In this document: one piece after another, positions 1 through 64,000 of the stretch
Layout of the letters: the number at the start of each line of letters is the position of its first letter
Position numbering within the stretch: position 1 is the first letter of the stretch
NCBI RefSeq assembly: GCF_030253575.1
Contig: NC_080558.1
Location: 6,024,001 to 6,088,000, forward strand
DNA: 64,000 bases
Reading direction: 5' to 3'
Source: Rhododendron vialii
Lineage: Eukaryota > Streptophyta > Magnoliopsida > Ericales > Ericaceae
The notes under the pieces: generated by a model
Databases searched by the model: none
Seen by the model: the letters and a program-made list of their open reading frames with translations, nothing else
Told to the model about the DNA's origin: nothing
Translations under genes and position numbers: made by a program

Positions 1-3000
1 AATCTTTGGTTTTCCATTGAATTAGGAATATGTTTCCAAGAGCTGACTCGAAGTCTCAAATTGTCTTCTATGCGAGCAAAAATCACATCGGAATTCATTG
101 GCCTTCCCCCAAACACCCTAGAGTTTCTCTCAAGCCAAATATAATACACCCCTGCAGCTAAAGACAGCTTGAAGAGGAGTGCTCGAAAGGAATTATCTTT
201 ACAATAACCCATAGCCCATATAAGTTCGTCATCCCAATTTCCTGGGCTTCTGTGAACTTCAAATCGGCTTAGAACTGAACGCCAAACCTGTCTTGAGAAA
301 TTACATTGAAAGAATAGATGATTGGCTGATTCATTATGCTGAGAACAAAGACTACAGAGGGGGTCAATAGGCAGTCCCCACCTTCTAAGTCTATCTTTAG
401 TGGCAAGCTTCCTTAAGCAAGCAATCCACAAAATAAATGCCCACTTGGGGACGTTTTTTGAGAACCAAACAAGTGAAGACCAACACACCTTGGGTCTCCT
501 ATTTCTCAGAGCTTCCCAAGTGTGCTTAGATGAATAACTGCCAGTAGGGGAGATAATCCAAGTAATCACATCCTCCCTATCGTCATGTGGGATGAAAGAG
601 TTAGGAATAGAATTTTGAATCTGCTGAATAATCCTATTACGAGGTCTAGGCCAATGCCAAGCACCATTAGCAATAACAGAGCTGACTTTATCATAAAGAG
701 AAGGGCCCAGCCTGGATAAAGTTCTGTCATCAAAGAGTTTGTAAAGAGGGCCATTTGGATGCCAATTGTCCAACCACAAGAAAGTGGCCTTCCCATTGCC
801 TATTGTGTGCTTTACAAATTTATGCCCCAAATCTCTTAACTTCATGAGCTTTCTAACTGTCCAAGAACAGTCATACGGAATAGGCATGTACCAGAAGTTG
901 CCGCCTTTTATAATATAGGTATGAACCCATTGAACCCACAGAGTGTCCTCCTTTTTACTTAGAGCCCAAAGGTGCCTCATCATGGATGCTTTATTCCACA
1001 ATTTCAAGGATTTGAAACCCAAACCACCTTCAGATTTTGGAGAACAAACATCCAGCCACTGCACTTTAGCCCCTGTCTTCTTTAGATTAAGCCCAGACCA
1101 AAGAAATGCTCTAAGCATGGCTTCCACCTCTTCCACAATTTTCTGTGGTAGGACAAACAATGAGCACCAATATGTTTGCATGCTAAAAAGAACAGACTGG
1201 ATTAGCAAAGCTCTGCCCCCAAAAGAAAGAGATCTATTTGTCCAGCTTTCTATTCTTTGCTTGGTGTTCTCCTTTAACTGCACACAGTCTTCATACTTCA
1301 ATCTAGTAGAAATAAGAGGCACTCCAAGATACTTCACAGGCAATGAGCCCTCTGGGATGGGAAGTAATCGAAGAATGTCATCCTTAACCTCATTACTAAC
1401 ACCAGAAAAGAATATAAGACTCTTCTGTAAATTTGGCTTCAACCCAGAAGAATGAAAAAACTCATCCAAGACTTCCTTGATAATACCAATAGAGGAGCAA
1501 TCAGCTCCAGACAAGAGAAATAAGTCGTCAGCAAATGCCAAGTAGGAAATGGAGAGTTCACTACATTTGGGATGGAATGTAAACTGCCCCTGAGAAATTT
1601 TCCTTTGCAAGATAGCATACAAGCCTTCCATAACCAACAAAAAAAGATAAGGAGAAATAGGGTCTCCTTGCCTTAGCCCCTTTTCCCCTTTGAAGAAGCC
1701 CTCAAGTTCCCCATTAATAACCACTGAATACATAGCAGTAGAGATGCATATCCTAATCCAGGAAATAAACTGAGCAGGAAACTCCATTGCTACCATAACT
1801 TCAAACAAAAATTCCCAGTCTACTGAATCATAGGCTTTCATTAAGTCTATCTTTATTGCACATCTAGGAAGACCACAATCTCTTTGATAATTTCTAACAA
1901 GCTCTTGCATTAGTAAAATGTTGTCTGATATTGATCTGCCCTTAACAAAAGCAGCCTGAGCTTTGTTGATAATAAGAGGTAGAATGGGCTGAAGTCTGTT
2001 AGCTAAGATCTTAGTGATAGTTTTATACAGGACATTGCAACAAGCAATAGGTCTGTAGTCTTTCATTGTATGGGGGCAGCTGGTCTTAGGAATTAACGTA
2101 AGGGCAGTGGCATTGACATCTTTAAGAAGATAACCTGATCGAAAAAAATGAATGACAGAATCAGTTACCTCTTGGCCAACCAAACTCCAATTCCTTTGAA
2201 AGAAACTGGCATTGAATCCATCCGGACCAGGTGATTTATCACCGTTAATAGAAAAAATAGCCACTTTCACTTCTTCAGGAGTTACAGGCAATACTAGCTG
2301 ATCTTGGAAGGATGGAGGAACAGTATTGGTGAAGACTAATCTCTCCCCTTGCATCTTGTGATCAAAGCTAGTACCCAACAACTTCTGATAGAACCCCAAA
2401 ATTGCTCCTTTAACATCATTAGGATCCTCCAATCTAGTACCAGCCTCATTGCAGATTGATAAAATTTTGTTCCTCATTCTGTGACTAGCAACTTTTTTGT
2501 GAAAAAAACTTGTGTTATTATCACCCAACTCAAGCCACTTCACTCTAGATTTCTGTCTGCACCAGGCCTCTTCAGCTACACTAAGCTCATTGAATTTAAG
2601 CAAGCATAACCTTTCATAAGCTAAAAGAATTGGATCTCCTGAGGAATTAGCAATACGAGTTTGAATAGTGAGGAGCTCATCCCTAGCATGCAAGACCCTT
2701 TTTTGAATGTCTCCATAAAATTCCTTATTGAAAGATCTCAAACAAGGTTTTAGTCTACGTAACTTTTTATAAAGCATCAGCATGGGTGATAGAAGTTCCT
2801 CGACAGGTTGCTCCCAAGAATGATGGAGAAGAGGAACAAACCCCTTATGATTCATCCAGAAATTAAAGAATTTGAATGGTTTCCTCCCACCTCGGTAAGG
2901 GAGAACTGAAACAACCAAAGGGCTATGATCAGATATACCTGGAACAAGGAAAGCAGCCTCAGATTCTGTGTACAAATCTTTCCAGTGAGAATTGACAAGA

Positions 3001-3608
3001 GCCCTATCCAGTCTACTACTGCAATGATCGTGACCTGTTCTCTTGTTTGACCATGTGAACCAAAGTCCTTTAGAGTTAAGATCTTCCATTTCGATGTCCT
3101 CAAGGCAACTGTTGAAGTCAGAAGCTGCACTTGCATCAAAGTGACTGGGATCAGATTTTTCAGTTTGTCTTCGGACAGTATTGAAATCACCAACTAGGAT
3201 CCAAGGATTGGAGCCTACTAAACCAAAACAGCTCCTTAAATCAATCCAGAGTTGCTTCCTAGAACTGACTTGACTAGAACCGTAGACAACTGAGACAAAA
3301 AAAGACTTCATATCTATATCAACAGAGAGGAGGATCATTTGATCTGATGTAAACAACTTACTTACCACAGCCCCTTGTTTCCTCCAAGCCACAACAATCC
3401 TAGCGACAGACCCTATATTCCCATTGTGAACATAATCCCAACCATCAGGAATACAATGCTTCATAGAGAGATCCATATTTTCCTTTCTAATTTTTGACTC
3501 AACAATCCCTATAAGAGATAAACTATTTGCATGAATAAATTTTCTAATTTCAGCCTGCTTAATGGGGTTATTCAAGCCCCTAACATTCCAAGAAGCCAGC
3601 TTGATCAT
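1..3608 (-). CDS. LINE ORF2 polyprotein: endonuclease, reverse transcriptase, zf-RVT (partial)
   Basis: The frame opens at the ATG at 3608 and stays open to base 1, at least 1,202 codons. An APE-type endonuclease comes first: N-terminal ASWNVRGLNNP, a catalytic GIVESK, VGDFNTV near 3,190 and GISDHSPL near 2,930. The reverse transcriptase follows, with INGDKSPGPDGF, LIPKT, KGRSISDN and the active site AFADD at 1,524-1,535. After that comes a C-terminal zf-RVT domain with clustered Cys and Trp (LCSLCSQHNESANHLFFQC near 320). The start overlaps the ORF1 stop. The frame at the endonuclease, at AFADD and at the window edge is the same, so no shift has occurred. The C-terminal end is missing only because the window stops. 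Confidence 0.92.
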   Translation of the reverse strand, partial: MIKLASWNVRGLNNPIKQAEIRKFIHANSLSLIGIVESKIRKENMDLSMKHCIPDGWDYVHNGNIGSVARIVVAWRKQGAVVSKLFTSDQMILLSVDIDMKSFFVSVVYGSSQVSSRKQLWIDLRSCFGLVGSNPWILVGDFNTVRRQTEKSDPSHFDASAASDFNSCLEDIEMEDLNSKGLWFTWSNKRTGHDHCSSRLDRALVNSHWKDLYTESEAAFLVPGISDHSPLVVSVLPYRGGRKPFKFFNFWMNHKGFVPLLHHSWEQPVEELLSPMLMLYKKLRRLKPCLRSFNKEFYGDIQKRVLHARDELLTIQTRIANSSGDPILLAYERLCLLKFNELSVAEEAWCRQKSRVKWLELGDNNTSFFHKKVASHRMRNKILSICNEAGTRLEDPNDVKGAILGFYQKLLGTSFDHKMQGERLVFTNTVPPSFQDQLVLPVTPEEVKVAIFSINGDKSPGPDGFNASFFQRNWSLVGQEVTDSVIHFFRSGYLLKDVNATALTLIPKTSCPHTMKDYRPIACCNVLYKTITKILANRLQPILPLIINKAQAAFVKGRSISDNILLMQELVRNYQRDCGLPRCAIKIDLMKAYDSVDWEFLFEVMVAMEFPAQFISWIRICISTAMYSVVINGELEGFFKGEKGLRQGDPISPYLFLLVMEGLYAILQRKISQGQFTFHPKCSELSISYLAFADDLFLLSGADCSSIGIIKEVLDEFFHSSGLKPNLQKSLIFFSGVSNEVKDDILRLLPIPEGSLPVKYLGVPLISTRLKYEDCVQLKENTKQRIESWTNRSLSFGGRALLIQSVLFSMQTYWCSLFVLPQKIVEEVEAMLRAFLWSGLNLKKTGAKVQWLDVCSPKSEGGLGFKSLKLWNKASMMRHLWALSKKEDTLWVQWVHTYIIKGGNFWYMPIPYDCSWTVRKLMKLRDLGHKFVKHTIGNGKATFLWLDNWHPNGPLYKLFDDRTLSRLGPSLYDKVSSVIANGAWHWPRPRNRIIQQIQNSIPNSFIPHDDREDVITWIISPTGSYSSKHTWEALRNRRPKVCWSSLVWFSKNVPKWAFILWIACLRKLATKDRLRRWGLPIDPLCSLCSQHNESANHLFFQCNFSRQVWRSVLSRFEVHRSPGNWDDELIWAMGYCKDNSFRALLFKLSLAAGVYYIWLERNSRVFGGRPMNSDVIFARIEDNLRLRVSSWKHIPNSMENQR

Positions 3609-5320
3609 CGTTTCTTAGGTTTCCTGCCCCTCTTCCTTGCCCCAGGGTTATTCCCCCCACTAGCCTTCGTCAAAGAGCCCATAACATTTAAGGCTTTGAA
3701 CACTGCTTCAGGGTCCTTTATACCAACGCCAAGACTATCTGGGAGGAAATCAAAGTCAACAGGGACTGCAGTACCCTTACCAAATCTGCTCGAGCCCAAG
3801 GCCTTAGGAGTTTGTTCATCAACAATAGAAGGAGGGGCAGGAGATTGCCCTTCATAGCTGCTTGTATTGGTAACCAGATTACCTCCTATACTTAAAGAGG
3901 AACTTCCAAGATCAGCAGGCAGCCCTTGCTCTGTGCTATCAACTTCAGAAACCAGAACCTCCATGTTTTGCAAGGTCAAAAATTGGTTAGCACACGGAAC
4001 ATCCACCTCAGGCACCTTAGAAGCAACCGGAACCCCTGAACTTTCAGGAACAACACTAATACCAACCTCAGGCCTTCCACTCTTCACAACCCAGACTTTG
4101 GGCTTCATTGGAACCTGAGCTCGAACCACAGTATCAACCTGCAATGGATCCTTAACTTGCTGACTACAATCAGTGTGGCCAAAGACTTTGCAAGATACAC
4201 ATTTCAACGGTCTCCAAGGATATTTAACATTAATCTTGACTAACCTCCCAGATGAAGTAATGAGATCAATGGAATGAGGTAAGACCGATTGAACATCTAC
4301 TTCTACACAAATTCTTGCATAACTAATCCTGCTAGTAGCTTCAGTCATTTCATCCGCATACAGGGGCTTCCCAATTGCACTTGCAAGATAACTAAGGCCC
4401 TCCTCAGTCCAGTACTGAAGGGGAACATTATGCAATTGAATCCATAGAGGTAATTTGTTCATTCCCTCCTTCTCATAGTCCATTTCAGAGTGCCACTCCT
4501 GCAGTACCATCAAACGCCCAGCAAAATGCCAAGCACCAACCTCAGAAATTTTCCTATATGCACCTTCAGCACCAAATAGGAAAAAGAAAAAACCCTTCTC
4601 ATTACAAAGAACATCCTTGATTCCATATTTTTCCCAAATTCTACATGCAATTGACTTAACCGATAGGAATGGCAGCTTTTTATCCACAAAGTGGCCAACT
4701 ATACAATCTCTCCATTTTTTAGAACCATGGACTTCAATGTGTTTAGGAGGTGAGACCCTAATATTCTCGCCATCCACTTCTGGAGGAAAGTAATGTAGAT
4801 TCATCCTAGAATGGGACTCTCCAGGCGGAACAACCTTATCCTTCCATGAAACCCCAGAGTTCAGACCACCATGAGTCGAATTACCTTGAACTTGCAGAGA
4901 CTCAATCAAATTATTTTTATCATCTAGCTCCTTACGGAGAGCAATAATTTCCTTCGATAGGCCTTTGATCTGTGTCACCGGAGGAGTATCACCCTCTTGT
5001 TTCTCAAGATGAACATTGTTAGGAACCGTAATTGCTTCCAAAATATCAAACAAATTTGCCCTAGGCAATGCCTTATGATTAACATCAGTATTCAAAACCT
5101 TATCCTTCTCTAAGACAGCTACAAGGTCGGAATCAGAATTCACAACAGTGGAAACCAGATTATCACGTTTCAGCGATGTAGAAAACCCTAGTTTCGAAGC
5201 AGAAGTAGAGCAGCTTAACCCCAAAGGAGGAAAACAAGAATCAAAATCTTTACCAGGGATCACAGAAGCCATCGGAAGTGAGAAACGAGCCTCGGACGCC
5301 ATGTTCCCGTCACTCCCCAT
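3605..5320 (-). CDS. LINE ORF1 protein (DUF4283 plus zinc knuckle)
   Basis: This 571-codon ORF is the nucleic-acid-binding ORF1 protein of plant L1 elements. A serine-rich N-terminus is followed by a DUF4283-type domain around residues 190-360, with the typical pattern of Trp and 'PLWIQLHNVPL'. A cysteine cluster CVSCKVFGHTDC lies near residue 385, and the C-terminus is a basic RKRGRKPKKR tail that could direct nuclear entry. The knuckle is odd: after the His only two residues precede the last Cys, where the family normally has four. A second in-frame Met six codons downstream (5302) is an alternative start. The TGA stop shares two bases with the ORF2 ATG (ATGA overlap), so ORF2 could be translated by termination-reinitiation. 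Confidence 0.88.
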   Translation of the reverse strand: MGSDGNMASEARFSLPMASVIPGKDFDSCFPPLGLSCSTSASKLGFSTSLKRDNLVSTVVNSDSDLVAVLEKDKVLNTDVNHKALPRANLFDILEAITVPNNVHLEKQEGDTPPVTQIKGLSKEIIALRKELDDKNNLIESLQVQGNSTHGGLNSGVSWKDKVVPPGESHSRMNLHYFPPEVDGENIRVSPPKHIEVHGSKKWRDCIVGHFVDKKLPFLSVKSIACRIWEKYGIKDVLCNEKGFFFFLFGAEGAYRKISEVGAWHFAGRLMVLQEWHSEMDYEKEGMNKLPLWIQLHNVPLQYWTEEGLSYLASAIGKPLYADEMTEATSRISYARICVEVDVQSVLPHSIDLITSSGRLVKINVKYPWRPLKCVSCKVFGHTDCSQQVKDPLQVDTVVRAQVPMKPKVWVVKSGRPEVGISVVPESSGVPVASKVPEVDVPCANQFLTLQNMEVLVSEVDSTEQGLPADLGSSSLSIGGNLVTNTSSYEGQSPAPPSIVDEQTPKALGSSRFGKGTAVPVDFDFLPDSLGVGIKDPEAVFKALNVMGSLTKASGGNNPGARKRGRKPKKR

Positions 5321-5409
5321 AAGTTGTTTACTGCTTGCTCTGTATCACTTTGCGCAACTCTGTTCTATGGCTCAATTTATGCAGTGCACAATGGCAATCA
5401 GTATCTAAA

Positions 5410-5955
5410 CGTTATCAGACTTGATTCAGAATTGCCATTGTTCTATACTTTTTCATCAACAGTGTTTCTCCTTGTTAGAAGTTGAGATGGGTTTTCAACT
5501 TTTCGTGTATACATGTAGGAGAAGAGTTGGTTGGTATTAGGAACTTCACATCCATCCCCAACCCACAAGATTGAAAAAAGAAAAACAAAGATACAGGAGG
5601 AAAAAGAAGGAAGATGATTGTCAACCTTTGAATGAAAGTATAGTTATAGATGCCAGTTTAAGGTTTTGGTCGTAATCAGGATGGCCAAAAAAAATTGGGG
5701 CAATCATTTACATCAAAAGCTTAGATGATGAGAACCAGCCAATGGCCTTCTGTCCTAAAAGAATTTCCCTTGGGTGTTGGATTTGAGATTAAAAGCTTAC
5801 ATTTCCTGCAATTATCTAACAACTAGTGCCAAAGATCATTACATTTCAGCTCCTCAATCAAACTTGATCACATCTTGAAAACCTACTATTTTACACTCCT
5901 TTAAATGATAGTACAGCAAAAAAAAAAAACCCACTAGAATCACAACCTGCCAACA
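5410..5955. other. Intergenic spacer with no recognised feature
   Basis: AT-rich sequence between the LINE 5' end and the GGCACG repeat. I see no exon-like frame, RNA gene or terminal repeat. A short poly(A) run lies near 5,920. Confidence 0.5.
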
Positions 5956-5957
5956 TT

Positions 5958-6420
5958 AGGGGTGTCAAATGGCCCGGGTCGGCAAGGGCACGGCACGAGC
6001 ATGACACATTTCAAGGTGGCACGACACGCCACGATACGTTTCAAGGCGGCACGCCACAGGCACGGTCTAATCTTGGCACGGCACGGCACGCGATTAAGTA
6101 AATGGGCTCGCACGGCACGATTCAAAAAAGTACGGCACGGCATGACATGATAAAAAAGGCACGGCACGACACGACATGACAAAAAAGGCACGTCACAACA
6201 CGACAAAAAAAGACACGGCACTACATGTCATGATTAATTAATTGGGCACGGCATGATACGACACGATTTAAAAAAGGCACGGCCCGATAAAGTAAAATGG
6301 CCCAGCAAGGCACGATGAAGTACACGCCATGGCACAATGAAGTAAACGGGCACGGCACGGTACGAAGCACGGTTGGCACAGAAGTTGAATGGCACGGCAC
6401 GACACATTTGACATCGAAGA
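5958..6420. repeat. hAT-like non-autonomous element built of GGCACG repeats
   Basis: The left end reads TAGGGGTGTCAAATGG, a common start for plant hAT-derived elements. The right part carries the inverted CATTTGACATC near 6,402-6,412. The body is a degenerate tandem array of GGCACG/GACACG words, often with AAAAAA spacers. No transposase is present. The right edge and an 8-bp target duplication could not be fixed, so only the left end is firm. It lies about 300 bases upstream of the FOLD start codon and may contribute to the 5' region of that gene. Confidence 0.6.
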
Positions 6421-6725
6421 CTAAAATGGGTAGAAGTATTCACTATTTTCATTTCCAATTTGGAATGCTTAAGATATTGAAACACCTAGAGATATTTTGT
6501 TCTGGTAAAGCGGGAAGTGGCTTTAGCGAATGGGCTTTTTGGAGGGAAAGGAGAAAATAGGAAAAAAGTTTCTCTTTTGATATCTGATTCTGTTTTTATT
6601 GTGTTGGGAGCATTTTGGGTGTTGTATTCTTTTGGCTTTTTCCATTGAAATTTGGAACTGGTAGTTTGTCTTTTGTATGAGGTATTCTTGGTTTGTAAAT
6701 TCCATTGATTTGTTGTGCAGCTGCA
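6421..6725 (+). other. 5' region of the FOLD gene, probable intron end
   Basis: T-rich sequence ending in TTGTTGTGCAG at 6,710-6,720, a good splice acceptor six bases before the chosen ATG. This suggests that at least one upstream exon exists (5' UTR or an N-terminal targeting exon). I could not identify it, and the GGCACG repeat lies where it might be expected. Confidence 0.45.
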
Positions 6726-8397
6726 ATGGCTGCTGGAACCTCTGCAAAGATCATTGATGGAAAATCAATTGCAAAGCAAATCAGAGATGAGATAACTGTT
6801 GAAATATTGAGGATGAAGGATACGGTTGGTGTTGTTCCAGGATTAGCAGTTATTCTAGTGGGTGACAGGAAGGATTCTGCAACTTATGTACGCAACAAGA
6901 AGAAAGCTTGTGAATCTGTGGGGATCAATTCCTATGAAGTGCACTTGTCTGAAGACTCCACAGAACAGGAAGTGCTTAAGCATATCTCAGGCTTCAGTGA
7001 TGATCCCTCTGTACACAGAATTCTTGTTCAGTTACCTCTTCCTTCCGTGAGTTCCTTATTCTATGTACTGCATTTTACTCTCTTTTTTCTAAACCTTGTT
7101 ATGAGAGCATACCTTTTAAAGGAAACAACGGTAATAGAAAACATGCATTTATGTTTGGTATGTGCATTTTTAGAAATTCACAAAGTAAACAAAGATATTA
7201 AGGTATGGTCAATAAATGGTTAGCCCTAAAGCATTATTCTGCAGTGAGATTATATCTTTTGCGTAGCCAACACTGCATGGAGTTTGCAAATAAACCAAGT
7301 TGTGGCAAGTGTATGGTAAGGCCTTAATTATAACCTTTAATTATAACCTATGAAGCACTGGCACTCCAAAATGGCGCTGTGTCCATGTATTGGACACGGG
7401 GACACGCCCAAATATGTAATGGACATGCCACGTGGCGTGTCCAATAATTTTTATTATTTTTTGATAGGGGACATGCCGAGGACACGGCTGAGAGTCAAAA
7501 TGTAACATATTTTTGATTTTGAGGGGTTAATATGAATTATTCAAAACATTTGGGTTAAACTATAATTATGTCTTTACTTGAACCATGTTAATCTCATACA
7601 TTCATATAGGACATGTCTTCGTCAACGGACATGGAAGAAAAGAAAAAATATGTGTGTGTGTGTGTGGATATATATTTATATTATATACACGTGGCGTGTC
7701 CCTCGCCATGTCTGCATCTCTATTTTTTTAGAATTGCCGTGTCCGTGGTACATAGATTATAACTGTCATTAAGACTACAGTCTACAGTTCTGATTTTGTT
7801 CATGGATTCTGTGCCAGCATATGAATGAGCAGAATATCTTGAATTCTGTTTGCATTGAGAAAGATGTGGATGGATTCCACCCACTTAACATTGGGCGCCT
7901 TGCCATGCGTGGTAGAGAGCCCTTATTTGTTTCATGTACACCTAAAGGATGCATAGAGCTACTACATCGATATGGCGTGGATATCAAGGGAAGGAGGGCT
8001 GTTGTGATTGGCAGGAGCAATATTGTTGGAACACCAGCTGCTCTATTGCTGCAGGTAATCTTATGGTTCCTGGATTTTTACTATGTTAGCCTCTGTCCAA
8101 GTTACTTCACCAAACTGAATGTTATTTCTCTATCTAATTTAGTTTCTTTCCCTTTTTAACTTCTTGATGTGATCTAATTTCTAGAGAGAAGATGCTACTG
8201 TCAGCGTTGTCCATTCCAGAACCAATAATCCGGAGGAGATCACAAGACAAGCAGATATCATCATTGCTGCTGTAGGGCAAGCAAACATGGTGAGGGGTAG
8301 TTGGATAAAGCCTGGTGCTGTTGTTATCGATGTTGGAATTAATCCAGTTGAGGTGAGCTGGGTTTTTTTGGCTTCTTCACAATGTTCACATGCTTAC

Positions 8398-8442
<45 letters not shown>

Positions 8443-8743
8443 AGTTGAGGTGAGCTGGGTTTTTTTTGGCTTCTCCACAATGTTCACATGCTTACATGGT
8501 GTGTTTGAGAGTTTGCTTTGCAGTTTGAGTTTAGTAGCACTGAGCTGATTCTGTGTGCATTTTATGTGACAGGATGCAAAAAGTGCAAAAGGGTATCGTT
8601 TGGTTGGAGATGTATGTTATGAGGAGGCTTGCAAGATTGCTTCAGCAATTACTCCAGTTCCCGGGGGAGTTGGACCCATGACTATTGCAATGCTTCTATC
8701 TAATACTCTCAGCTCAGCAAAGAGATTTCACAACTACAGATGA
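6726..8743 (+). CDS. FOLD: Bifunctional methylenetetrahydrofolate dehydrogenase/cyclohydrolase, four exons
   Basis: It converts 5,10-methylene-THF to 10-formyl-THF with NADP in one-carbon metabolism. Exons: 6726-7046, 7818-8054, 8185-8352 and 8573-8743; all phases fit and give 298 aa, normal for plant FolD. Family marks are all present: YVRNKKK with the catalytic Lys, [16 protein letters not shown], the Rossmann GRSNIVG and the signature [11 protein letters not shown]. The wording ([22 protein letters not shown]) recalls the Arabidopsis mitochondrial FOLD1 type, which carries an extra N-terminal targeting sequence; an acceptor just before the ATG leaves room for such an exon. Two nearly invariant positions differ: Gly to Arg in [11 protein letters not shown], and Pro to Ser in VSCTPKG. 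The gene could therefore be weakened or be a 5'-truncated copy. Intron 1 holds a hAT MITE, and intron 3 holds a GA tract with a duplicated donor. Confidence 0.9.
7348..7755. mobile_element. hAT MITE of the CTATG/CATAG family in FOLD intron 1
   Basis: The ends are inverted (CTATGAAGCAC on the left, GTGGTACATAG on the right) and related to the cleaner copy at 12790-13254. A perfect 8-bp target duplication ATTATAAC flanks it (7340-7347 and 7756-7763), which is typical of hAT. The inside is rich in GGACAC/GTGTCC words and contains a short TG run and a TATA-rich stretch. It has no coding capacity. Confidence 0.85.
8342..8500 (+). repeat. Tandem duplication of the FOLD exon-3 donor separated by a GA tract
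   Basis: About 60 bases that include the end of exon 3 and its donor (GTTGAG|GTGAGCTGGG) occur twice, 97 bases apart: from 8342 and again from 8439. A pure (AG)n tract at 8401-8438 lies between them. The second donor (8450) is as good as the first. The 97-base offset is not a multiple of three, so its use would shift the frame. Confidence 0.85.
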
Positions 8744-9780
8744 GGGAGGAGGATTCATTGTCGTTCAGTTAGTCTACTACCTATTCCCCTCAAGCACCTG
8801 TTTAGACAGTGCTTGGATCTTGGATTTGTTAACTGATTTTGAGAAAATCTCCACAATATTTTTTGGCCACTGCAAATTTATATCCAAACATAGCCCTCGC
8901 GTGAGCGCCTTTTGATTTCTCTCTGTTTACTGTTTCCAATATCTGAATATTGGCATAGGCTAGACAAGGGTAGTAGTTCATGTGAGGTTGGGTGCTTCGT
9001 AAATATGTTGATCGAAGAGAAGGTGACGAGGTAAGTGCTTGCAAACTCGGTGCTTTCTTTCCAGAGAAAAGGTCCGCAGGGGAATCGATTTCGTACACAG
9101 GAACTCTTTGTTACATACTATGATCTCACAATTTTGTATTTTTTATATTGACTATAAAGAAGGCTATGCCAATTTTCTGATGGCATGATTCAGAATTGGA
9201 AGTTATGTTCTTCTGTACAAATAATTATTCGAGTTCCAGTATAAGAATGGTCATACTCATATAAAACTCTTTCAGTAAATGTATAAGATGGTGGGCAAGC
9301 GAATCTTCTTTGGGTTTTTTGCTCATTGTAGGTGTCATTTTCTTATTGACGGATTGCCAAAAAGGGCTGTTTTGGATGCATGTGTTTACCTAGGTTGCTC
9401 AACATAGGTTGTTATGGGTAAGATTTTTGTGGAGAGATTGCTGGCGGAATCACTGTATTTAGCTTATCTCTTTTAGGTTGCATGGAAATTTCTATCGGGA
9501 CCCTTGCCTTGTTATCCTTCACTAGTGCATGTGTGTCCCATTTCCTATCGTCACATGATTTCTTATTGTTGATAATATCAATGGAGGCGACTGATAGTGT
9601 GCTTTTGCCACTGTTTTCTATGCAATAAGTTTCTTATACAATGATTAGCGTCAGTTCTTTACGGTAGACTTATAGTTCTTGGTACTATAATGTCAGTATT
9701 ATTAATAAAATTCTTGACAGTCTCCAATCAATACACTTGTAATAAAAGAACCAAGGATGGTAAGCCAAGGCGTGCATTGA
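8744..9780. other. FOLD 3' flank and intergenic, nothing further recognised
   Basis: T-rich sequence following the FOLD stop. It probably holds the 3' UTR but shows no distinctive poly(A) signal that I trust, and no exon-like frame or terminal repeat was seen. Confidence 0.4.
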
Positions 9781-9784
9781 GAAA

Positions 9785-9890
9785 AAGGACACATCAGATT
9801 TGAGTGTTAGACACGTGTTCGGAGAGTGTCGGTGTCCGAAAAGTGTCAGACAACGATATGCGAGCTCTGACGAAGTGTCCGTGCTACATT
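9785..9890. mobile_element. Truncated hAT MITE end (CTATG/CATAG family)
   Basis: Read on the minus strand, this stretch begins ATGTAGCACGGACACTTCGT and continues for about 85 bases, closely matching the left end of the element at 12790. The other half is missing, so it is a deletion derivative or an old remnant. No target duplication is visible. Confidence 0.75.
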
Positions 9891-10340
9891 GATGACAACT
9901 ATTTCGTCCAAGTTTTAATCATGCTATAAGATTCATGCAGGCCGGGTTTGAAGGTGACAAGTTTTGTGTCACTACAGATCAGCTAGTTTTGACTTTGAAG
10001 CACAATTTTGTGAAGTATTAATTTATATGGTAAACCAACTAACCAAGTAGAGCTTTGCATTTGTAACTTATTATGTCATGAAACTTCAAAGTCTTGTCGT
10101 TATCAGTGAGCTTCACTGGTTTCGTATCGCAAAGTAGACTGGAAAGCCTAAGCCTGTGGCTGCAGAATTTCATAAGAAGTACAGTCAAGGAATTTTACCA
10201 ATAAAAAAATCCATTTCGTGAAGGTCAAGGTTTTAGATAGGTTGTCATAGACTCATAAATATTTGGAGCTCTTAGGTTGGAACTCCCTTTTTCGTCCAAT
10301 TATTGAGGGTCATGTTTTCTGCTTCTTTGTGCTTTTTCAG
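9891..10340. other. Spacer before the ABC1K fragment
   Basis: AT-rich sequence ending in TGCTTTTTCAG, the acceptor of the first ABC1K exon, so at least its end is old intron. I looked for the upstream transit-peptide exon of an ABC1K gene and did not find one. Confidence 0.4.
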
Positions 10341-13283
10341 GTTGATGAAAGCAGCGAGTTTTTGCCTTTGGTGTATGAACCTGCTAGCATATCTGCATAC
10401 TGGGGAAAGAGACCACGTGCTGTTGCAACACGCATTGTACAGTGCTATCAGTTGCCGGAGGTTTTCTTTCCCGTCTTGCCTGGGATGTGATAAACAAAAA
10501 GGTTAAAGAGGTAATGTTTAGTCCTACACTTGCTATTTGGACTTACTGGTGAGTTTCTGACTGTCTCATAATTTTAATAGTCTGCACCAGCTTTTGGTAC
10601 GAATAAAAGTAATATGCAAGTTTCTTTGGTTTGATGCTTCTTTGGTTTTTTCTTGGGTTTTTGTTCTACATGTTGTGAACGTTTATAAATTACTGGGATC
10701 ATCTGTTTACAAGTTGCTCTGAAATTCACTTCTATAAACCAATAATTTGTTAGGTGTGTCTTGTTCTATTACTCATGACTTTGAAGAACAAAATACAAAA
10801 TATATTTATTTCTGCCTTGTAATTAATCTGGACGGTAGGATATTCACAAGCGTCAATTTGATCATTAAACTTTAAACTCCAATTGCTTATGAAAGACGAT
10901 ATATGGATATTCCATTGAGAATTCACCTTTTAAGTACTTTGGTTATCCTTAGGTGACAAACGTATGGTGGAGTTCTTTTGGGCTCCAGTGTTGAAGAAAA
11001 TTGGCAGGGAGTTGGAGGGGTGGAAGATAGGTCTAGGGGAGTGAATCTTGTGAATGTACTTCGTAGTTTTTTGTTCCCTTTTTGCCTGGGGGAGATGGCC
11101 GATAAGCTGGGATTTTTGAATTCCATTGGTACAAGCAACTGACAAATTGACTTAGCTATCCTACTTTAGGGTGTTAGGGGTTAAAATTTTATACATGTCC
11201 ATCTTTCTTCTCCATTGTTCCTTGTCTATTAGTATTGACTATTATTTCGATTTTCCGGTAACTAGAATGAAGTTTCTCGAGCTATTGGGCTAAGGGATAT
11301 TGTCACCTCTTTGGGTCCAGCATACATAAAACTTGGGCAAGCATTGAGCATTCGACCAGATATACTGTCACCTGCTGCAATGACTGAGCTGCAAAAGCTC
11401 TGTGATGAGGTATGAGTGGCCTTTCATTTAACAATTCAACATCCACTAAAACTACATATGATTCAACTGCAAGGTCGCTGAATTTGTTTCACTGTTTTTC
11501 TAAAAATCAGGTTGGACTTGCTCTGTTATACTTAGGGAATGCTCTCTCTTTTTATCCGTGTTAGGAATGCTCCTTCAAATAGCCTAATGCATCTCTATCT
11601 TAATTCTGTAATGAACTTCTGTTTGTAATTTGGTGATGGTTACGAGTATCTGAAAATGAAAAGGACAAAGAAGCCGAACAAAAGGGTGTTCGGAAGTAGA
11701 TAAGGAAGTTCTGAGATAAATAGGACATGAGGATGTGCAAATTGGAAGATTTGGAAAGTGGTTGCCTCTTAATTGCTATTTCTTGAAGTCACTGAGGCGG
11801 CATGAAGTACCATGGATGGGATTCTAATATTTTAACTTGGTTTGCTAGTGATAAACTGAACATTATAATAGCTTGTTGCATGTAGAGGTAGTGGCTCAAT
11901 TTTTTGGTAACAAAGGGCACAAGAAGTATCCCAAGAATAATTTTTCTCTGTATGATTATGGTTCCATTGTGGACTCATCCCTGCAGAGTAAACCTTGGAC
12001 ACCTGCAACAACCAACATGAATTTTCTACTTTCAGTGTTGACTTATTGTTTCTCTCTTCGTACTTTTGAAGGTTCCCTCATATCCAGATGATGTTGCTAT
12101 GGCTCTTATAGAGGAGGAGCTTGGTCAGCTGTGGTATAACATCTATTCTGAGCTGACTTCCTCACCAATAGCGGCTGGTAATCTCCACAATTGATATTGT
12201 TACCTGAGTGAACATTATTTTAGAGCATGGGGATGTCCAGTTGAAATAGTGAATTATAATTACCGTTTGGTTGTTCGGTTATTATTTCATAAGTAGAGTC
12301 TGCATGAGCCTTGAGTTGTACACTGGTAAATACTTGTCCCTAAAACGTACCCGCAAAATGTCTGGCCTTGTTGCTTAATACATATATTTTTCTCATGAAC
12401 TTTTTTGGCAGCATCTCTTGGACAGGTGTACAAGGGTCGGCTAAAGGAGAATGGGGATTTGGTTGCTGTAAAGTACAGAGGCCATTTGTCCTCGAGACAG
12501 TGACAGTTGATTTGTTCGTCATAAGGAACTTGGGCTTGGTTCTTCGGAAGTTCCCTCAGGTACTTTTCCTAAATCACAAGTCTTGCAGTCTATTTTTTGT
12601 CCTGAAGGGATTTTTTTGTCATTTTGTAAGGGAAAACTGTAGTTTCGCTGATGCTTCCTTTCATAAAACTGTTATTATTCAGGTTTCTATTGATGTTGTT
12701 GGTTTGGTGGATGAATGGGCTGCCCGTTTCTTTGAGGAGCTTGATTATGTTAATGAGGGCGAAAATGGAACATTCTTCGCTGAGAATATCTATGTAGCAC
12801 GGACACTTCGTCGGAGCTCACGTACTGGTGTCGGACACTTTTCGGACACCGACACTCCCGGACACTCTCCGGACACGTGTCCGACACTTCTCCCGGAGTG
12901 TCCTATTTTTTTTTCTAATATTTGGGGTCTGACACTCTTTCGACACTTTACGGACACTTTCAGGACACTTTAGGGGTAAACATGCAGTTATAAGGACTTT
13001 TAAAATGGATCAAAGTGTACACTTTAGGGACACTTCGGAAGGACACTCTAGGGTCACTCTCTTTGTTTGAATGTGCTCTCTTTCTTTCTCTCTTTGATCA
13101 AATTTAGGGCTATCTCGTTATAATATTATTAAACTTTTATCTTATTTGAATATTTTTTAATCTATATAACGTGTCCCCCAACGTGTCGTGTCCCCTGTTT
13201 TTTGAAAATTTGCGTGTCGGGGTGTCAATGTCGTGTCGTGTCCGTGCTACATAGGCTGAGATGATGAAAAAGACCTTCCACAG
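10341..13283 (+). pseudogene. ABC1K (UbiB-type) atypical kinase, truncated fragment
   Basis: Exons at 10341-10510, 11266-11409, 12072-12177, 12412-12559 and 12683-12789 plus 13255-13283 encode the N-terminal half of a chloroplast ABC1 kinase, most like plant ABC1K1/ABC1K3 proteins of plastoglobules, which act on prenylquinone metabolism. Visible marks are the KxGQ signature in YIKLGQALSIRPD, the glycine-rich SPIAAASLGQVYKG and the invariant Lys in VAVK. The copy is dead. The transit-peptide exon and the whole catalytic C-lobe are absent. Single bases are missing near 10,442 (after RIVQ), near 12,475 (VAVK/VQRP) and near 13,271 (MMKK/DLPQ). A hAT MITE interrupts the fifth exon. Splice sites are otherwise well kept, so decay is fairly recent or the fragment was moved with its introns. 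Confidence 0.9.
12790..13254. mobile_element. hAT MITE with perfect 17-bp inverted repeats inside an ABC1K exon
   Basis: Both ends carry CTATGTAGCACGGACAC in inverted orientation. The inside is built from GGACAC and GTGTCC words. The right flank GCTGAGAT matches the left flank GCTGAGA followed by ATAT, an 8-bp duplication with a small extra insertion. It splits the ABC1K codons for FAE and MMKK. This is the cleanest of four related copies in the window. Confidence 0.88.
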
Positions 13284-14018
13284 GTGGGTTTGAGTATCTT
13301 TACAAGTTTTTTTCATTTTTTTTAATCCAACTTATGTGTTGACAATTTCACTCTTTGCGGAGTTTTAAGTCAGATACTGTCAGTTGCATGCTTAATGGTA
13401 TTTATTGGACAGCCAAATATCAGAAAGCTAGTCATGGTTTCAAAAGAAACATGTGATCGCATGCCTAAGTCTAAAAGTCACGCTACTTGCTTCCTGTTGG
13501 AACCATGTTGTATGGACCCTTAAATATACTGCATTTGGGGTTGCTGCCAATCAACCTGATTGGCTCAGTTGGAAAAACCAGGGGTGAAGAACACCAAAGA
13601 TTTTAAGGTTCCAACAAGGATGTTTGGTTCTGCATTTGTGCTGTATGATTGCGAATATATCACTCAGCGTCTCAGCCACAATTTTTAACTAAGCCAAAGA
13701 GTGTTGTTTTGTGAATCAATTAGAAGGATTCCACCCAGGGAACTACTAAAAGTTGGACAAATGAAAATAGTATGGTCTTGGTTGATTGTCATGTAGATAT
13801 TATAACCTACTCTTGAATCTTGACATATCAATTGCATATCTTTTTAAGTATTTCTAAATTACCCCTTTGCATTTTTGAGTCCCATAGAAGGTTTTTGAGG
13901 ATTCCATTTTACCATTTTGTAGTTTCTCTCATTTGTTTTTTTGAGTTTGACTGCAAACTATCAAATATTGTTGCGAGAGACACCTCTTGTATGTTACACC
14001 ATCTGCCCTTATGCGCAG
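13284..14018 (+). other. Junction between the ABC1K and beta-amylase remnants
   Basis: Intron-like sequence beginning with the donor GTGGGT of the last ABC1K exon and ending with the acceptor ATGCGCAG of the first surviving beta-amylase exon. It therefore joins an intron of one gene to an intron of another. I see neither an ABC1K downstream exon nor beta-amylase exon 1 in it, and no clear terminal repeat marking the seam. Confidence 0.55.
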
Positions 14019-14547
14019 GATAAGTTGAAGGGGGTGCCAGTTTACGTTATGATGCCATTGGACAGCGTGACAATGGGGAACACTATTAACCGGAGGAAGG
14101 CGATGAACGCGAGCCTGCAGGCTCTGAAGAGTGCCGGGGTGGAAGGGGTGATGATGGACGTGTGGTGGGGCCTGGTGGAGAGAGAGAAACCAGGGGAGTA
14201 CAATTGGGGAGGGTATTCTGAGCTGTTGGAGATGGCCAAGAAGCATGGGCTCAAGGTGCAGGCGGTCATGTCGTTTCACCAGTGTGGAGGAAACGTTGGG
14301 GACTCTTGCACGTGAGTACTTTTGCTTCTCTCAACTTATCTTACCCTTTTCTGTTTCGACTTTTTTGCTTCTTTTATTGCTTGCATATGCCTTTCATGTT
14401 AAGGTTGTGGTAGCTGAAAAATTGGAGTAATGTGTTATTGAGTCTTCTTTTTTTTCTAGTTGAAATGCAATTGGTTATAGAATAAATGGGATAAAGTTAA
14501 AGGTCTGAAAAAGTTGAAAATTTGTGTTGGTAGTTTAGGATAAGGAA

Positions 14548-14714
14548 AATGCTAACCTCCGCCCATTAGATAGAGGATAATGTTTAGAAAGCGTATTGAT
14601 ATTCGCAAAAGTGTATTGATATCAGTATATTGATCTCGGTGAAATGTATATTGATATCCAAATTTATTTGTCATTATATGCTTATCCTCCGCCTAATGGG
14701 CGGAGATTAACAAG
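14548..14714. mobile_element. Short MITE in a beta-amylase intron
   Basis: An inverted pair, CTAACCTCCGCCCATTAG at 14,552 and CTAATGGGCGGAGATTAA near 14,692, bounds about 150 bases of AT-rich sequence with repeated TATTGATAT words. No transposase is present and the target duplication is unclear. The superfamily cannot be assigned. Confidence 0.65.
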
Positions 14715-15731
14715 ACCGTTAAGATAAAAGGGCGTTTGGTTGTTCAAAAGTTGAAGCAGTTTATCATCATACTCGTACCTTTGTTCTTGTTGAAAAGCAA
14801 TTGTTTAGTGTAAGTAGAAAATGGTGGGAAATAGAACCTGTAGCTTAAGATAAAAGGGGATGGAGCCAGTTGAGTCTTTTGTCTTTGACACCAGAAATTA
14901 AATACTACCCCACTTGTCCAAGAAAGCAAGAATAGCAGGCCATATCAGATTCAAATGGTATCCCTTTTGATCTCTCCGCTTTATGCTGTTCATCTACTAG
15001 TTTCCAGTGGTTGAATCAGTATGTGAAGCTGAATTTCCAGTGTGTGGATGTTGTAGGATTATGTTCCTTTTCCTAACATCGATTAGTCCGGGTTTTATAT
15101 ACCCCGGGTTTTATATACCGGATCCCTCTGCCCAAGGGGGCTGTGGAAGAGATTGACAAAGACCCTGACCTTGCCTACACAGATCAATGGGGAAGGAGAA
15201 ATTATGAGTGCATATCACTTAGCTGTGATACTCTTCCAGTCCTCAAGGGACTCACTCCTATCCAGTGTTATGGTGACTTCATGCTCGCTTTTAGAGACAA
15301 ATTTGATCACCTTCTGGGGGATACCATTGTGGTAATTACTCATCTGTAGTATTTCCATAATTGATTGTTGAATTAGTTATTTGATATATGCTTCTGAGTA
15401 CAGCTGTATGCATGGATCCTTTGGAATACCTTTTAAGCACAACCAGGGCGTACCTTCCGTTAACCTGACAATCGTTAGTTTTGCATTTTTGCTGTTCGAT
15501 GTAAAGGGTATCTTTTTTGTACATAATGTCACTCCATGCAAGCGCTGTAAAAGCAGACTGTCAGGTGCAATATGGAATGCCATGAAACACATAAGTGGAC
15601 CCCTTCCTAACATCCCATTGGTTTTAGGAGAGATGGTGGAACTTGATAGAGTATACATAAACCTGATGCTAATATAAACTGATGAAAACTGAAGGGTCAA
15701 TGTACCCAGGATCGATGTCACTTAAGATCTT

Positions 15732-16140
15732 AGTAGCATGAAGCGGGAGCGGGGGTGGGAGCGGGTGCGGGTGCGGGGGAGCGGAGGCACCTAGAAGCTC
15801 CTAAGGTTGGGCGCCTAAGAAGCGTATATAGATTTCATATAAATACGTATATAAAGTATCTTTAAATACTTAACCATTGAAGGAAAAAAGTGATTACTTA
15901 TGAGAATTTTCGTGATCTTAAAGGGTACTTATAGGAAGTTAGATATTTTCAATTTGCAAAACTTCTTGAGTGATAAGATTTTCATATTTTTATTTCCACA
16001 ATGGCATAACTCCCTTAAGAATAAGAGAATAGTTGCCTTAACCACACCCAATAAGCTCCCATGTTAGTTGGGAGCAAGCTCCCGTCTCGAGGGGAGCGAG
16101 CTCCCGTCAAGCTCCCATCTTGAGAGAGCACCCATTTTAG
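15732..16140. repeat. GGGAGC/GCTCCC-rich repeat in a beta-amylase intron
   Basis: A G-rich array of GGGAGCGGG words at 15,742-15,785 and a C-rich array of AGCTCCCGTC words at 16,065-16,125 face each other across about 300 bases of AT-rich sequence, so the two sides could pair. It may be a degenerate non-autonomous transposon. Its ends and target duplication are not resolved. Confidence 0.5.
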
Positions 16141-16411
16141 AAGGATCTTTCTACTAAGGCATGAATATATGCTCTCTGAGTGTAGGATTCTATGACATAC
16201 TTTTTACGCATAATCATGGCTTACCTTTTGTTACTTCCGGCAAATGTTAGTTTTGTGGTTATGTGGAAAGAGCGATCCTATGTTCCACTGGTTGTGCATT
16301 TAAACTTAGAAAACCAAAAGGCCAATAGACCCTGTACTCGTGCCAACTAAGCATTAATATCGTGAGAAATTTTGTTGATCATTGATCTGACTTTTTTCTG
16401 TTTGATTTTAG

Positions 16412-16594
<183 letters not shown>

Positions 16595-17418
16595 TAATCT
16601 TGTAAATTCTGCTTATTGTCACGTAATGTAGTACATGCTCAGTCACCTAAAAGCTGCGGCAGAAGCTGCCGGGAAGCCAGAATGGGGAAGCACAGGCCCA
16701 ACAGATGCCAGAAGATACCAACTTCTTCCGAAAGGAAGGTGGCGGTTGGAACAGCCCTTATGGGGACTTTTTCCCCACTTGGTATTCGCAGATGCTTCCG
16801 AACCACGGCGACAGAATACTGTCCTCTGCCAAGTGCCAAGGCCATTTTCGATAATACAGGTGTCAAAATCTCCGTTAAGGTTGCAGGCATTCACTGGCAT
16901 TACGGGACCCGATCCCATGCACCTGAGCTCACAGCGGGGTATTACAACACCAGTTTCCATGACGGGTACCTTCCATCGCTCTGATGTTAGCATGCCACGG
17001 TGCCGTTTTCAACTTCACTTGCATCGAAATGCGGGACCATGAGCAGCCTCAGGATGTGCAATGCTCGCCCGAGAAGCTGGTCAGGCAAGTGGGCCTGGCC
17101 ACTCGGGAAGCTCAAGTCCTGCTTGCCGGGGAAAACTCGCTGCCTCGGTACAATGAGTTTGCACACGAACAGATTTTACAGGCATCGTCTATGAACATCG
17201 ATGGAGAAGATACAGATATGTGTGCGTTCACGTATTTGAGAATGAATCCACACATGTATCAGCCAGATAATTGGAGGCGGTTTGTGGTGTTTTTGAAGAA
17301 GATAAAGGAAGGAAAGGGTGCGAACCGGTGTCGGGAGGAGGTGGAGAGGGAGGCGGAGCATTTCGTGCATGTGACACGGCCTTTGGTGCGGGAAGCAGCT
17401 GTTGCTCCCATGCAATAG

Positions 17419-18174
17419 AAGTTTTAGGGTTAGTGTATTCTGTACTAAAAATAGGTGAGTTATCCATTGAAGGCTTCATGTAAGCAAGGTGATGAGCAGA
17501 GAAATTGAATTGGGTCTCTAGCCTCTCCCAACTTTGATTTGGATTATGGTTTTACAGCGTAAACAATGTCCCTTTAGTTCCTCTATTTTTTTTAGGTAAA
17601 AGGAGGACTGCTAGTTTCTAAGAGCTGCCGCTTGTTAAAGGTTAGGTGGGTCTCCTGTTCTTCTCGCCTATACCACGTTGATTAGAAATTACATGGGTAC
17701 TATCACCGGTGTTGTATGTACTATTTCATGGGGCCAAGATAAGAATGGCACAGAAGTTAAACTACGCATAACTATAATTCATGTACTCCATCTTTTTTAC
17801 TCTCTTTCTCTCTCTCTCTCTCTGGCTGTTGTGAAGTGTTGGGCTCAAAAATGGCAATTGCTCTCTTGATTTGTGTTCATGAGAGAGATGTGGTTATGTA
17901 AGTGTTTGTTCAATTTAGGATTTGTGCAGCTTCAACTTCAATTTTCGATGGTGTTCGGTTATGGCTTTATGTTACAAAATGTCAATTTCACCCTTCATGT
18001 TAAGTCTGATTTGGATTGCCGTCTCTAGTTGATAGCTGCAATTGATAGTTTGAAATAAACTACTACTAGCGAATAACTTTAAGGATGAAGGCCAAAGACT
18101 TCTTGGCTTCTCATTCAAACTATCGTCTTGTACAACAATAACGGAGTCCTCCATCTTGTCCCCAAACTATCGTC
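17419..18174. other. Beta-amylase 3' flank, no feature recognised
   Basis: The old 3' UTR region is followed by intergenic sequence. It contains a CT microsatellite near 17,803-17,822. No exon-like frames and no clear terminal repeats were seen. Confidence 0.4.
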
Positions 18175-18176
18175 TC

Positions 18177-18743
18177 GTAGGGTTTTAAAAACGGTCGCTC
18201 CGTTACGGAACAAGTTTTGGAAGGCCTGATATCGTTATGGGTGAAAATAACGGCATTACAAAAATTCACGTACATATCGATCACTATGGCCGTTATGTAT
18301 CGTGTAGCAGTCATTACATGCACTACAGGACCGTTGCGCCTACAGAACACTTAGAACAACTATTCTTTTTTTTTTTTTCCATTCTCAGACCTTCATATAA
18401 CTTTTTGAGATGTCTTTATGTGCTAAAGTAATATTTTGAGAACCAAACTCTTGTTAGAATGAGAAAAAAACAACTTCAATTTCATTCTTAAAACACAACA
18501 TTTGATCAAGTCTTACTTAAAATTGCTTGTAAAAGTAAAATATAGCTTCAAAACATTCAGTTTAGTCATAAATAAGCTTAGAGCATGTGTACCTATGAAG
18601 TTTTCAGCACTTGCTAGTGCTTGAAAAAAATTCACGAGTGCAGTATCCGATTTCTATTACACATAGACCGATACTCCTGATATTCGTTACTTGCGACCGC
18701 GACCATTACGCTAACCAATACCGCAATTTAAAACCATGCTACG
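18177..18743. mobile_element. Possible hAT-like element, degenerate
   Basis: The left edge TAGGGTTTTAAAAACGG is mirrored near 18,730 by CGCAATTTAAAACCATGCTA. Many CGTTAC/GTAACG-like words (ACGGTCGCTCCGTTACGG, GACCGCGACCATTACGC) occur in between, as in other plant hAT-derived repeats in this window. No matching 8-bp target duplication was found, so this is tentative. Confidence 0.4.
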
Positions 18744-18996
18744 GACATATAGTTCGTTCCTAAAACCAACTCTTCTATAGCATGAGGTCCAAGAATTAGA
18801 TTTGTTCTCGGTACGACCTACAACACCTAAAATTCATACATATTATCAGCAATTGTATGGAGATAAAATATGAGTCACATTTTCTTTAATTAACTAAGGA
18901 AAACCCATTTCTAGGAAGCTTTATAATGCTTGGAGATGCTTGATTTAAGGAGAAGGCCACAACAACCAGCCCAAATCCCAAGTCAAGAGCCTCAAT

Positions 18997-19083
18997 ACAC
19001 GTTCTCTACAGCTTCTTTACAATGAACTTCTCATGTCCTGTATATACCCATCCTATATATAGAACTCAAGAGAGCTATAAATA
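18997..19083 (+). promoter_or_regulatory. LEA gene promoter: ABRE-like core and TATA box
   Basis: A TATAAATA box lies at 19076-19083, about 120 bases before the start codon. An ACGT core in ACACGTTC at 18997-19004 could act as an abscisic-acid response element, which would suit a LEA gene. A second TATA-like run, CTATATATAG, lies at 19053-19062. This rests on motif and position only. Confidence 0.5.
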
Positions 19084-19200
19084 CAGCTCAATCTCACAAC
19101 CTTCAAACAGATCACAATTGCCTGAATACATTCTGAGATCAAGAACAACTTATATTTTTTTTTGTAGACCCGTGTTCGTAGTTTCAGAAGGAAAAGAACA

Positions 19201-19697
19201 ATGTCGAGTGCCCAACAAAAGGCAGGCCAAGCCCAGGGTCAGGCCAAGGTTAGTAGTATTCACCAAGTTGGTGGTTTATGATTTTTCATTGACCGTTTCG
19301 GCCTCTGATTACTGAAGTGATTATGCATATATGTGTGTGTGCTTGTTTGTGTATTTTGCTTGGGAAGGCCAAGACTCAGGAGTGGGTGCAGACGGCCCAG
19401 AGTACAGCGAATAAGGCTTGCGACAAGGCGGCTGATTCCAAAGAGGAGGCCCAGCAAGGGAAAGAGCAGAGTGCCGGAATCATCCAACAGGTACAAACAT
19501 GGCCCGTCGGCCATAAAATAAGTTACATATAGAATGGTTGTACGTTATATGTAGAATCTTCCATCAAAATGACTTAGGTCCCGTTCTGCTTTTTCAAATA
19601 AGTAATTGAAAAATAAGGACTTATTTTCAAACTTTAAAATAATGGATTTACAAAAATAAATTTTAATTTTTTTTTGCAGGGTTAAAAAGATCCATAT

Positions 19698-19758
<61 letters not shown>

Positions 19759-20059
19759 CAGTAAGCCTACTATTTTTAAGCTTAAAACTTGCAAATGAGT
19801 ACTTATTTTTTAAAGATCAAAAGCGCAACGGAGCCTTAATATAGTGTCTTGGCATCTAGAAGTCATTTTAGTAGGTTTTAGTACGTACAATCCAAAATTT
19901 CTTTTGTAATTTTTCCCTAATGTAGCATTACTTCATAATGGAAATTTCCTGCTTGTTGGACAGACTGGTGAGCAAGTGATGAACATGGCGCAGGGTGCCA
20001 TAGATGGTGTGAAGAGCACACTTGGAATCAATGAAAACACTCATCATGAAAAGAAGTGA
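19201..20059 (+). CDS. Small late-embryogenesis-abundant (LEA) protein, three exons
   Basis: Exons 19201-19248, 19368-19490 and 19964-20059 join in phase to 88 aa. The protein starts MSSAQQKAGQAQGQAKAKTQ, is rich in Ala, Gln, Lys and Glu, and ends with NMAQGAIDGVKSTLGI and HHEKK. This is the layout of small amphipathic-helix LEA proteins of the KIN/UNE15 kind: soluble, disordered when hydrated, and protective of membranes and proteins during desiccation. There is no signal peptide. All donors and acceptors are canonical (GTTAGT, GTACAA; AAG, CAG). Intron 2 carries a Tourist MITE with a long TA tract. From memory, Arabidopsis UNE15 (At4g13560) lies near At4g13540, a paralogue of the coiled-coil gene found next door here, so this neighbourhood may be old. 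Confidence 0.85.
19577..19835. mobile_element. Tourist-like (PIF/Harbinger) MITE in LEA intron 2
   Basis: The ends GGTCCCGTTCTGCTTTT and (inverted) GGCTCCGTTGCGCTTTT are bounded by the 3-bp target duplication TTA (19574-19576 and 19836-19838). A pure TA microsatellite of about 55 bases (19702-19757) sits inside. It has no coding capacity. Confidence 0.8.
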
Positions 20060-20833
20060 AAGAATTTCTCCTCTCTCGATCGTCGCGTGGGAGGTGTTAT
20101 CGTAGTAGTTTGTTGCATTTCAGATTTTTATTAATTGAAGTTCAATAATCTAGAGATTTCCATGCAGAGAAGAACTCTTATCTATCAGGTTGTAATAAGA
20201 GCTGTTAGCAATTCGCAGCAACTATGAATCTTACTTCCAATATTCAACAATGTCATCTGTTTTTGTTTTTCATCTATGTTTCGAAATCTGATTTTTTTCG
20301 GAGGGAATTTTCGGATCCGTGACTTAAGATCTGCATGCTTGTTACAAATTTGGTTTGACGTATACGGCTGAAAATTCATTAATTTCGTTAATACTCTTAA
20401 GAATAGCTAATTATGGATAGCTCGAGAGCTGTCCATAATTTATCCACCACCAGCCGGATTAAATAATCTCAGCCATAAATAATTCGGGTATCCTTTTGGG
20501 CTGCTGGCATACATTGGGAATGGTCCCTCTTCCGATTGCGTAAATAATCCCCCTCCCTATGGATGATCTAATCGGGCCATAACATACAAGGCAGAAGGAA
20601 GAGGTCTCACAGGGACCCACAATTAGCTTCTTACTTCTTTCCACACAAATTTATGAAAGGGGATATCCTTCAATCGAGGCAAACTTAATTAGTAATTTCA
20701 CGTTCTATCTTGTACAGTGCTGGCTCCGATCTTTGGATTGCTCCAAGACCGACTCCAAACTTGATTGCTCACTTACTATGAAGCCATAAAAAATCAAAAG
20801 ACATGCAAGTCAAAAAAAAAAATATTTGCATTG
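20060..20833. other. LEA 3' UTR and intergenic
   Basis: The first ~150 bases are probable LEA 3' UTR; the rest is AT-rich with no recognised exon or repeat. A short inverted word pair, TAGCTCGAGAGCTGTCC, lies near 20,417. Confidence 0.4.
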
Positions 20834-21186
20834 TGTTAAAGCATCCAACTCCAAACCAATTGGCAAAGAGTGGAGAGGTTGTCTAGGCTCATATACTAGT
20901 TTTAGAGGAGATAATTAACCGATGTGGGACAAATCCCAATACTCCCCCGCACGTGTGACCCCAATTCGCACGTGGAGAGGTTAACAAAGGATCCGGAACA
21001 CACGGATCACAATGAAACAAAGTGCAACTATGGCACAAACAAAGGGGAAAAGCCTCCGAAAGTCTAGCTCTGATACCATGTTAAAGCATCCAACTCCAAA
21101 CCAATTGGCAAAGAGTGGAGAGGCTGTCTAGGCTCATATACTAATTTTGGAGGAGATAATTAACCGATGTGGGACAAATCCCAACA
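20834..21186 (-). mobile_element. TRIM (miniature LTR retrotransposon), looks whole
   Basis: Two 108-bp direct repeats (20834-20941 and 21079-21186) flank a 137-bp core. Read on the minus strand, each LTR begins TGTTGGGATTTGTCCCACAT or its variant and ends GCTTTAACA. Next to the upstream LTR is TGGTATCAGAGC, a primer-binding site complementary to initiator tRNA-Met. A purine tract GCGGGGGAG precedes the downstream LTR. The 5-bp target duplication CATTG is perfect (20829-20833 and 21187-21191). The LTRs differ at 4 of 108 positions, so the insertion is fairly young. It codes for nothing and depends on other elements for movement. Confidence 0.95.
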
Positions 21187-21191
21187 CATTG

Positions 21192-21418
21192 TGCTTTTTT
21201 GGCTTGAATTTTATCAAGAAATGATCATAATCAAATTTTCTTTTTTTGGTTGCCCTATAGTGGGGATATATTGCCCAAGTCCGAAGTCTTACCTCGGGAT
21301 TGGCTCTGATCTTGTGTGTGTATATATATAGGGAAATGCTAATCACACAAAAACAGAACACAAGATTAAATTATGTGATCCAAAAAGTACAGAGAAGTCA
21401 TATAGTGACTAATTTTCC
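21192..21418. other. 3' flank of the coiled-coil gene
   Basis: AT-rich sequence. It probably holds the 3' UTR of the minus-strand gene that ends at 21419. No other feature was seen. Confidence 0.4.
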
Positions 21419-22336
21419 TCATGTCTGTTTTACATATGCAAGCTTCTTGAGAGGCTCTTGGGGAGAGGTGCTGGGCTTCTTCTTGTGGCTCATGATTTTC
21501 AAACTCTGCCTCAGTATATCAATCTCTCTCTCGCTCTTGGATTTTTCTTGCTCCATTGAAGCTAATTTTGTGTGCAGATTTTCAATGGTTTCTTCCTTTG
21601 CCCTCAGCTCTTGCTGTAATTCCTCCAATACTATATCTTCTTCCTCTGCCCTCCAATACAATCCTTCTCCTAAAAAAAAAAAAAAAAAAATCAATGAGTG
21701 GTTCAAATTGGAAATTTATAATTCAAATCCAGATATGTAATAGTGGGATCACATTCAAATTTGGATTTCAATCGAAATTTTTTACTTTTTATATTTCTCT
21801 CGTCATAACGAAGTATTAATTCAAAAAAAATTGACGAAAAACTAAAAAATGCGAAGAAAATTTGAAAAACCGACAAAAAAAGAAGAAGTCATTTTGACTT
21901 ATTAGGCCAAAATAGGCGTCCAAAGTTTGTTACCTTGGTGTGTCCTCTGAATGAGATCATCAAGCTCAAACTTGATGGCAAGGTACAACCTCTTCCACTT
22001 CTCCACAGCCTCATCCCTCCTCTCTCTCTCCTCCCTCATTTGCTCCTCCAACACCAGACACCCTTTCTTCTCTCTCATCACCATCTCATCCTCTCTCTCC
22101 TCCAACCTCTTCCTCAACTTCCTCACCTCCTCCTTCAACCTCTTCCTCTCCCTCCTCCACTCTCCCTCCTTCAATGCGTGCACCACCCTCTCCCTCTCAT
22201 GAGCTCCGCTCTCGTTCTCTCTCATCCACATTATCTCACTCACCTCCTTTTCCAAATGCCTCAGCTTCTCTCTCATGGCTTTGATCATGTTTTTCCCACT
22301 TGGGTTTTTCTTATTTTTGCTTTGGAAGATCCCCAT
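21419..22336 (-). CDS. Coiled-coil protein of the At3g23930/At4g13540 type, two exons
   Basis: Exon 1 is 22336-21934 and exon 2 is 21669-21419; they join in phase to 217 aa. The protein begins MGIFQSKNKK: Gly at 2, Ser at 6 and then basic residues fit an N-myristoylation signal, so membrane attachment is likely. The rest is one long, highly charged coiled coil (residues ~20-200) full of Glu, Arg and Lys heptads, with a break around YWRAEEE near the exon junction. In Arabidopsis such proteins are annotated only as troponin-like or unknown; the function is not established. The acceptor of exon 2 follows an uninterrupted T18 run. From memory, the Arabidopsis relative At3g23930 sits between beta-amylase and BLISTER, the same order as here. 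Confidence 0.85.
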
Positions 22337-22381
22337 CCTTCAATCTTGGCTTATGTTATCCCTTGGCTCACTCAAACTTGG

Positions 22382-22417
22382 TGCTTATATATCTGCATTC
22401 ATTTGTTTGCTTTTCCT

Positions 22418-22479
<62 letters not shown>
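22382..22479 (-). promoter_or_regulatory. Promoter region of the coiled-coil gene: TATA box and GA tract
   Basis: On the minus strand a GATATATAAG box lies about 50 bases upstream of the ATG (22384-22393). Immediately beyond it is a pure (AG)30 microsatellite at 22420-22479. GA tracts at this distance are common in plant core promoters and can bind GAGA-binding factors. Whether it is functional here is inference. Confidence 0.5.
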
Positions 22480-22482
<3 letters not shown>

Positions 22483-24720
22483 TTGGATGAGAACGCATAA
22501 ATTCTTTTGCAGAGGCTCTTCCTTCATACACAAAGGGACTATTTTATGGGGGCTGTCATTTAACAGTTAACTTGACAGACGAAAGTGACAAAGAGGCCCG
22601 TGAGGAGGAGAAATAATCGTGTGCTCTGTCACTACAAGTCCGGATCGATGTTTTAGAGTATTGAGTCTATGAAATCTGATTCAGTCTTGATTCGCCACTT
22701 AGTGCGCTACCTATTACGATAATTAGTGTTCAAATTCATATGATATTGGACTATATTTTCTGAACACTATAAGCATTCTTCATTCGATACATAGGTGCAA
22801 TTGGTTTGAACCGTGGATATCAATGTACAAAGTTATGCCTAGCTACGCAAAATTTGTCTTGATTTTTTGTTTGCGTTCTTTTCTTGATTGTTGTTTTCGC
22901 GTTGTGTGTATTGATTTGGTCAATTTCTCAATAACATGATAGCATGTTCATTTGGTGTTACACATACTCGGCGATAAGTCTCACACGTAGAGATATCTTC
23001 ACTACCATTAATATGTTGTTATTGTGATTTTTTTTTTTTTTGAGATCCATGTTATTGTAGATTTTGAACACATGATTTATAAATTGTTGATATGTACAGT
23101 TGAGATTCACTTGACCTATATATGTAAATCCTGAAATTAATTTCGGAATACAAAATGTACGGTCGTGATTCAATTGCATCTATGTAAGTATCAACCACAC
23201 ATTTTGTAGTTAGGAAATTCATATCACATGTTCAGAAGTATATGCTTGGAGAAAATCTTTTTAAAGGCGGAGCCGTGAATAGTTGTTTACGGAGCCAATT
23301 GCAACCGTTCAAAGGTCCGGATGTTAATGAAACTTTTCCGAAAAAGAGTTAAACTTTTCTCCGAAAAAGTTTCAATAAAATTCGAACCGTTCAAAACGTG
23401 ATTTGTTGCTGCTATAAAAAACTTGTTCATGGCTGAGCCACGAATAAGTTTCTCTCGTATGGTTGCCATAGAATTTCTGCCAAAATGGTCGGTGCTAGCT
23501 TTGTGGTAGGTCATTTCAATGATATTGACCTCTATTATATTGCTTAGATACAGATTAATGCAGATATATAGAAGAATAATTGCACTCATGCTAAAAGTGG
23601 AATGGACAATGAATGATTAGGGTGCAAACTGTGCTAAAAAAATTTAACTTGAATATTAGTATATATTTCACGCGCAAAGGCATCCATGATATAGACATGC
23701 AAGCCAAGAAGGGGAATGGAAGTTGGGAGAGATTTTTTTTCTAACTCACGGTTTTAGGTCAACTTCTGTGCACCACAATTAATCTTGAAAGTTTTGATTT
23801 CATCGTTCACTTGCGGCATCATTTAAAGCTCGGTATTATTAGGTATAAAAGGCAGGTCAAAAGTGCTTCGTTTTTCGTGGAATGAGAGACTGCTCCAATA
23901 CAATTTCAAGTAGTCTTATTATTAATATATACTCCAATGATTTATATTGGCTGCTATTTTTGCCACTTCCTTTTTTGTTAACGTTACTCCCCTGTGTATT
24001 TTTTGTGCAAAAATACACTTACATGAAAATGACGTTAACAAAAAAGAGAGTGACAAAATCATTTCCCTTTATATTTAGAACATATGTTTCAAATCTCAAC
24101 AAATGCTAGAGGGGAAGGAATGGTTTACTGATTTTTCCATAAATTAAGCCTTTCAATTCCTTGGGAATGGAAATGGAAAAAGGAAAAGGACCACATGATC
24201 CTAGGACTAGGAGCATCTTTAGGTCTCAAATTCTGGACAATACTTTTGGACCACACTTGCCATATTCTCACATATGAACAAATCACTGAGATTGGGATAA
24301 AATAAAAAAATAACAAATCAGTGAGGAAGCATCTTCTGTGCCGGAAACACATGTGCTTTTGATTCCTTACATAAGAGTTGCGGATCAAAAAACAAAAAAA
24401 AAAAAATCAATGAGGCAGGATCCTCTGTGCCGAAAACTAATCTTATTTCTCTGTGCCGAAAAAAGAATTTTCCAACCGTTTAATTTAAAACATAAAAAAA
24501 AATCATAACAATTTAATGGCGGAAAAATCTCTCCACATAGAGACAGAGGTCTGCAGGTGAGGTGATTCTACCCACAATCAATTTGTATGGTTGACGACAG
24601 CAATGATTAAATTTTCTGATAATTCTTCTGTTGGGTCCGGAGGAGGAGGAGGGGGAAGGGGAAATGGGTTTAACACGGAATCTCGGATTGATGACTTGTA
24701 GGTTATTTGGGGAATGTCTC
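22480..24720. other. Intergenic, no gene recognised
   Basis: AT-rich sequence. Near 24,310-24,470 the phrase TCTGTGCCGAAAAC recurs three times with (A)TCA(A/G)TGAGG, a small degenerate repeat. A short direct repeat GAAAAAGTTT/GAAAAAGAGTT lies near 23,335-23,370. Short frames here show no family resemblance. Confidence 0.4.
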
Positions 24721-24727
24721 AAAAACC

Positions 24728-24924
24728 ACTCCTTCCATTTCTTTTTAATTGTTCCTTAGGAAATGAAGTGTAATTTTTCCATCAAAAAATAAAGTATTGC
24801 GATCTTCAATTTGGTGCGAAAATGATTGAAAACATTATGCACTCAAGTACTTTATTAAGTTGATCCAAAAATTGTACGTCTTTTCTTAGGGAAGTGGAAA
24901 CGCTTAAAAAGGGACGGAGAAAGT
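24728..24924. mobile_element. Degenerate Stowaway-like MITE
   Basis: The left end CTCCTTCCATTTCTTTTTAA and the inverse of the right end AAAAAGGGACGGAGAAAG resemble the Stowaway terminus seen cleanly at 50623-50894. A TA follows the right end. The left end has drifted, so the assignment is moderate. Confidence 0.5.
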
Positions 24925-26679
24925 ACTAGAATTTTTGGGGCTCTCATTTTTTAGCTTTTTTGTGAAGGCCCAAAGTCCATGCTTCATTTGCTTTCCTTGT
25001 AAGCTGGCACTGCCGGCCGCTCATCTCGGCAATGAACCACTCCGATCTTAACCGAACAATGGACGGATCAGATTTGTGTGCGATTTGTATGCATCCAGAT
25101 TTGATCGGAGCCGTCCGTACGGAGACGAACGGCCGGATCGACCGCTCTGCACCCACTCGGCACGGAGCTGCTTGACAGCATTACCGGGTCCCGAGAGGAA
25201 GGGGGTGAAATTTTGGATTAAAAAAAATTTGTTCCTTTCAAGAGATTTGCTATTTTCGTGGTGATATATATACATCATTGGATTCCTTTGGATCAAGGCC
25301 ATGGAATTAATGCACTGTGGTAAATTCATCAGTAGCATCCTTTTGCGGGGGGGAAAAAACATGAGAAATTCTAACAGTAGCACGTTTTGATGCTGCCTAT
25401 ATTCATATCTTCGTACAGTATGGTAGGTTGCCTTGTGCTCCCAGAATATACCATGCAATTAACTCCTGCTTGTCCGGCTCCATGAGAAGTTTTTGGGCCT
25501 TTTTGGGCATTCTCAATGGTTTTCATATACTATATGCCATCGGAAAAGTTACAGGATTGGGATTCCGGATCGACGTTGTTCAATAAGAGTCTGCTTGGGT
25601 TGTTGTATATATGTTGCGCTAACTTTTCACTGTCTTCTGAAAACCGTCTTTTTGGTTGTTTTCTCTAATTTTTAGTAGATTTGGTTATAATTTTTATGGT
25701 ACAAAGATTGTCTTTTTAGTTTTGTCATCTTTTTTCAAGTTTGTCCTTTATTTATAGTATATTTTTTCGATTCCCTCTGTTGAGACAAACGAAGTGAAGT
25801 AAAAATTATACCAACATCTAGTAAAAATTAGGATTAAAAAAAAAACGGTGCCAAAAAGACGGTGAAAAGTTACCCTGAAGGGGCCAATGTGAAGTTTGTT
25901 AAAAGAATCAAGTTTCGTCCAACTCTTTTGTGGTTTTCAATAAAAGTTATTGACAAATTATTATCATGATCCGAACCATTCTTTTTCCAAATCACGATCT
26001 TTACATTAGTGTTATAAATTATCAAGTTGTTTGAATACCGACAAATACCTAATCCAATTAAATTAGATTAGTGCCAAAACGCCCCTCCACACAGCTTTGA
26101 ATCAGATCCTCTCTAGTTCCGAAGAAGAACTGAACCGTGTTGTCAAGTCCATTTGTGGGTATGTTCAAAAATCACTTTAGTGTCTTAAATAGTTAGTTTT
26201 TTGGAAGTGAGTTAGAACATTCGTTTTACTCGAGAACCGTTCCTATAGATGTTTACGCATTACAACCTACAAAATGAACGACTTAGAATTATCAAAATGA
26301 ACCTCTGAACTCTGAAGGATCCATTCTCTGTACTCTGAGAGGGACACATGAGATCATCCTATCTCATTCGTCCTCGTCTATTTGACAGCCCACAAATTAT
26401 GAAATTAGGACAATCCGCAAGAATTCACCAGAAAATATCAAAACAACAAAAAAGTCATAGGATTCCTTAGGTACAAGACTTGTGAGATTAATAAAACATG
26501 GAAACCTGCAGTGTCCTTCAATCACATTTCATTTTCACGCACTACCCTCCAATATGTAGGTCCAATTTCTAGTGAATAGCCATTAATGCAATGCTCCTCT
26601 CTTCTCGATAGGTTAGAATACAGTATCATGAATTGAATGAGAACAAAAATGATACTCAAGAGTACAATATCATCAGCAC

Positions 26680-26680
<1 letters not shown>
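24925..26680. other. Intergenic, no gene recognised
   Basis: This spacer includes a GC-richer island at 24,995-25,200 with CGGCCG and CCGTCCGTACGG words, probably an old transposon remnant without resolved ends. The rest is AT-rich and lacks exon-like frames. Confidence 0.35.
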
Positions 26681-26728
<48 letters not shown>

Positions 26729-26770
26729 CCCTTACGCAACAATACAAACAAGACTTCAAGAATGTCATTC

Positions 26771-26810
<40 letters not shown>

Positions 26811-26868
26811 CGGGGGGTCCCTTAATCAACAATACAAACAAGACTTCAAGACTTCAAGAATGTCATTC

Positions 26869-26909
<41 letters not shown>

Positions 26910-27013
26910 GGGGGGGGGGGGGGGAGGGAGAGAGAGAGAGAGAGAGTTCCCTTAAGCAACAATACAAACAAGACTTCAAGAATGTCATTCTACAGAGAGA
27001 GAGAGAGAGAGAG
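26681..27013. repeat. Compound minisatellite with embedded GA microsatellites
   Basis: Three copies of a ~43-base core (ACAATACAAACAAGACTTCA ... TCATTCTACAG), at about 26,740, 26,829 and 26,961, alternate with (GA)n tracts of differing length. The second copy has an internal ACTTCAAG doubling and is followed by a run of about 19 G. This pattern suggests expansion by slippage plus unequal exchange. It lies about 700 bases beyond the BLISTER stop codon. Confidence 0.9.
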
Positions 27014-27718
27014 TTGCTAATTTACGAACGACTATTCAGCGCAGTTATGCCCAAGTTCCTACTAAGCCGGCACAACTTTCTTCTCATTGACAGACAGCAG
27101 TGTTAAATACAAATCACAAACCAGATCCTATTACTTAGGGAAAGAAAAACAAAACCAAACCGAGCCTTATGCCCAAGTTCCTACTTGGGGAAAGAAAAAA
27201 AAGAAAAAGAAAAAAACAGATCCCCCAAAAAAGAAAAGGGTTTCTCCTGGATAAGAATAATAGAATAGATGTTTACAGGTTAAATTGCCATAACCATTTC
27301 TTGCATGTATTGGGCCTAAGCCCCAACCTTTACAACACACAAATAAATGACAAAACCTATATAACAAACAAATTACAGTCTAATGTCCAATTGCACCAAA
27401 TGTGTTCTCTTTCTTCCTCTCTTTCTGGTAACTTTCCTCATGTGAAAAAGAAAAAAAAAATCACTAAAAGTACAAACTCCCCAGTTACTGCTAAAAGCGA
27501 CAGGGAGCCATTATTTCCACAGATGAGAGATGACAATTGCATCCTCCAAATTGACGACAATAAGGCCTCTCAAAAAACAACTCATTTTCCTCTATCAAAA
27601 AGAATGGATAATTGACTCGCGATATACAGATTGCGACCTTCTGTGTACCACCAAAAATAAGGGTGGGTTGGGATCTGCAAACAAACTTTTTCATCGGAGA
27701 GCTGTATTGACTCGTAAA
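27014..27718. other. BLISTER 3' flank
   Basis: It probably contains the BLISTER 3' UTR (minus strand, downstream of 27719). Purine-rich in places (27,190-27,240). A ~20-base phrase ATGCCCAAGTTCCTACT occurs twice (27,047 and 27,169). No separate gene was seen. Confidence 0.45.
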
Positions 27719-27804
27719 TCAAAGAAGCTTGCTGGGTCGCCGCCTAGATGGCCCGCCTGGAAATAGCTTCATTATCCAACCCAAAACCCTTTCCACCACC
27801 TAGT

Positions 27805-27855
<51 letters not shown>

Positions 27856-30800
27856 TCTTGTTTAGAATCAGTATGAAGAAAGATAATCAGTATCAATAAA
27901 TTAAAACAAAATATGCAACTTTGTTTATGTTAAATGGTGTTCCTCAGTAGATAAGTAGATGATGAGCGGATGACCCAAAAATGAACTCAAAACTAGCTCT
28001 TATGCAAAAACCAATTGATGGATAAAGTAAGTAAAGTAATAGTTCATAACTTCATATACAATGGTACAATTAAGCCGCTCCTAGGCAAAAGATAGGGGGC
28101 AGAGAAGAAGACCTAAACACCATAAGGGCATCCTTTCGAAAAATAGTGGAAAAACTTCCAACCATTACTCATGTGAACTAGGATCTCACCCAACTTAACT
28201 CATCGTTCATGGGTTGTGATTTTTTGAGGCATACAGTCCACACCCATCAAAAGTATAAATGAAGTCAAACATCTAAATTATTGGAAAACAAAAAGAGTAA
28301 AAGCCTATGTTACATGGACTCACTATGCCTATGTACGTCACCCAATACTCAGATAAGGGTGTGGGATCTATGTCCAAAATATCAAGTTGGTCAGTCAACT
28401 AGCGAGCATATTTTGGAAATCGGATTTCCATGAAATGTGCATAGAACTCTTATATTGTGCAATGTGCACGAAATGCTCCAAGACAGTTCTAAACACCGTT
28501 CATCAGAAAAACTGACTAAAAAACTACAAATATTATAGTGTCCCTGTGTCCGTGAGACTGGAAAAATTCGTTGAATCTGACACTTAGACACTCGCACCCA
28601 AAAACCATACCCGAGTCCATGTAATATAGGCAAAAACTAATCCTTCAGCCCTTGCCAGAAATAGGTTTATACAAATTCCAGTCTCAAACCTAATTCAACA
28701 TCATTTTCACACATTCAACCTTATTATTGTTTTCAGAAACCTTGATCAAGTCCCAAGGCAAATCAATTCTATTTTTGTACATGATATCTCCAATCCACAA
28801 AGTGGTGGAGTTCCCCTAGAGACTTGCTGCAACGCTTTAAGCACTAAAGGAAAAAAAAGAATCAGGTATTGAGCAATCCATCCAGGGGCATGCTTAAGCC
28901 TTTTGTGTTCTTCGTCACTTCTTTACAGTAGTCATCACCAAGCCATTTATAATTTCCTAAAATGATAGTTTTTTAACGGAGTAAAGCTAACCTAGATACA
29001 AACTCATCATAAGTAAGAGCAAAAAAAACCATTGACAGTTTTAACAATGCCAAGGAATCGTGCTAACCCCAATCTGCAGGATACTAAGAGATGACATAAT
29101 CACAAAACCTAATCGCTTTGTGCAGATATTGCTGAAGGTTAGGACTTAGGTATGTGCCCACTCCTCCCCCACCCATACCACCATTGATTGGGGATTACAT
29201 GGTTTCTGTTTTTGTTGTTGTAATGGATGATATAATCACAAACCTTCTGAGGTCAGAATGCAAAACAATTGCAAATAAGTTGGGTACCTCATCGCCTTCA
29301 TCTGCAAATGGAGTGTTGTCGTCCAAGCTGCGAGGATCAGGTAGTCTCATTGGAACATTTGCCTTTGCCATACTTTGAGCAGTCAAAAGCTCTAATCTTT
29401 GTGTTTGGGCTTCAAGTTTTCGGGATAACTCTGTGTTTAAATCCTTCATTTTTAAGAAAGAAAAGAAATTTTTAGCTTAAAGCCATGGAATACAACAAAC
29501 TCCAACAATAATTGCGAACCAACAAAGAAATTTGCTGGAGTTTACTGAATTAGGACTTAAATTGAAAAGTAGAAACAATTACTTATGACTCCATTCAAAC
29601 ATAAGAATACATTTCCTAGTCCTAGGAGAAAAGAAAAAGATTTAGTATGAATATGCATGTGAGAAAAATTAAGCACATGCCAATTTCATTATTTCAGAAC
29701 ATTACGAGTTAAATAACATTCCTGACATCTAACATATCATTCAATGCGGGATGGATACAATAACTAATCAAATGCACATAAATCCCCAGCTTAAGAAGCC
29801 AGAGTATCTTAATGCAAAAAATAATGGAATCTATGCATTCAACAATGTGATTACTTCCCTACTAAAAGATAAACTTAAGCTTAGTGTTTTACCATATCTT
29901 CTGATTTCAGTACCTTATTACATATTTTTAGCACAACAATTTTACCGTTGACGAAAAACTTTGAATCACATATTAACTATAAAGTCTATGAAAGCGAAAA
30001 AGAAGTCTCACCAAACAAAAACATAATTCAATGAAAACAGCAGAGCAAAGACATCCTCGTCTATCCATTCCATAGCCATTTCACAATCCTTGAAAGTGAA
30101 TTGGTGCACTCCCTCAAGAAACACCATATGAAGTAAAGAGGATGCTCCCTGCAAAGCCTTGTTACCCCCTTCTAGAGGCGCTCCCCAGACCAACAGTCAT
30201 TAAGTTGGAGGAATTCATCTAGCATACCGCACAAATAAGCTATTCGACCCTAGATTGCATAATTATATCTGCGTGTTGTTCTTGGTGCTATAAGAGAGAG
30301 GTAGTCATTCGACATAAATATCTACTCATTCTTCCAAATCCATTGTGGAAAGAACCCAGGAGTTAACTCTAACGCAAAATCTCACTCCTCTTTTCTGAAT
30401 CCATTTGATGGGAAGAACCCATCATCTGATGCACAATTTTATGATAAAGGAAAGAAGAAGACAAAACTGCAAGAGCTGAATACAAGTGAGTAAGATCTGC
30501 ACTTGTTCAGATCCTTCATTGGGTGTACTTGTTCCTTAAGTTGGGCACTTTTAAAGGCGGATCCCAATGCTCACCATAAAAGCATACGATATGATATGCC
30601 TAGAGGCCCTAGACGTCTGCTTTTTGGGCAAGTTTTTTGGGTACCGTAGAGCACTAAAATCACTTATCCATCCTCAGATGGGGAAATCTTATAACGAAAA
30701 TGCTTTCCTCCACAATACACATGCTCAAAGAACAACATACCCACAACCACAGACTCTAATCGCATTCGTGCATAGTATCCGGTAACCCTGGATGTAGTTT

Positions 30801-33800
30801 TAGCTTACAAATACCAGAAACCTGAACCCTACATTGCTACTGATATCATCTTACACTACTGATACCGCCACAGGTGAGCCAGAGAAACTTCATTACATAA
30901 CGTAATGTGCAGATCAAAATTACCTTCAGCTTCGAACTTTCAGATGATTCAGCCATCAATGCCTTCATCAACTCTTCCTTCTCCAATGCTAACTGTAAAT
31001 GAATAAAGTCAGAACTTGGTGTTTCTAAAACTATTCTCAGTAATATAATTCAACTAATCAAACAGTAAATTGAGAAGTACCACATCGGTAATATATTAAT
31101 ATGTTATAGGCAGCCAGGAGCTTACAGAAAGAAAAGAAAAGGAAAAAGATTTGAGTCCTGTAAGAAAAATTGAAACTGAAATCTATCTTCTTCTTGCTTT
31201 TTTGTGACAGAAAACTGGAATCTACTGATGAAACAGACCCTACCTCGGAAATTAATGTGTTAATGTTATGGATTGTTCTTGTCTGATCAGGAGGAATATT
31301 TAAATACGAAACTTGAAGATCGAACTGTCCTCCTTCAGGAAGCAAGAAAGAACCGGATGCATCACTTCGCAGATGTGGTGCTGTGCTGTCCATTTCCAGG
31401 TTTGAGACCTCTGCAGTTTCCGTATCAGCCTCATCAACTGCATTAATAATATTAACATCCAAAAAAGTGATCAAATTGATATCATGAAATCAACTAAAAA
31501 TCGAAAGTATATCTAGACCAAAGAAACTTAAAATTGGTAAAGAAAATTACAGAATTACAATATTTACTGAAAGATACCTATTATAAAAATAGAAAGCAAC
31601 AGAATCAGTTACCTAAATCCTCTGTAGAAGTTGAAACATCTTTTCGGTCAGCATGATTTTTGCTAACACCAACGGATACATTTGAAGAAGCTTTGCGTAG
31701 CTTAGATTGCAACAGCTTTTTCTCTGGCCGAAGGGAATAACAGTGAGAAAACAGCAAAATAGAGCCACTCTCATAACATCTATTGATCTATTTTAATTTT
31801 TAAGATTACTGCAACTGTAAAGAGTTAAAAAAAAAAAAAAAAATCTTCTTGAAGCTATGGCAGACTAACGATAAGGAATAGGATCTGATATGCAACAAAC
31901 AATAATTTCACTCGGTGGGAAAATGTTATTCTTGGCAATATTTGATGAGCATGAAACATACTACTTTGGAGAATTAAAACCAAATACAGACTATTTTGCC
32001 TTATATATCTACATAAATTGTTTGCTCTAAAAGCTCAATTCAAACCTTCAACACAACTACTTTAGTGCTAGCTACATGTGTCCATCTTCACTAATCAGCT
32101 CTTTGAAAATATCTCCATGATTAAAGGGCAATCACATTGGTTCAATCAACCTCAGTTCATGTTTATTTAGTAGCTATTGTTCTGCTTTTCCTTCAAATTG
32201 AATCAAGACACCATCACAATAGCGGATGTTAAGAAGGTTAGGAGAACTTGGCAGCCGTGGCAAGATGTAACATAATGCCACTTTCGCAACACTTCCCAGA
32301 TAATCGAGAGGAAACTGTGATGACAACGTTAGCTGAAACAATACCAAACTATCTAATTCATTGTCGTTCATTATTTTCCAAAACCATTATCAGTGTCACA
32401 GGGACTCCTGTAAATGAAGTACCCATGTGAGGTGTTATGTGCGAAGGTATGAAGATTGGGATACATTGCCTCTCAGACATTACATTGTGTAGTAATGTGC
32501 ACAACTCAACTTCTCTTCATACTTTCAAGATAAAAGAACTAAAACAGCAAAGCACAAAAAGCATGCTAACCTTCAACCAGAGCATTAATGGTCGACTGCA
32601 AATCTTGACGCTCTTTCTCAATGCTTGACATTTTCCTCCTGCAAAATTTGACATGTAAAGGTTATGATTATCATGCTAAAGACATCTTGCTAGAAAATAG
32701 AACACACAGCAAATTCCAACGTTCTCTTGCTGGATAATCAGTCTTCTAAATGGCGGCCGCCGAGGCCGCCTAGGCACTTGGAGGTGCCCTGCCGCCACGC
32801 CAATACCTCTTGGCGTTTGATTTGGCGCCCAGGGAGGTTTGGCGGCCGCCTAGGTGGCCATGGCAGTCTTAGCGGCCTTGGCGGCGGCGGCGGCGTCTTT
32901 GGAGGCCTTTGGCAGCCTAAAATGTATAGTATTAAACTAATAGAGAACAAGTTTTGGAAGGGTATGGAGGAGAAGAGTTTGAGGAAGGAGATGAACTTTG
33001 AACCTAGCATTAGGGATCTCCGATCTCGTTTATTTCTACTTATTGTCTTATTCAACTTATTTTGCTAGTTGCTACTACTTAATTTCATTTGGGCTTGTAC
33101 ATTAAACTTTGCATTATGGTTATGTAGAACTTTGAACTTGCATTATGGATACATAGAATATAGTTTGATTGGATAATGGTTTGTTTAAAAAAAAAAAAAA
33201 AAAACGCCGAATTGCTTGGCGCCGCCTAGGCGGCTTGGCGCTTGGAGGTGGGTCTCCGCCCTACTAGTGCCAAGCGCCATTTAGAACATTGTGGATAATT
33301 TAACCAACATGAATCATATGCATTGTCAAAAAGAATGTAGCCTGCAGCACACTGCTGCTGTTTTCCAAAACCAATGATAGTAGCAAAAAGAAAACTGTAA
33401 AATACACTACCAGGGTTCCTCATTGTCTCAATCTCATCGTTAAGTATCAAATATATATTTTAATGGTCCGGACGTGTATTCGACAAGGGCAAGCGGAGAC
33501 AGATGGTGTTCAGAATAGAGCAAATGTGGCAAACACATTAAAGATGGTCAGTTGAAGCCAAAAACAGACCTGGAGTGTGGAGGAGTTCGCCTCCAGTATA
33601 TATATGTAAGTATAACACAAGTTACACAATGAAAGCTGTAGAAACAGCAGAGAAGACAGATAGAAAATTAAAAGGAAAAAGGCATAGTGTTTACTGGTTG
33701 TCTTGCAGTTATCATGGTGGAAGACCTAACATGTTCGTTGCAGTGACGATGTCCTACTGGACTGTAAAATGGTTTGAAAGAAAAAGAACAAACAGAGTTG

Positions 33801-34171
33801 GAATAACGGTCTGCGTATTTTCACTTCCTTAAATTCAACTCCATTTTCACATGAACTGAACCTGGGTCAAGCTCGTTACCTTCAAATTTCAAACAAACCT
33901 TGCGTTTCACTTCCTAACAAGATATGGTATCAATCAAAGAATTGTCCTAAAAAGCATGCTTAATAACCCCAATAACCATATTTTTCTACTGACAAGTAGT
34001 AACACGGTACACTGTAATCTCATTCAACCAAATCAGCATATAGCTCCCCCTAAGTAACAACATATATACCCTTGAAGCTGAGCACTTTCCATTCACTCGA
34101 GCAGACCCATATAGTTCTCTTGGTGAAGTATTTAAGAATAGATAAACAGGATACTTGAAATTACGCCCCCC

Positions 34172-34202
<31 letters not shown>

Positions 34203-37200
34203 AAAAAAAAAAAAATTTGCCAGATTGCAGATTGAAAACAGTAGCTTATTGATGCATAGTAGACAACAGAATCCTAAACCAAACGAAAAAGAAAAACAAA
34301 CATAAAGTGAAATTAAACATGGAGAATCTAAAAATTGTTATTTTCTATCAAACAAATAAGTCATACTTGAGCGAAGAAATTTCAGCTTGCGAGTTCTCCA
34401 ATTGCCTTTCCAGTTTTAGCTCACTAGACCTGAGTCTGAGTGCCTGCCAAAAATAATCAGATACCGAAGTAAATAAGTTATTGAGAAGTTGACGATATGT
34501 GCAAAGCGAATGAAATCTATTGGACAAAGTCTTGGCAAGAGGCTTGAATCCAGTCGAGAAAATTGGCAAGAGGCTTGATGGGTGAAAAGGGAATGAGATC
34601 TAAGGGACAGAGTCTTTCCCTAGTTCAGCATGCTTCACCACGTTTACTTACCAAAAGGAAGAAAGATCCTTTGATTAGTTGGGTGGTTTCTCTGCCAAAA
34701 TATAACAGGGGCTTTCTGGCGGAATATTATTGCTAGAAAAATAATTTGCCCAATAAATGAGTGTAGAGGTTTCATTTGAAGAGGTACTCGGTGGCATGCT
34801 TCCCTGAAACATGGTTCCGCACGATGGTTGGGACTCCCGAAAAATTAACTGGGGCAACTCTCGATCCCCTGGGAACTCTTACTCAATGCCTATCTCATTT
34901 TTCTATACATATTCGTGTGTTGTAGTAAGTGAATATTTTTTGGAAGATTTTTGTGGGGGGAAGATCATTCATATCATTTGTCTGAGTTCCATATAATATT
35001 TTTTTCTATCAGCAGATTTATGATGTATCTATAGATTCCAGTTTTTCTTATTCATATTTGATCACTTGGAAAATCGATCTTTTTAAGAAATCACAATAAT
35101 CATGAGGCAAATGAATCATCTATTCTAGATGGCACAAAGAAGAACAGCGAGACATACATTAATTCTTTAGTAGAACGATTAGGGAAAGTCAACTAAGTTT
35201 TAGACCACAAGTCTATGCATAACACCTTCCTCCCTTGAATATTTCGACACTCAAAAATCTCACCATAAATTTGTTTTATTTTTTTAGCAAAGCAAACCAG
35301 CTAACAAAACATTCAGTCATATCTGGAAAACATATGCTCAAATTAACACACACACAAGAAGAATACAGACCAAAAGTGGGAAAAACATATCAGGCCCACA
35401 AGATTAGCACTGTGGAGTGTTTTTAACTACTGCTAAAAAAGATGTGAAGTGTTTTAACTATCACCATAGAAAACATCACAGAGACATAAAATTAACTAAT
35501 ACATACAATTGCTTCAACTTTCATCAAAGTGGAATACTATTGGGTAGACACAGGAAAAGCACATATACATGCGCAGATAGATTTACAGCAGATATAAACT
35601 ACCTTCTCTTCCAAGCCAATAACTTCAGAAGCCAACAACTTGGCACGTTCATCAGCTGCATTACATTCTAGTTGAGCATTTGCATATTCCATTTTTAAAG
35701 AGTCAAGTTCCAACTGCAACATCGAGATGAACCACATAGTGAAACAATGAGAATTAAAACTAACAAAAAGAAAAAATGTTACCAGATGTAAACGATTAAC
35801 ACAACCTATGCTTTACGTTGCTATATGCCTACCCAGCCTACCCACATGCTGCAGAGAATCCATGATGAACAGGATTCAGGTTCTCCTTGATGACAGAATA
35901 AATAACCTTTACAGTTGCTAAGCAATTTACTTATCCAAAAAAACCATTAAACCTACGATGGTTGGACTTATAAGGGGGAGAATATGGTTGAAGGTAGAAC
36001 ATATGATGTGAAGTATTGTAGCATGCCAACAAGCTACAAAAATGAAAAACAATGTTGGAAACAAAAGACAAGAAACCAAGATATTAATTTCCATCTGACA
36101 AAAATAAATACTCCTCCCAATGCAGAAAAACGTACATGATCAGCACAGACTAATAATGTTTTGACTTGCACCAAATAAGGGATTCATTTATCAACATCTA
36201 AGACGTTCGATCGCTATGATTAAAAAGAAAAAGATAAAAAGAAGACCTACTACGTTGCATTCGATAGCTCTGCATATCGAGAAGTTTGTTGCATTCGATA
36301 GCTAAGCATACTTGAAGTTTGTTGCTTTTCAGCATGGGACAAACCCCATAAATCCTTATTCCCTCAAATGATCAGTGTTCTAAAAGGCGGGATTAATTGC
36401 CGATTAATGGGCGATTAATCGGAAATTTGGGCTGACCGATGAGATTAATGGCTAAAAGGTTGAATTAGGCGGCTAGAAGATTAATCGAACTTTGGCGGCG
36501 ATTAATCGCCGCTTAATTGGTCGGCGTGTAGGCGGCGATAGGCAATTAATCGATTCATGGGCGATTAATCGGCTAATGGGCGATTAGGCAAGGTAAATCT
36601 GAATTTTTAGAAAACGAAGGGGGTAACTGTTATACTCATACCAGGTTATTTAGGGCTTCGAATTACTGTGTTAGGGCTCTCATTCGATCTGGATCTGGGA
36701 AGAAACCCAGTCATCGCCTACTGCCGACGCCAGCACATCGACGATCACCTCTCATCATCGACACCGGTCATCGCCGACGCTAGTCATTGCCGACGCCTTT
36801 CATCACCATTCACCGCCACTGCGCCTCATTGTTGACTGCTGTAACTCTCGATCCCTCTCTCTTGATCCCCCTCTCTCTTTGTAATCTCTCTCTCTCTCTT
36901 TGTGTGTAATTTCTCCTTCTCTCTCTCTCTCTGTAATTTCTTGATCCCCCTCTCTCTGTAATGAGTAGTATTTTGTTTTACAAAATTTAACACTTGAGTC
37001 TGAGTAGCAGAGTAGTGCAGTATTGTAAATTTATGGTTTGGACCGTTTGGTGTAGGCCGTAGCCGTGTAGACCGGTAGACGTGTAGTAACTAGTAAGTAT
37101 TGATGGTAGAGAAGATATATCACATCAACTAGAAAAACTGTGATTATTGATGGTATGGAGGTTGTAGAATATTTAAAAAAAAAACCGACTAATTGCTAAA

Positions 37201-40200
37201 AGGCGATTAATGGCCGATCAATAGGTCTCGAAGCTTGAAGGTGGTCGGCCGCCCGCCTAGCGCCGAGCGCTTTTTAGAACATTGCAAATGATTCAGTTTG
37301 TTTACTTTGAAGACGAAAATCGATTTTTTAAGCTTACACACACTATCTTGATCCATCATTTTGTAGCTATGGTACCTGTGATGTTGGACAGCTCTAGGTA
37401 ATTCATCATCGTTCAAGGTGAAATAATAAATCATGTAGGTACATGTATAAAAAGAATTTACTTGATCAACGAATAATTTCATCAGGATTACCGGAAATCC
37501 TTTTTATCAGTCATGACCAATGGAGATAAAAAGAAAAACATCAAATTACCATGGGTTTACTAAAGTTATGAAATCTTTGATACTAACCAATTGGGCCTTG
37601 ATTTCCTCCTGTAACATTTCCATGTCAGATTTCAGGTTATGGACAACACTTCCCTACAAAGAAAATAAACACATCAACTAAAATCATATATCCTCAAGTC
37701 ATATCAAGGGACTAATGGAAACTCTAAGCAAATATATGAGAATGGAGATTCATAAACACTAAAGAACACAGATTTGCAGAAGGAATCATGTAGGAGACAG
37801 CATGATGAGCCCAAAGAGAAGCCCTATAGCATCTGGGAAGCTCCCAGAACTGTAGTGTGCTATCTTCCAAACTGGTTGAAAGGCCATTAATTGAGCATTG
37901 ACCATATCTAAACTAGCTGGGCGCAGTTTCGGGTTCTGCATGCACCTTTGAATGAATTTGAGATTCAAGCATGCATCACAAAACTGTTTTTAAGCTTCCG
38001 GGAGACATATTACAAACAAACAAACAGATATCCTTAAGACGGTAACAGCCTTGAAGTGGCTTGAACTCTTTTTCTTTGTTTTTAATCCGTGCCTAGAACT
38101 CTTAATTGATCAAAATTTTCCAAACGTTTCTTATCATGTATGCCATGCTACAGACCCATATCGTTGAAAGCAACATCAGAAATAGATTCCATCATCAAAA
38201 GAACATAGATCCTTGTTCTGTGTTGCCTAAGAAAACCTTACTCCATTTTCACATAATACCCGTTAACAACAACAAAATGCAGTTAACCAGTGGTATATCT
38301 GTTGATGTGGGTGCCATAAACATTAAACACATATTTTCATGTGTTGTCCATACAGTTTATGTATTTATGATGACACATCCTCTTGAGAAAATCGCCTAAA
38401 AAATGTTAAATAAAAAACTCCATCCACCAACTATCACTGACAGCCAACCTGCTGATTATAACTATCAGTGAGTGTTGAATTTTCGGCAGCTAAAGAATCT
38501 GACAAAGTTCGTGAAGCCTCAAGAGCTCGCTGCAATGAGAATTTTTCTTGCGTCAAATCTTCAATATGCTGAAAGGGAAAACAAAAATTGAGGTTAGAAG
38601 ATAATGTTTGACTAGGATTCTTTCAAAGCTTCACCTCAGACAATAAAGATTTTCGTGTGTGTGTCAACCTGTTCCAAAGCAGCAAAGTCGTCGTCCTGTT
38701 TTTGTGAATAAGAGTCACGTTTCCTTTCCATGCTGGTCTCATGGACAGCATGCCTGTAAAAGTCACCCCCATTTCCAGCAGAAATTGATGAGGTCATAGA
38801 ATGCTCAAATGCATTAGGTACATTTGAAGCCCTCATCTTTGAAAAAGATAGAGTGGTTTCAGGATCAGTATTTGGCGTCTGAGAATAAGATGATGTCACA
38901 GCATCCATGTCATTAACTTCGGAACTATTTGGTTCAACCGTCCCTGGTTCAGTAAGTGGTACTCTTGTCATGTTAATAGAATCAAGGAAAGATGGACGAG
39001 ATCTCCTACTAGCAGGTTCAGATACAGCTGGATCCAATGGTCCATTATTATATGAACTAGCGGCACCAAAATTGAAAGGCGTAGATGGAGATTCAGATGT
39101 CCAAAATGGTTGGCTGTTACCACTAGGAAAATGGCCAACAGAATTCCCAAGCTTTCTTTCCCCCGTATCGAAAGTCAGAGAGTCATTAGATGCCCCAGCA
39201 GCATGCAAGTTTTTCCCTACTCCAAAAGAAGACATTGTGGTCTTCATGGGAGGGCGAACAGAATCTACCACAAAGAAAATTCGGTAGTCAGTTTCTCAAA
39301 AAATAAAGAAGGTGAAGGGCAAAAATGGTAAGAAAAAGAACAACAATGAAACTACCTTCATCTATGGAGGACATCAGGCCACTTGTCTGTGCACTTTTGT
39401 TTTGCACTGGGAAACCACCAGAATAAGCAGAAGATAAATCAGAAGCAAAAGCATCTGATAAAGCAGAATGGGCTTCCTCCGACCCATAATGACTGGTTTG
39501 ACTGGAATCATGATCACTTTCCCGGATCACTTGAGAACCAAAACCAACAGATTGCTCGTTACTATTAGCAATCCCATACGCATGTCTTCCAGAGGCTCTA
39601 GCAGAAATGCTGAAGTCATCACTCTTCCCTTGTGGCTGATGACTATATTTCACATTTACCGATCCAGCAGAGTGTGATGCATTATACCTATCAAACTCTT
39701 GATCCTTTGGGGGTGCCTGCGCAATATCTTCAGAAAATGCATTATAATAGTTTCTAGGCAAAGGTGGTTTAGCATATTTGTCATTAGAGCCTAGCTCATT
39801 GTTCAGCACAAACATATTCTCTTTGTTTCCATCATCAGTAACTTCTTTACATGGTTCAACAACTGTTTCACTAACTCCATCAGAAGGACCAGCTCCATTT
39901 GAATCCGTAAGTCTTACATGTTGATTTTCTAAAGGTTGCTTCTCATGTTGATGATCAACATTAGCACCATGAAGGTGACTTGCTGGCGCAGCCTTCTTGG
40001 CTCGATCCGCAGCTTTCTTCTTACGGAACTCTTCCAGCTGCAAGACAAGATAAAGCAGACCGCATTAAATTCATCAATTTGGCTTGTTCGCCAAAATCTA
40101 TCGATCTACTTGATGAAAGATAAACCAAAAACGGAAAAAGGAGAATAAATGAATAAAAAAAAATGTATCTATCCAAAGCACCTTGAAGTAATTACATAAA

Positions 40201-43200
40201 CAGACGAGTACAAAATGTGCTGCTGATCCCAGTTTTCCGTTCTGTCATGGGATTGGTCCACCTCCAAACACAACAACTACCAAAAGATCAATAATCAAGG
40301 GGGTCGTAATGAGCCCCAACACAACCACAAGACAGAGCCCCCTCTTATGGGGAAGGTCCATCTCACCATCTCCCAACAGATGTGAGATAATGAAATATGC
40401 ATTAGTGGCAGTCTGCAGAGACAGGCCAAAATTTCCCAATCAAGTGCACACATCTCCAACACGCGCCCCCCAACACCCCCCACCCCCCCCCCCCCCCCCC
40501 CCCCCCAACCATGATATCATCCGTTTTGGGGTCCGTCACAAGATGAAAAAGCTTCTTCATGAACGGCAGCGGTGCTCTTTTCACGAACAACCCACCATCA
40601 CCACCGCCGTTGTTGCCGCGGCTGCCTCCTGCCTTCTTCGTACGGCTAGAGCCGCTTCCATTGACATCAAAACCACCACAAATGCTGCCACCAACCACCC
40701 CATCGTTCCAATGATCCTTTGGTTCCATGAGATAGGGAGAGAACGAGAAATGTTTGTGAGATTCAACAGTTTCACTCTAGGGACTGCTACATAAAACAAC
40801 TACTCTACTATTAGTACGCTTATAAGTCTCGTTTTATTCGCTTGAAAGAACACACTTTCCACTCCTCTGGGCTTGGGGTACTGGGATCCGTTCCTTTTCA
40901 CTTCACCCTTGAGACCAATGCATGTTCCTTCAAACACGGACACACACGTGTCTTTGCCGTCCTCGAAGGCCACGCCAAGGCAGCTATTCATCTACTAGCT
41001 TATTGGTATCGGCTTCAGCTTTATCTGCACTCGGCGGCTTTAGTTTTGGTTTGTTAAACACGGTTTCTTTCTTTCCTTCTCTATTTTTACATTTTCCTGG
41101 TAATAACTGAGAATGTCGAGACTAACATATCTCAATTAATTTTTTGGGATCAATTTCATCGTTCGTTAGTGAAGGATTCAATTGCAATGTCTAGGAGGTT
41201 TCGAACCTGCTAGCTTCTTTACTTTTACATGGTGTATATCTATGTTCCGATCTACCTAAATTTTCGTACTTTGTTGGAGACGAAGAAATTTGTTGACTCA
41301 TTTGATTCACTGATTTAATTAAAAAAAAAAACTAACTAGAAATGATGGGGATGAAATTCTCGCTTTTGTTTTCATGACATATATCTGATTAAAAAAAAAT
41401 ACTTTGATCATTTTATAGAAACGGAATAAATACTACTCCCTCCGTCTCTCAATAAATGTCCGGACTGCAAACCTAGGCCTCTAAAAAGATGCATTTTTTC
41501 CGTTATTTCTATAGGTACTTTCAAGAAGTGAAAAAAATCCGAATTTTTTACCGAAAAAAGGCATCTTTTTAAATGCCTATGTTTTACATTTATTTATTGT
41601 AACTAGTGCCTGAGCACATGTAATTGTGTTTGCAAATTGTGTTATGTAAAAGATGGGAAGAGAAAAATCTTGAATTGGAAAGAAAAAAACCATGTGTAAC
41701 GAACCAAAGCTGAAGCCGCTGAGTGCAAATAAAGCTGAAGCCGATGCCAATAAGCTAGTAGATGAATAGCTGCCTCGGCTTGGCCTTCAAGGACGGCAAA
41801 GACACGTGTGTGACCATGATTGAAGGAACATGCATTGGTCTCAGGGGTGGAGCAAAAAGGAACGAATCCCAGTACCCCAAGCGTGTGTTCTTGCGAGCGA
41901 ATATAAAGAGACTTGTAAGTGTACTAACAGTAGAATAGTTGTTTTATGTAGCACTCTCTCCCACAGTCCCTAGAATGAAACTGTTGAATCTTACAAACAT
42001 TTCTCGTTCTCTCCCTATCTCATGGAACCAAAAACATCAAAGGATCATTGAAAAGATGGGTTGGTTGGTGACAGCATTTGTGGTGGTTTTGATGTCAATG
42101 GAAGCGGCTCTAGCCGTACTAAGAAGAAGAAGGCATGAGGCAGCCGCGGCAACAACGGTGGTGGTGGTGGGTTGTTCGTGAAAAGAGCACTGCCGCCATT
42201 CGTGAAGAAGGATTTTTCTCTCTTTTGCGAGCAGCCGAGTATTCCCTCCCACAACTAGTGCCATTTACAAATAGTGCCAGTTCACATACGTGACTAAGAA
42301 GCACGGACACATGAAATATATACTTTATGTCCAAATGTAATATTAACTTCTTTAGTTTGAAATTGAACAAGTAGAGGTAGCACAGGATAAATGCACACCT
42401 TCTTGTAGGAACATATGTTAGTGTACAAAAAAAACTTAAGCAGGTGGAAAAACTGACACTTTGCCTGCCCGTTAGCTTACCCAGTAGACTTGAGCGTCCA
42501 CATAAACACAATAGCAGTTAGAGCAACTCTATTGGATCAAGCTAACCGAAGGCATTTTTTGCCTACTACTATATTACAATTCCAGAAAATGGCATTCTTG
42601 CTACATTGATTCAATGTCATTTCGTCACAACATTTCGTTTACTTAAGTTGGATCCAAAGAATTGGAGATCAAAAACACTGGTGGTGATGCGGGCACACCA
42701 AACAACTTCACCAAAATTTGGCTAGAGTCTTTGGCCAAAGCTTAGTCACATAATCCTACAGTATGACCCTTCGCTCCCACTCCCAATCCTCACTCTATGC
42801 TCACGCTCTAAAGATGCTTTGATGCTCCGGCTCCTTGCTTGAGCATAATGAGTAGTTTGGGATACGTTTAAAGACGCTTTGACGCTCCGCTCTAGTCACG
42901 CACGTGCACACGAATTATGTGACTTTAGGGTCAGAGTGGAGCTGTTGTTTTAGCGTTCAATAGCCAAATCTTGGCTTCGGCTATGCATTTGGCATACCAT
43001 TGGAGTTGCTCTTACTTTTCAAAACACATATGCAGAGAAATGCAAAATAGATGTTTTCCCATTTTTTGCATATAACCATACGGACCCAACATATAAAAAA
43101 AAAATAGAAACAATTGAAAAGAACAAGCCCAGTATAACATTGCCAAGGATAATCACACATGCCCATTTTTCCTCTCTTTTTTTTTTTTTTAAATAACTAA

Positions 43201-43361
43201 GGTGTGCTAGCTTACGCACACACGATCGTATCAGACTATGCACACACAGAAGAAATCTAAAGACGAGAGTAAATCGTTACCCGCCGCTTTCCAGCTTCCA
43301 AATGCTCCTGCTTCCTCGTGGAAGACGCCGCGGTATTGGGCAACACCTGAGCCGACGCCAT
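27719..43361 (-). CDS. BLI: BLISTER-like coiled-coil protein, 13 exons, complete
   Basis: In Arabidopsis BLISTER is a nuclear/Golgi coiled-coil protein that binds the Polycomb methyltransferase CURLY LEAF and affects development and stress responses. Exons (high to low): 43361-43281, 40037-39356, 39264-38669, 38568-38449, 37653-37588, 35713-35603, 34443-34367, 32638-32571, 31723-31613, 31437-31244, 30992-30924, 29443-29288 and 27799-27719. All phases fit and give 803 aa; Arabidopsis BLI is about 714. The start MASAQVLPN, the basic EEFRKKKAADRAKKA, a Ser-rich disordered middle (exons 2-3), the long coiled coil from HIEDLTQEKF onward and the last exon VVERVLGWIMKLFPGGPS all match the family. 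The gene spans 15.6 kb because introns 1, 5, 6, 7, 8 and 12 are long; 1, 5, 8 (32,639-34,366) and 12 contain transposons or repeats. The donor after exon 3 is CAG|GTTGAC, weaker than the others. Confidence 0.93.
28305..28629. mobile_element. hAT MITE of the CTATG/CATAG family in BLISTER intron 12
   Basis: The ends CTATGTTACATGGACTC and (inverted) CTATATTACATGGACTC form near-perfect 17-bp inverted repeats. The flanks GTAAAAGC and GCAAAAAC agree at 6 of 8 positions, consistent with an aged 8-bp duplication. The inside has GTGTCC/GGACAC-type words. It is related to the copies at 7348, 9785 and 12790. Confidence 0.75.
32739..33291. mobile_element. hAT MITE rich in GGCGGCCGCC in a BLISTER intron
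   Basis: The ends CAGTCTTCTAAATGGCG and (inverted) CAATGTTCTAAATGGCG are flanked by a perfect 8-bp duplication TGGATAAT (32731-32738 and 33292-33299). GC-rich arms full of GCCGCCTAGG words surround an AT-rich middle with an A18 run at 33,187. It has no coding capacity. Confidence 0.9.
34166..34215. repeat. C27-A23 homopolymer junction
   Basis: A run of 27 C followed directly by 23 A inside a BLISTER intron. Such tracts are slippage-prone, and the lengths given may not be exact in the genome. Confidence 0.9.
36373..37284. mobile_element. hAT MITE with GGCGATTAATCG repeats in BLISTER intron 5
   Basis: The ends CAGTGTTCTAAAAGGCG and (inverted) CAATGTTCTAAAAAGCG are flanked by a perfect 8-bp duplication CAAATGAT (36365-36372 and 37285-37292). 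The left arm is an array of GGCGATTAATCGG-like words. The centre has CT microsatellites (36,850-36,960). It shares termini with the copy at 32739 although the insides differ. Confidence 0.9.
40483..40506. repeat. Poly-C tract of 24 bases
   Basis: A homopolymer in BLISTER intron 1, immediately outside the left arm of the large inverted repeat. Its exact length is uncertain. Confidence 0.9.
40552..42210. repeat. Large inverted repeat (arms ~0.5 kb, spacer ~0.6 kb) in BLISTER intron 1
   Basis: Arm 1 (40552-41076) and arm 2 (41678-42210) are reverse complements at roughly 85-90% by eye with small indels. The 0.6 kb spacer (41077-41677) is unrelated AT-rich sequence that includes a Stowaway-like CTCCCTCCGTCTCTCAATAA at 41,437. 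Each arm carries a short frame, reading outwards from the spacer, for MGWLV(A/T)AFVVVLMSMEAALAV, a signal-peptide-like stretch followed by an Ala-rich tail. Each arm also has a TATA-like word upstream of that frame. Transcribed as part of the BLISTER pre-mRNA it would fold into a long hairpin. No transposon termini or target duplication were recognised at the outer edges. Confidence 0.85.
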
Positions 43362-44236
43362 CGAAATGCATGCGAATCAAACCCTCAAATGCTCCCCAAA
43401 ATCATCAACTTGGACGAACTCGACAAATCAATCCTGGAACTTAGCAAATCGCCGACTAAAACCCTATCAACAAGCCCTAGATATCGCAATCCAATTCAGA
43501 TCGCGAACGAAAAGAATGCAAAATAATCTGATTTACCAGTATATCAACCGAGGCTTGGATTCGTAGTGAAATAATATTGGAAAAATTCAAAATTTGGGAA
43601 AGACAAAACCCTAATTGGGCCCGATCTGATCGGAGAGAAGATCCCGCTCGGTGGACGATGCGTGTGTGTTTGTTCGAAGTTCGAACAGATCCCTCTCTCT
43701 CTCTCTCTTTCTCTCTCTCTTCTCTTCCCTCCTGTAAATTTTCGATGTTAATACGAGACTGTTACAAAAATAGTGACGTTGGGGGCGTCTTAAATAAATG
43801 CACGTGTAGATTTGCTCATATGCACATAACTCTCAAATTATTTGACTACTAGTGTCAGGTCAAATTGTTTTACCTTTTGGTTAATTGCAAAAGTTTTTAC
43901 TTTGGCTTCATTACAGCCTCTCTTTTCTAAATTGTTGAAAGGGGAAAATATTAGGAAAAAATCCATCCTTCTCGTTAGCACAGTAAACGAAACGAGCAGC
44001 TCGCGAGTTTGGCTTGTTTAGTAAACAAATCGAATTTGAGTTTTCAGCTCGTTTCAACGAGCCGTGCGGCTCGTTAAGGATGGTTCGGCTAGATTAAAAA
44101 GACTCGTTTAATAAATGACTAAGCTCGATTCGTTAAGACTTGAGCCGAGCATAAGCTCAAGTTTTTTCCTCGTTTACCGCCCTACTTCCTGTTAATTGAG
44201 TGGGATAGGTCCTCAGAGATTGGTCGAGTTCACTAA
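43362..44236. other. BLISTER 5' flank with CT tract and an AGCTCG-rich remnant
   Basis: The 43,690-43,735 interval is a CT microsatellite, GA-rich on the BLISTER sense strand, a likely 5' UTR or core promoter element. From 43,990 to 44,170, repeated AGCTCG/CGAGCT words (GAGCAGCTCGCGAG, GTGCGGCTCGTTAAGG) mark an old hAT-type repeat whose ends are not resolved. Confidence 0.5.
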
Positions 44237-44621
44237 GGCTCCGTTCAGTTGCCAGGAAAGTACAAAAAATGATGGAAAAATCAACTTTCCCATGATTTTT
44301 GTAGTGTTCAGTTGGCAGGAAAGTAGTGGGAAACATAATTTTAAGTTTTCCTGCAGGAATTACTTTCCTGCAAAAGTGATCCTGCAAAAAACACAGGATT
44401 TTGCGTCGCGGGAAAAAGAAAATGAGTGAACACTCACAAAATTTTCCCGAAAGTTTCTTTTTCCTGACAAATGAACAACTAAACCTTAATTATTCTTGCA
44501 AAATTCTTTTGTCAAATGAACACTCACAGGAAAATAATTTTCTTTTTCCTTTACTTCACTTTACTTGACTTTTCCTGAGAATAACTTTCCCGTACAATAT
44601 TCCTGGCAACTGAACGGAGCC
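44237..44621. mobile_element. Tourist-like MITE
   Basis: Perfect inverted ends GGCTCCGTTCAGTTGCCAGG (and beyond) are flanked by TAA on both sides (44234-44236 and 44622-44624), the 3-bp signature of PIF/Harbinger elements. The 385-bp body can fold on itself (AACTTTCC/GGAAAGT words recur). It is non-coding. Confidence 0.9.
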
Positions 44622-44624
44622 TAA

Positions 44625-44863
44625 GGCCCTGTTCTAGAAACACAAATAAATCTTTATATTTTTAAAAAGATAATTTCAAGCTCAAAAATTATGTGTTTAT
44701 GCAAATAATTTTTCTAGCAATATGGATCTTATTTGATAGATCTCATTGAGATCTTTTGAACAGTGCAAAAAAAATTAAAAAATTATTTTTCAATTACATT
44801 ATTTTTTAGTTTGAAAATGTGAAATAAGCTATTTATTTTTAAGAAGGTTTCTAAAACAGAGTC
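44625..44863. mobile_element. Second Tourist-like MITE abutting the first
   Basis: The ends GGCCCTGTTCTAGAAAC and (inverted) GACTCTGTTTTAGAAAC are flanked by TAA (44622-44624 and 44864-44866). The left TAA is the same triplet that ends the previous MITE, so one element inserted into the target duplication of the other. Confidence 0.8.
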
Positions 44864-44900
44864 TAAGCTTATCCGAATACATCGAGATAAAAATAAATAG

Positions 44901-46148
44901 GGAAAAAAGCTGAAATGGTCCCTGTAGTTAAGTGTTTGTGTCAACTTAGTCCCTGTAGTTGTAATTTGCTCGATTTACACTCTATACTTTTCATTTTGTT
45001 TCAACTTGGTCCAATTACTAACCGCCGTTAGTTTGCCGTTAGTCCTTTTAACAACAAAATCAAATGGCCTCCTTTTTAGGGGTTAAAATAGTAATTCTCT
45101 CATTCCCCTCTTGCCCTAATATTAGGGGTGTGCATGGTTCGGGTGGGTCGGGTTTGCTCCCGAACCCGACAAAACATGTCAGGTAACAAATGTTTTGGGC
45201 CCGCAAACCGAATCGAAAAGGGGTAAGAACTGTCCGCGAGTCAGATTCTTTACGTCGGGTCGAGTCCGACCAAAAACTGAATTAATTTTTATGAATTGGT
45301 CCGGTCAGGTAAGAAACACACCAACCCGGACCCCGAACCAAAATCTGATTTTTAACAGAAAATACACCTGTACTCTTCCGAACCACATGTTCGACCCCAC
45401 CTGAGACCCTTCGAGTCAAGTCGGGTCGGGTCCGCGGGTGAATAGATTTTTTGCACAGGCCTACCTAATATACCTTTGAATCAAAACACAACTCATTCTT
45501 CCATTCTCCATTGATAAGGAGGCACTTGAAAAGAAATTTGGTTATAGTTTTCTGCAAAAAGCTGCCCTCCAATTCCGCATTTTTATGATCAGCCATGAGG
45601 CAACATAACCACTGGTATTGTCTACCTGTTCAACTTGTGACTGAGATGTCTTATTTTGCTGCATAGTACTAAAAATACATATAGAACCGTGTCCAAAAGT
45701 CACAACAAGATATAAATCTAAAAGTCACAACATGATAAAGAACCATATCTAAAAGTCAGAATATTACATGAACTAATGGGTTGTTCGGCTAAATAAGTCA
45801 AGTGGCTTATTTTTTGTCCTTATTCAATTTTTTTTGCATTTGTTAATTTTTTATCAATTTTCGGAGATTATTGCTTCGTCATGACGAGGGGAACCTAAAA
45901 AGTAAAAAATTACCATCGAAATCCATTTTTTAATAAAGACAAAAAAATTGACTTATTGGCTTATTTTTGTCTTTATTGGCTTATTTTTGTCTTTTTTTAA
46001 AAGAACTAACGGCGGACTAACGGCAGTTAGCAATTGGACCAAATTGGAACAAAATAGAAAGTACAGAGTGTAAATTGAGTCAATTATAACTACAGGGATC
46101 AAGTTGACACAAACACTTAACTACAAAGACCATTTCGGTTATTTTCCC
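44901..46148. mobile_element. Mutator-like MITE with long inverted repeats
   Basis: Inverted ends of well over 100 bases start GGGAAAA(A/T)A(G/A)C(T/C)GAAATGG and contain TAGTCCCTGTAGTT-type words. A perfect 9-bp duplication AAATAAATA flanks it (44892-44900 and 46149-46157), which together with the long termini points to a MULE derivative. A hAT MITE (45123-45463) is nested inside. The right half holds a further repeat with TTGGCTTATTTTTGTCTTTA doubled near 45,955-45,995. No transposase remains. Confidence 0.85.
45123..45463. mobile_element. hAT MITE nested in the Mutator-like element
   Basis: It begins TAGGGGTGTGCATGG and ends TTTTGCACAGGCCTA. A perfect 8-bp duplication CCTAATAT lies at 45115-45122 and 45464-45471. 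The interior is GGGTCGGGT/ACCCGACCC-rich. It is a common plant hAT derivative and non-coding. Confidence 0.9.
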
Positions 46149-46157
46149 AAATAAATA

Positions 46158-47329
46158 ATATACAAGTGAAGATAAAAGAAATTAATGAGAACAGTTTTGC
46201 ATAAAATGGCTGAAGTGATGTACTGCTTAATCACAAAAGTGGGTTCATTACAGGTTCTATCTTGATGACCCAGTATGTTCCTATTTTATTTTAAAGAAGA
46301 TACTACACAAATTACTAGTAGTCTGGAATATATGAAAGGAAAAAAAGAAGAAGAAGATCCTCTATTTGTAATTACAAAAATGTTTATGGAAAATGACGGT
46401 CCAGGACGTGTTTTGATGATTAATACCAACCAAGGACATGCTGAGAACATTTGTTAATGCTGAAAATGTCATTGGAGGGTATTATTTATCAAACACGTCA
46501 TTGGCCGTCATTTTCCCCTAAATTTATGTCATACCCATTTAGTGTGAATGGGAGAGAAAAAAGGGTGGGACGGGTCATACTTGCATCTCGTCTCTAGAAT
46601 AAGCGATAATAAAGAATCTAACTTCACTCATCATCAAGAGTATCAATTGTTGTCGACTATTATTAAATTGTGTAATCCATATAGGACCTAAATCTATAAT
46701 CAAAATGGCCTTGCGATTCAATAGTAAAGAAGCTTGAACTCTGCCTATTGGGCAATGGGCCGGAACAGAAAGAGTATATTTAGGCAACATCATGCCCTTA
46801 GTCTCATAATTTTTAAAAATATTTTGCGCTATCAGTCTAACACTCTAAACACTCACTCTCACGAATTTTTTATTAGATTAAGACGTGTTTCAAAAACATT
46901 TTCATGTTCGCATTCGTACTCCCGCTCACGAATCACGTGGCTTAGGTCATGCACTTGTTTAGTGGTTATTCAATGTGACGGGTTATGGAATGAGAGACCT
47001 CCCTTTTGTATTGGCTTATATCGGGCCAACAACACCCATTAGTGGAATAGCGTGAAGCAACAACTTAATCATCAATTATTCACATACTCAAATGTGAATG
47101 GTTACGCAAGCAATACCAACATCCGAAAACTTTGTAACAATTTCAAGAATTAATAATAAAAAAAAAATTGCCGTTCAAAAAAAAACATCCGAAAGCTTGG
47201 ATATTCATTATTCATATGGTATTTTCATGACAGGTTCGTGGGGTGGGAATATAACACCTACGACTTACTTATCTCCCTCTAAAAATTTCATCTTTTGGTA
47301 GTATTACAATTGTTCCAGTGGAATTGCAT
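46158..47329. other. Intergenic between the MITE cluster and the rhomboid gene
   Basis: AT-rich, without exon-like frames or clear repeats. The last ~100 bases are probable 3' UTR of the minus-strand rhomboid gene. Confidence 0.4.
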
Positions 47330-50320
47330 TCACCGAAGATTAAATCTCTGAACTCTCCTCCGCCGTAATTCCTCTAAAGGAACGACACGCGGGTCATCTG
47401 ACGACCCGAGGAACGACAAACCATTGCCACCGCGCCTTGTACCGCACATCTCGCACTCGTTTAACCAGGTGGAGTTATCAAACGTACACGCCTCACATCT
47501 CCACACGCCGGATGCACTCCCGCGATCTCTACCCACAGTTCCTCTGCCCGTAATCCGCCGCCTTCTGCACAAACCGAACTGCCGTAGAAACCTTGAAGGC
47601 CAAGTCACCACATTCACAAGACCTCGGATGACAACTGTCAGTGGATCGGAACCACCCGAATACGAAGACTTCAACTTGAGATAGAGAATACCAGCGAGTA
47701 TACCACCGAGGTGGCCAATAAAAGATGCATCTGGAACCAATACTTGGATAAGAATCAGTTCCGCCCAAGCGGCGAGACGAGATGGAATGATAAGTCCATG
47801 GATGTTAGAGTAATCACTTTGGGAATTGAGGACCACTTTCATGGCAAAGAGTACACCGGAAAATCCAACTGCATATTCCCTGTAGTAAGGTCTTCCGTAA
47901 TCAAAGAATAGTAGAAGGGATTTGGACAGTAATAGAGTGACGCCTTGGGATAAGCCGAGGAGGGTGACTGCCATAGATGCGAACTCGGAACTCCCCATTG
48001 AACTCTCCAACTGGATCCCCTTCCATAAAAGTGACATCATGTTGTATACCAAGTGAGATTCACCTACGTGGTAGAATGCTGATAGGAAGAGGCGCTTGAC
48101 GTCCCTGTGCTGCTCAACCAAAGGCAAGAAGATGTTAAAAGATGAGGGAACAGATGCAAATATCATTCATAATCACACCTTAAAAGGACAAATGTACGTA
48201 AAGATTAATGCATATTTAGACAAGATTCAGTAAAGCTACAGCTCTTCCAACAACAAATTTGACCTTTTGCAAAAATCTAGTACTATCTTTTGGGTTTTGT
48301 GTCGTGTAATTCAAGCATGAGGTCTGTGCCCCTTACGCCGTTTCCTACCTATACCCTTCATTACAGAACACTTCTGTAGTTGCCAAATAAGCAAGAAGAG
48401 CAATAGAAGAAAAAAGAATGCATAAGCAAAATGCTTTATAAATCTGTCATCTGATTGGTACCCAATGAGAAAATTTTGTTCACCCTCCCGAGGGTGTGCT
48501 TGCTCGAATCCAATTTCGATGATCAAAATGATTAATTTTGTCCATATTCATTTGCTTGGAGACTCAATGTACTACGAATCAAGAGTTGTTTTCGGTTAAG
48601 GGCTAGAGCGGTAATTTTATGCCAAAGGCTATTAGAGACTACGTTTGTTCCCAACATGGAGTCATTTCAGGAAACTAGTTTGTGATGCTGGACTACAAGG
48701 CAAAAGAAGGATTCTAGTAACTCGGGAAATGATTACATCGACATAATATGGATTTGAGAAGCAAGCACGTAAGCGGAGAACATGCAACTAGGTTGGCTCC
48801 TGCTTCCCCACGAATCATGTGCCAAACCAAACCCGAAACAGAAACTGTTAGCAAGTGTACAATAAGTTTCCAAGTCCTATAAACCATACTCTAGAAATCA
48901 AGCAAACACTTGACCATAAATACCCAAGAATCCTTAATTACCAGTAAAGTTTCACAATGTCTCAAGGATATAATCAACTTCCCCAAGTTCAAGTAATGGA
49001 AAATGCATCCCGGTAACGCGGTAAGATTGCATACATCAACCAGAAATTATTCCTTGGTTTGGCCGTTCACTTGCAATAAACTGATGCTCAAGGCTCGTTA
49101 AGGATTCGACTCATCAATAAGTCCCGACGGTTTTTAAAAATTACATCAATTCATCTCTTCATTTTCAGTGAAAGTGGGGACAGGGAACAGAGTTACATTC
49201 CCGAGGGGGGATGATACTGATATCTTGGCATCATTCCGAGTAACTACTCAACCAGGAGTTCCACCTGAATAAGCAGGGGCTGCGGTAGCTGTGGAATCTT
49301 CTACTGATACATGGACAACGGTGTGGACTGATGGCCACCATGATCGTTACAAAGGGATGACAGGAAAAAGGAAGGCATGAAGAGACCCTCCTCGGGAAAA
49401 AAAGAAAAAGAAAAAGAAGAGACCCTCCTCGGGAAAAAAAGAAAAAGAAAAAGAAGAGACCCTCCTAGCCCAACCCTAAACACCCTAAGATCCTTTCTCA
49501 AAACATGCTTCCATTCAGAACGAGTGGAGCTCGAGTTTTAAGCTCGCTTGGTAACGAGCCAAGCCTGTAACTCGAGGCTCATCTCCTTTTGTAAATGAAC
49601 CGATCTCGAACATGTCAATACCAAAAGAACCAAGCTTGAGCTCAATCACTTCGGCTCGACTCACGCTCAAGCTCGGGCTAAGCTAGTTTTTTTATTTTCT
49701 TATAACTAGGTGTCCCTTATGCCCACCTCGACTAATCATGAGTACCACAAATCCACCGTCTACTTGCGGAGCCCACTTGAAGCTGGAGCAAATGCTCCGT
49801 ATGCTCTGCCTTAAAAAAGTTGATAGCACCCGAGAGGTCTCGAATCCAAGCAAACCGCTGAATCCAAGGCTTGATCACTAGGCCATCCCCTTGGGGACGG
49901 GCTAAGCTAATTTTGAACGAGCAGAGCTCGGACACTTCAGAGCTCGGCTCGGCTCGGCTCATTTTCTAAACGATTGAACAGGCACTCCTACAAATTCGAA
50001 ATTCCCAAATTCCATTCTCCAGCATTTCCACTAACAAAACAACCGGTCCACGAATTCGTACGAACAAGACAACCCTAGGCCATAAAACAATAGAAAGTGA
50101 ACAAATTTCGTACCTTGAGGATGAGGTAGGGATTGAACCAGACTTGATCTATGGTAGGAAGGACCCGATCGAGGACACCGGGCCTCAAGTAAACGAGGGT
50201 GTTGGCGGCGACGAGCGCGGCGGTGACCGGCGGTTTCCGGTCGAGCCTCCAGTACTCGCTCACGGCGTGAACCGCCAGGATCGGTAGCAAACCCCTGCTC
50301 CTCCTCCCTCCTCCCTCCAT
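47330..50320 (-). CDS. RBL14: Rhomboid-like intramembrane protease with RanBP2 zinc finger (RBL14 type), two exons
   Basis: Exon 1 (50320-50114) and exon 2 (48109-47330) join in phase to 328 aa, close to Arabidopsis RBL14 (At3g17611, about 334). Residues ~10-200 form the multi-helix rhomboid domain. The catalytic Ser lies in [10 protein letters not shown] and the catalytic His in [26 protein letters not shown] fits the conserved loop before the active site. A C-terminal RanBP2-type zinc finger, [20 protein letters not shown], has the C-x2-C-x10-C-x2-C spacing and may bind ubiquitin or RNA. The tail [13 protein letters not shown] is typical of the family. It would act in an internal membrane; the substrate is unknown. 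The 2 kb intron holds an Au-type SINE. Exon 1 and the promoter were partly copied twice downstream in the SPH array. Confidence 0.93.
48110..49500. other. Rhomboid intron, lower part
   Basis: Mostly unique AT-rich intron. At 49,375-49,465 a ~36-base unit (GAGACCCTCCTCGGGAAA then an AG-rich linker) occurs about 2.5 times in tandem. Confidence 0.5.
49500..49990. repeat. AGCTCG-rich repeat disrupted by a SINE
   Basis: Words such as GGAGCTCGAG, AAGCTCGCTTGG and GCTCGGCTCGGCTC flank the SINE on both sides and end near AGGCACTCCTA. It resembles the remnant at 43,990-44,170. It is probably an old hAT-derived element; its termini are not firm. Confidence 0.55.
49691..49898 (-). mobile_element. Au-type SINE in the rhomboid intron
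   Basis: Read on the minus strand it carries a pol III box A (GGCCTAGTGATCAAG) and box B (GATTCGAGACC). It ends GATTAGTCGAGGTGGGCATA, the usual Au-SINE tail region, followed by an A/T-rich 3' end. A 16-bp target duplication GGGCTAAGCTA(G/A)TTTT with one mismatch flanks it (49675-49690 and 49899-49914). It is tRNA-derived and non-coding. Confidence 0.85.
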
Positions 50321-50467
50321 CTTCTTCTTCTGCTGCTGTTGGTGCTGGTGCTGGTGCTTCTACTGGACTAGGGAAGGCAATTGTCTCAGGTGTACCGATT
50401 GGGGATTATTGGGCTTTCGCAAGTCCAGGCATTTTGTGGGTTTTTCGATTCTTGGTTGCCAAGAAAA

Positions 50468-50470
<3 letters not shown>

Positions 50471-50558
<88 letters not shown>
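50471..50558. repeat. (TA)n-(GA)n compound microsatellite in the rhomboid promoter
   Basis: About 38 bases of TA followed by 50 bases of GA, 150 bases upstream of the rhomboid ATG. The two downstream copies of this promoter lack the tract, so it expanded after, or was lost from, the duplicates. Confidence 0.9.
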
Positions 50559-50561
<3 letters not shown>

Positions 50562-50622
50562 AGAGCGGTCGAGAAGCTTCGTTTTCGCGACTGATCCTAG
50601 AATCAAATTCTGGTATATATTA

Positions 50623-50894
50623 CTCCCTCCGTCCCTTTTTTTGTGTCCAGTATTCCATTTTGGGCTGTCCCTTAATAACTGTCCATTTTGTAAAGTTAGG
50701 GGGGTAAAAGTTGGTATATTGTCTATTTTGTCCCTAAAAATAGATTTTATTTTGAAAAGTTAGTGAGTAAAAGTGTAATGATGATGGGTAAGTAGGGAAA
50801 GTGGAGGAAAAAGTTGATGTGAAAGGTGTAATGATGATGTCTTTTTAATAAGTTGGAGTTACGAAGCAGGACACTTAAAAAGGGACGGAGGAAG
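50623..50894. mobile_element. Stowaway MITE
   Basis: The ends CTCCCTCCGTCCCTTTTTTT and (inverted) CTTCCTCCGTCCCTTTTTAA are flanked by TA dinucleotides (50621-50622, 50895-50896). These are the standard terminus and target of Tc1/mariner-derived Stowaway elements. It is absent from the other two tandem units, so it arrived after the duplication. Confidence 0.88.
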
Positions 50895-51780
50895 TAGTAT
50901 GTAAAAAGCATACCCACCAATCAATCCGCTATCTGTTCTGCTTTCTTTTTAAATTTTATTTTTAAAGAGAAAGTAATTTTAAATTTAAATATAAAATAAA
51001 TAAAAATAATTTTTTAATTTTTTTCTCAGTATTAAAAATTTCAATGAGATTTATGAAACAAGATTATATAAATAAAAAAATTATTTACATAAATATATAA
51101 TTTTTAAATTTAAAATTACCTTCATTTTCTAAAATCTTTTATTTTTAAAAAGTGGAACACCCACTTAAGACCCCATGTTATATTATATTAAACTAAGCAC
51201 TAAAAATGCTTTTAGGCCTTTTTTATTTCTGTCCTTATTTGATTTGATTTTATTTTGGTTAATTTCATGTCAAAATTTTTTGACTTATTTTAGTAATTTT
51301 TTTATCCAAATATTTTGAAGAATAACAAAAAAAAAGTTATTTTCCAAAATATTTGAAAAAAAGTAAAAATCCAATTCGTCTTATCGAAACAAAATAAAAA
51401 GTTAAAATTTTTTGGCACAAAATGAACAAACGCGAAAAAAATTTGAAAAAAAACAAAAAGTACTAAAGAAAAGGTTGTTAGCGGAACGGGGTCGAAGCCT
51501 CAGAACCGCGAAGATTCATCTTTTTTTATTTTTGTTTGGAATTGGTCTCAACCTTCTTGTTTTGTTGTTTATGAACCACCAAGAAATTCATTAATATAAA
51601 ATATTATAACCTACAGTGTACATCTAATACAATTGGTAAAAAGATCAATCGCACACTGGCGACAAATTACACATCCAAATCAAATGAAGGATTCAAGTCC
51701 AGTGATAAATTTAGATGTTGGAAACTCCATCGATCGGTGGTTATTTTGGTTGTCTTTTTCGTAATTAGTACAAATGGAGT
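50895..51780. other. AT-rich spacer of tandem unit 1
   Basis: Very AT-rich. A stretch at 50,940-51,175 looks like a degenerate MITE (TGTTCTGCTTTC / AAAAAGTGGAACACCCA), and 51,210-51,470 has TTATTTTGGT/CCAAAATATTTG-type words. Neither has firm ends. No gene was seen. Confidence 0.35.
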
Positions 51781-52409
51781 ATGAGACATTTTCAAGCAAA
51801 CAAGAGCATTTTTGCTCGATAAAAAAAAGAGAAAGTATTGTTGCAATTTTCTCCAAATTTAAGTTGCGATGGTGGGGTTCTAGTTTTACATGAAATAACT
51901 ACAAATCCCTTGTCATTGCTTAAAAGCCTTTAAGAGCATCTCGAGTAGATCCATCAAATAACAAATAATATGAGACATACATTTTCTGTTTTTTTAACTC
52001 AACTTGCCAATTGAACTTATTTTTTGCATGTTCCACAACAAAAAACACTGCCATCCTTTCTTTGTTTCTTTCATTTGTTTTTTTTAATCAACTTGAACAT
52101 GTTGAAGCATTCGACTAGACCATGGATACCAATAGGTTGGGGTATGCCATTGTTAAAGTACTTCATCTATTAGTCTAATTTTTGCTCAATATTCATTCAT
52201 ATTAAGCAAAATGGGTGGAAACCTTCGGATTTCCACCTAGTGTGAAAATAATTTAAACTCTTTAAGATACACAAGTGTTCAGGTTAGATATGCAACATTC
52301 AAAAAGTGTAGGACATATATATGGTTTAGATGGCATAAACATGTTTGATCTTTTGCATCATATTAAAATTTCATAATATGTTGTGTACATTCAACACACA
52401 ATGACTCAC

Positions 52410-52817
52410 TTACCAAGATTTTGCGAACTTGTAATCCTTGTCATTGTTACTAAAATAAAAACCCATGGGTGTCACGCGCCAGAAGCAGTCATAATTCACA
52501 ACACCATGTTCACAACTACCCGCCAAGTTTGGAGCGTAAACATCAAAGCTTTTGTCCAGGGAATTCCAGTAAAAATGGCAAAAGAACAGAGTACGAAAGG
52601 ATGGATGGAAGTGAAAATCATAATATCCACCAGTGCTGAGTGTTTGATTTCCAAGATCGTCGTCTTTGGACTGGCAACGAAACCGTAGTTGGCCCCGAAC
52701 GGCGCTCGTGATGTGAACAGAAGTTTTAAAGAAAATTTTCACATCACCTTGCTCACACAGTGTTTGCATGCAAACAAGGAGAAATATTAGAATGATAAAT
52801 GGAAGGAAGCGAGCCAT
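52410..52817 (-). CDS. S-protein homologue (SPH), secreted, copy 1
   Basis: This intronless 135-aa member of the plant self-incompatibility S1 family is a small secreted protein of mostly unknown function, related to the stigma determinant of poppy. The hydrophobic signal peptide MARFLPFIILIFLLVCMQTL is followed by the mature S1 domain. That domain has four Cys (RFRCQS, FFCHFYW, SCEHG, YDCFWRV) that pair in the family, plus the conserved KDDDLGNQTLS and the C-terminal MGFYFSNN. I chose the Met directly before the hydrophobic core; an upstream in-frame Met 40 codons earlier would bury the signal. A TATATATA box lies about 50 bases upstream (52,862-52,870, minus strand). Copy 2 at 58069 is close to it in sequence. 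Confidence 0.93.
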   Translation of the reverse strand: MARFLPFIILIFLLVCMQTLCEQGDVKIFFKTSVHITSAVRGQLRFRCQSKDDDLGNQTLSTGGYYDFHFHPSFRTLFFCHFYWNSLDKSFDVYAPNLAGSCEHGVVNYDCFWRVTPMGFYFSNNDKDYKFAKSW

Positions 52818-52861
52818 CTTACGATTTGAAGGTGTGAATTTTGTGTGCGTACAACAATGGG

Positions 52862-52872
52862 TATATATATAG
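52862..52872 (-). promoter_or_regulatory. TATA box of SPH copy 1
   Basis: CTATATATATA on the minus strand, 45-55 bases upstream of the ATG, implies a very short 5' UTR. The same box stands at the same distance upstream of copy 2. Confidence 0.6.
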
Positions 52873-52979
52873 ATTATTTTCTTGACTTGATAAAGTGTAT
52901 GTTGAAGGGAATTTAATTTGGATATTCTTGACTTCATAAAATTTATCTGTCAATAATGGAAAACGAGCATTAATGATGG

Positions 52980-53130
52980 ATAGAATGGGCTTGCTTATCC
53001 AGATTAAAAATTAGAAAGAAATTCTGGTAATTTTGTAAAGCTATTAATTAGTTTTTTTTCCAATTAAAATAAAGGTTAAAAATTAGAAAGAAATCCTGGT
53101 AATTTTGTAAAGTTATTAATTAGCTTCTTT
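52980..53130. repeat. Doubled ~68-base segment upstream of SPH copy 1
   Basis: The phrase AAAAATTAGAAAGAAATCCTGGTAATTTTGTAAAGCTATTAATTAG occurs twice in tandem, and again doubled upstream of copy 2 (58,670-58,800). The doubling therefore predates the unit duplication. Confidence 0.85.
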
Positions 53131-53367
53131 TTTTTTTCAATGGAAGTAAAGGTTATGTAGATAAGACATGAAGATTTCCTTCTTGTTTTGGCTGACTAGC
53201 CAAAACACATGCCAGAAAGATGACGTAGCAGAATTCACGAAGAGAATAGTTCGCGTACTATTTCAAATGAGGTAGGTATTTGTAGCCACGAGCAGTTCTT
53301 AAATCCACAGATAAACTCAGAGAATATTATTGATAAAAATTGAATAAAACACTAGGTTAATTAGAAC

Positions 53368-53600
53368 CCCTGTACTCGCTCACGACGTGAACCGCCAGGA
53401 TTGGTAGCAAAGCCCAACTCCTCCTCCCTCCATCTTCTTCTCCGGCTGTTGGTGCTGGTGCTTCTACTGCTGTTGGTGTTGGTGCTTCTGCTGGACTAGA
53501 GAAGGCAATTGTCTCAGGTGTACCAATTGGGGATTACTGGGCTTTCGCAAGTGCAGGCATTTCGTGGGTTTTTCGATTCTTGGTTGTCAAGAAAAGGATA
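53368..53600 (-). pseudogene. Rhomboid (RBL14-type) 5'-end fragment, copy in unit 2
   Basis: A duplicate of about 180 bases of rhomboid promoter and 5' UTR plus the first ~60 coding bases (ATGGAGGGAGGAGG, then CTGGCGGTTCACG), cut off at the GAGTAC codons. An indel after the start shifts the frame, so no protein is made. It could still act as a minus-strand promoter that fires toward SPH copy 1. Confidence 0.88.
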
Positions 53601-54640
53601 CATACAGGAGTCACGGAGGCTCTGTTCATGGAGCAGTGCAATTTCAACAGTCTATTCGCACAATCAATGGCTGAGATTCGTTTTTAATTATGATCGGTCA
53701 GAATTAATTATTATTGGTTATAATTGATTTTCAATCCGAATCGTCCCAAAACATTTTGAACGCATGATATTGGGCCTCCGTAGATCTTCTTTACGGAAAA
53801 CTCCGTAAAAAAGTTTTTCTGTACATATATACATAATTTGTTTTTTACAACTAGATGTCCGAATCAGTTTAATCAAAAGCATCTCAACTGGAGTAGGTAA
53901 TTCACCAAAAAAAAAAGTAATTTCCTTGCGACTGATCCCAAGATTCAGATTCTTATCAATTAGTATATATATGTAGAAACAATTATATATAAGCATAGCC
54001 ATCAACCAATTGGCTAGGGGTTTCCCTTGCTTTTGCTGACAATACAGATCCCTGATGTTTCTGACAAGCTTCCCCGGAACTTTTTGAAATGACACTATCT
54101 TCCCTTACTTTTGCCGACAACACTCATATTCCTCCTCCGTTACTGTTCTGTTAGAATTCTTAAGTTGTAGATTCATAATGATGTCACCATTATCTAACAC
54201 TAGCATTCATCCCTGCCGATTCATTTTGTCGGAAAATTTTGCAGTGGCGACGACATGGTGTCCGCTCAGCGCATTCGAGTCGTTCATTGTATTTTTGGAT
54301 GGTTCGGATTTGGAGAAAAAAGAAGAAGAGAGAAAGTGTTGGGATGAAAGGAGAGAGAGAATTTCAATTCGAGCCATCGAAAAGAGTGTTGGACGGCCCG
54401 AATGTGCCTAGTAGATACCACGTGGGATATACTCACCCGACACCGAAAATTTTCTCCATTTTGTCATATTGACAAGGAAAGTAAAACCATTCATGTGGAA
54501 TATACTTCTACCGGTACCTACGATCTAATATATATATATTTTTGAACGGCCCTACGATCTAAATCTCGAACGCAGGATTGGTCCCTATTTTTCCTGGAAA
54601 ATGCCATTCTTGGGTGATTATTTAAAATAAAGTATAAATG
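53601..54640. other. Spacer of tandem unit 2
   Basis: Homologous to 58,985-60,000 in unit 3 (shared CGGAGGCTCTGTTCA, TTTGCCGACAACACTCATATTCC, GAACGGCCCTACGATCTAAATC). Short open stretches show no conserved protein. No gene was seen. Confidence 0.6.
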
Positions 54641-55208
54641 GAGTATGAGACATTTTCAAGTAAACAAGAGCGTTTTTGCTTGATAAAAAAGCGAGAGAAA
54701 GTATTGTTGCAATTTTCTCCAAATTTAAGTTGCGATGGTGGGGTTCTAGTTTTACATGAAATAACTACAAATTCCTTGTCATTGCTTAAAAGCCTTTAAG
54801 AGCATCTCGAGTAGATCCATCAAATAACAAATAATATGAGACATTTTCTGTTTTTTTTACTCAACTTGCCAATCGAACTTATTTTTTTTTGCATGTTTCA
54901 CAACAAAAAACATTGCCATCCTTTCTTTCTTTCTTTCATTTGTTTTTTTTTTTAATCAACTTGAACATGTTGAAGCATTCGACTAGACCATGGATACCAA
55001 CAGGTTGGGTACGCCATTGTTAAGTACTTCATTCAGTAGTCTAATTTTTGCTCAATATTCATTCATATTGAACAAAATGGGTGGAAACCTTCAGATTTCC
55101 ACCTAATGTGGAAATAATTTAAACTCTTCAAGATATACAAGTGTTCAAGTCAGATACGCAACATTCAAAAAGTGTAGGACATATATATGGTTTAGATGGC
55201 ACAAACAT
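54641..55208. repeat. Conserved block downstream of SPH in unit 2
   Basis: About 90% identical by eye to 51,778-52,345 and to the 62,326-62,745 part of unit 3. It lies 3' of the SPH gene and ends at AAACAT, where the solo LTR inserted. Confidence 0.85.
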
Positions 55209-55632
55209 TGTAATAACTCTGAATTTTAATAAATAAAAAGTTATTTATTATTCAAGTTATTATTTAAATTGCTTGTATTGCCTTAATTTTTCCTGTAATT
55301 TGTCATAATTACGTTTTAGCCCATCAAAAATTTATTTCTTGACTTTAAGCCCTACTTAGCAAGCCTAGTTAGCTTCTAACCGGCTTGTTGGAGGAACCGA
55401 ACCAGGAAGCCACCTAGTTGCTTTCCCCTAACCGTAGATGGACCATTTTACCCATCTTGAACCTTGTGAACCTTTTCAACTCTAGACTAAGGAATTACTT
55501 ATTTATTTTCTTTTATTATTTTGGTTTTATTCTTTGTCCATTGGACAATAAATGTTAGGGGAACTATTATCCATTGGACAATAGAAACCCTAGATTTTAT
55601 ATTCTTGATATTCTTTGTTAGAATATCAAGTA

Positions 55633-55674
<42 letters not shown>

Positions 55675-58004
55675 AATGGAATTTTATAATTTTCTAAAAG
55701 GACAACTTTGATTATTTTAATACAAAAGTTTCCTAGTTACTATTGTCCATTGGACAATAAAAGTTAGGAGATTTATTATCCATTGGGTAATAGGTTGTTC
55801 TTTCAACTAAGTACATGGATTTATTAAACTAGTCTTTTACTTAAAACCCATGTGATGAAGTACATATTATTTTATTATGTAAGTACTTAATAGTCTTTAA
55901 GGCCTAAGATTCTTAAAGTACTTTTTTATTATTTTATATTGGAATTTTGTACCCAATTGGATTAGTTTAATGGGAAGTTGAACTACTTAGAGTACATTAG
56001 TACCCATGTATATATTATATAAGTACTTGGATGATTTAAATATTGCCTTAGTACACATGTGCCAATTTATTAGTTTACGGAGAAAATCTTAATCTTTAAA
56101 GACTACTTTGATTTTTTGTACAAAAGTACCTATATTTTATTTGTATTCTTGCATTGTAGTACATATATATGTATATAGCTAGTACAAGAGAGAGAGAGAG
56201 AGAGGAGAGAGAGGCCGTGAGAGAGAGAGAGAGAAGCCGAGAGGGAAAGAGAGGGAGAGAGAGGGGAGGAGAAAGAAGAGGGATTTGATTTGTACCTTGG
56301 CATTGACCTTCTTTGTACTTCAAATCCTTGGTTGTTTACTCTTCCTAGCCAAGGTATAACCACCATTGTCCTCTTTTGTACAAGTATCAAATTGTTTAAT
56401 ACAAGAATCTTGTACAAACCTCCTTTCTACCATAAAATCTTCTAAAGATCAAATTCAAGGACTAACCTAGCCATGCAAGCCTAGCAACTAGCCATTGATC
56501 TTCCATGAAAGCTTAGATTTTGGAATAAAAAAATGAGACTTAGAGAGAGAGAGAGAGGGCCGGCCAAGAGAGAGAGGGAGGGAGAGCTTGCCTATAAATA
56601 GAAGTTCACTCCAAGCTTTGAACTCACACCTTCAACCATTGCTCTCACTTCTCTCTAGAAATTCCAAGAGTTCTTTGTTTCAAAGTTCTAGTTTTTCTTG
56701 AGTTCTTGAGCAAAACTACCAAACCACTTTCAAAATCACTTCTAGATCTTTAAAGTAGCTTAGTTAAAGTTAGTAAGTTGTTTCTAGGAAAAGAAAGTAC
56801 ATCTCTTTTCCTTTCGAAGCAAACCAACGCCGTTACGCCGCCGAATTTCAAAACCGACGACCAAATCTTCGTAGCCGACCACCGCCAAGAAGAACGGTAG
56901 TTATCCTTATCTACTATCCCAAGTATAAAGTAGTTTTGTACCCTAACTCTAAATATAAGTTCATTAGGAAGTAACTTGATCATTTTATTTAAAGTAGATA
57001 AGGTTATCTTTTGTTGGGAATGTATGAAATGCATGATGTTCGTTATTGGTGATTCAAGCATGTTAAGTAGTCTAGAGTTGGATGATCTTGTTGGATTCAT
57101 TTTGAGTTTCGATAAATGCTTGTTTATGTGGAAAGTCTTACACCACGGAGTCTATGCATGATAACGTGACACGAGAACCAAGAAAGTAGAGACATGGCAC
57201 CTAGGGTGTGTTAACGAAGATGAAAATGTGTTTATCCGAGGGAGGAAATATTTTGGAAACTACATAATGACCATTTCAAGGGTATTATGTGAGATGTGTG
57301 TATTTGTGTGCCAATGAGAACCCGGTGCGGCGGAACCATTGTGAGGATACTCGGGAGACCGGCACGGCGGAACCGAGGTGGGGTGTGTGGCTTGGTTATC
57401 CGCGGTACGGAGCCAATGCAATTGTGTGCCAATGGGAACCCGGCGCGGCGGAACCATTGTGAGAATACTCGGGAACCCGGCGCGGCGGAACCGAGGTTGG
57501 GTGAGTTAGAAAGGTGTTTGGAAAAAGAAAGGTGAAAATAACGTCATGGCCTACGATGAGTCAGAAAAGTCAACGTTAACGTTAACGTTAGTTTGAATAA
57601 AGAATGTGAATTTGATTAACTGTTGTCATTACGCATGATTTATATCTTATTTTTATGATTCTCTTGTTCATAAGTTAAGGGTTAGAGGGTTTGGATTATA
57701 CTATTGAGCGTTGTAGCTCACGATGTTGCCTTTTTGGTGACCCTGGCATATTATATTGGTGGCAACGCTGGTATAATATGTCAGATCTCATAGATGAGCA
57801 GGGTGAGCTTTATACTTTGGAGGCCTTCGGAGCCGAGGAGTTAGCTGTGATGGAAGAACAAGCGGAGCAGTAGTTAGGAACCTTAATTCCCTTCCGTTTG
57901 TAATAAAAGTACTTCTTTTAAGCTTTGTTTTAATAAAGAGCCCGACTCAGTTTATTTTTCAATAAAATTTCTTATTTAACGTACCCAAAATTCGGGGTGT
58001 TACA
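55209..58004. mobile_element. Long solo LTR, Ty3/gypsy-like, inserted in tandem unit 2
   Basis: It begins TGTAATAACTCTG and ends CGGGGTGTTACA, with short inverted TGTAA/TTACA tips. A perfect 5-bp duplication AACAT flanks it (55204-55208 and 58005-58009). At 2.8 kb with no internal coding domain it is best read as one LTR left by recombination between two. Long LTRs with these tips are typical of Tekay/Del-type gypsy elements. It contains GA tracts at 56,189-56,235 and 56,536-56,583, and a ~115-base internal duplication with CCGGCGCGGCGGAACC at 57,305-57,495. It is absent from units 1 and 3, so it is younger than the triplication. Confidence 0.85.
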
Positions 58005-58068
58005 AACATGTTCTTTTGCATCATATTAAAATTTCAATGTTGTGTACATTCAACACACAATGACTCAC

Positions 58069-58476
58069 TTACCAAGATCTTATGAACCTGTAATCCTTGT
58101 CATTGTTACTAAAATAAAAACCCATGGGTGTCACACGCCAGAAGCAGTCATAATGCACAACACTATGTTCACAAATGCTCTCCAAGTTTTGAGAGTAAAC
58201 ATCAAAGCTTTCGTCCAGGGAATTCCAGTAAAAATGGCAAAAGAACAGAGTACTAAAGGATGGATGGAAGTTAAAAGCATAATATTGACCGGTGCTGAGT
58301 ATCTGATTTCCAAGATCATCGTCTCCGGACTGGCAACGAAACCGTAGTTGGCCCGCAACGTCGCTCTTGATGTGAACAGTAGTTTTAAAGAAAACTTTCA
58401 CATCTCCTTGCTCACACAGTGTTTGCATGCAAACGAGGAGAAATATTAGAATGGCAAATGGAAGGAAGAGAGCCAT
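58069..58476 (-). CDS. S-protein homologue (SPH), secreted, copy 2
   Basis: This 135-aa paralogue of copy 1 has the same intronless layout: signal peptide MALFLPFAILIFLLVCMQTL, then the S1 domain with the same four Cys (RFRCQS, FFCHFYW, ICEHS, YDCFWRV). Differences from copy 1 cluster in the exposed middle (VYSQNLESICEHSVVHYD against VYAPNLAGSCEHGVVNYD). The frame is clean and the TATA box is kept at 58,521-58,528 (minus strand). Its downstream block is separated from it by the solo LTR ending at 58004, only 64 bases beyond the stop codon, so its 3' UTR and poly(A) site may now lie in the LTR. Likely expressed in the same tissues as copy 1 unless the LTR interferes. Confidence 0.93.
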   Translation of the reverse strand: MALFLPFAILIFLLVCMQTLCEQGDVKVFFKTTVHIKSDVAGQLRFRCQSGDDDLGNQILSTGQYYAFNFHPSFSTLFFCHFYWNSLDESFDVYSQNLESICEHSVVHYDCFWRVTPMGFYFSNNDKDYRFIRSW

Positions 58477-58796
58477 CTTATGATTTGAAGGTGTGAATTT
58501 TGTGTGCGTACAACAATGGGTATATATACAGATTATTTTCTTGACTGGATAAAGTGTTGTTGAAGGGAATTTAATTTGGATATTCTTGACTTGATAAAGT
58601 TTATCTGTCAATAATGGAAAACGTGCATTAATGATGGATAGCATGGGCTTGCTTATCCAGATCCAGATTAAAAATTAGAAAGAAATCCTGGTAATTTTGT
58701 AATGCTATTAATTAGTTTTTTTTCCCAATTAAAATAAAGGTTAAAAATTAGAAAGAAATCCTGGTAATTTTGTAAAGCTATTAATTAGAAAGAAAT

Positions 58797-58985
58797 CCTG
58801 GTAGCAAACCCCAACTCCCCCTCCCACCTCCCTCCATCTTCTTCTGCTGCTGTAGGTGCTGGTGCTTCTACTGCACTAGAGAAGGCAATTGTCTCAGGTG
58901 TACCAATTGGGGATTACTGGGCTTTCGCAAGTCCAGGCATTTCGTGGGTTTTTCGATTCTTGGTTGTCAAGAAAAGGATACATAC
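58797..58985 (-). pseudogene. Rhomboid (RBL14-type) 5'-end fragment, copy in unit 3
   Basis: A second copy of the rhomboid promoter with only the first few coding bases (around CCTCCATCTTC at 58,828-58,838). It is shorter than the unit 2 fragment and has a different breakpoint, so the two duplications were separate events or the copy was trimmed later. Confidence 0.85.
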
Positions 58986-59490
58986 ACGAGTCACGGAGGC
59001 TCTGTTCACATAGCAATAGCAATTTCAGCTTTCTATTTGCGCAATCAATGACTGAAATTCGTTTTCAATTATGACCCGTCACAATTAATTTTCAATCTAA
59101 ATCATCCAAAAACACTTTGGACGCGTGAGATTGGGCCTTTGTAAATCTTCTTTACGGAGTTTTTCTGTACATATCGGGGGGAGGGGCATCCAAAAACACT
59201 TTGGACGCGTGAGATTGGGCCCTTGTAAATCTTATTTACGGAAAACTCCGTAAATAAGTTTTTCTGTACATTTTTCTGTACATAAATAAGGGGGCGGGGG
59301 GAAGCTTTGTTTTTTTTTTAATTTTTGATAACCAAATATCCGAATCATCAGTTTAGTCAAAAGCTTCTCAACTGGAGTGGGTAATTCACAAAAAAAAAAT
59401 TAGTAATTTCCTTGCGACTGATCTCAAGAATCAAATTCTAATCAATTACATATGTAGAAAACATAACAATCAACCAATCGGGTAGTGCTT
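58986..59490. other. Spacer of tandem unit 3, first part
   Basis: Homologous to 53,600-54,010. A ~60-base segment (CATCCAAAAACACTTTGGACGCG ... CTTTACGG) is doubled at 59,099-59,165 and 59,187-59,240. No gene was seen. Confidence 0.6.
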
Positions 59491-59712
59491 TTTTTTTTTT
59501 TTGGTAAAGAAGGATTTTATTACCAAAAGAGACGAATACAAGTAAAATAAAGAGGCATACCCCTAAAATCAAAAGGGACTACACAGAGATTCAACACAAA
59601 AGAAACAAGACAAATAGCCTTATACATCATATCTACAAGATTTTTACCGAGATATTCCAAGGTTTACACAAAACCTTATTGCCATGGCTAACCCCAACTT
59701 TATTCCAATCGG
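59484..59712 (-). mobile_element. 5'-truncated LINE 3' tail
   Basis: On the minus strand it ends ...GTAATAAAATCCTTCTTTACC followed by a long poly(A), a typical plant LINE tail. The flanks ATCGGGTAGTGCTT (59,477) and ATCGGCGGTGCTTG (59,709) form a target duplication of about 14 bases with a few mismatches. Unit 2 lacks it. Only ~230 bases were copied, so no ORF is present. Confidence 0.75.
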
Positions 59713-60017
59713 CGGTGCTTGTTCGGCTTAATAACTCAAATGTTATTTTCCTTGCTTTTGTTGACAATACTGGTCCCCTGATGTTTCTGACAAGTCGTAG
59801 GACTTTGCCAGAGCTTTTTGAAATCACAATACCCTCCCTTACCTTTGCTGACAACACTCATATTCCCCCCTCCGTTATTGTTCTGGTACCTACGTTCTAA
59901 TTTTTTTTTTTTTTGAACGGCCCTACGATCTAAATCTTGAACACATGATTGGTCCCTATTTTTCCTGGAACAAATGCCATTCTTGGGTGATTATCTAAAA
60001 TAAAGTATAAATGGAGT

Positions 60018-60044
60018 ATGAGACATTTTCAAGTAAACAAGAGC
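60018..60044. repeat. Start of the conserved SPH-downstream block in unit 3
   Basis: ATGAGACATTTTCAAGTAAACAAGAGC in pieces matches 51,781 and 54,644. It resumes at 62,325 after the nested insertions. Confidence 0.85.
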
Positions 60045-60275
60045 CGCACACCGTGGACTCATGCGTTATGCTAGTATCTTTCTTCTGCTTGTAATTTTCT
60101 AATTGTTTTTTTTTGCAGGTGATAAAGGCAGGGGTTCTTATCTTTGAATGCGTTTGGTTGCTTCCGATTTTCTTTAAGAGTAGACCGTTTATTTTCGGTG
60201 CTTGTTTGATTTTTATTCTGGCAATCCTATTAAGGCTTGGAGGCAAGGGCGGAACCAAGGGTGGGCTAGCCTAGG

Positions 60276-61765
60276 TGCTTCGTTCGCTCCAATATTATGG
60301 AATAATACCCCAAGCGTAGGGTTTAACATGTCGGTTGAAGCATAATAAATCGGAAATTCGGGATCGTACCCAAGGGAATAATTATATGGCTTGATCGGAT
60401 TTGTAGATGCAAGTAAGGGCTTTCGGCTTTTAGTCAGCCAACTTTGTTTTACTTTGAACGGTGGAAATAAAAGGCTAAATTAAAGCGAATTAACTAGAGA
60501 AAAGATATGCTAGGTCTAGGAATTATTAACACCCAAGACCCGAGCTAAATCACACTCTGCACCCAATTACACAATTTGAGATACTTGATTATAGTTCTCA
60601 AATCGGAAGATAAAATGATTTGCGAACCAAGCTGCTCTAAAATTCATTTGACAAATACCTCGAGCGACAGAGTTCTAAGCATCATGTGTGGTGGGTAGGC
60701 GATACTCCCACCTACACAAGATCAAAGAGATTAACACCTCGGTGATTTGTCAAACAAACCCGAACCCCACATCAATTTTCAAATCAAAGTTTAAAGCTTT
60801 ATTGGGTGCAAAATGCAATTTTCGCCCAAGCCATGAGATGCTAATCATCCCATGACCTAACCTTTGAAACTACTCACCCATATCTAGAGAGATAGGAGTA
60901 AGCAAAAATCTAGCTAACATAATGAAATAACAAGACTTGAATTAAACTATAGATTAAGATAGATCGGGAGAAAATAAATAACTTTAATTAAAGAGGCAAT
61001 GTCAAAAATTAACAACTAAGAGCAGAAATTGAAATATTAAAAACTGAAAACGAAGAACACTCAAGAACAATTTGAAAATGCAATGAAATCTAATCTAGAT
61101 CTAGAAAAAGGTACTATTGGATCTATGCTACTTGTTTTTGTACAACAACGACATAAGCTTTTATACTCCGGAAGATCGCTTGGAATATTCCCCAGATGCT
61201 CTGAAAATTCGCCTTTAAGTCCTTTGGTATCGATGGAGAAGACCGTAAGTTGCTGAGATAGGACCTCGGTACCGATTGGATAGAAAACATGGTATCAATA
61301 CCGAACCAAATAGGGAGTCGCCACTGAGCCAATCGGTACCGATGGAAGCTATTTCTTGGTACCAATACCGAACCAGTTAGGGGCTGTTCTGAAGAGCTCG
61401 GTACCGATTGAGATTATTTCTTCCTACCGATACCGATTGATTTCAGCCCAGCCCTTAGTCTCTTGCTCTGCCTTGCCAGCCTGCCTCTTGCTCGGGCAAA
61501 TTTGGTGCTGCTCGGGCAATGACAACTTCTGCTCGGGCAAATCAACTTCTGCCTTGGCAATGACAGGTTCTGCTCGGGCAAATCAACTTCTGCTCGGGCA
61601 ATGACATGCCTTATGCAACGAAAACTCCCCTGTTTGGCGATTCACCTATAAAATAGAACTAGAACACTATACGAACAAACAATGTTAACAATAACTAATA
61701 AGTAATTAAATTAAACTAAAACTAGACACTAGCGCACCCTATATTACATTCTCGGGTGCTTATCA
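60276..61765 (-). mobile_element. Solo LTR inside the hAT element
   Basis: Read on the minus strand it starts TGATAAGCACCCGAG and ends CGAACGAAGCA, with a perfect 5-bp duplication CTAGG (60271-60275 and 61766-61770). Its 1.49 kb shows no coding domain, so it is a single LTR of an LTR retrotransposon; the superfamily is not certain. It contains a cluster of TCGGTACCGAT-type words (61,265-61,440) and six TGCTCGGGCAA-type repeats (61,487-61,605). Confidence 0.82.
61487..61605. repeat. Short tandem array TTCTGCTCGGGCAA in the solo LTR
   Basis: Six imperfect copies of CTGCTCGGGCAA (one as CTGCCTTGGCAA) are separated by ATGACAACTT or ATCAACTT, giving a ~42-base higher-order unit. It is a local expansion within the LTR. 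Confidence 0.85.
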
Positions 61766-62324
61766 CTAGGCTATAGCCTAGGTGAACTTAAGAAAAACAA
61801 AAAAATTTAAACGTAAAATTTTAGCTCATCAATTTTAGCCCACCTCACTTTCTTGCGCATTCTATGATTATCTACATTGGAAGAGAACTTGTTAAAGATA
61901 TCGACTCAAATTTTGATAATAAATGATCTCAACTCATTGAAACACCGTAGGGCACAATTTCAGTAGGGTACAAATTCAATAATGTATGATTTCTTGTATT
62001 TTTTTTTTTGAACATTTATGTATCTATGTACAAGTTTGCTGTACATTAATTATAAAACTCTTCTTAGTTCATGTATATAAATTTTGTGTTAGCCCATGGG
62101 AGATTAGATTTCTGGTTCCGCCCTTGCTTGGAGGAGATGCTAATTCAGTGCTTGACTAAATGGGTGTTGCTATCCCACTCTTTGTCATCAGTTGCTCGGG
62201 CATTACCGTTTTGAACTGGAGCTTCTTCCACCACCAGCCTTTCGTCTTTTGTTTATATTGTTGTTTGTTTCCCTTGTAAACAGTTTTTATATATTAATGC
62301 ATTTCTATCGTTCTTCCAAAAAAA

Positions 62325-62745
62325 AAGAGCATTTTTGCTCGATAAGAAAGAAAGAAAGTATATATTGTTGCGATTTTCTTCAAATTAATTAAGTTGCGAT
62401 GGTGGGGTTCTAGTTTTACATGAAATAACTACAAATCCCATCATTGCTTAAAAACCTTTAATAAAAGCATCTCCACTAGATCCATCAACTAACAAATAAT
62501 ATGAGACATTTTTTATTTATTTAACTCAACTCGCCAATAAATTTTTGAACTTATTTTTTGCATGTTTCACAATAAAAAAACACTTCCGTCCTTTCTTAAT
62601 TTCTTTCATTCATTTATTTATTTTTATTTTATCAACTTGAACATGTTGAAGCATTCGACTAGACCATGGATACCAACAGGTTAGGTACGCCATTGGTGAG
62701 TACTTCATCCATTAGTCTAATTTTTGCTCAATATTCATTCATATT
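62325..62745. repeat. Conserved SPH-downstream block, resumed, unit 3
   Basis: It continues the match to 51,806-52,200 and 54,668-55,075 (GCGATGGTGGGGTTCTAGTTTT, CATGTTGAAGCATTCGACTAG) with more divergence than units 1 and 2 show to each other. Confidence 0.8.
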
Positions 62746-63174
62746 TTAGTTGGAAATGTGAATGAAAATAGTGGACGATTGGATGAACCATTTACAATTG
62801 ATCGAAAATAGAAGATGAATTCTATCACTCAAGGAATCTCTCTTTTCATTCAATCGATCGTTGTCTCCAATTAAGCTCAAAATATTGTTCCAGGAGTGAA
62901 CTTTAATGGTCGATTTGTGAACCGAGTAGCAAATGAAAATTAAAATTTTGATCATATATCTATACATGCCGGATCAACCTGATTTTTATGGCATAAAAAT
63001 AGACATCATATTAAAAAATTTGAGATATCGTACAATTCATGACGTGCTCTATGGTATTTGTTCTTGTAGAAACAACATGGGGATTTATTTGAAAGTACTG
63101 ATGTTATGATCACTATTAAGATAGAAACTATTGGGTTTTGCAAATCCATCTTATTATTTCACATATAATGTATT
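62746..63174. other. Unit 3 sequence between the conserved block and the SPH remnant
   Basis: About 430 AT-rich bases that have no counterpart in units 1 or 2 at this position. No coding frame or terminal repeats were recognised. Confidence 0.4.
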
Positions 63175-63177
63175 GTG

Positions 63178-63500
63178 TACATCCAACACAAGATGATGCC
63201 CTTACCAAGAATTTATCAACCGGTAATGCTTGTCATCATTGCTAAGGTAAAAATTGGTGGGTGTCACACGCCTGAAGCAATCATAATGCACAAGACCATG
63301 TTCACAACTATAAGCTAGGCTTTGCTTGTAAACAGCAAAGCTTCCGTCCTTGGAATTTCAGTAAAAATGACAAAAGAAAAGAGTACTGCTGGAAGGATTG
63401 AAATGAAAATCATAATATTGACCAGTGCTAAGTGCCTGATTTCTTCATTGTCGTCTCCGGACTGGCAACAAAACCGTAGTTGGCCCCAACTGCGCTCTTG
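63178..63500 (-). pseudogene. S-protein homologue (SPH), copy 3, broken
   Basis: The S1 domain is recognisable on the minus strand: CACATCAAGAGC (HIKS), GGTTTTGTTGCCAG (matching RFRCQS, now in another frame), a GACGACA stretch for the DD motif, AGTACTCTTTTCTTTTGTCA for LFFCHFY, and ATTGCTTCAGGCGTGTGACACC for DCFWRVTP. The signal peptide and the first ~30 residues are missing: homology stops abruptly at 63,500. The frame is broken in at least two places, including a short loss after the DD motif. It is more diverged than copies 1 and 2 are from each other. Confidence 0.88.
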
Positions 63501-64000
63501 ATGTGTTAGATATTCCCATTTCCCTCCCTCTACTCTCCGGAAATTCGATTAAAGTATTGATTTCCGTGGGTATGTAAACAATCTTAAAAATAAACAGAAA
63601 AAAATTGAATAGGCATTTTTCCGAAAAATCAACTCAATTCGATATGTATAAGTGCTAGATTCAATCTTCTCATTTTTGAAAAATTGAAAAAAATGTGAAT
63701 TTTTTTTTTTATGAAAAATGAAAGATTGGATCAAACACTTATATATAACGAATTGAGCTGATTTTTTGCGATGCCCACCCCTTTTGTTTTTAAAATTATT
63801 GAACAGCTCGAATTTTTCGTGCAGAACCCAAAGTGAGCCTTGTGTGGCCGTTGGTACCCCATCAGTATGTACCTGTAGCAGTGTTCGCAAAGAAAACCAT
63901 GCAAGAAAAAAAAAAAAAACAACGAAGCGCTATGAAACATGGAAACGAAACCCTTCTCTCTTCGTTTGATTTTGATTGTTGTCTTCAAGCTCAAAAGATT
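63501..64000. other. Window end, no gene recognised
   Basis: Sequence unrelated to the SPH units begins at 63,501. AT-rich, with an inverted word pair, ATATGTATAAGTGCTAGATTCAATCTT and AAGATTGGATCAAACACTTATATATA in pieces at 63,641 and 63,721, that may be a small MITE core. The final 200 bases hold no recognised exon. Confidence 0.35.

Follow-up and report, generated by a model that had tools for sequence, protein, structure and literature searches.

A long inverted repeat in the first intron of a BLISTER-like gene

The 64-kb stretch of Rhododendron vialii DNA analysed in this study (hereafter the window) carries on its minus strand a gene whose first two exons, when joined, read MASAQVLPNTAASSTRKQEHLEAGKRRLEEFRKKKAADRAKKAA..., a peptide which we take to be the N-terminus of BLISTER. 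Intron 1 has canonical ends (GTAACG...TTGCAG, 43280-40038), and its removal produces an exon junction in which MASAQVLPNTAASSTRKQEHLEAGKRR is followed directly by LEEFRKKKAADRAKKAA.... Two downstream exon ORFs of the gene were compared with Pfam and matched no families. Both arms of a long inverted repeat are enclosed by the intron (43280-40038), in agreement with the first-pass annotation, which had placed a foldback inside intron 1 of BLISTER. The features are listed below in the order of BLISTER transcription; the founder gene denotes the gene from which the arms appear to have been copied.

43281..43361, minus strand: BLISTER-like exon 1, coding part (MASAQVLPNTAASSTRKQEHLEAGKRR), ending at 43281
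40038..43280, minus strand: intron 1, GT...AG, 3243 nt, with the foldback wholly within it
41677..42221, plus strand: right arm, 545 nt, sense of the founder gene on this strand, antisense to BLISTER
41078..41676, no strand: spacer, or hairpin loop, 599 nt
40541..41077, minus strand: left arm, 537 nt, founder-gene sense on the minus strand, the same as BLISTER
39297..40037, minus strand: start part of exon 2 (LEEFRKKKAADRAKK...), only the start being delimited

The inverted repeat is real, and its arms (537 and 545 nt, with a spacer of 599 nt) are slightly longer than had been claimed. It is the one strong inverted repeat of the window, and a repeat finder returned it in six pieces (I1-I6). 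Comparison of the window with itself using BLASTN aligned the two arms at 84.4% over 564 columns (E 7e-145). In a global alignment, 474 of the 518 ungapped columns were identical (91.5%), the differences being 31 transitions and 13 transversions, with gaps of 15, 12, 9, 6, 3 and 1 nt, the 1-nt gap lying at the extreme end. The Kimura distance between the arms was 0.091. The 9% difference argues against an assembly palindrome and, by typical plant substitution rates, would very roughly suggest an age between several million and a few tens of millions of years.

The arms resemble the 5' end of a heat-shock factor gene

The following candidate features of the founder gene were located in the arms.

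41803..41808, plus strand: G-box CACGTG, right arm (motif match)
41902..41907, plus strand: TATA-box-like TATAAA, right arm, 120 nt before the start codon
42022..42211, plus strand: putative founder CDS remnant, right arm, same frame as in the left arm, with two in-frame TGA stops
40945..40950, minus strand: G-box CACGTG, left arm (motif match)
40507..40728, minus strand: putative founder CDS remnant, left arm, 74 stop-free codons (MEPKDHWNDG...GGLFVKRAPLPFMKKLFHLVTDPKTDDIMV), followed by a poly-G tract

The founder-CDS frame opens with ATGGAACCA (MEPK...) in both arms and overlaps a second frame, which begins MGWLV. In the left arm the MEPK frame is free of stops, running as MEPKDHWNDGVVGGSICGGFDVNGSGSSRTKKAGGSRGNNGGGDGGLFVKRAPLPFMKKLFHLVTDPKTDDIMV up to the poly-G tract, and leads into PLPFMKKLFHLVTDPKTDDIMV, a stretch similar to the N-terminal ~20 residues of the HSF DNA-binding domain. 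These HSF-like residues lie at 40572-40510 (minus strand), and the final ~34 nt of the remnant are beyond the inverted repeat. The right-arm frame loses similarity within a few codons of entering the HSF-like segment; the HSF resemblance thus depends on ~20 residues in the left arm, of which the right arm has the first few only.

Of all 21-residue windows in the six-frame translation of the 64 kb, PLPFMKKLFHLVTDPKTDDIM ranked top with each of three HSF queries (3/3). Against two provisional plant-type HSF segments it scored 66 (12/21 identical) and 61 (11/21), the maxima of 200 residue shuffles being 43 and 41, respectively; against human HSF1, for which the query fragment agrees with PDB chains, it scored 42 (9/21 identical) and the best of 200 shuffles was higher, at 46. 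In HMMER searches of 2098 stop-to-stop peptides, HSF1 alone placed the left-arm peptide first (E 0.035; next 0.76), a match that is no more than suggestive. A profile of eight HSF sequences, of which seven rows are provisional plant segments, including an HSFA9 segment, returned the left-arm peptide at E 2.3e-5 (next 1.6), and the right-arm peptide third at E 2.1, the match being confined to its opening residues. Pairwise phmmer alignment of HSF1 and the arm peptide (12.4 bits, E 8e-6 for one target) is uncorrected for the search and was not counted as evidence. Pfam searches with three fragments (29, 71 and 62 aa), which hold no more than ~20 domain residues, returned no families at E up to 10; a phmmer search of the PDB with the fragment of ~20 domain residues gave no match, and the PDB listing for human HSF1, of 19 sequences, named none as a plant HSF. 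A literature search on HSF-like peptide words also gave no match. A KK pair in the left-arm segment is like that of HSFA9, which is a weak hint. We consider it likely that the left-arm segment represents the beginning of the DNA-binding domain of an HSF.

Upstream of the MEPK frame, the left-arm counterpart of the right-arm TATAAA is AATAAAACG, a decayed version of that motif. Decay of the two arms has been complementary, the ORF having been kept in the left arm and the TATA in the right. With a G-box upstream of the MEPK frame in both arms and an intact TATA box in the right arm, each arm reads as promoter, leader and first codons, the two being placed head to head, and looks like the 5' end of one HSF-like gene.

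These promoter motifs could also be read as an active intronic promoter, since the plus-strand TATAAA at 41902 and the G-box at 41803 face exon 1 (43281-43361) and might drive antisense RNA across the BLISTER 5' end. The support consists of motif matches, and the TATA box has been lost from the left arm; we regard this reading as very unlikely.

The first-pass annotation had reported a conserved frame, MGWLV(A/T)AFVVVLMSMEAALAV, in both arms, and had proposed that a small secreted-protein gene was copied head to head. The frame does occur in both arms (40703, minus strand; 42056, plus strand), but not as a conserved protein: over its whole length there are 3 synonymous and 11 nonsynonymous changes, and the identical MGWLV stretch is part of a 48-nt identical DNA run of chance-expected length. 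The head-to-head arrangement of a gene-like fragment is supported, while the secreted-protein source is not. From MGWLV, the frame stops after 40 residues in the left arm and 41 in the right, and a scan of the right-arm ORF found two Pfam matches, both far below the cut-offs (best E 0.013). The lack of constraint and the better HSF match of the overlapping MEPK frame led us to reject the secreted-protein origin, which we regard as very unlikely.

The MEPK frame is likewise unconstrained between the arms, with 1 synonymous and 13 nonsynonymous changes. Its CDS indels (9, 6 and 3 nt) preserve the frame, and none of the 185 CDS columns in the alignment differs in frame between the arms.

Spacer, flanks and the possibility of a transposon

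Since MULE and foldback elements have long terminal repeats, a non-autonomous DNA transposon of MULE-like or foldback type, with ~540-bp terminal inverted repeats and captured gene sequence, was considered. The long inverted arms flanking a spacer within an intron would suit such an element. A target-site duplication abutting both arm ends is lacking: comparison of 40440-40560 with 42190-42300 gave a best match of 5 nt, and a wider search gave 8-9 nt matches at unrelated spots only. The arms run from promoter to CDS, like the 5' end of a gene, and neither arm had a further BLASTN match in the rest of the 64-kb window at E up to 0.01. The transposon reading was dropped for want of the abutting target-site duplication and is regarded as unlikely.

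Two possible elements were noted beside the arms. The spacer contains one possible element.

41436..41605, no strand: possible Stowaway-like MITE, one end (CTCCCTCCGTC...) and an inner inverted repeat, limit guessed

Its end is presumably that of the Stowaway-like MITE class; a second end was not found in the spacer element with up to 3 mismatches, a weak result as the pattern was modelled on the same stretch. In the interval from the left arm to exon 2, the segment 40245-40506, which looks LTR-like to us, has a ~25-nt C tract exactly at the end of the HSF-like frame, and this tract is possibly a junction or a weak spot of the assembly.

Predicted hairpin and tests for its maintenance

As the BLISTER-like gene is on the minus strand, its pre-mRNA would contain the right arm first (founder antisense) and then the left arm (sense). 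The minus-strand RNA of 40541-42221 had a predicted folding energy of -1002.3 kcal/mol with 492 inter-arm pairs, and 25 dinucleotide shuffles of that RNA had a mean of -426.0 kcal/mol (sd 10.2, min -447.3). Folding of the entire intron 1 gave 490 inter-arm pairs, and the left arm folded alone had no unusual structure of its own (z -0.73). For the intron RNA an imperfect hairpin of ~540 bp is predicted. The earlier proposal of a long intronic foldback is supported, and the foldback is predicted to form double-stranded RNA (-1002.3 kcal/mol against the shuffle mean of -426.0). Pairing along most of the arm length, as in an inverted-duplication hairpin locus, is predicted, with the transcript taken from the gene model. 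A search of the whole window against Rfam gave no matches. An exact 26-mer of the arm was absent from both microbial and viral contigs (0 and 0), as expected for plant DNA, and this result is uninformative.

Divergence was even along the arm, with 22 differences in 224 columns upstream of the TATA, 8 in 109 from the TATA to the start codon and 14 in 185 in the CDS. The longest identical run between the arms, 48 nt, was within chance expectation (p 0.28, 5000 random placements). On the BLISTER strand, 16 transitions keep a G-U pair and 15 break pairing, and selection for pairing was accordingly dropped as an explanation. The absence of a wobble bias, the even divergence and the chance length of the longest run give no sign of a hairpin kept by selection.

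A footprint of hairpin-directed methylation was also considered. Transitions at CG sites in the arms (12/60) exceeded those elsewhere (19/202; Fisher p 0.038). The excess is equally present in two unrelated pairs of S1-gene duplicates in the same window (CG 8/45 vs other C/G 17/243; CG 7/19 vs 17/176), and is therefore not evidence of hairpin-directed methylation.

The same data are compatible with an inert relic, that is, an inverted pair of pseudogene fragments which is spliced out and degraded before any action. Both frames have decayed without constraint (1 synonymous to 13 nonsynonymous changes; 3 to 11), divergence is even, wobble-keeping changes are unbiased and the longest identical run is chance-like (p 0.28). 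Against this, the predicted folds retain 490-492 inter-arm pairs, and the arms share identical runs as long as 48 nt, including 66 perfect 21-nt windows and 48 perfect 24-nt windows; these pairs and runs keep the RNA plausible as a substrate for Dicer. The relic is nearly as likely as an RNAi hairpin, and we hold it to be a serious contender at somewhat less than an even chance.

Proposed origin and possible activity of the hairpin

In the explanation that we favour, the 5' end of an HSF-like gene would have been copied, head to head and inverted, into intron 1 of the BLISTER-like gene. The copied part would comprise the proximal promoter with G-box and TATA, the leader (some 90 nt for a transcription start ~30 nt past the TATA) and about 63-74 codons, after which the arms would have decayed without detectable constraint. 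We consider this origin and anatomy probable. Each full BLISTER pre-mRNA would then carry antisense HSF, loop and sense HSF, and form the ~540-bp imperfect hairpin. The hairpin, or the intron after excision, could be a substrate of Dicer-like enzymes and yield siRNAs of 21-24 nt. Acting in trans, these could target the founder HSF gene, at its mRNA leader and, by RNA-directed DNA methylation, at its promoter; they could also mark the intron itself. Present-day siRNA output is likely to be low and may be zero.

In our estimate there is about an even chance that the locus is an inverted duplication in partial decay and a naturally occurring RNAi hairpin, hosted by an intron and of the endogenous-IR/proto-MIRNA kind. 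Production of some siRNA from the hairpin is judged slightly less probable than that, and any real regulatory effect improbable.

Several known systems are comparable. Inverted duplication of a target gene, with convergent or divergent copies, is reported to give rise to miRNA genes (PMC3237417), and Arabidopsis MIR163 took in part of the promoter of its founder (PMC5388894). Like MIR163 and other young MIRNA loci of inverted-duplication origin, the present arms appear to be an inverted duplication of a founder gene, including its promoter, that forms an imperfect foldback (PMC5388894, PMC3237417). Unlike MIR163, they are located in the intron of an unrelated gene, and are ~540 nt long, and any miRNA, target and founder are putative. 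Transcribed endogenous IRs are described as being processed by DCL2/3/4 with some help from DCL1 (PMC12825306). In its long foldback within a transcribed stretch, the locus is like Arabidopsis IR71, of the kind fed mainly to DCL2/3/4 (PMC12825306), but IR71 has a dsRNA of ~3 kb with shown siRNAs, whereas the present foldback is ~0.54 kb, intronic and a putative siRNA source.

Introns as sources of small RNA are represented by sirtrons, which are siRNA-rich introns (PMC4597857, PMC5260113), and by the miR838 mirtron in intron 14 of DCL1 (PMC12825306). The BLISTER intron is like both as a possible small-RNA source within a host gene (PMC4597857, PMC5260113, PMC12825306); it differs in that its arms resemble the promoter and leader of another gene, and its small RNAs are putative. 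Promoter-derived inverted repeats are able to silence a promoter, their success depending on the region (PMC12844753). The locus resembles such pIR silencing constructs in that promoter-like sequence lies in inverted-repeat form within a transcribed stretch (PMC12844753), though the repeat in the BLISTER intron is natural and diverged, and any effect of it is putative. Given these precedents, an HSF-directed hairpin in the BLISTER intron may be called an attractive idea. In a literature search on HSF, inverted repeats, siRNA and BLISTER, none of the 8 papers listed, out of 68 that combine three or more of these four subjects, involved BLISTER.

According to the cited account, Arabidopsis BLISTER represses stress-responsive genes, including heat-responsive ones, and is itself cited as strongly heat-induced (PMC5601981). 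If the favoured reading is true, a stress-tied host gene combined with the apparent promoter and leader of a stress regulator leads to a specific prediction, namely siRNAs against one heat-shock factor that are co-regulated with BLISTER. If BLISTER is heat-induced in this plant as well, heat pulses might raise the HSF-directed hairpin, and its siRNAs might damp one HSF gene by way of both leader and promoter; such a feedback loop seems highly improbable to us. If true, it would provide a Polycomb-associated gene with an RNAi switch against a heat-shock factor. The wider reading, if true, would represent a long inverted duplication in transition from gene copy to small-RNA locus. Should the hairpin yield no small RNAs, the locus is an ordinary intronic relic.

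Other sequences in the window

Upstream of BLISTER exon 1, a MITE-like element occupies 44233-44625, with 26-nt ends that are 96% complementary (CTAAGGCTCCGTTCAGTTGCCAGGAA), and a second, shorter inverted repeat lies at 44887-45065 and 45983-46161, with 179-nt arms that are 82% complementary and 917 nt apart. Neighbouring genes include a folate dehydrogenase/cyclohydrolase (6699-7223), pieces of a beta-amylase (glycosyl hydrolase 14; 13923-17418) and a rhomboid with a RanBP zinc finger (47330-48166). A 579-aa open frame with DUF4283 (E 2.9e-29) at 3605-5344 on the minus strand is, we assume, probably part of a retroelement. Duplicated blocks of up to 93% identity extend over 50.2-63.5 kb and contain at least two S1-type self-incompatibility frames (Pfam PF05938) on the minus strand, at 52410-52949 and 58069-58674.
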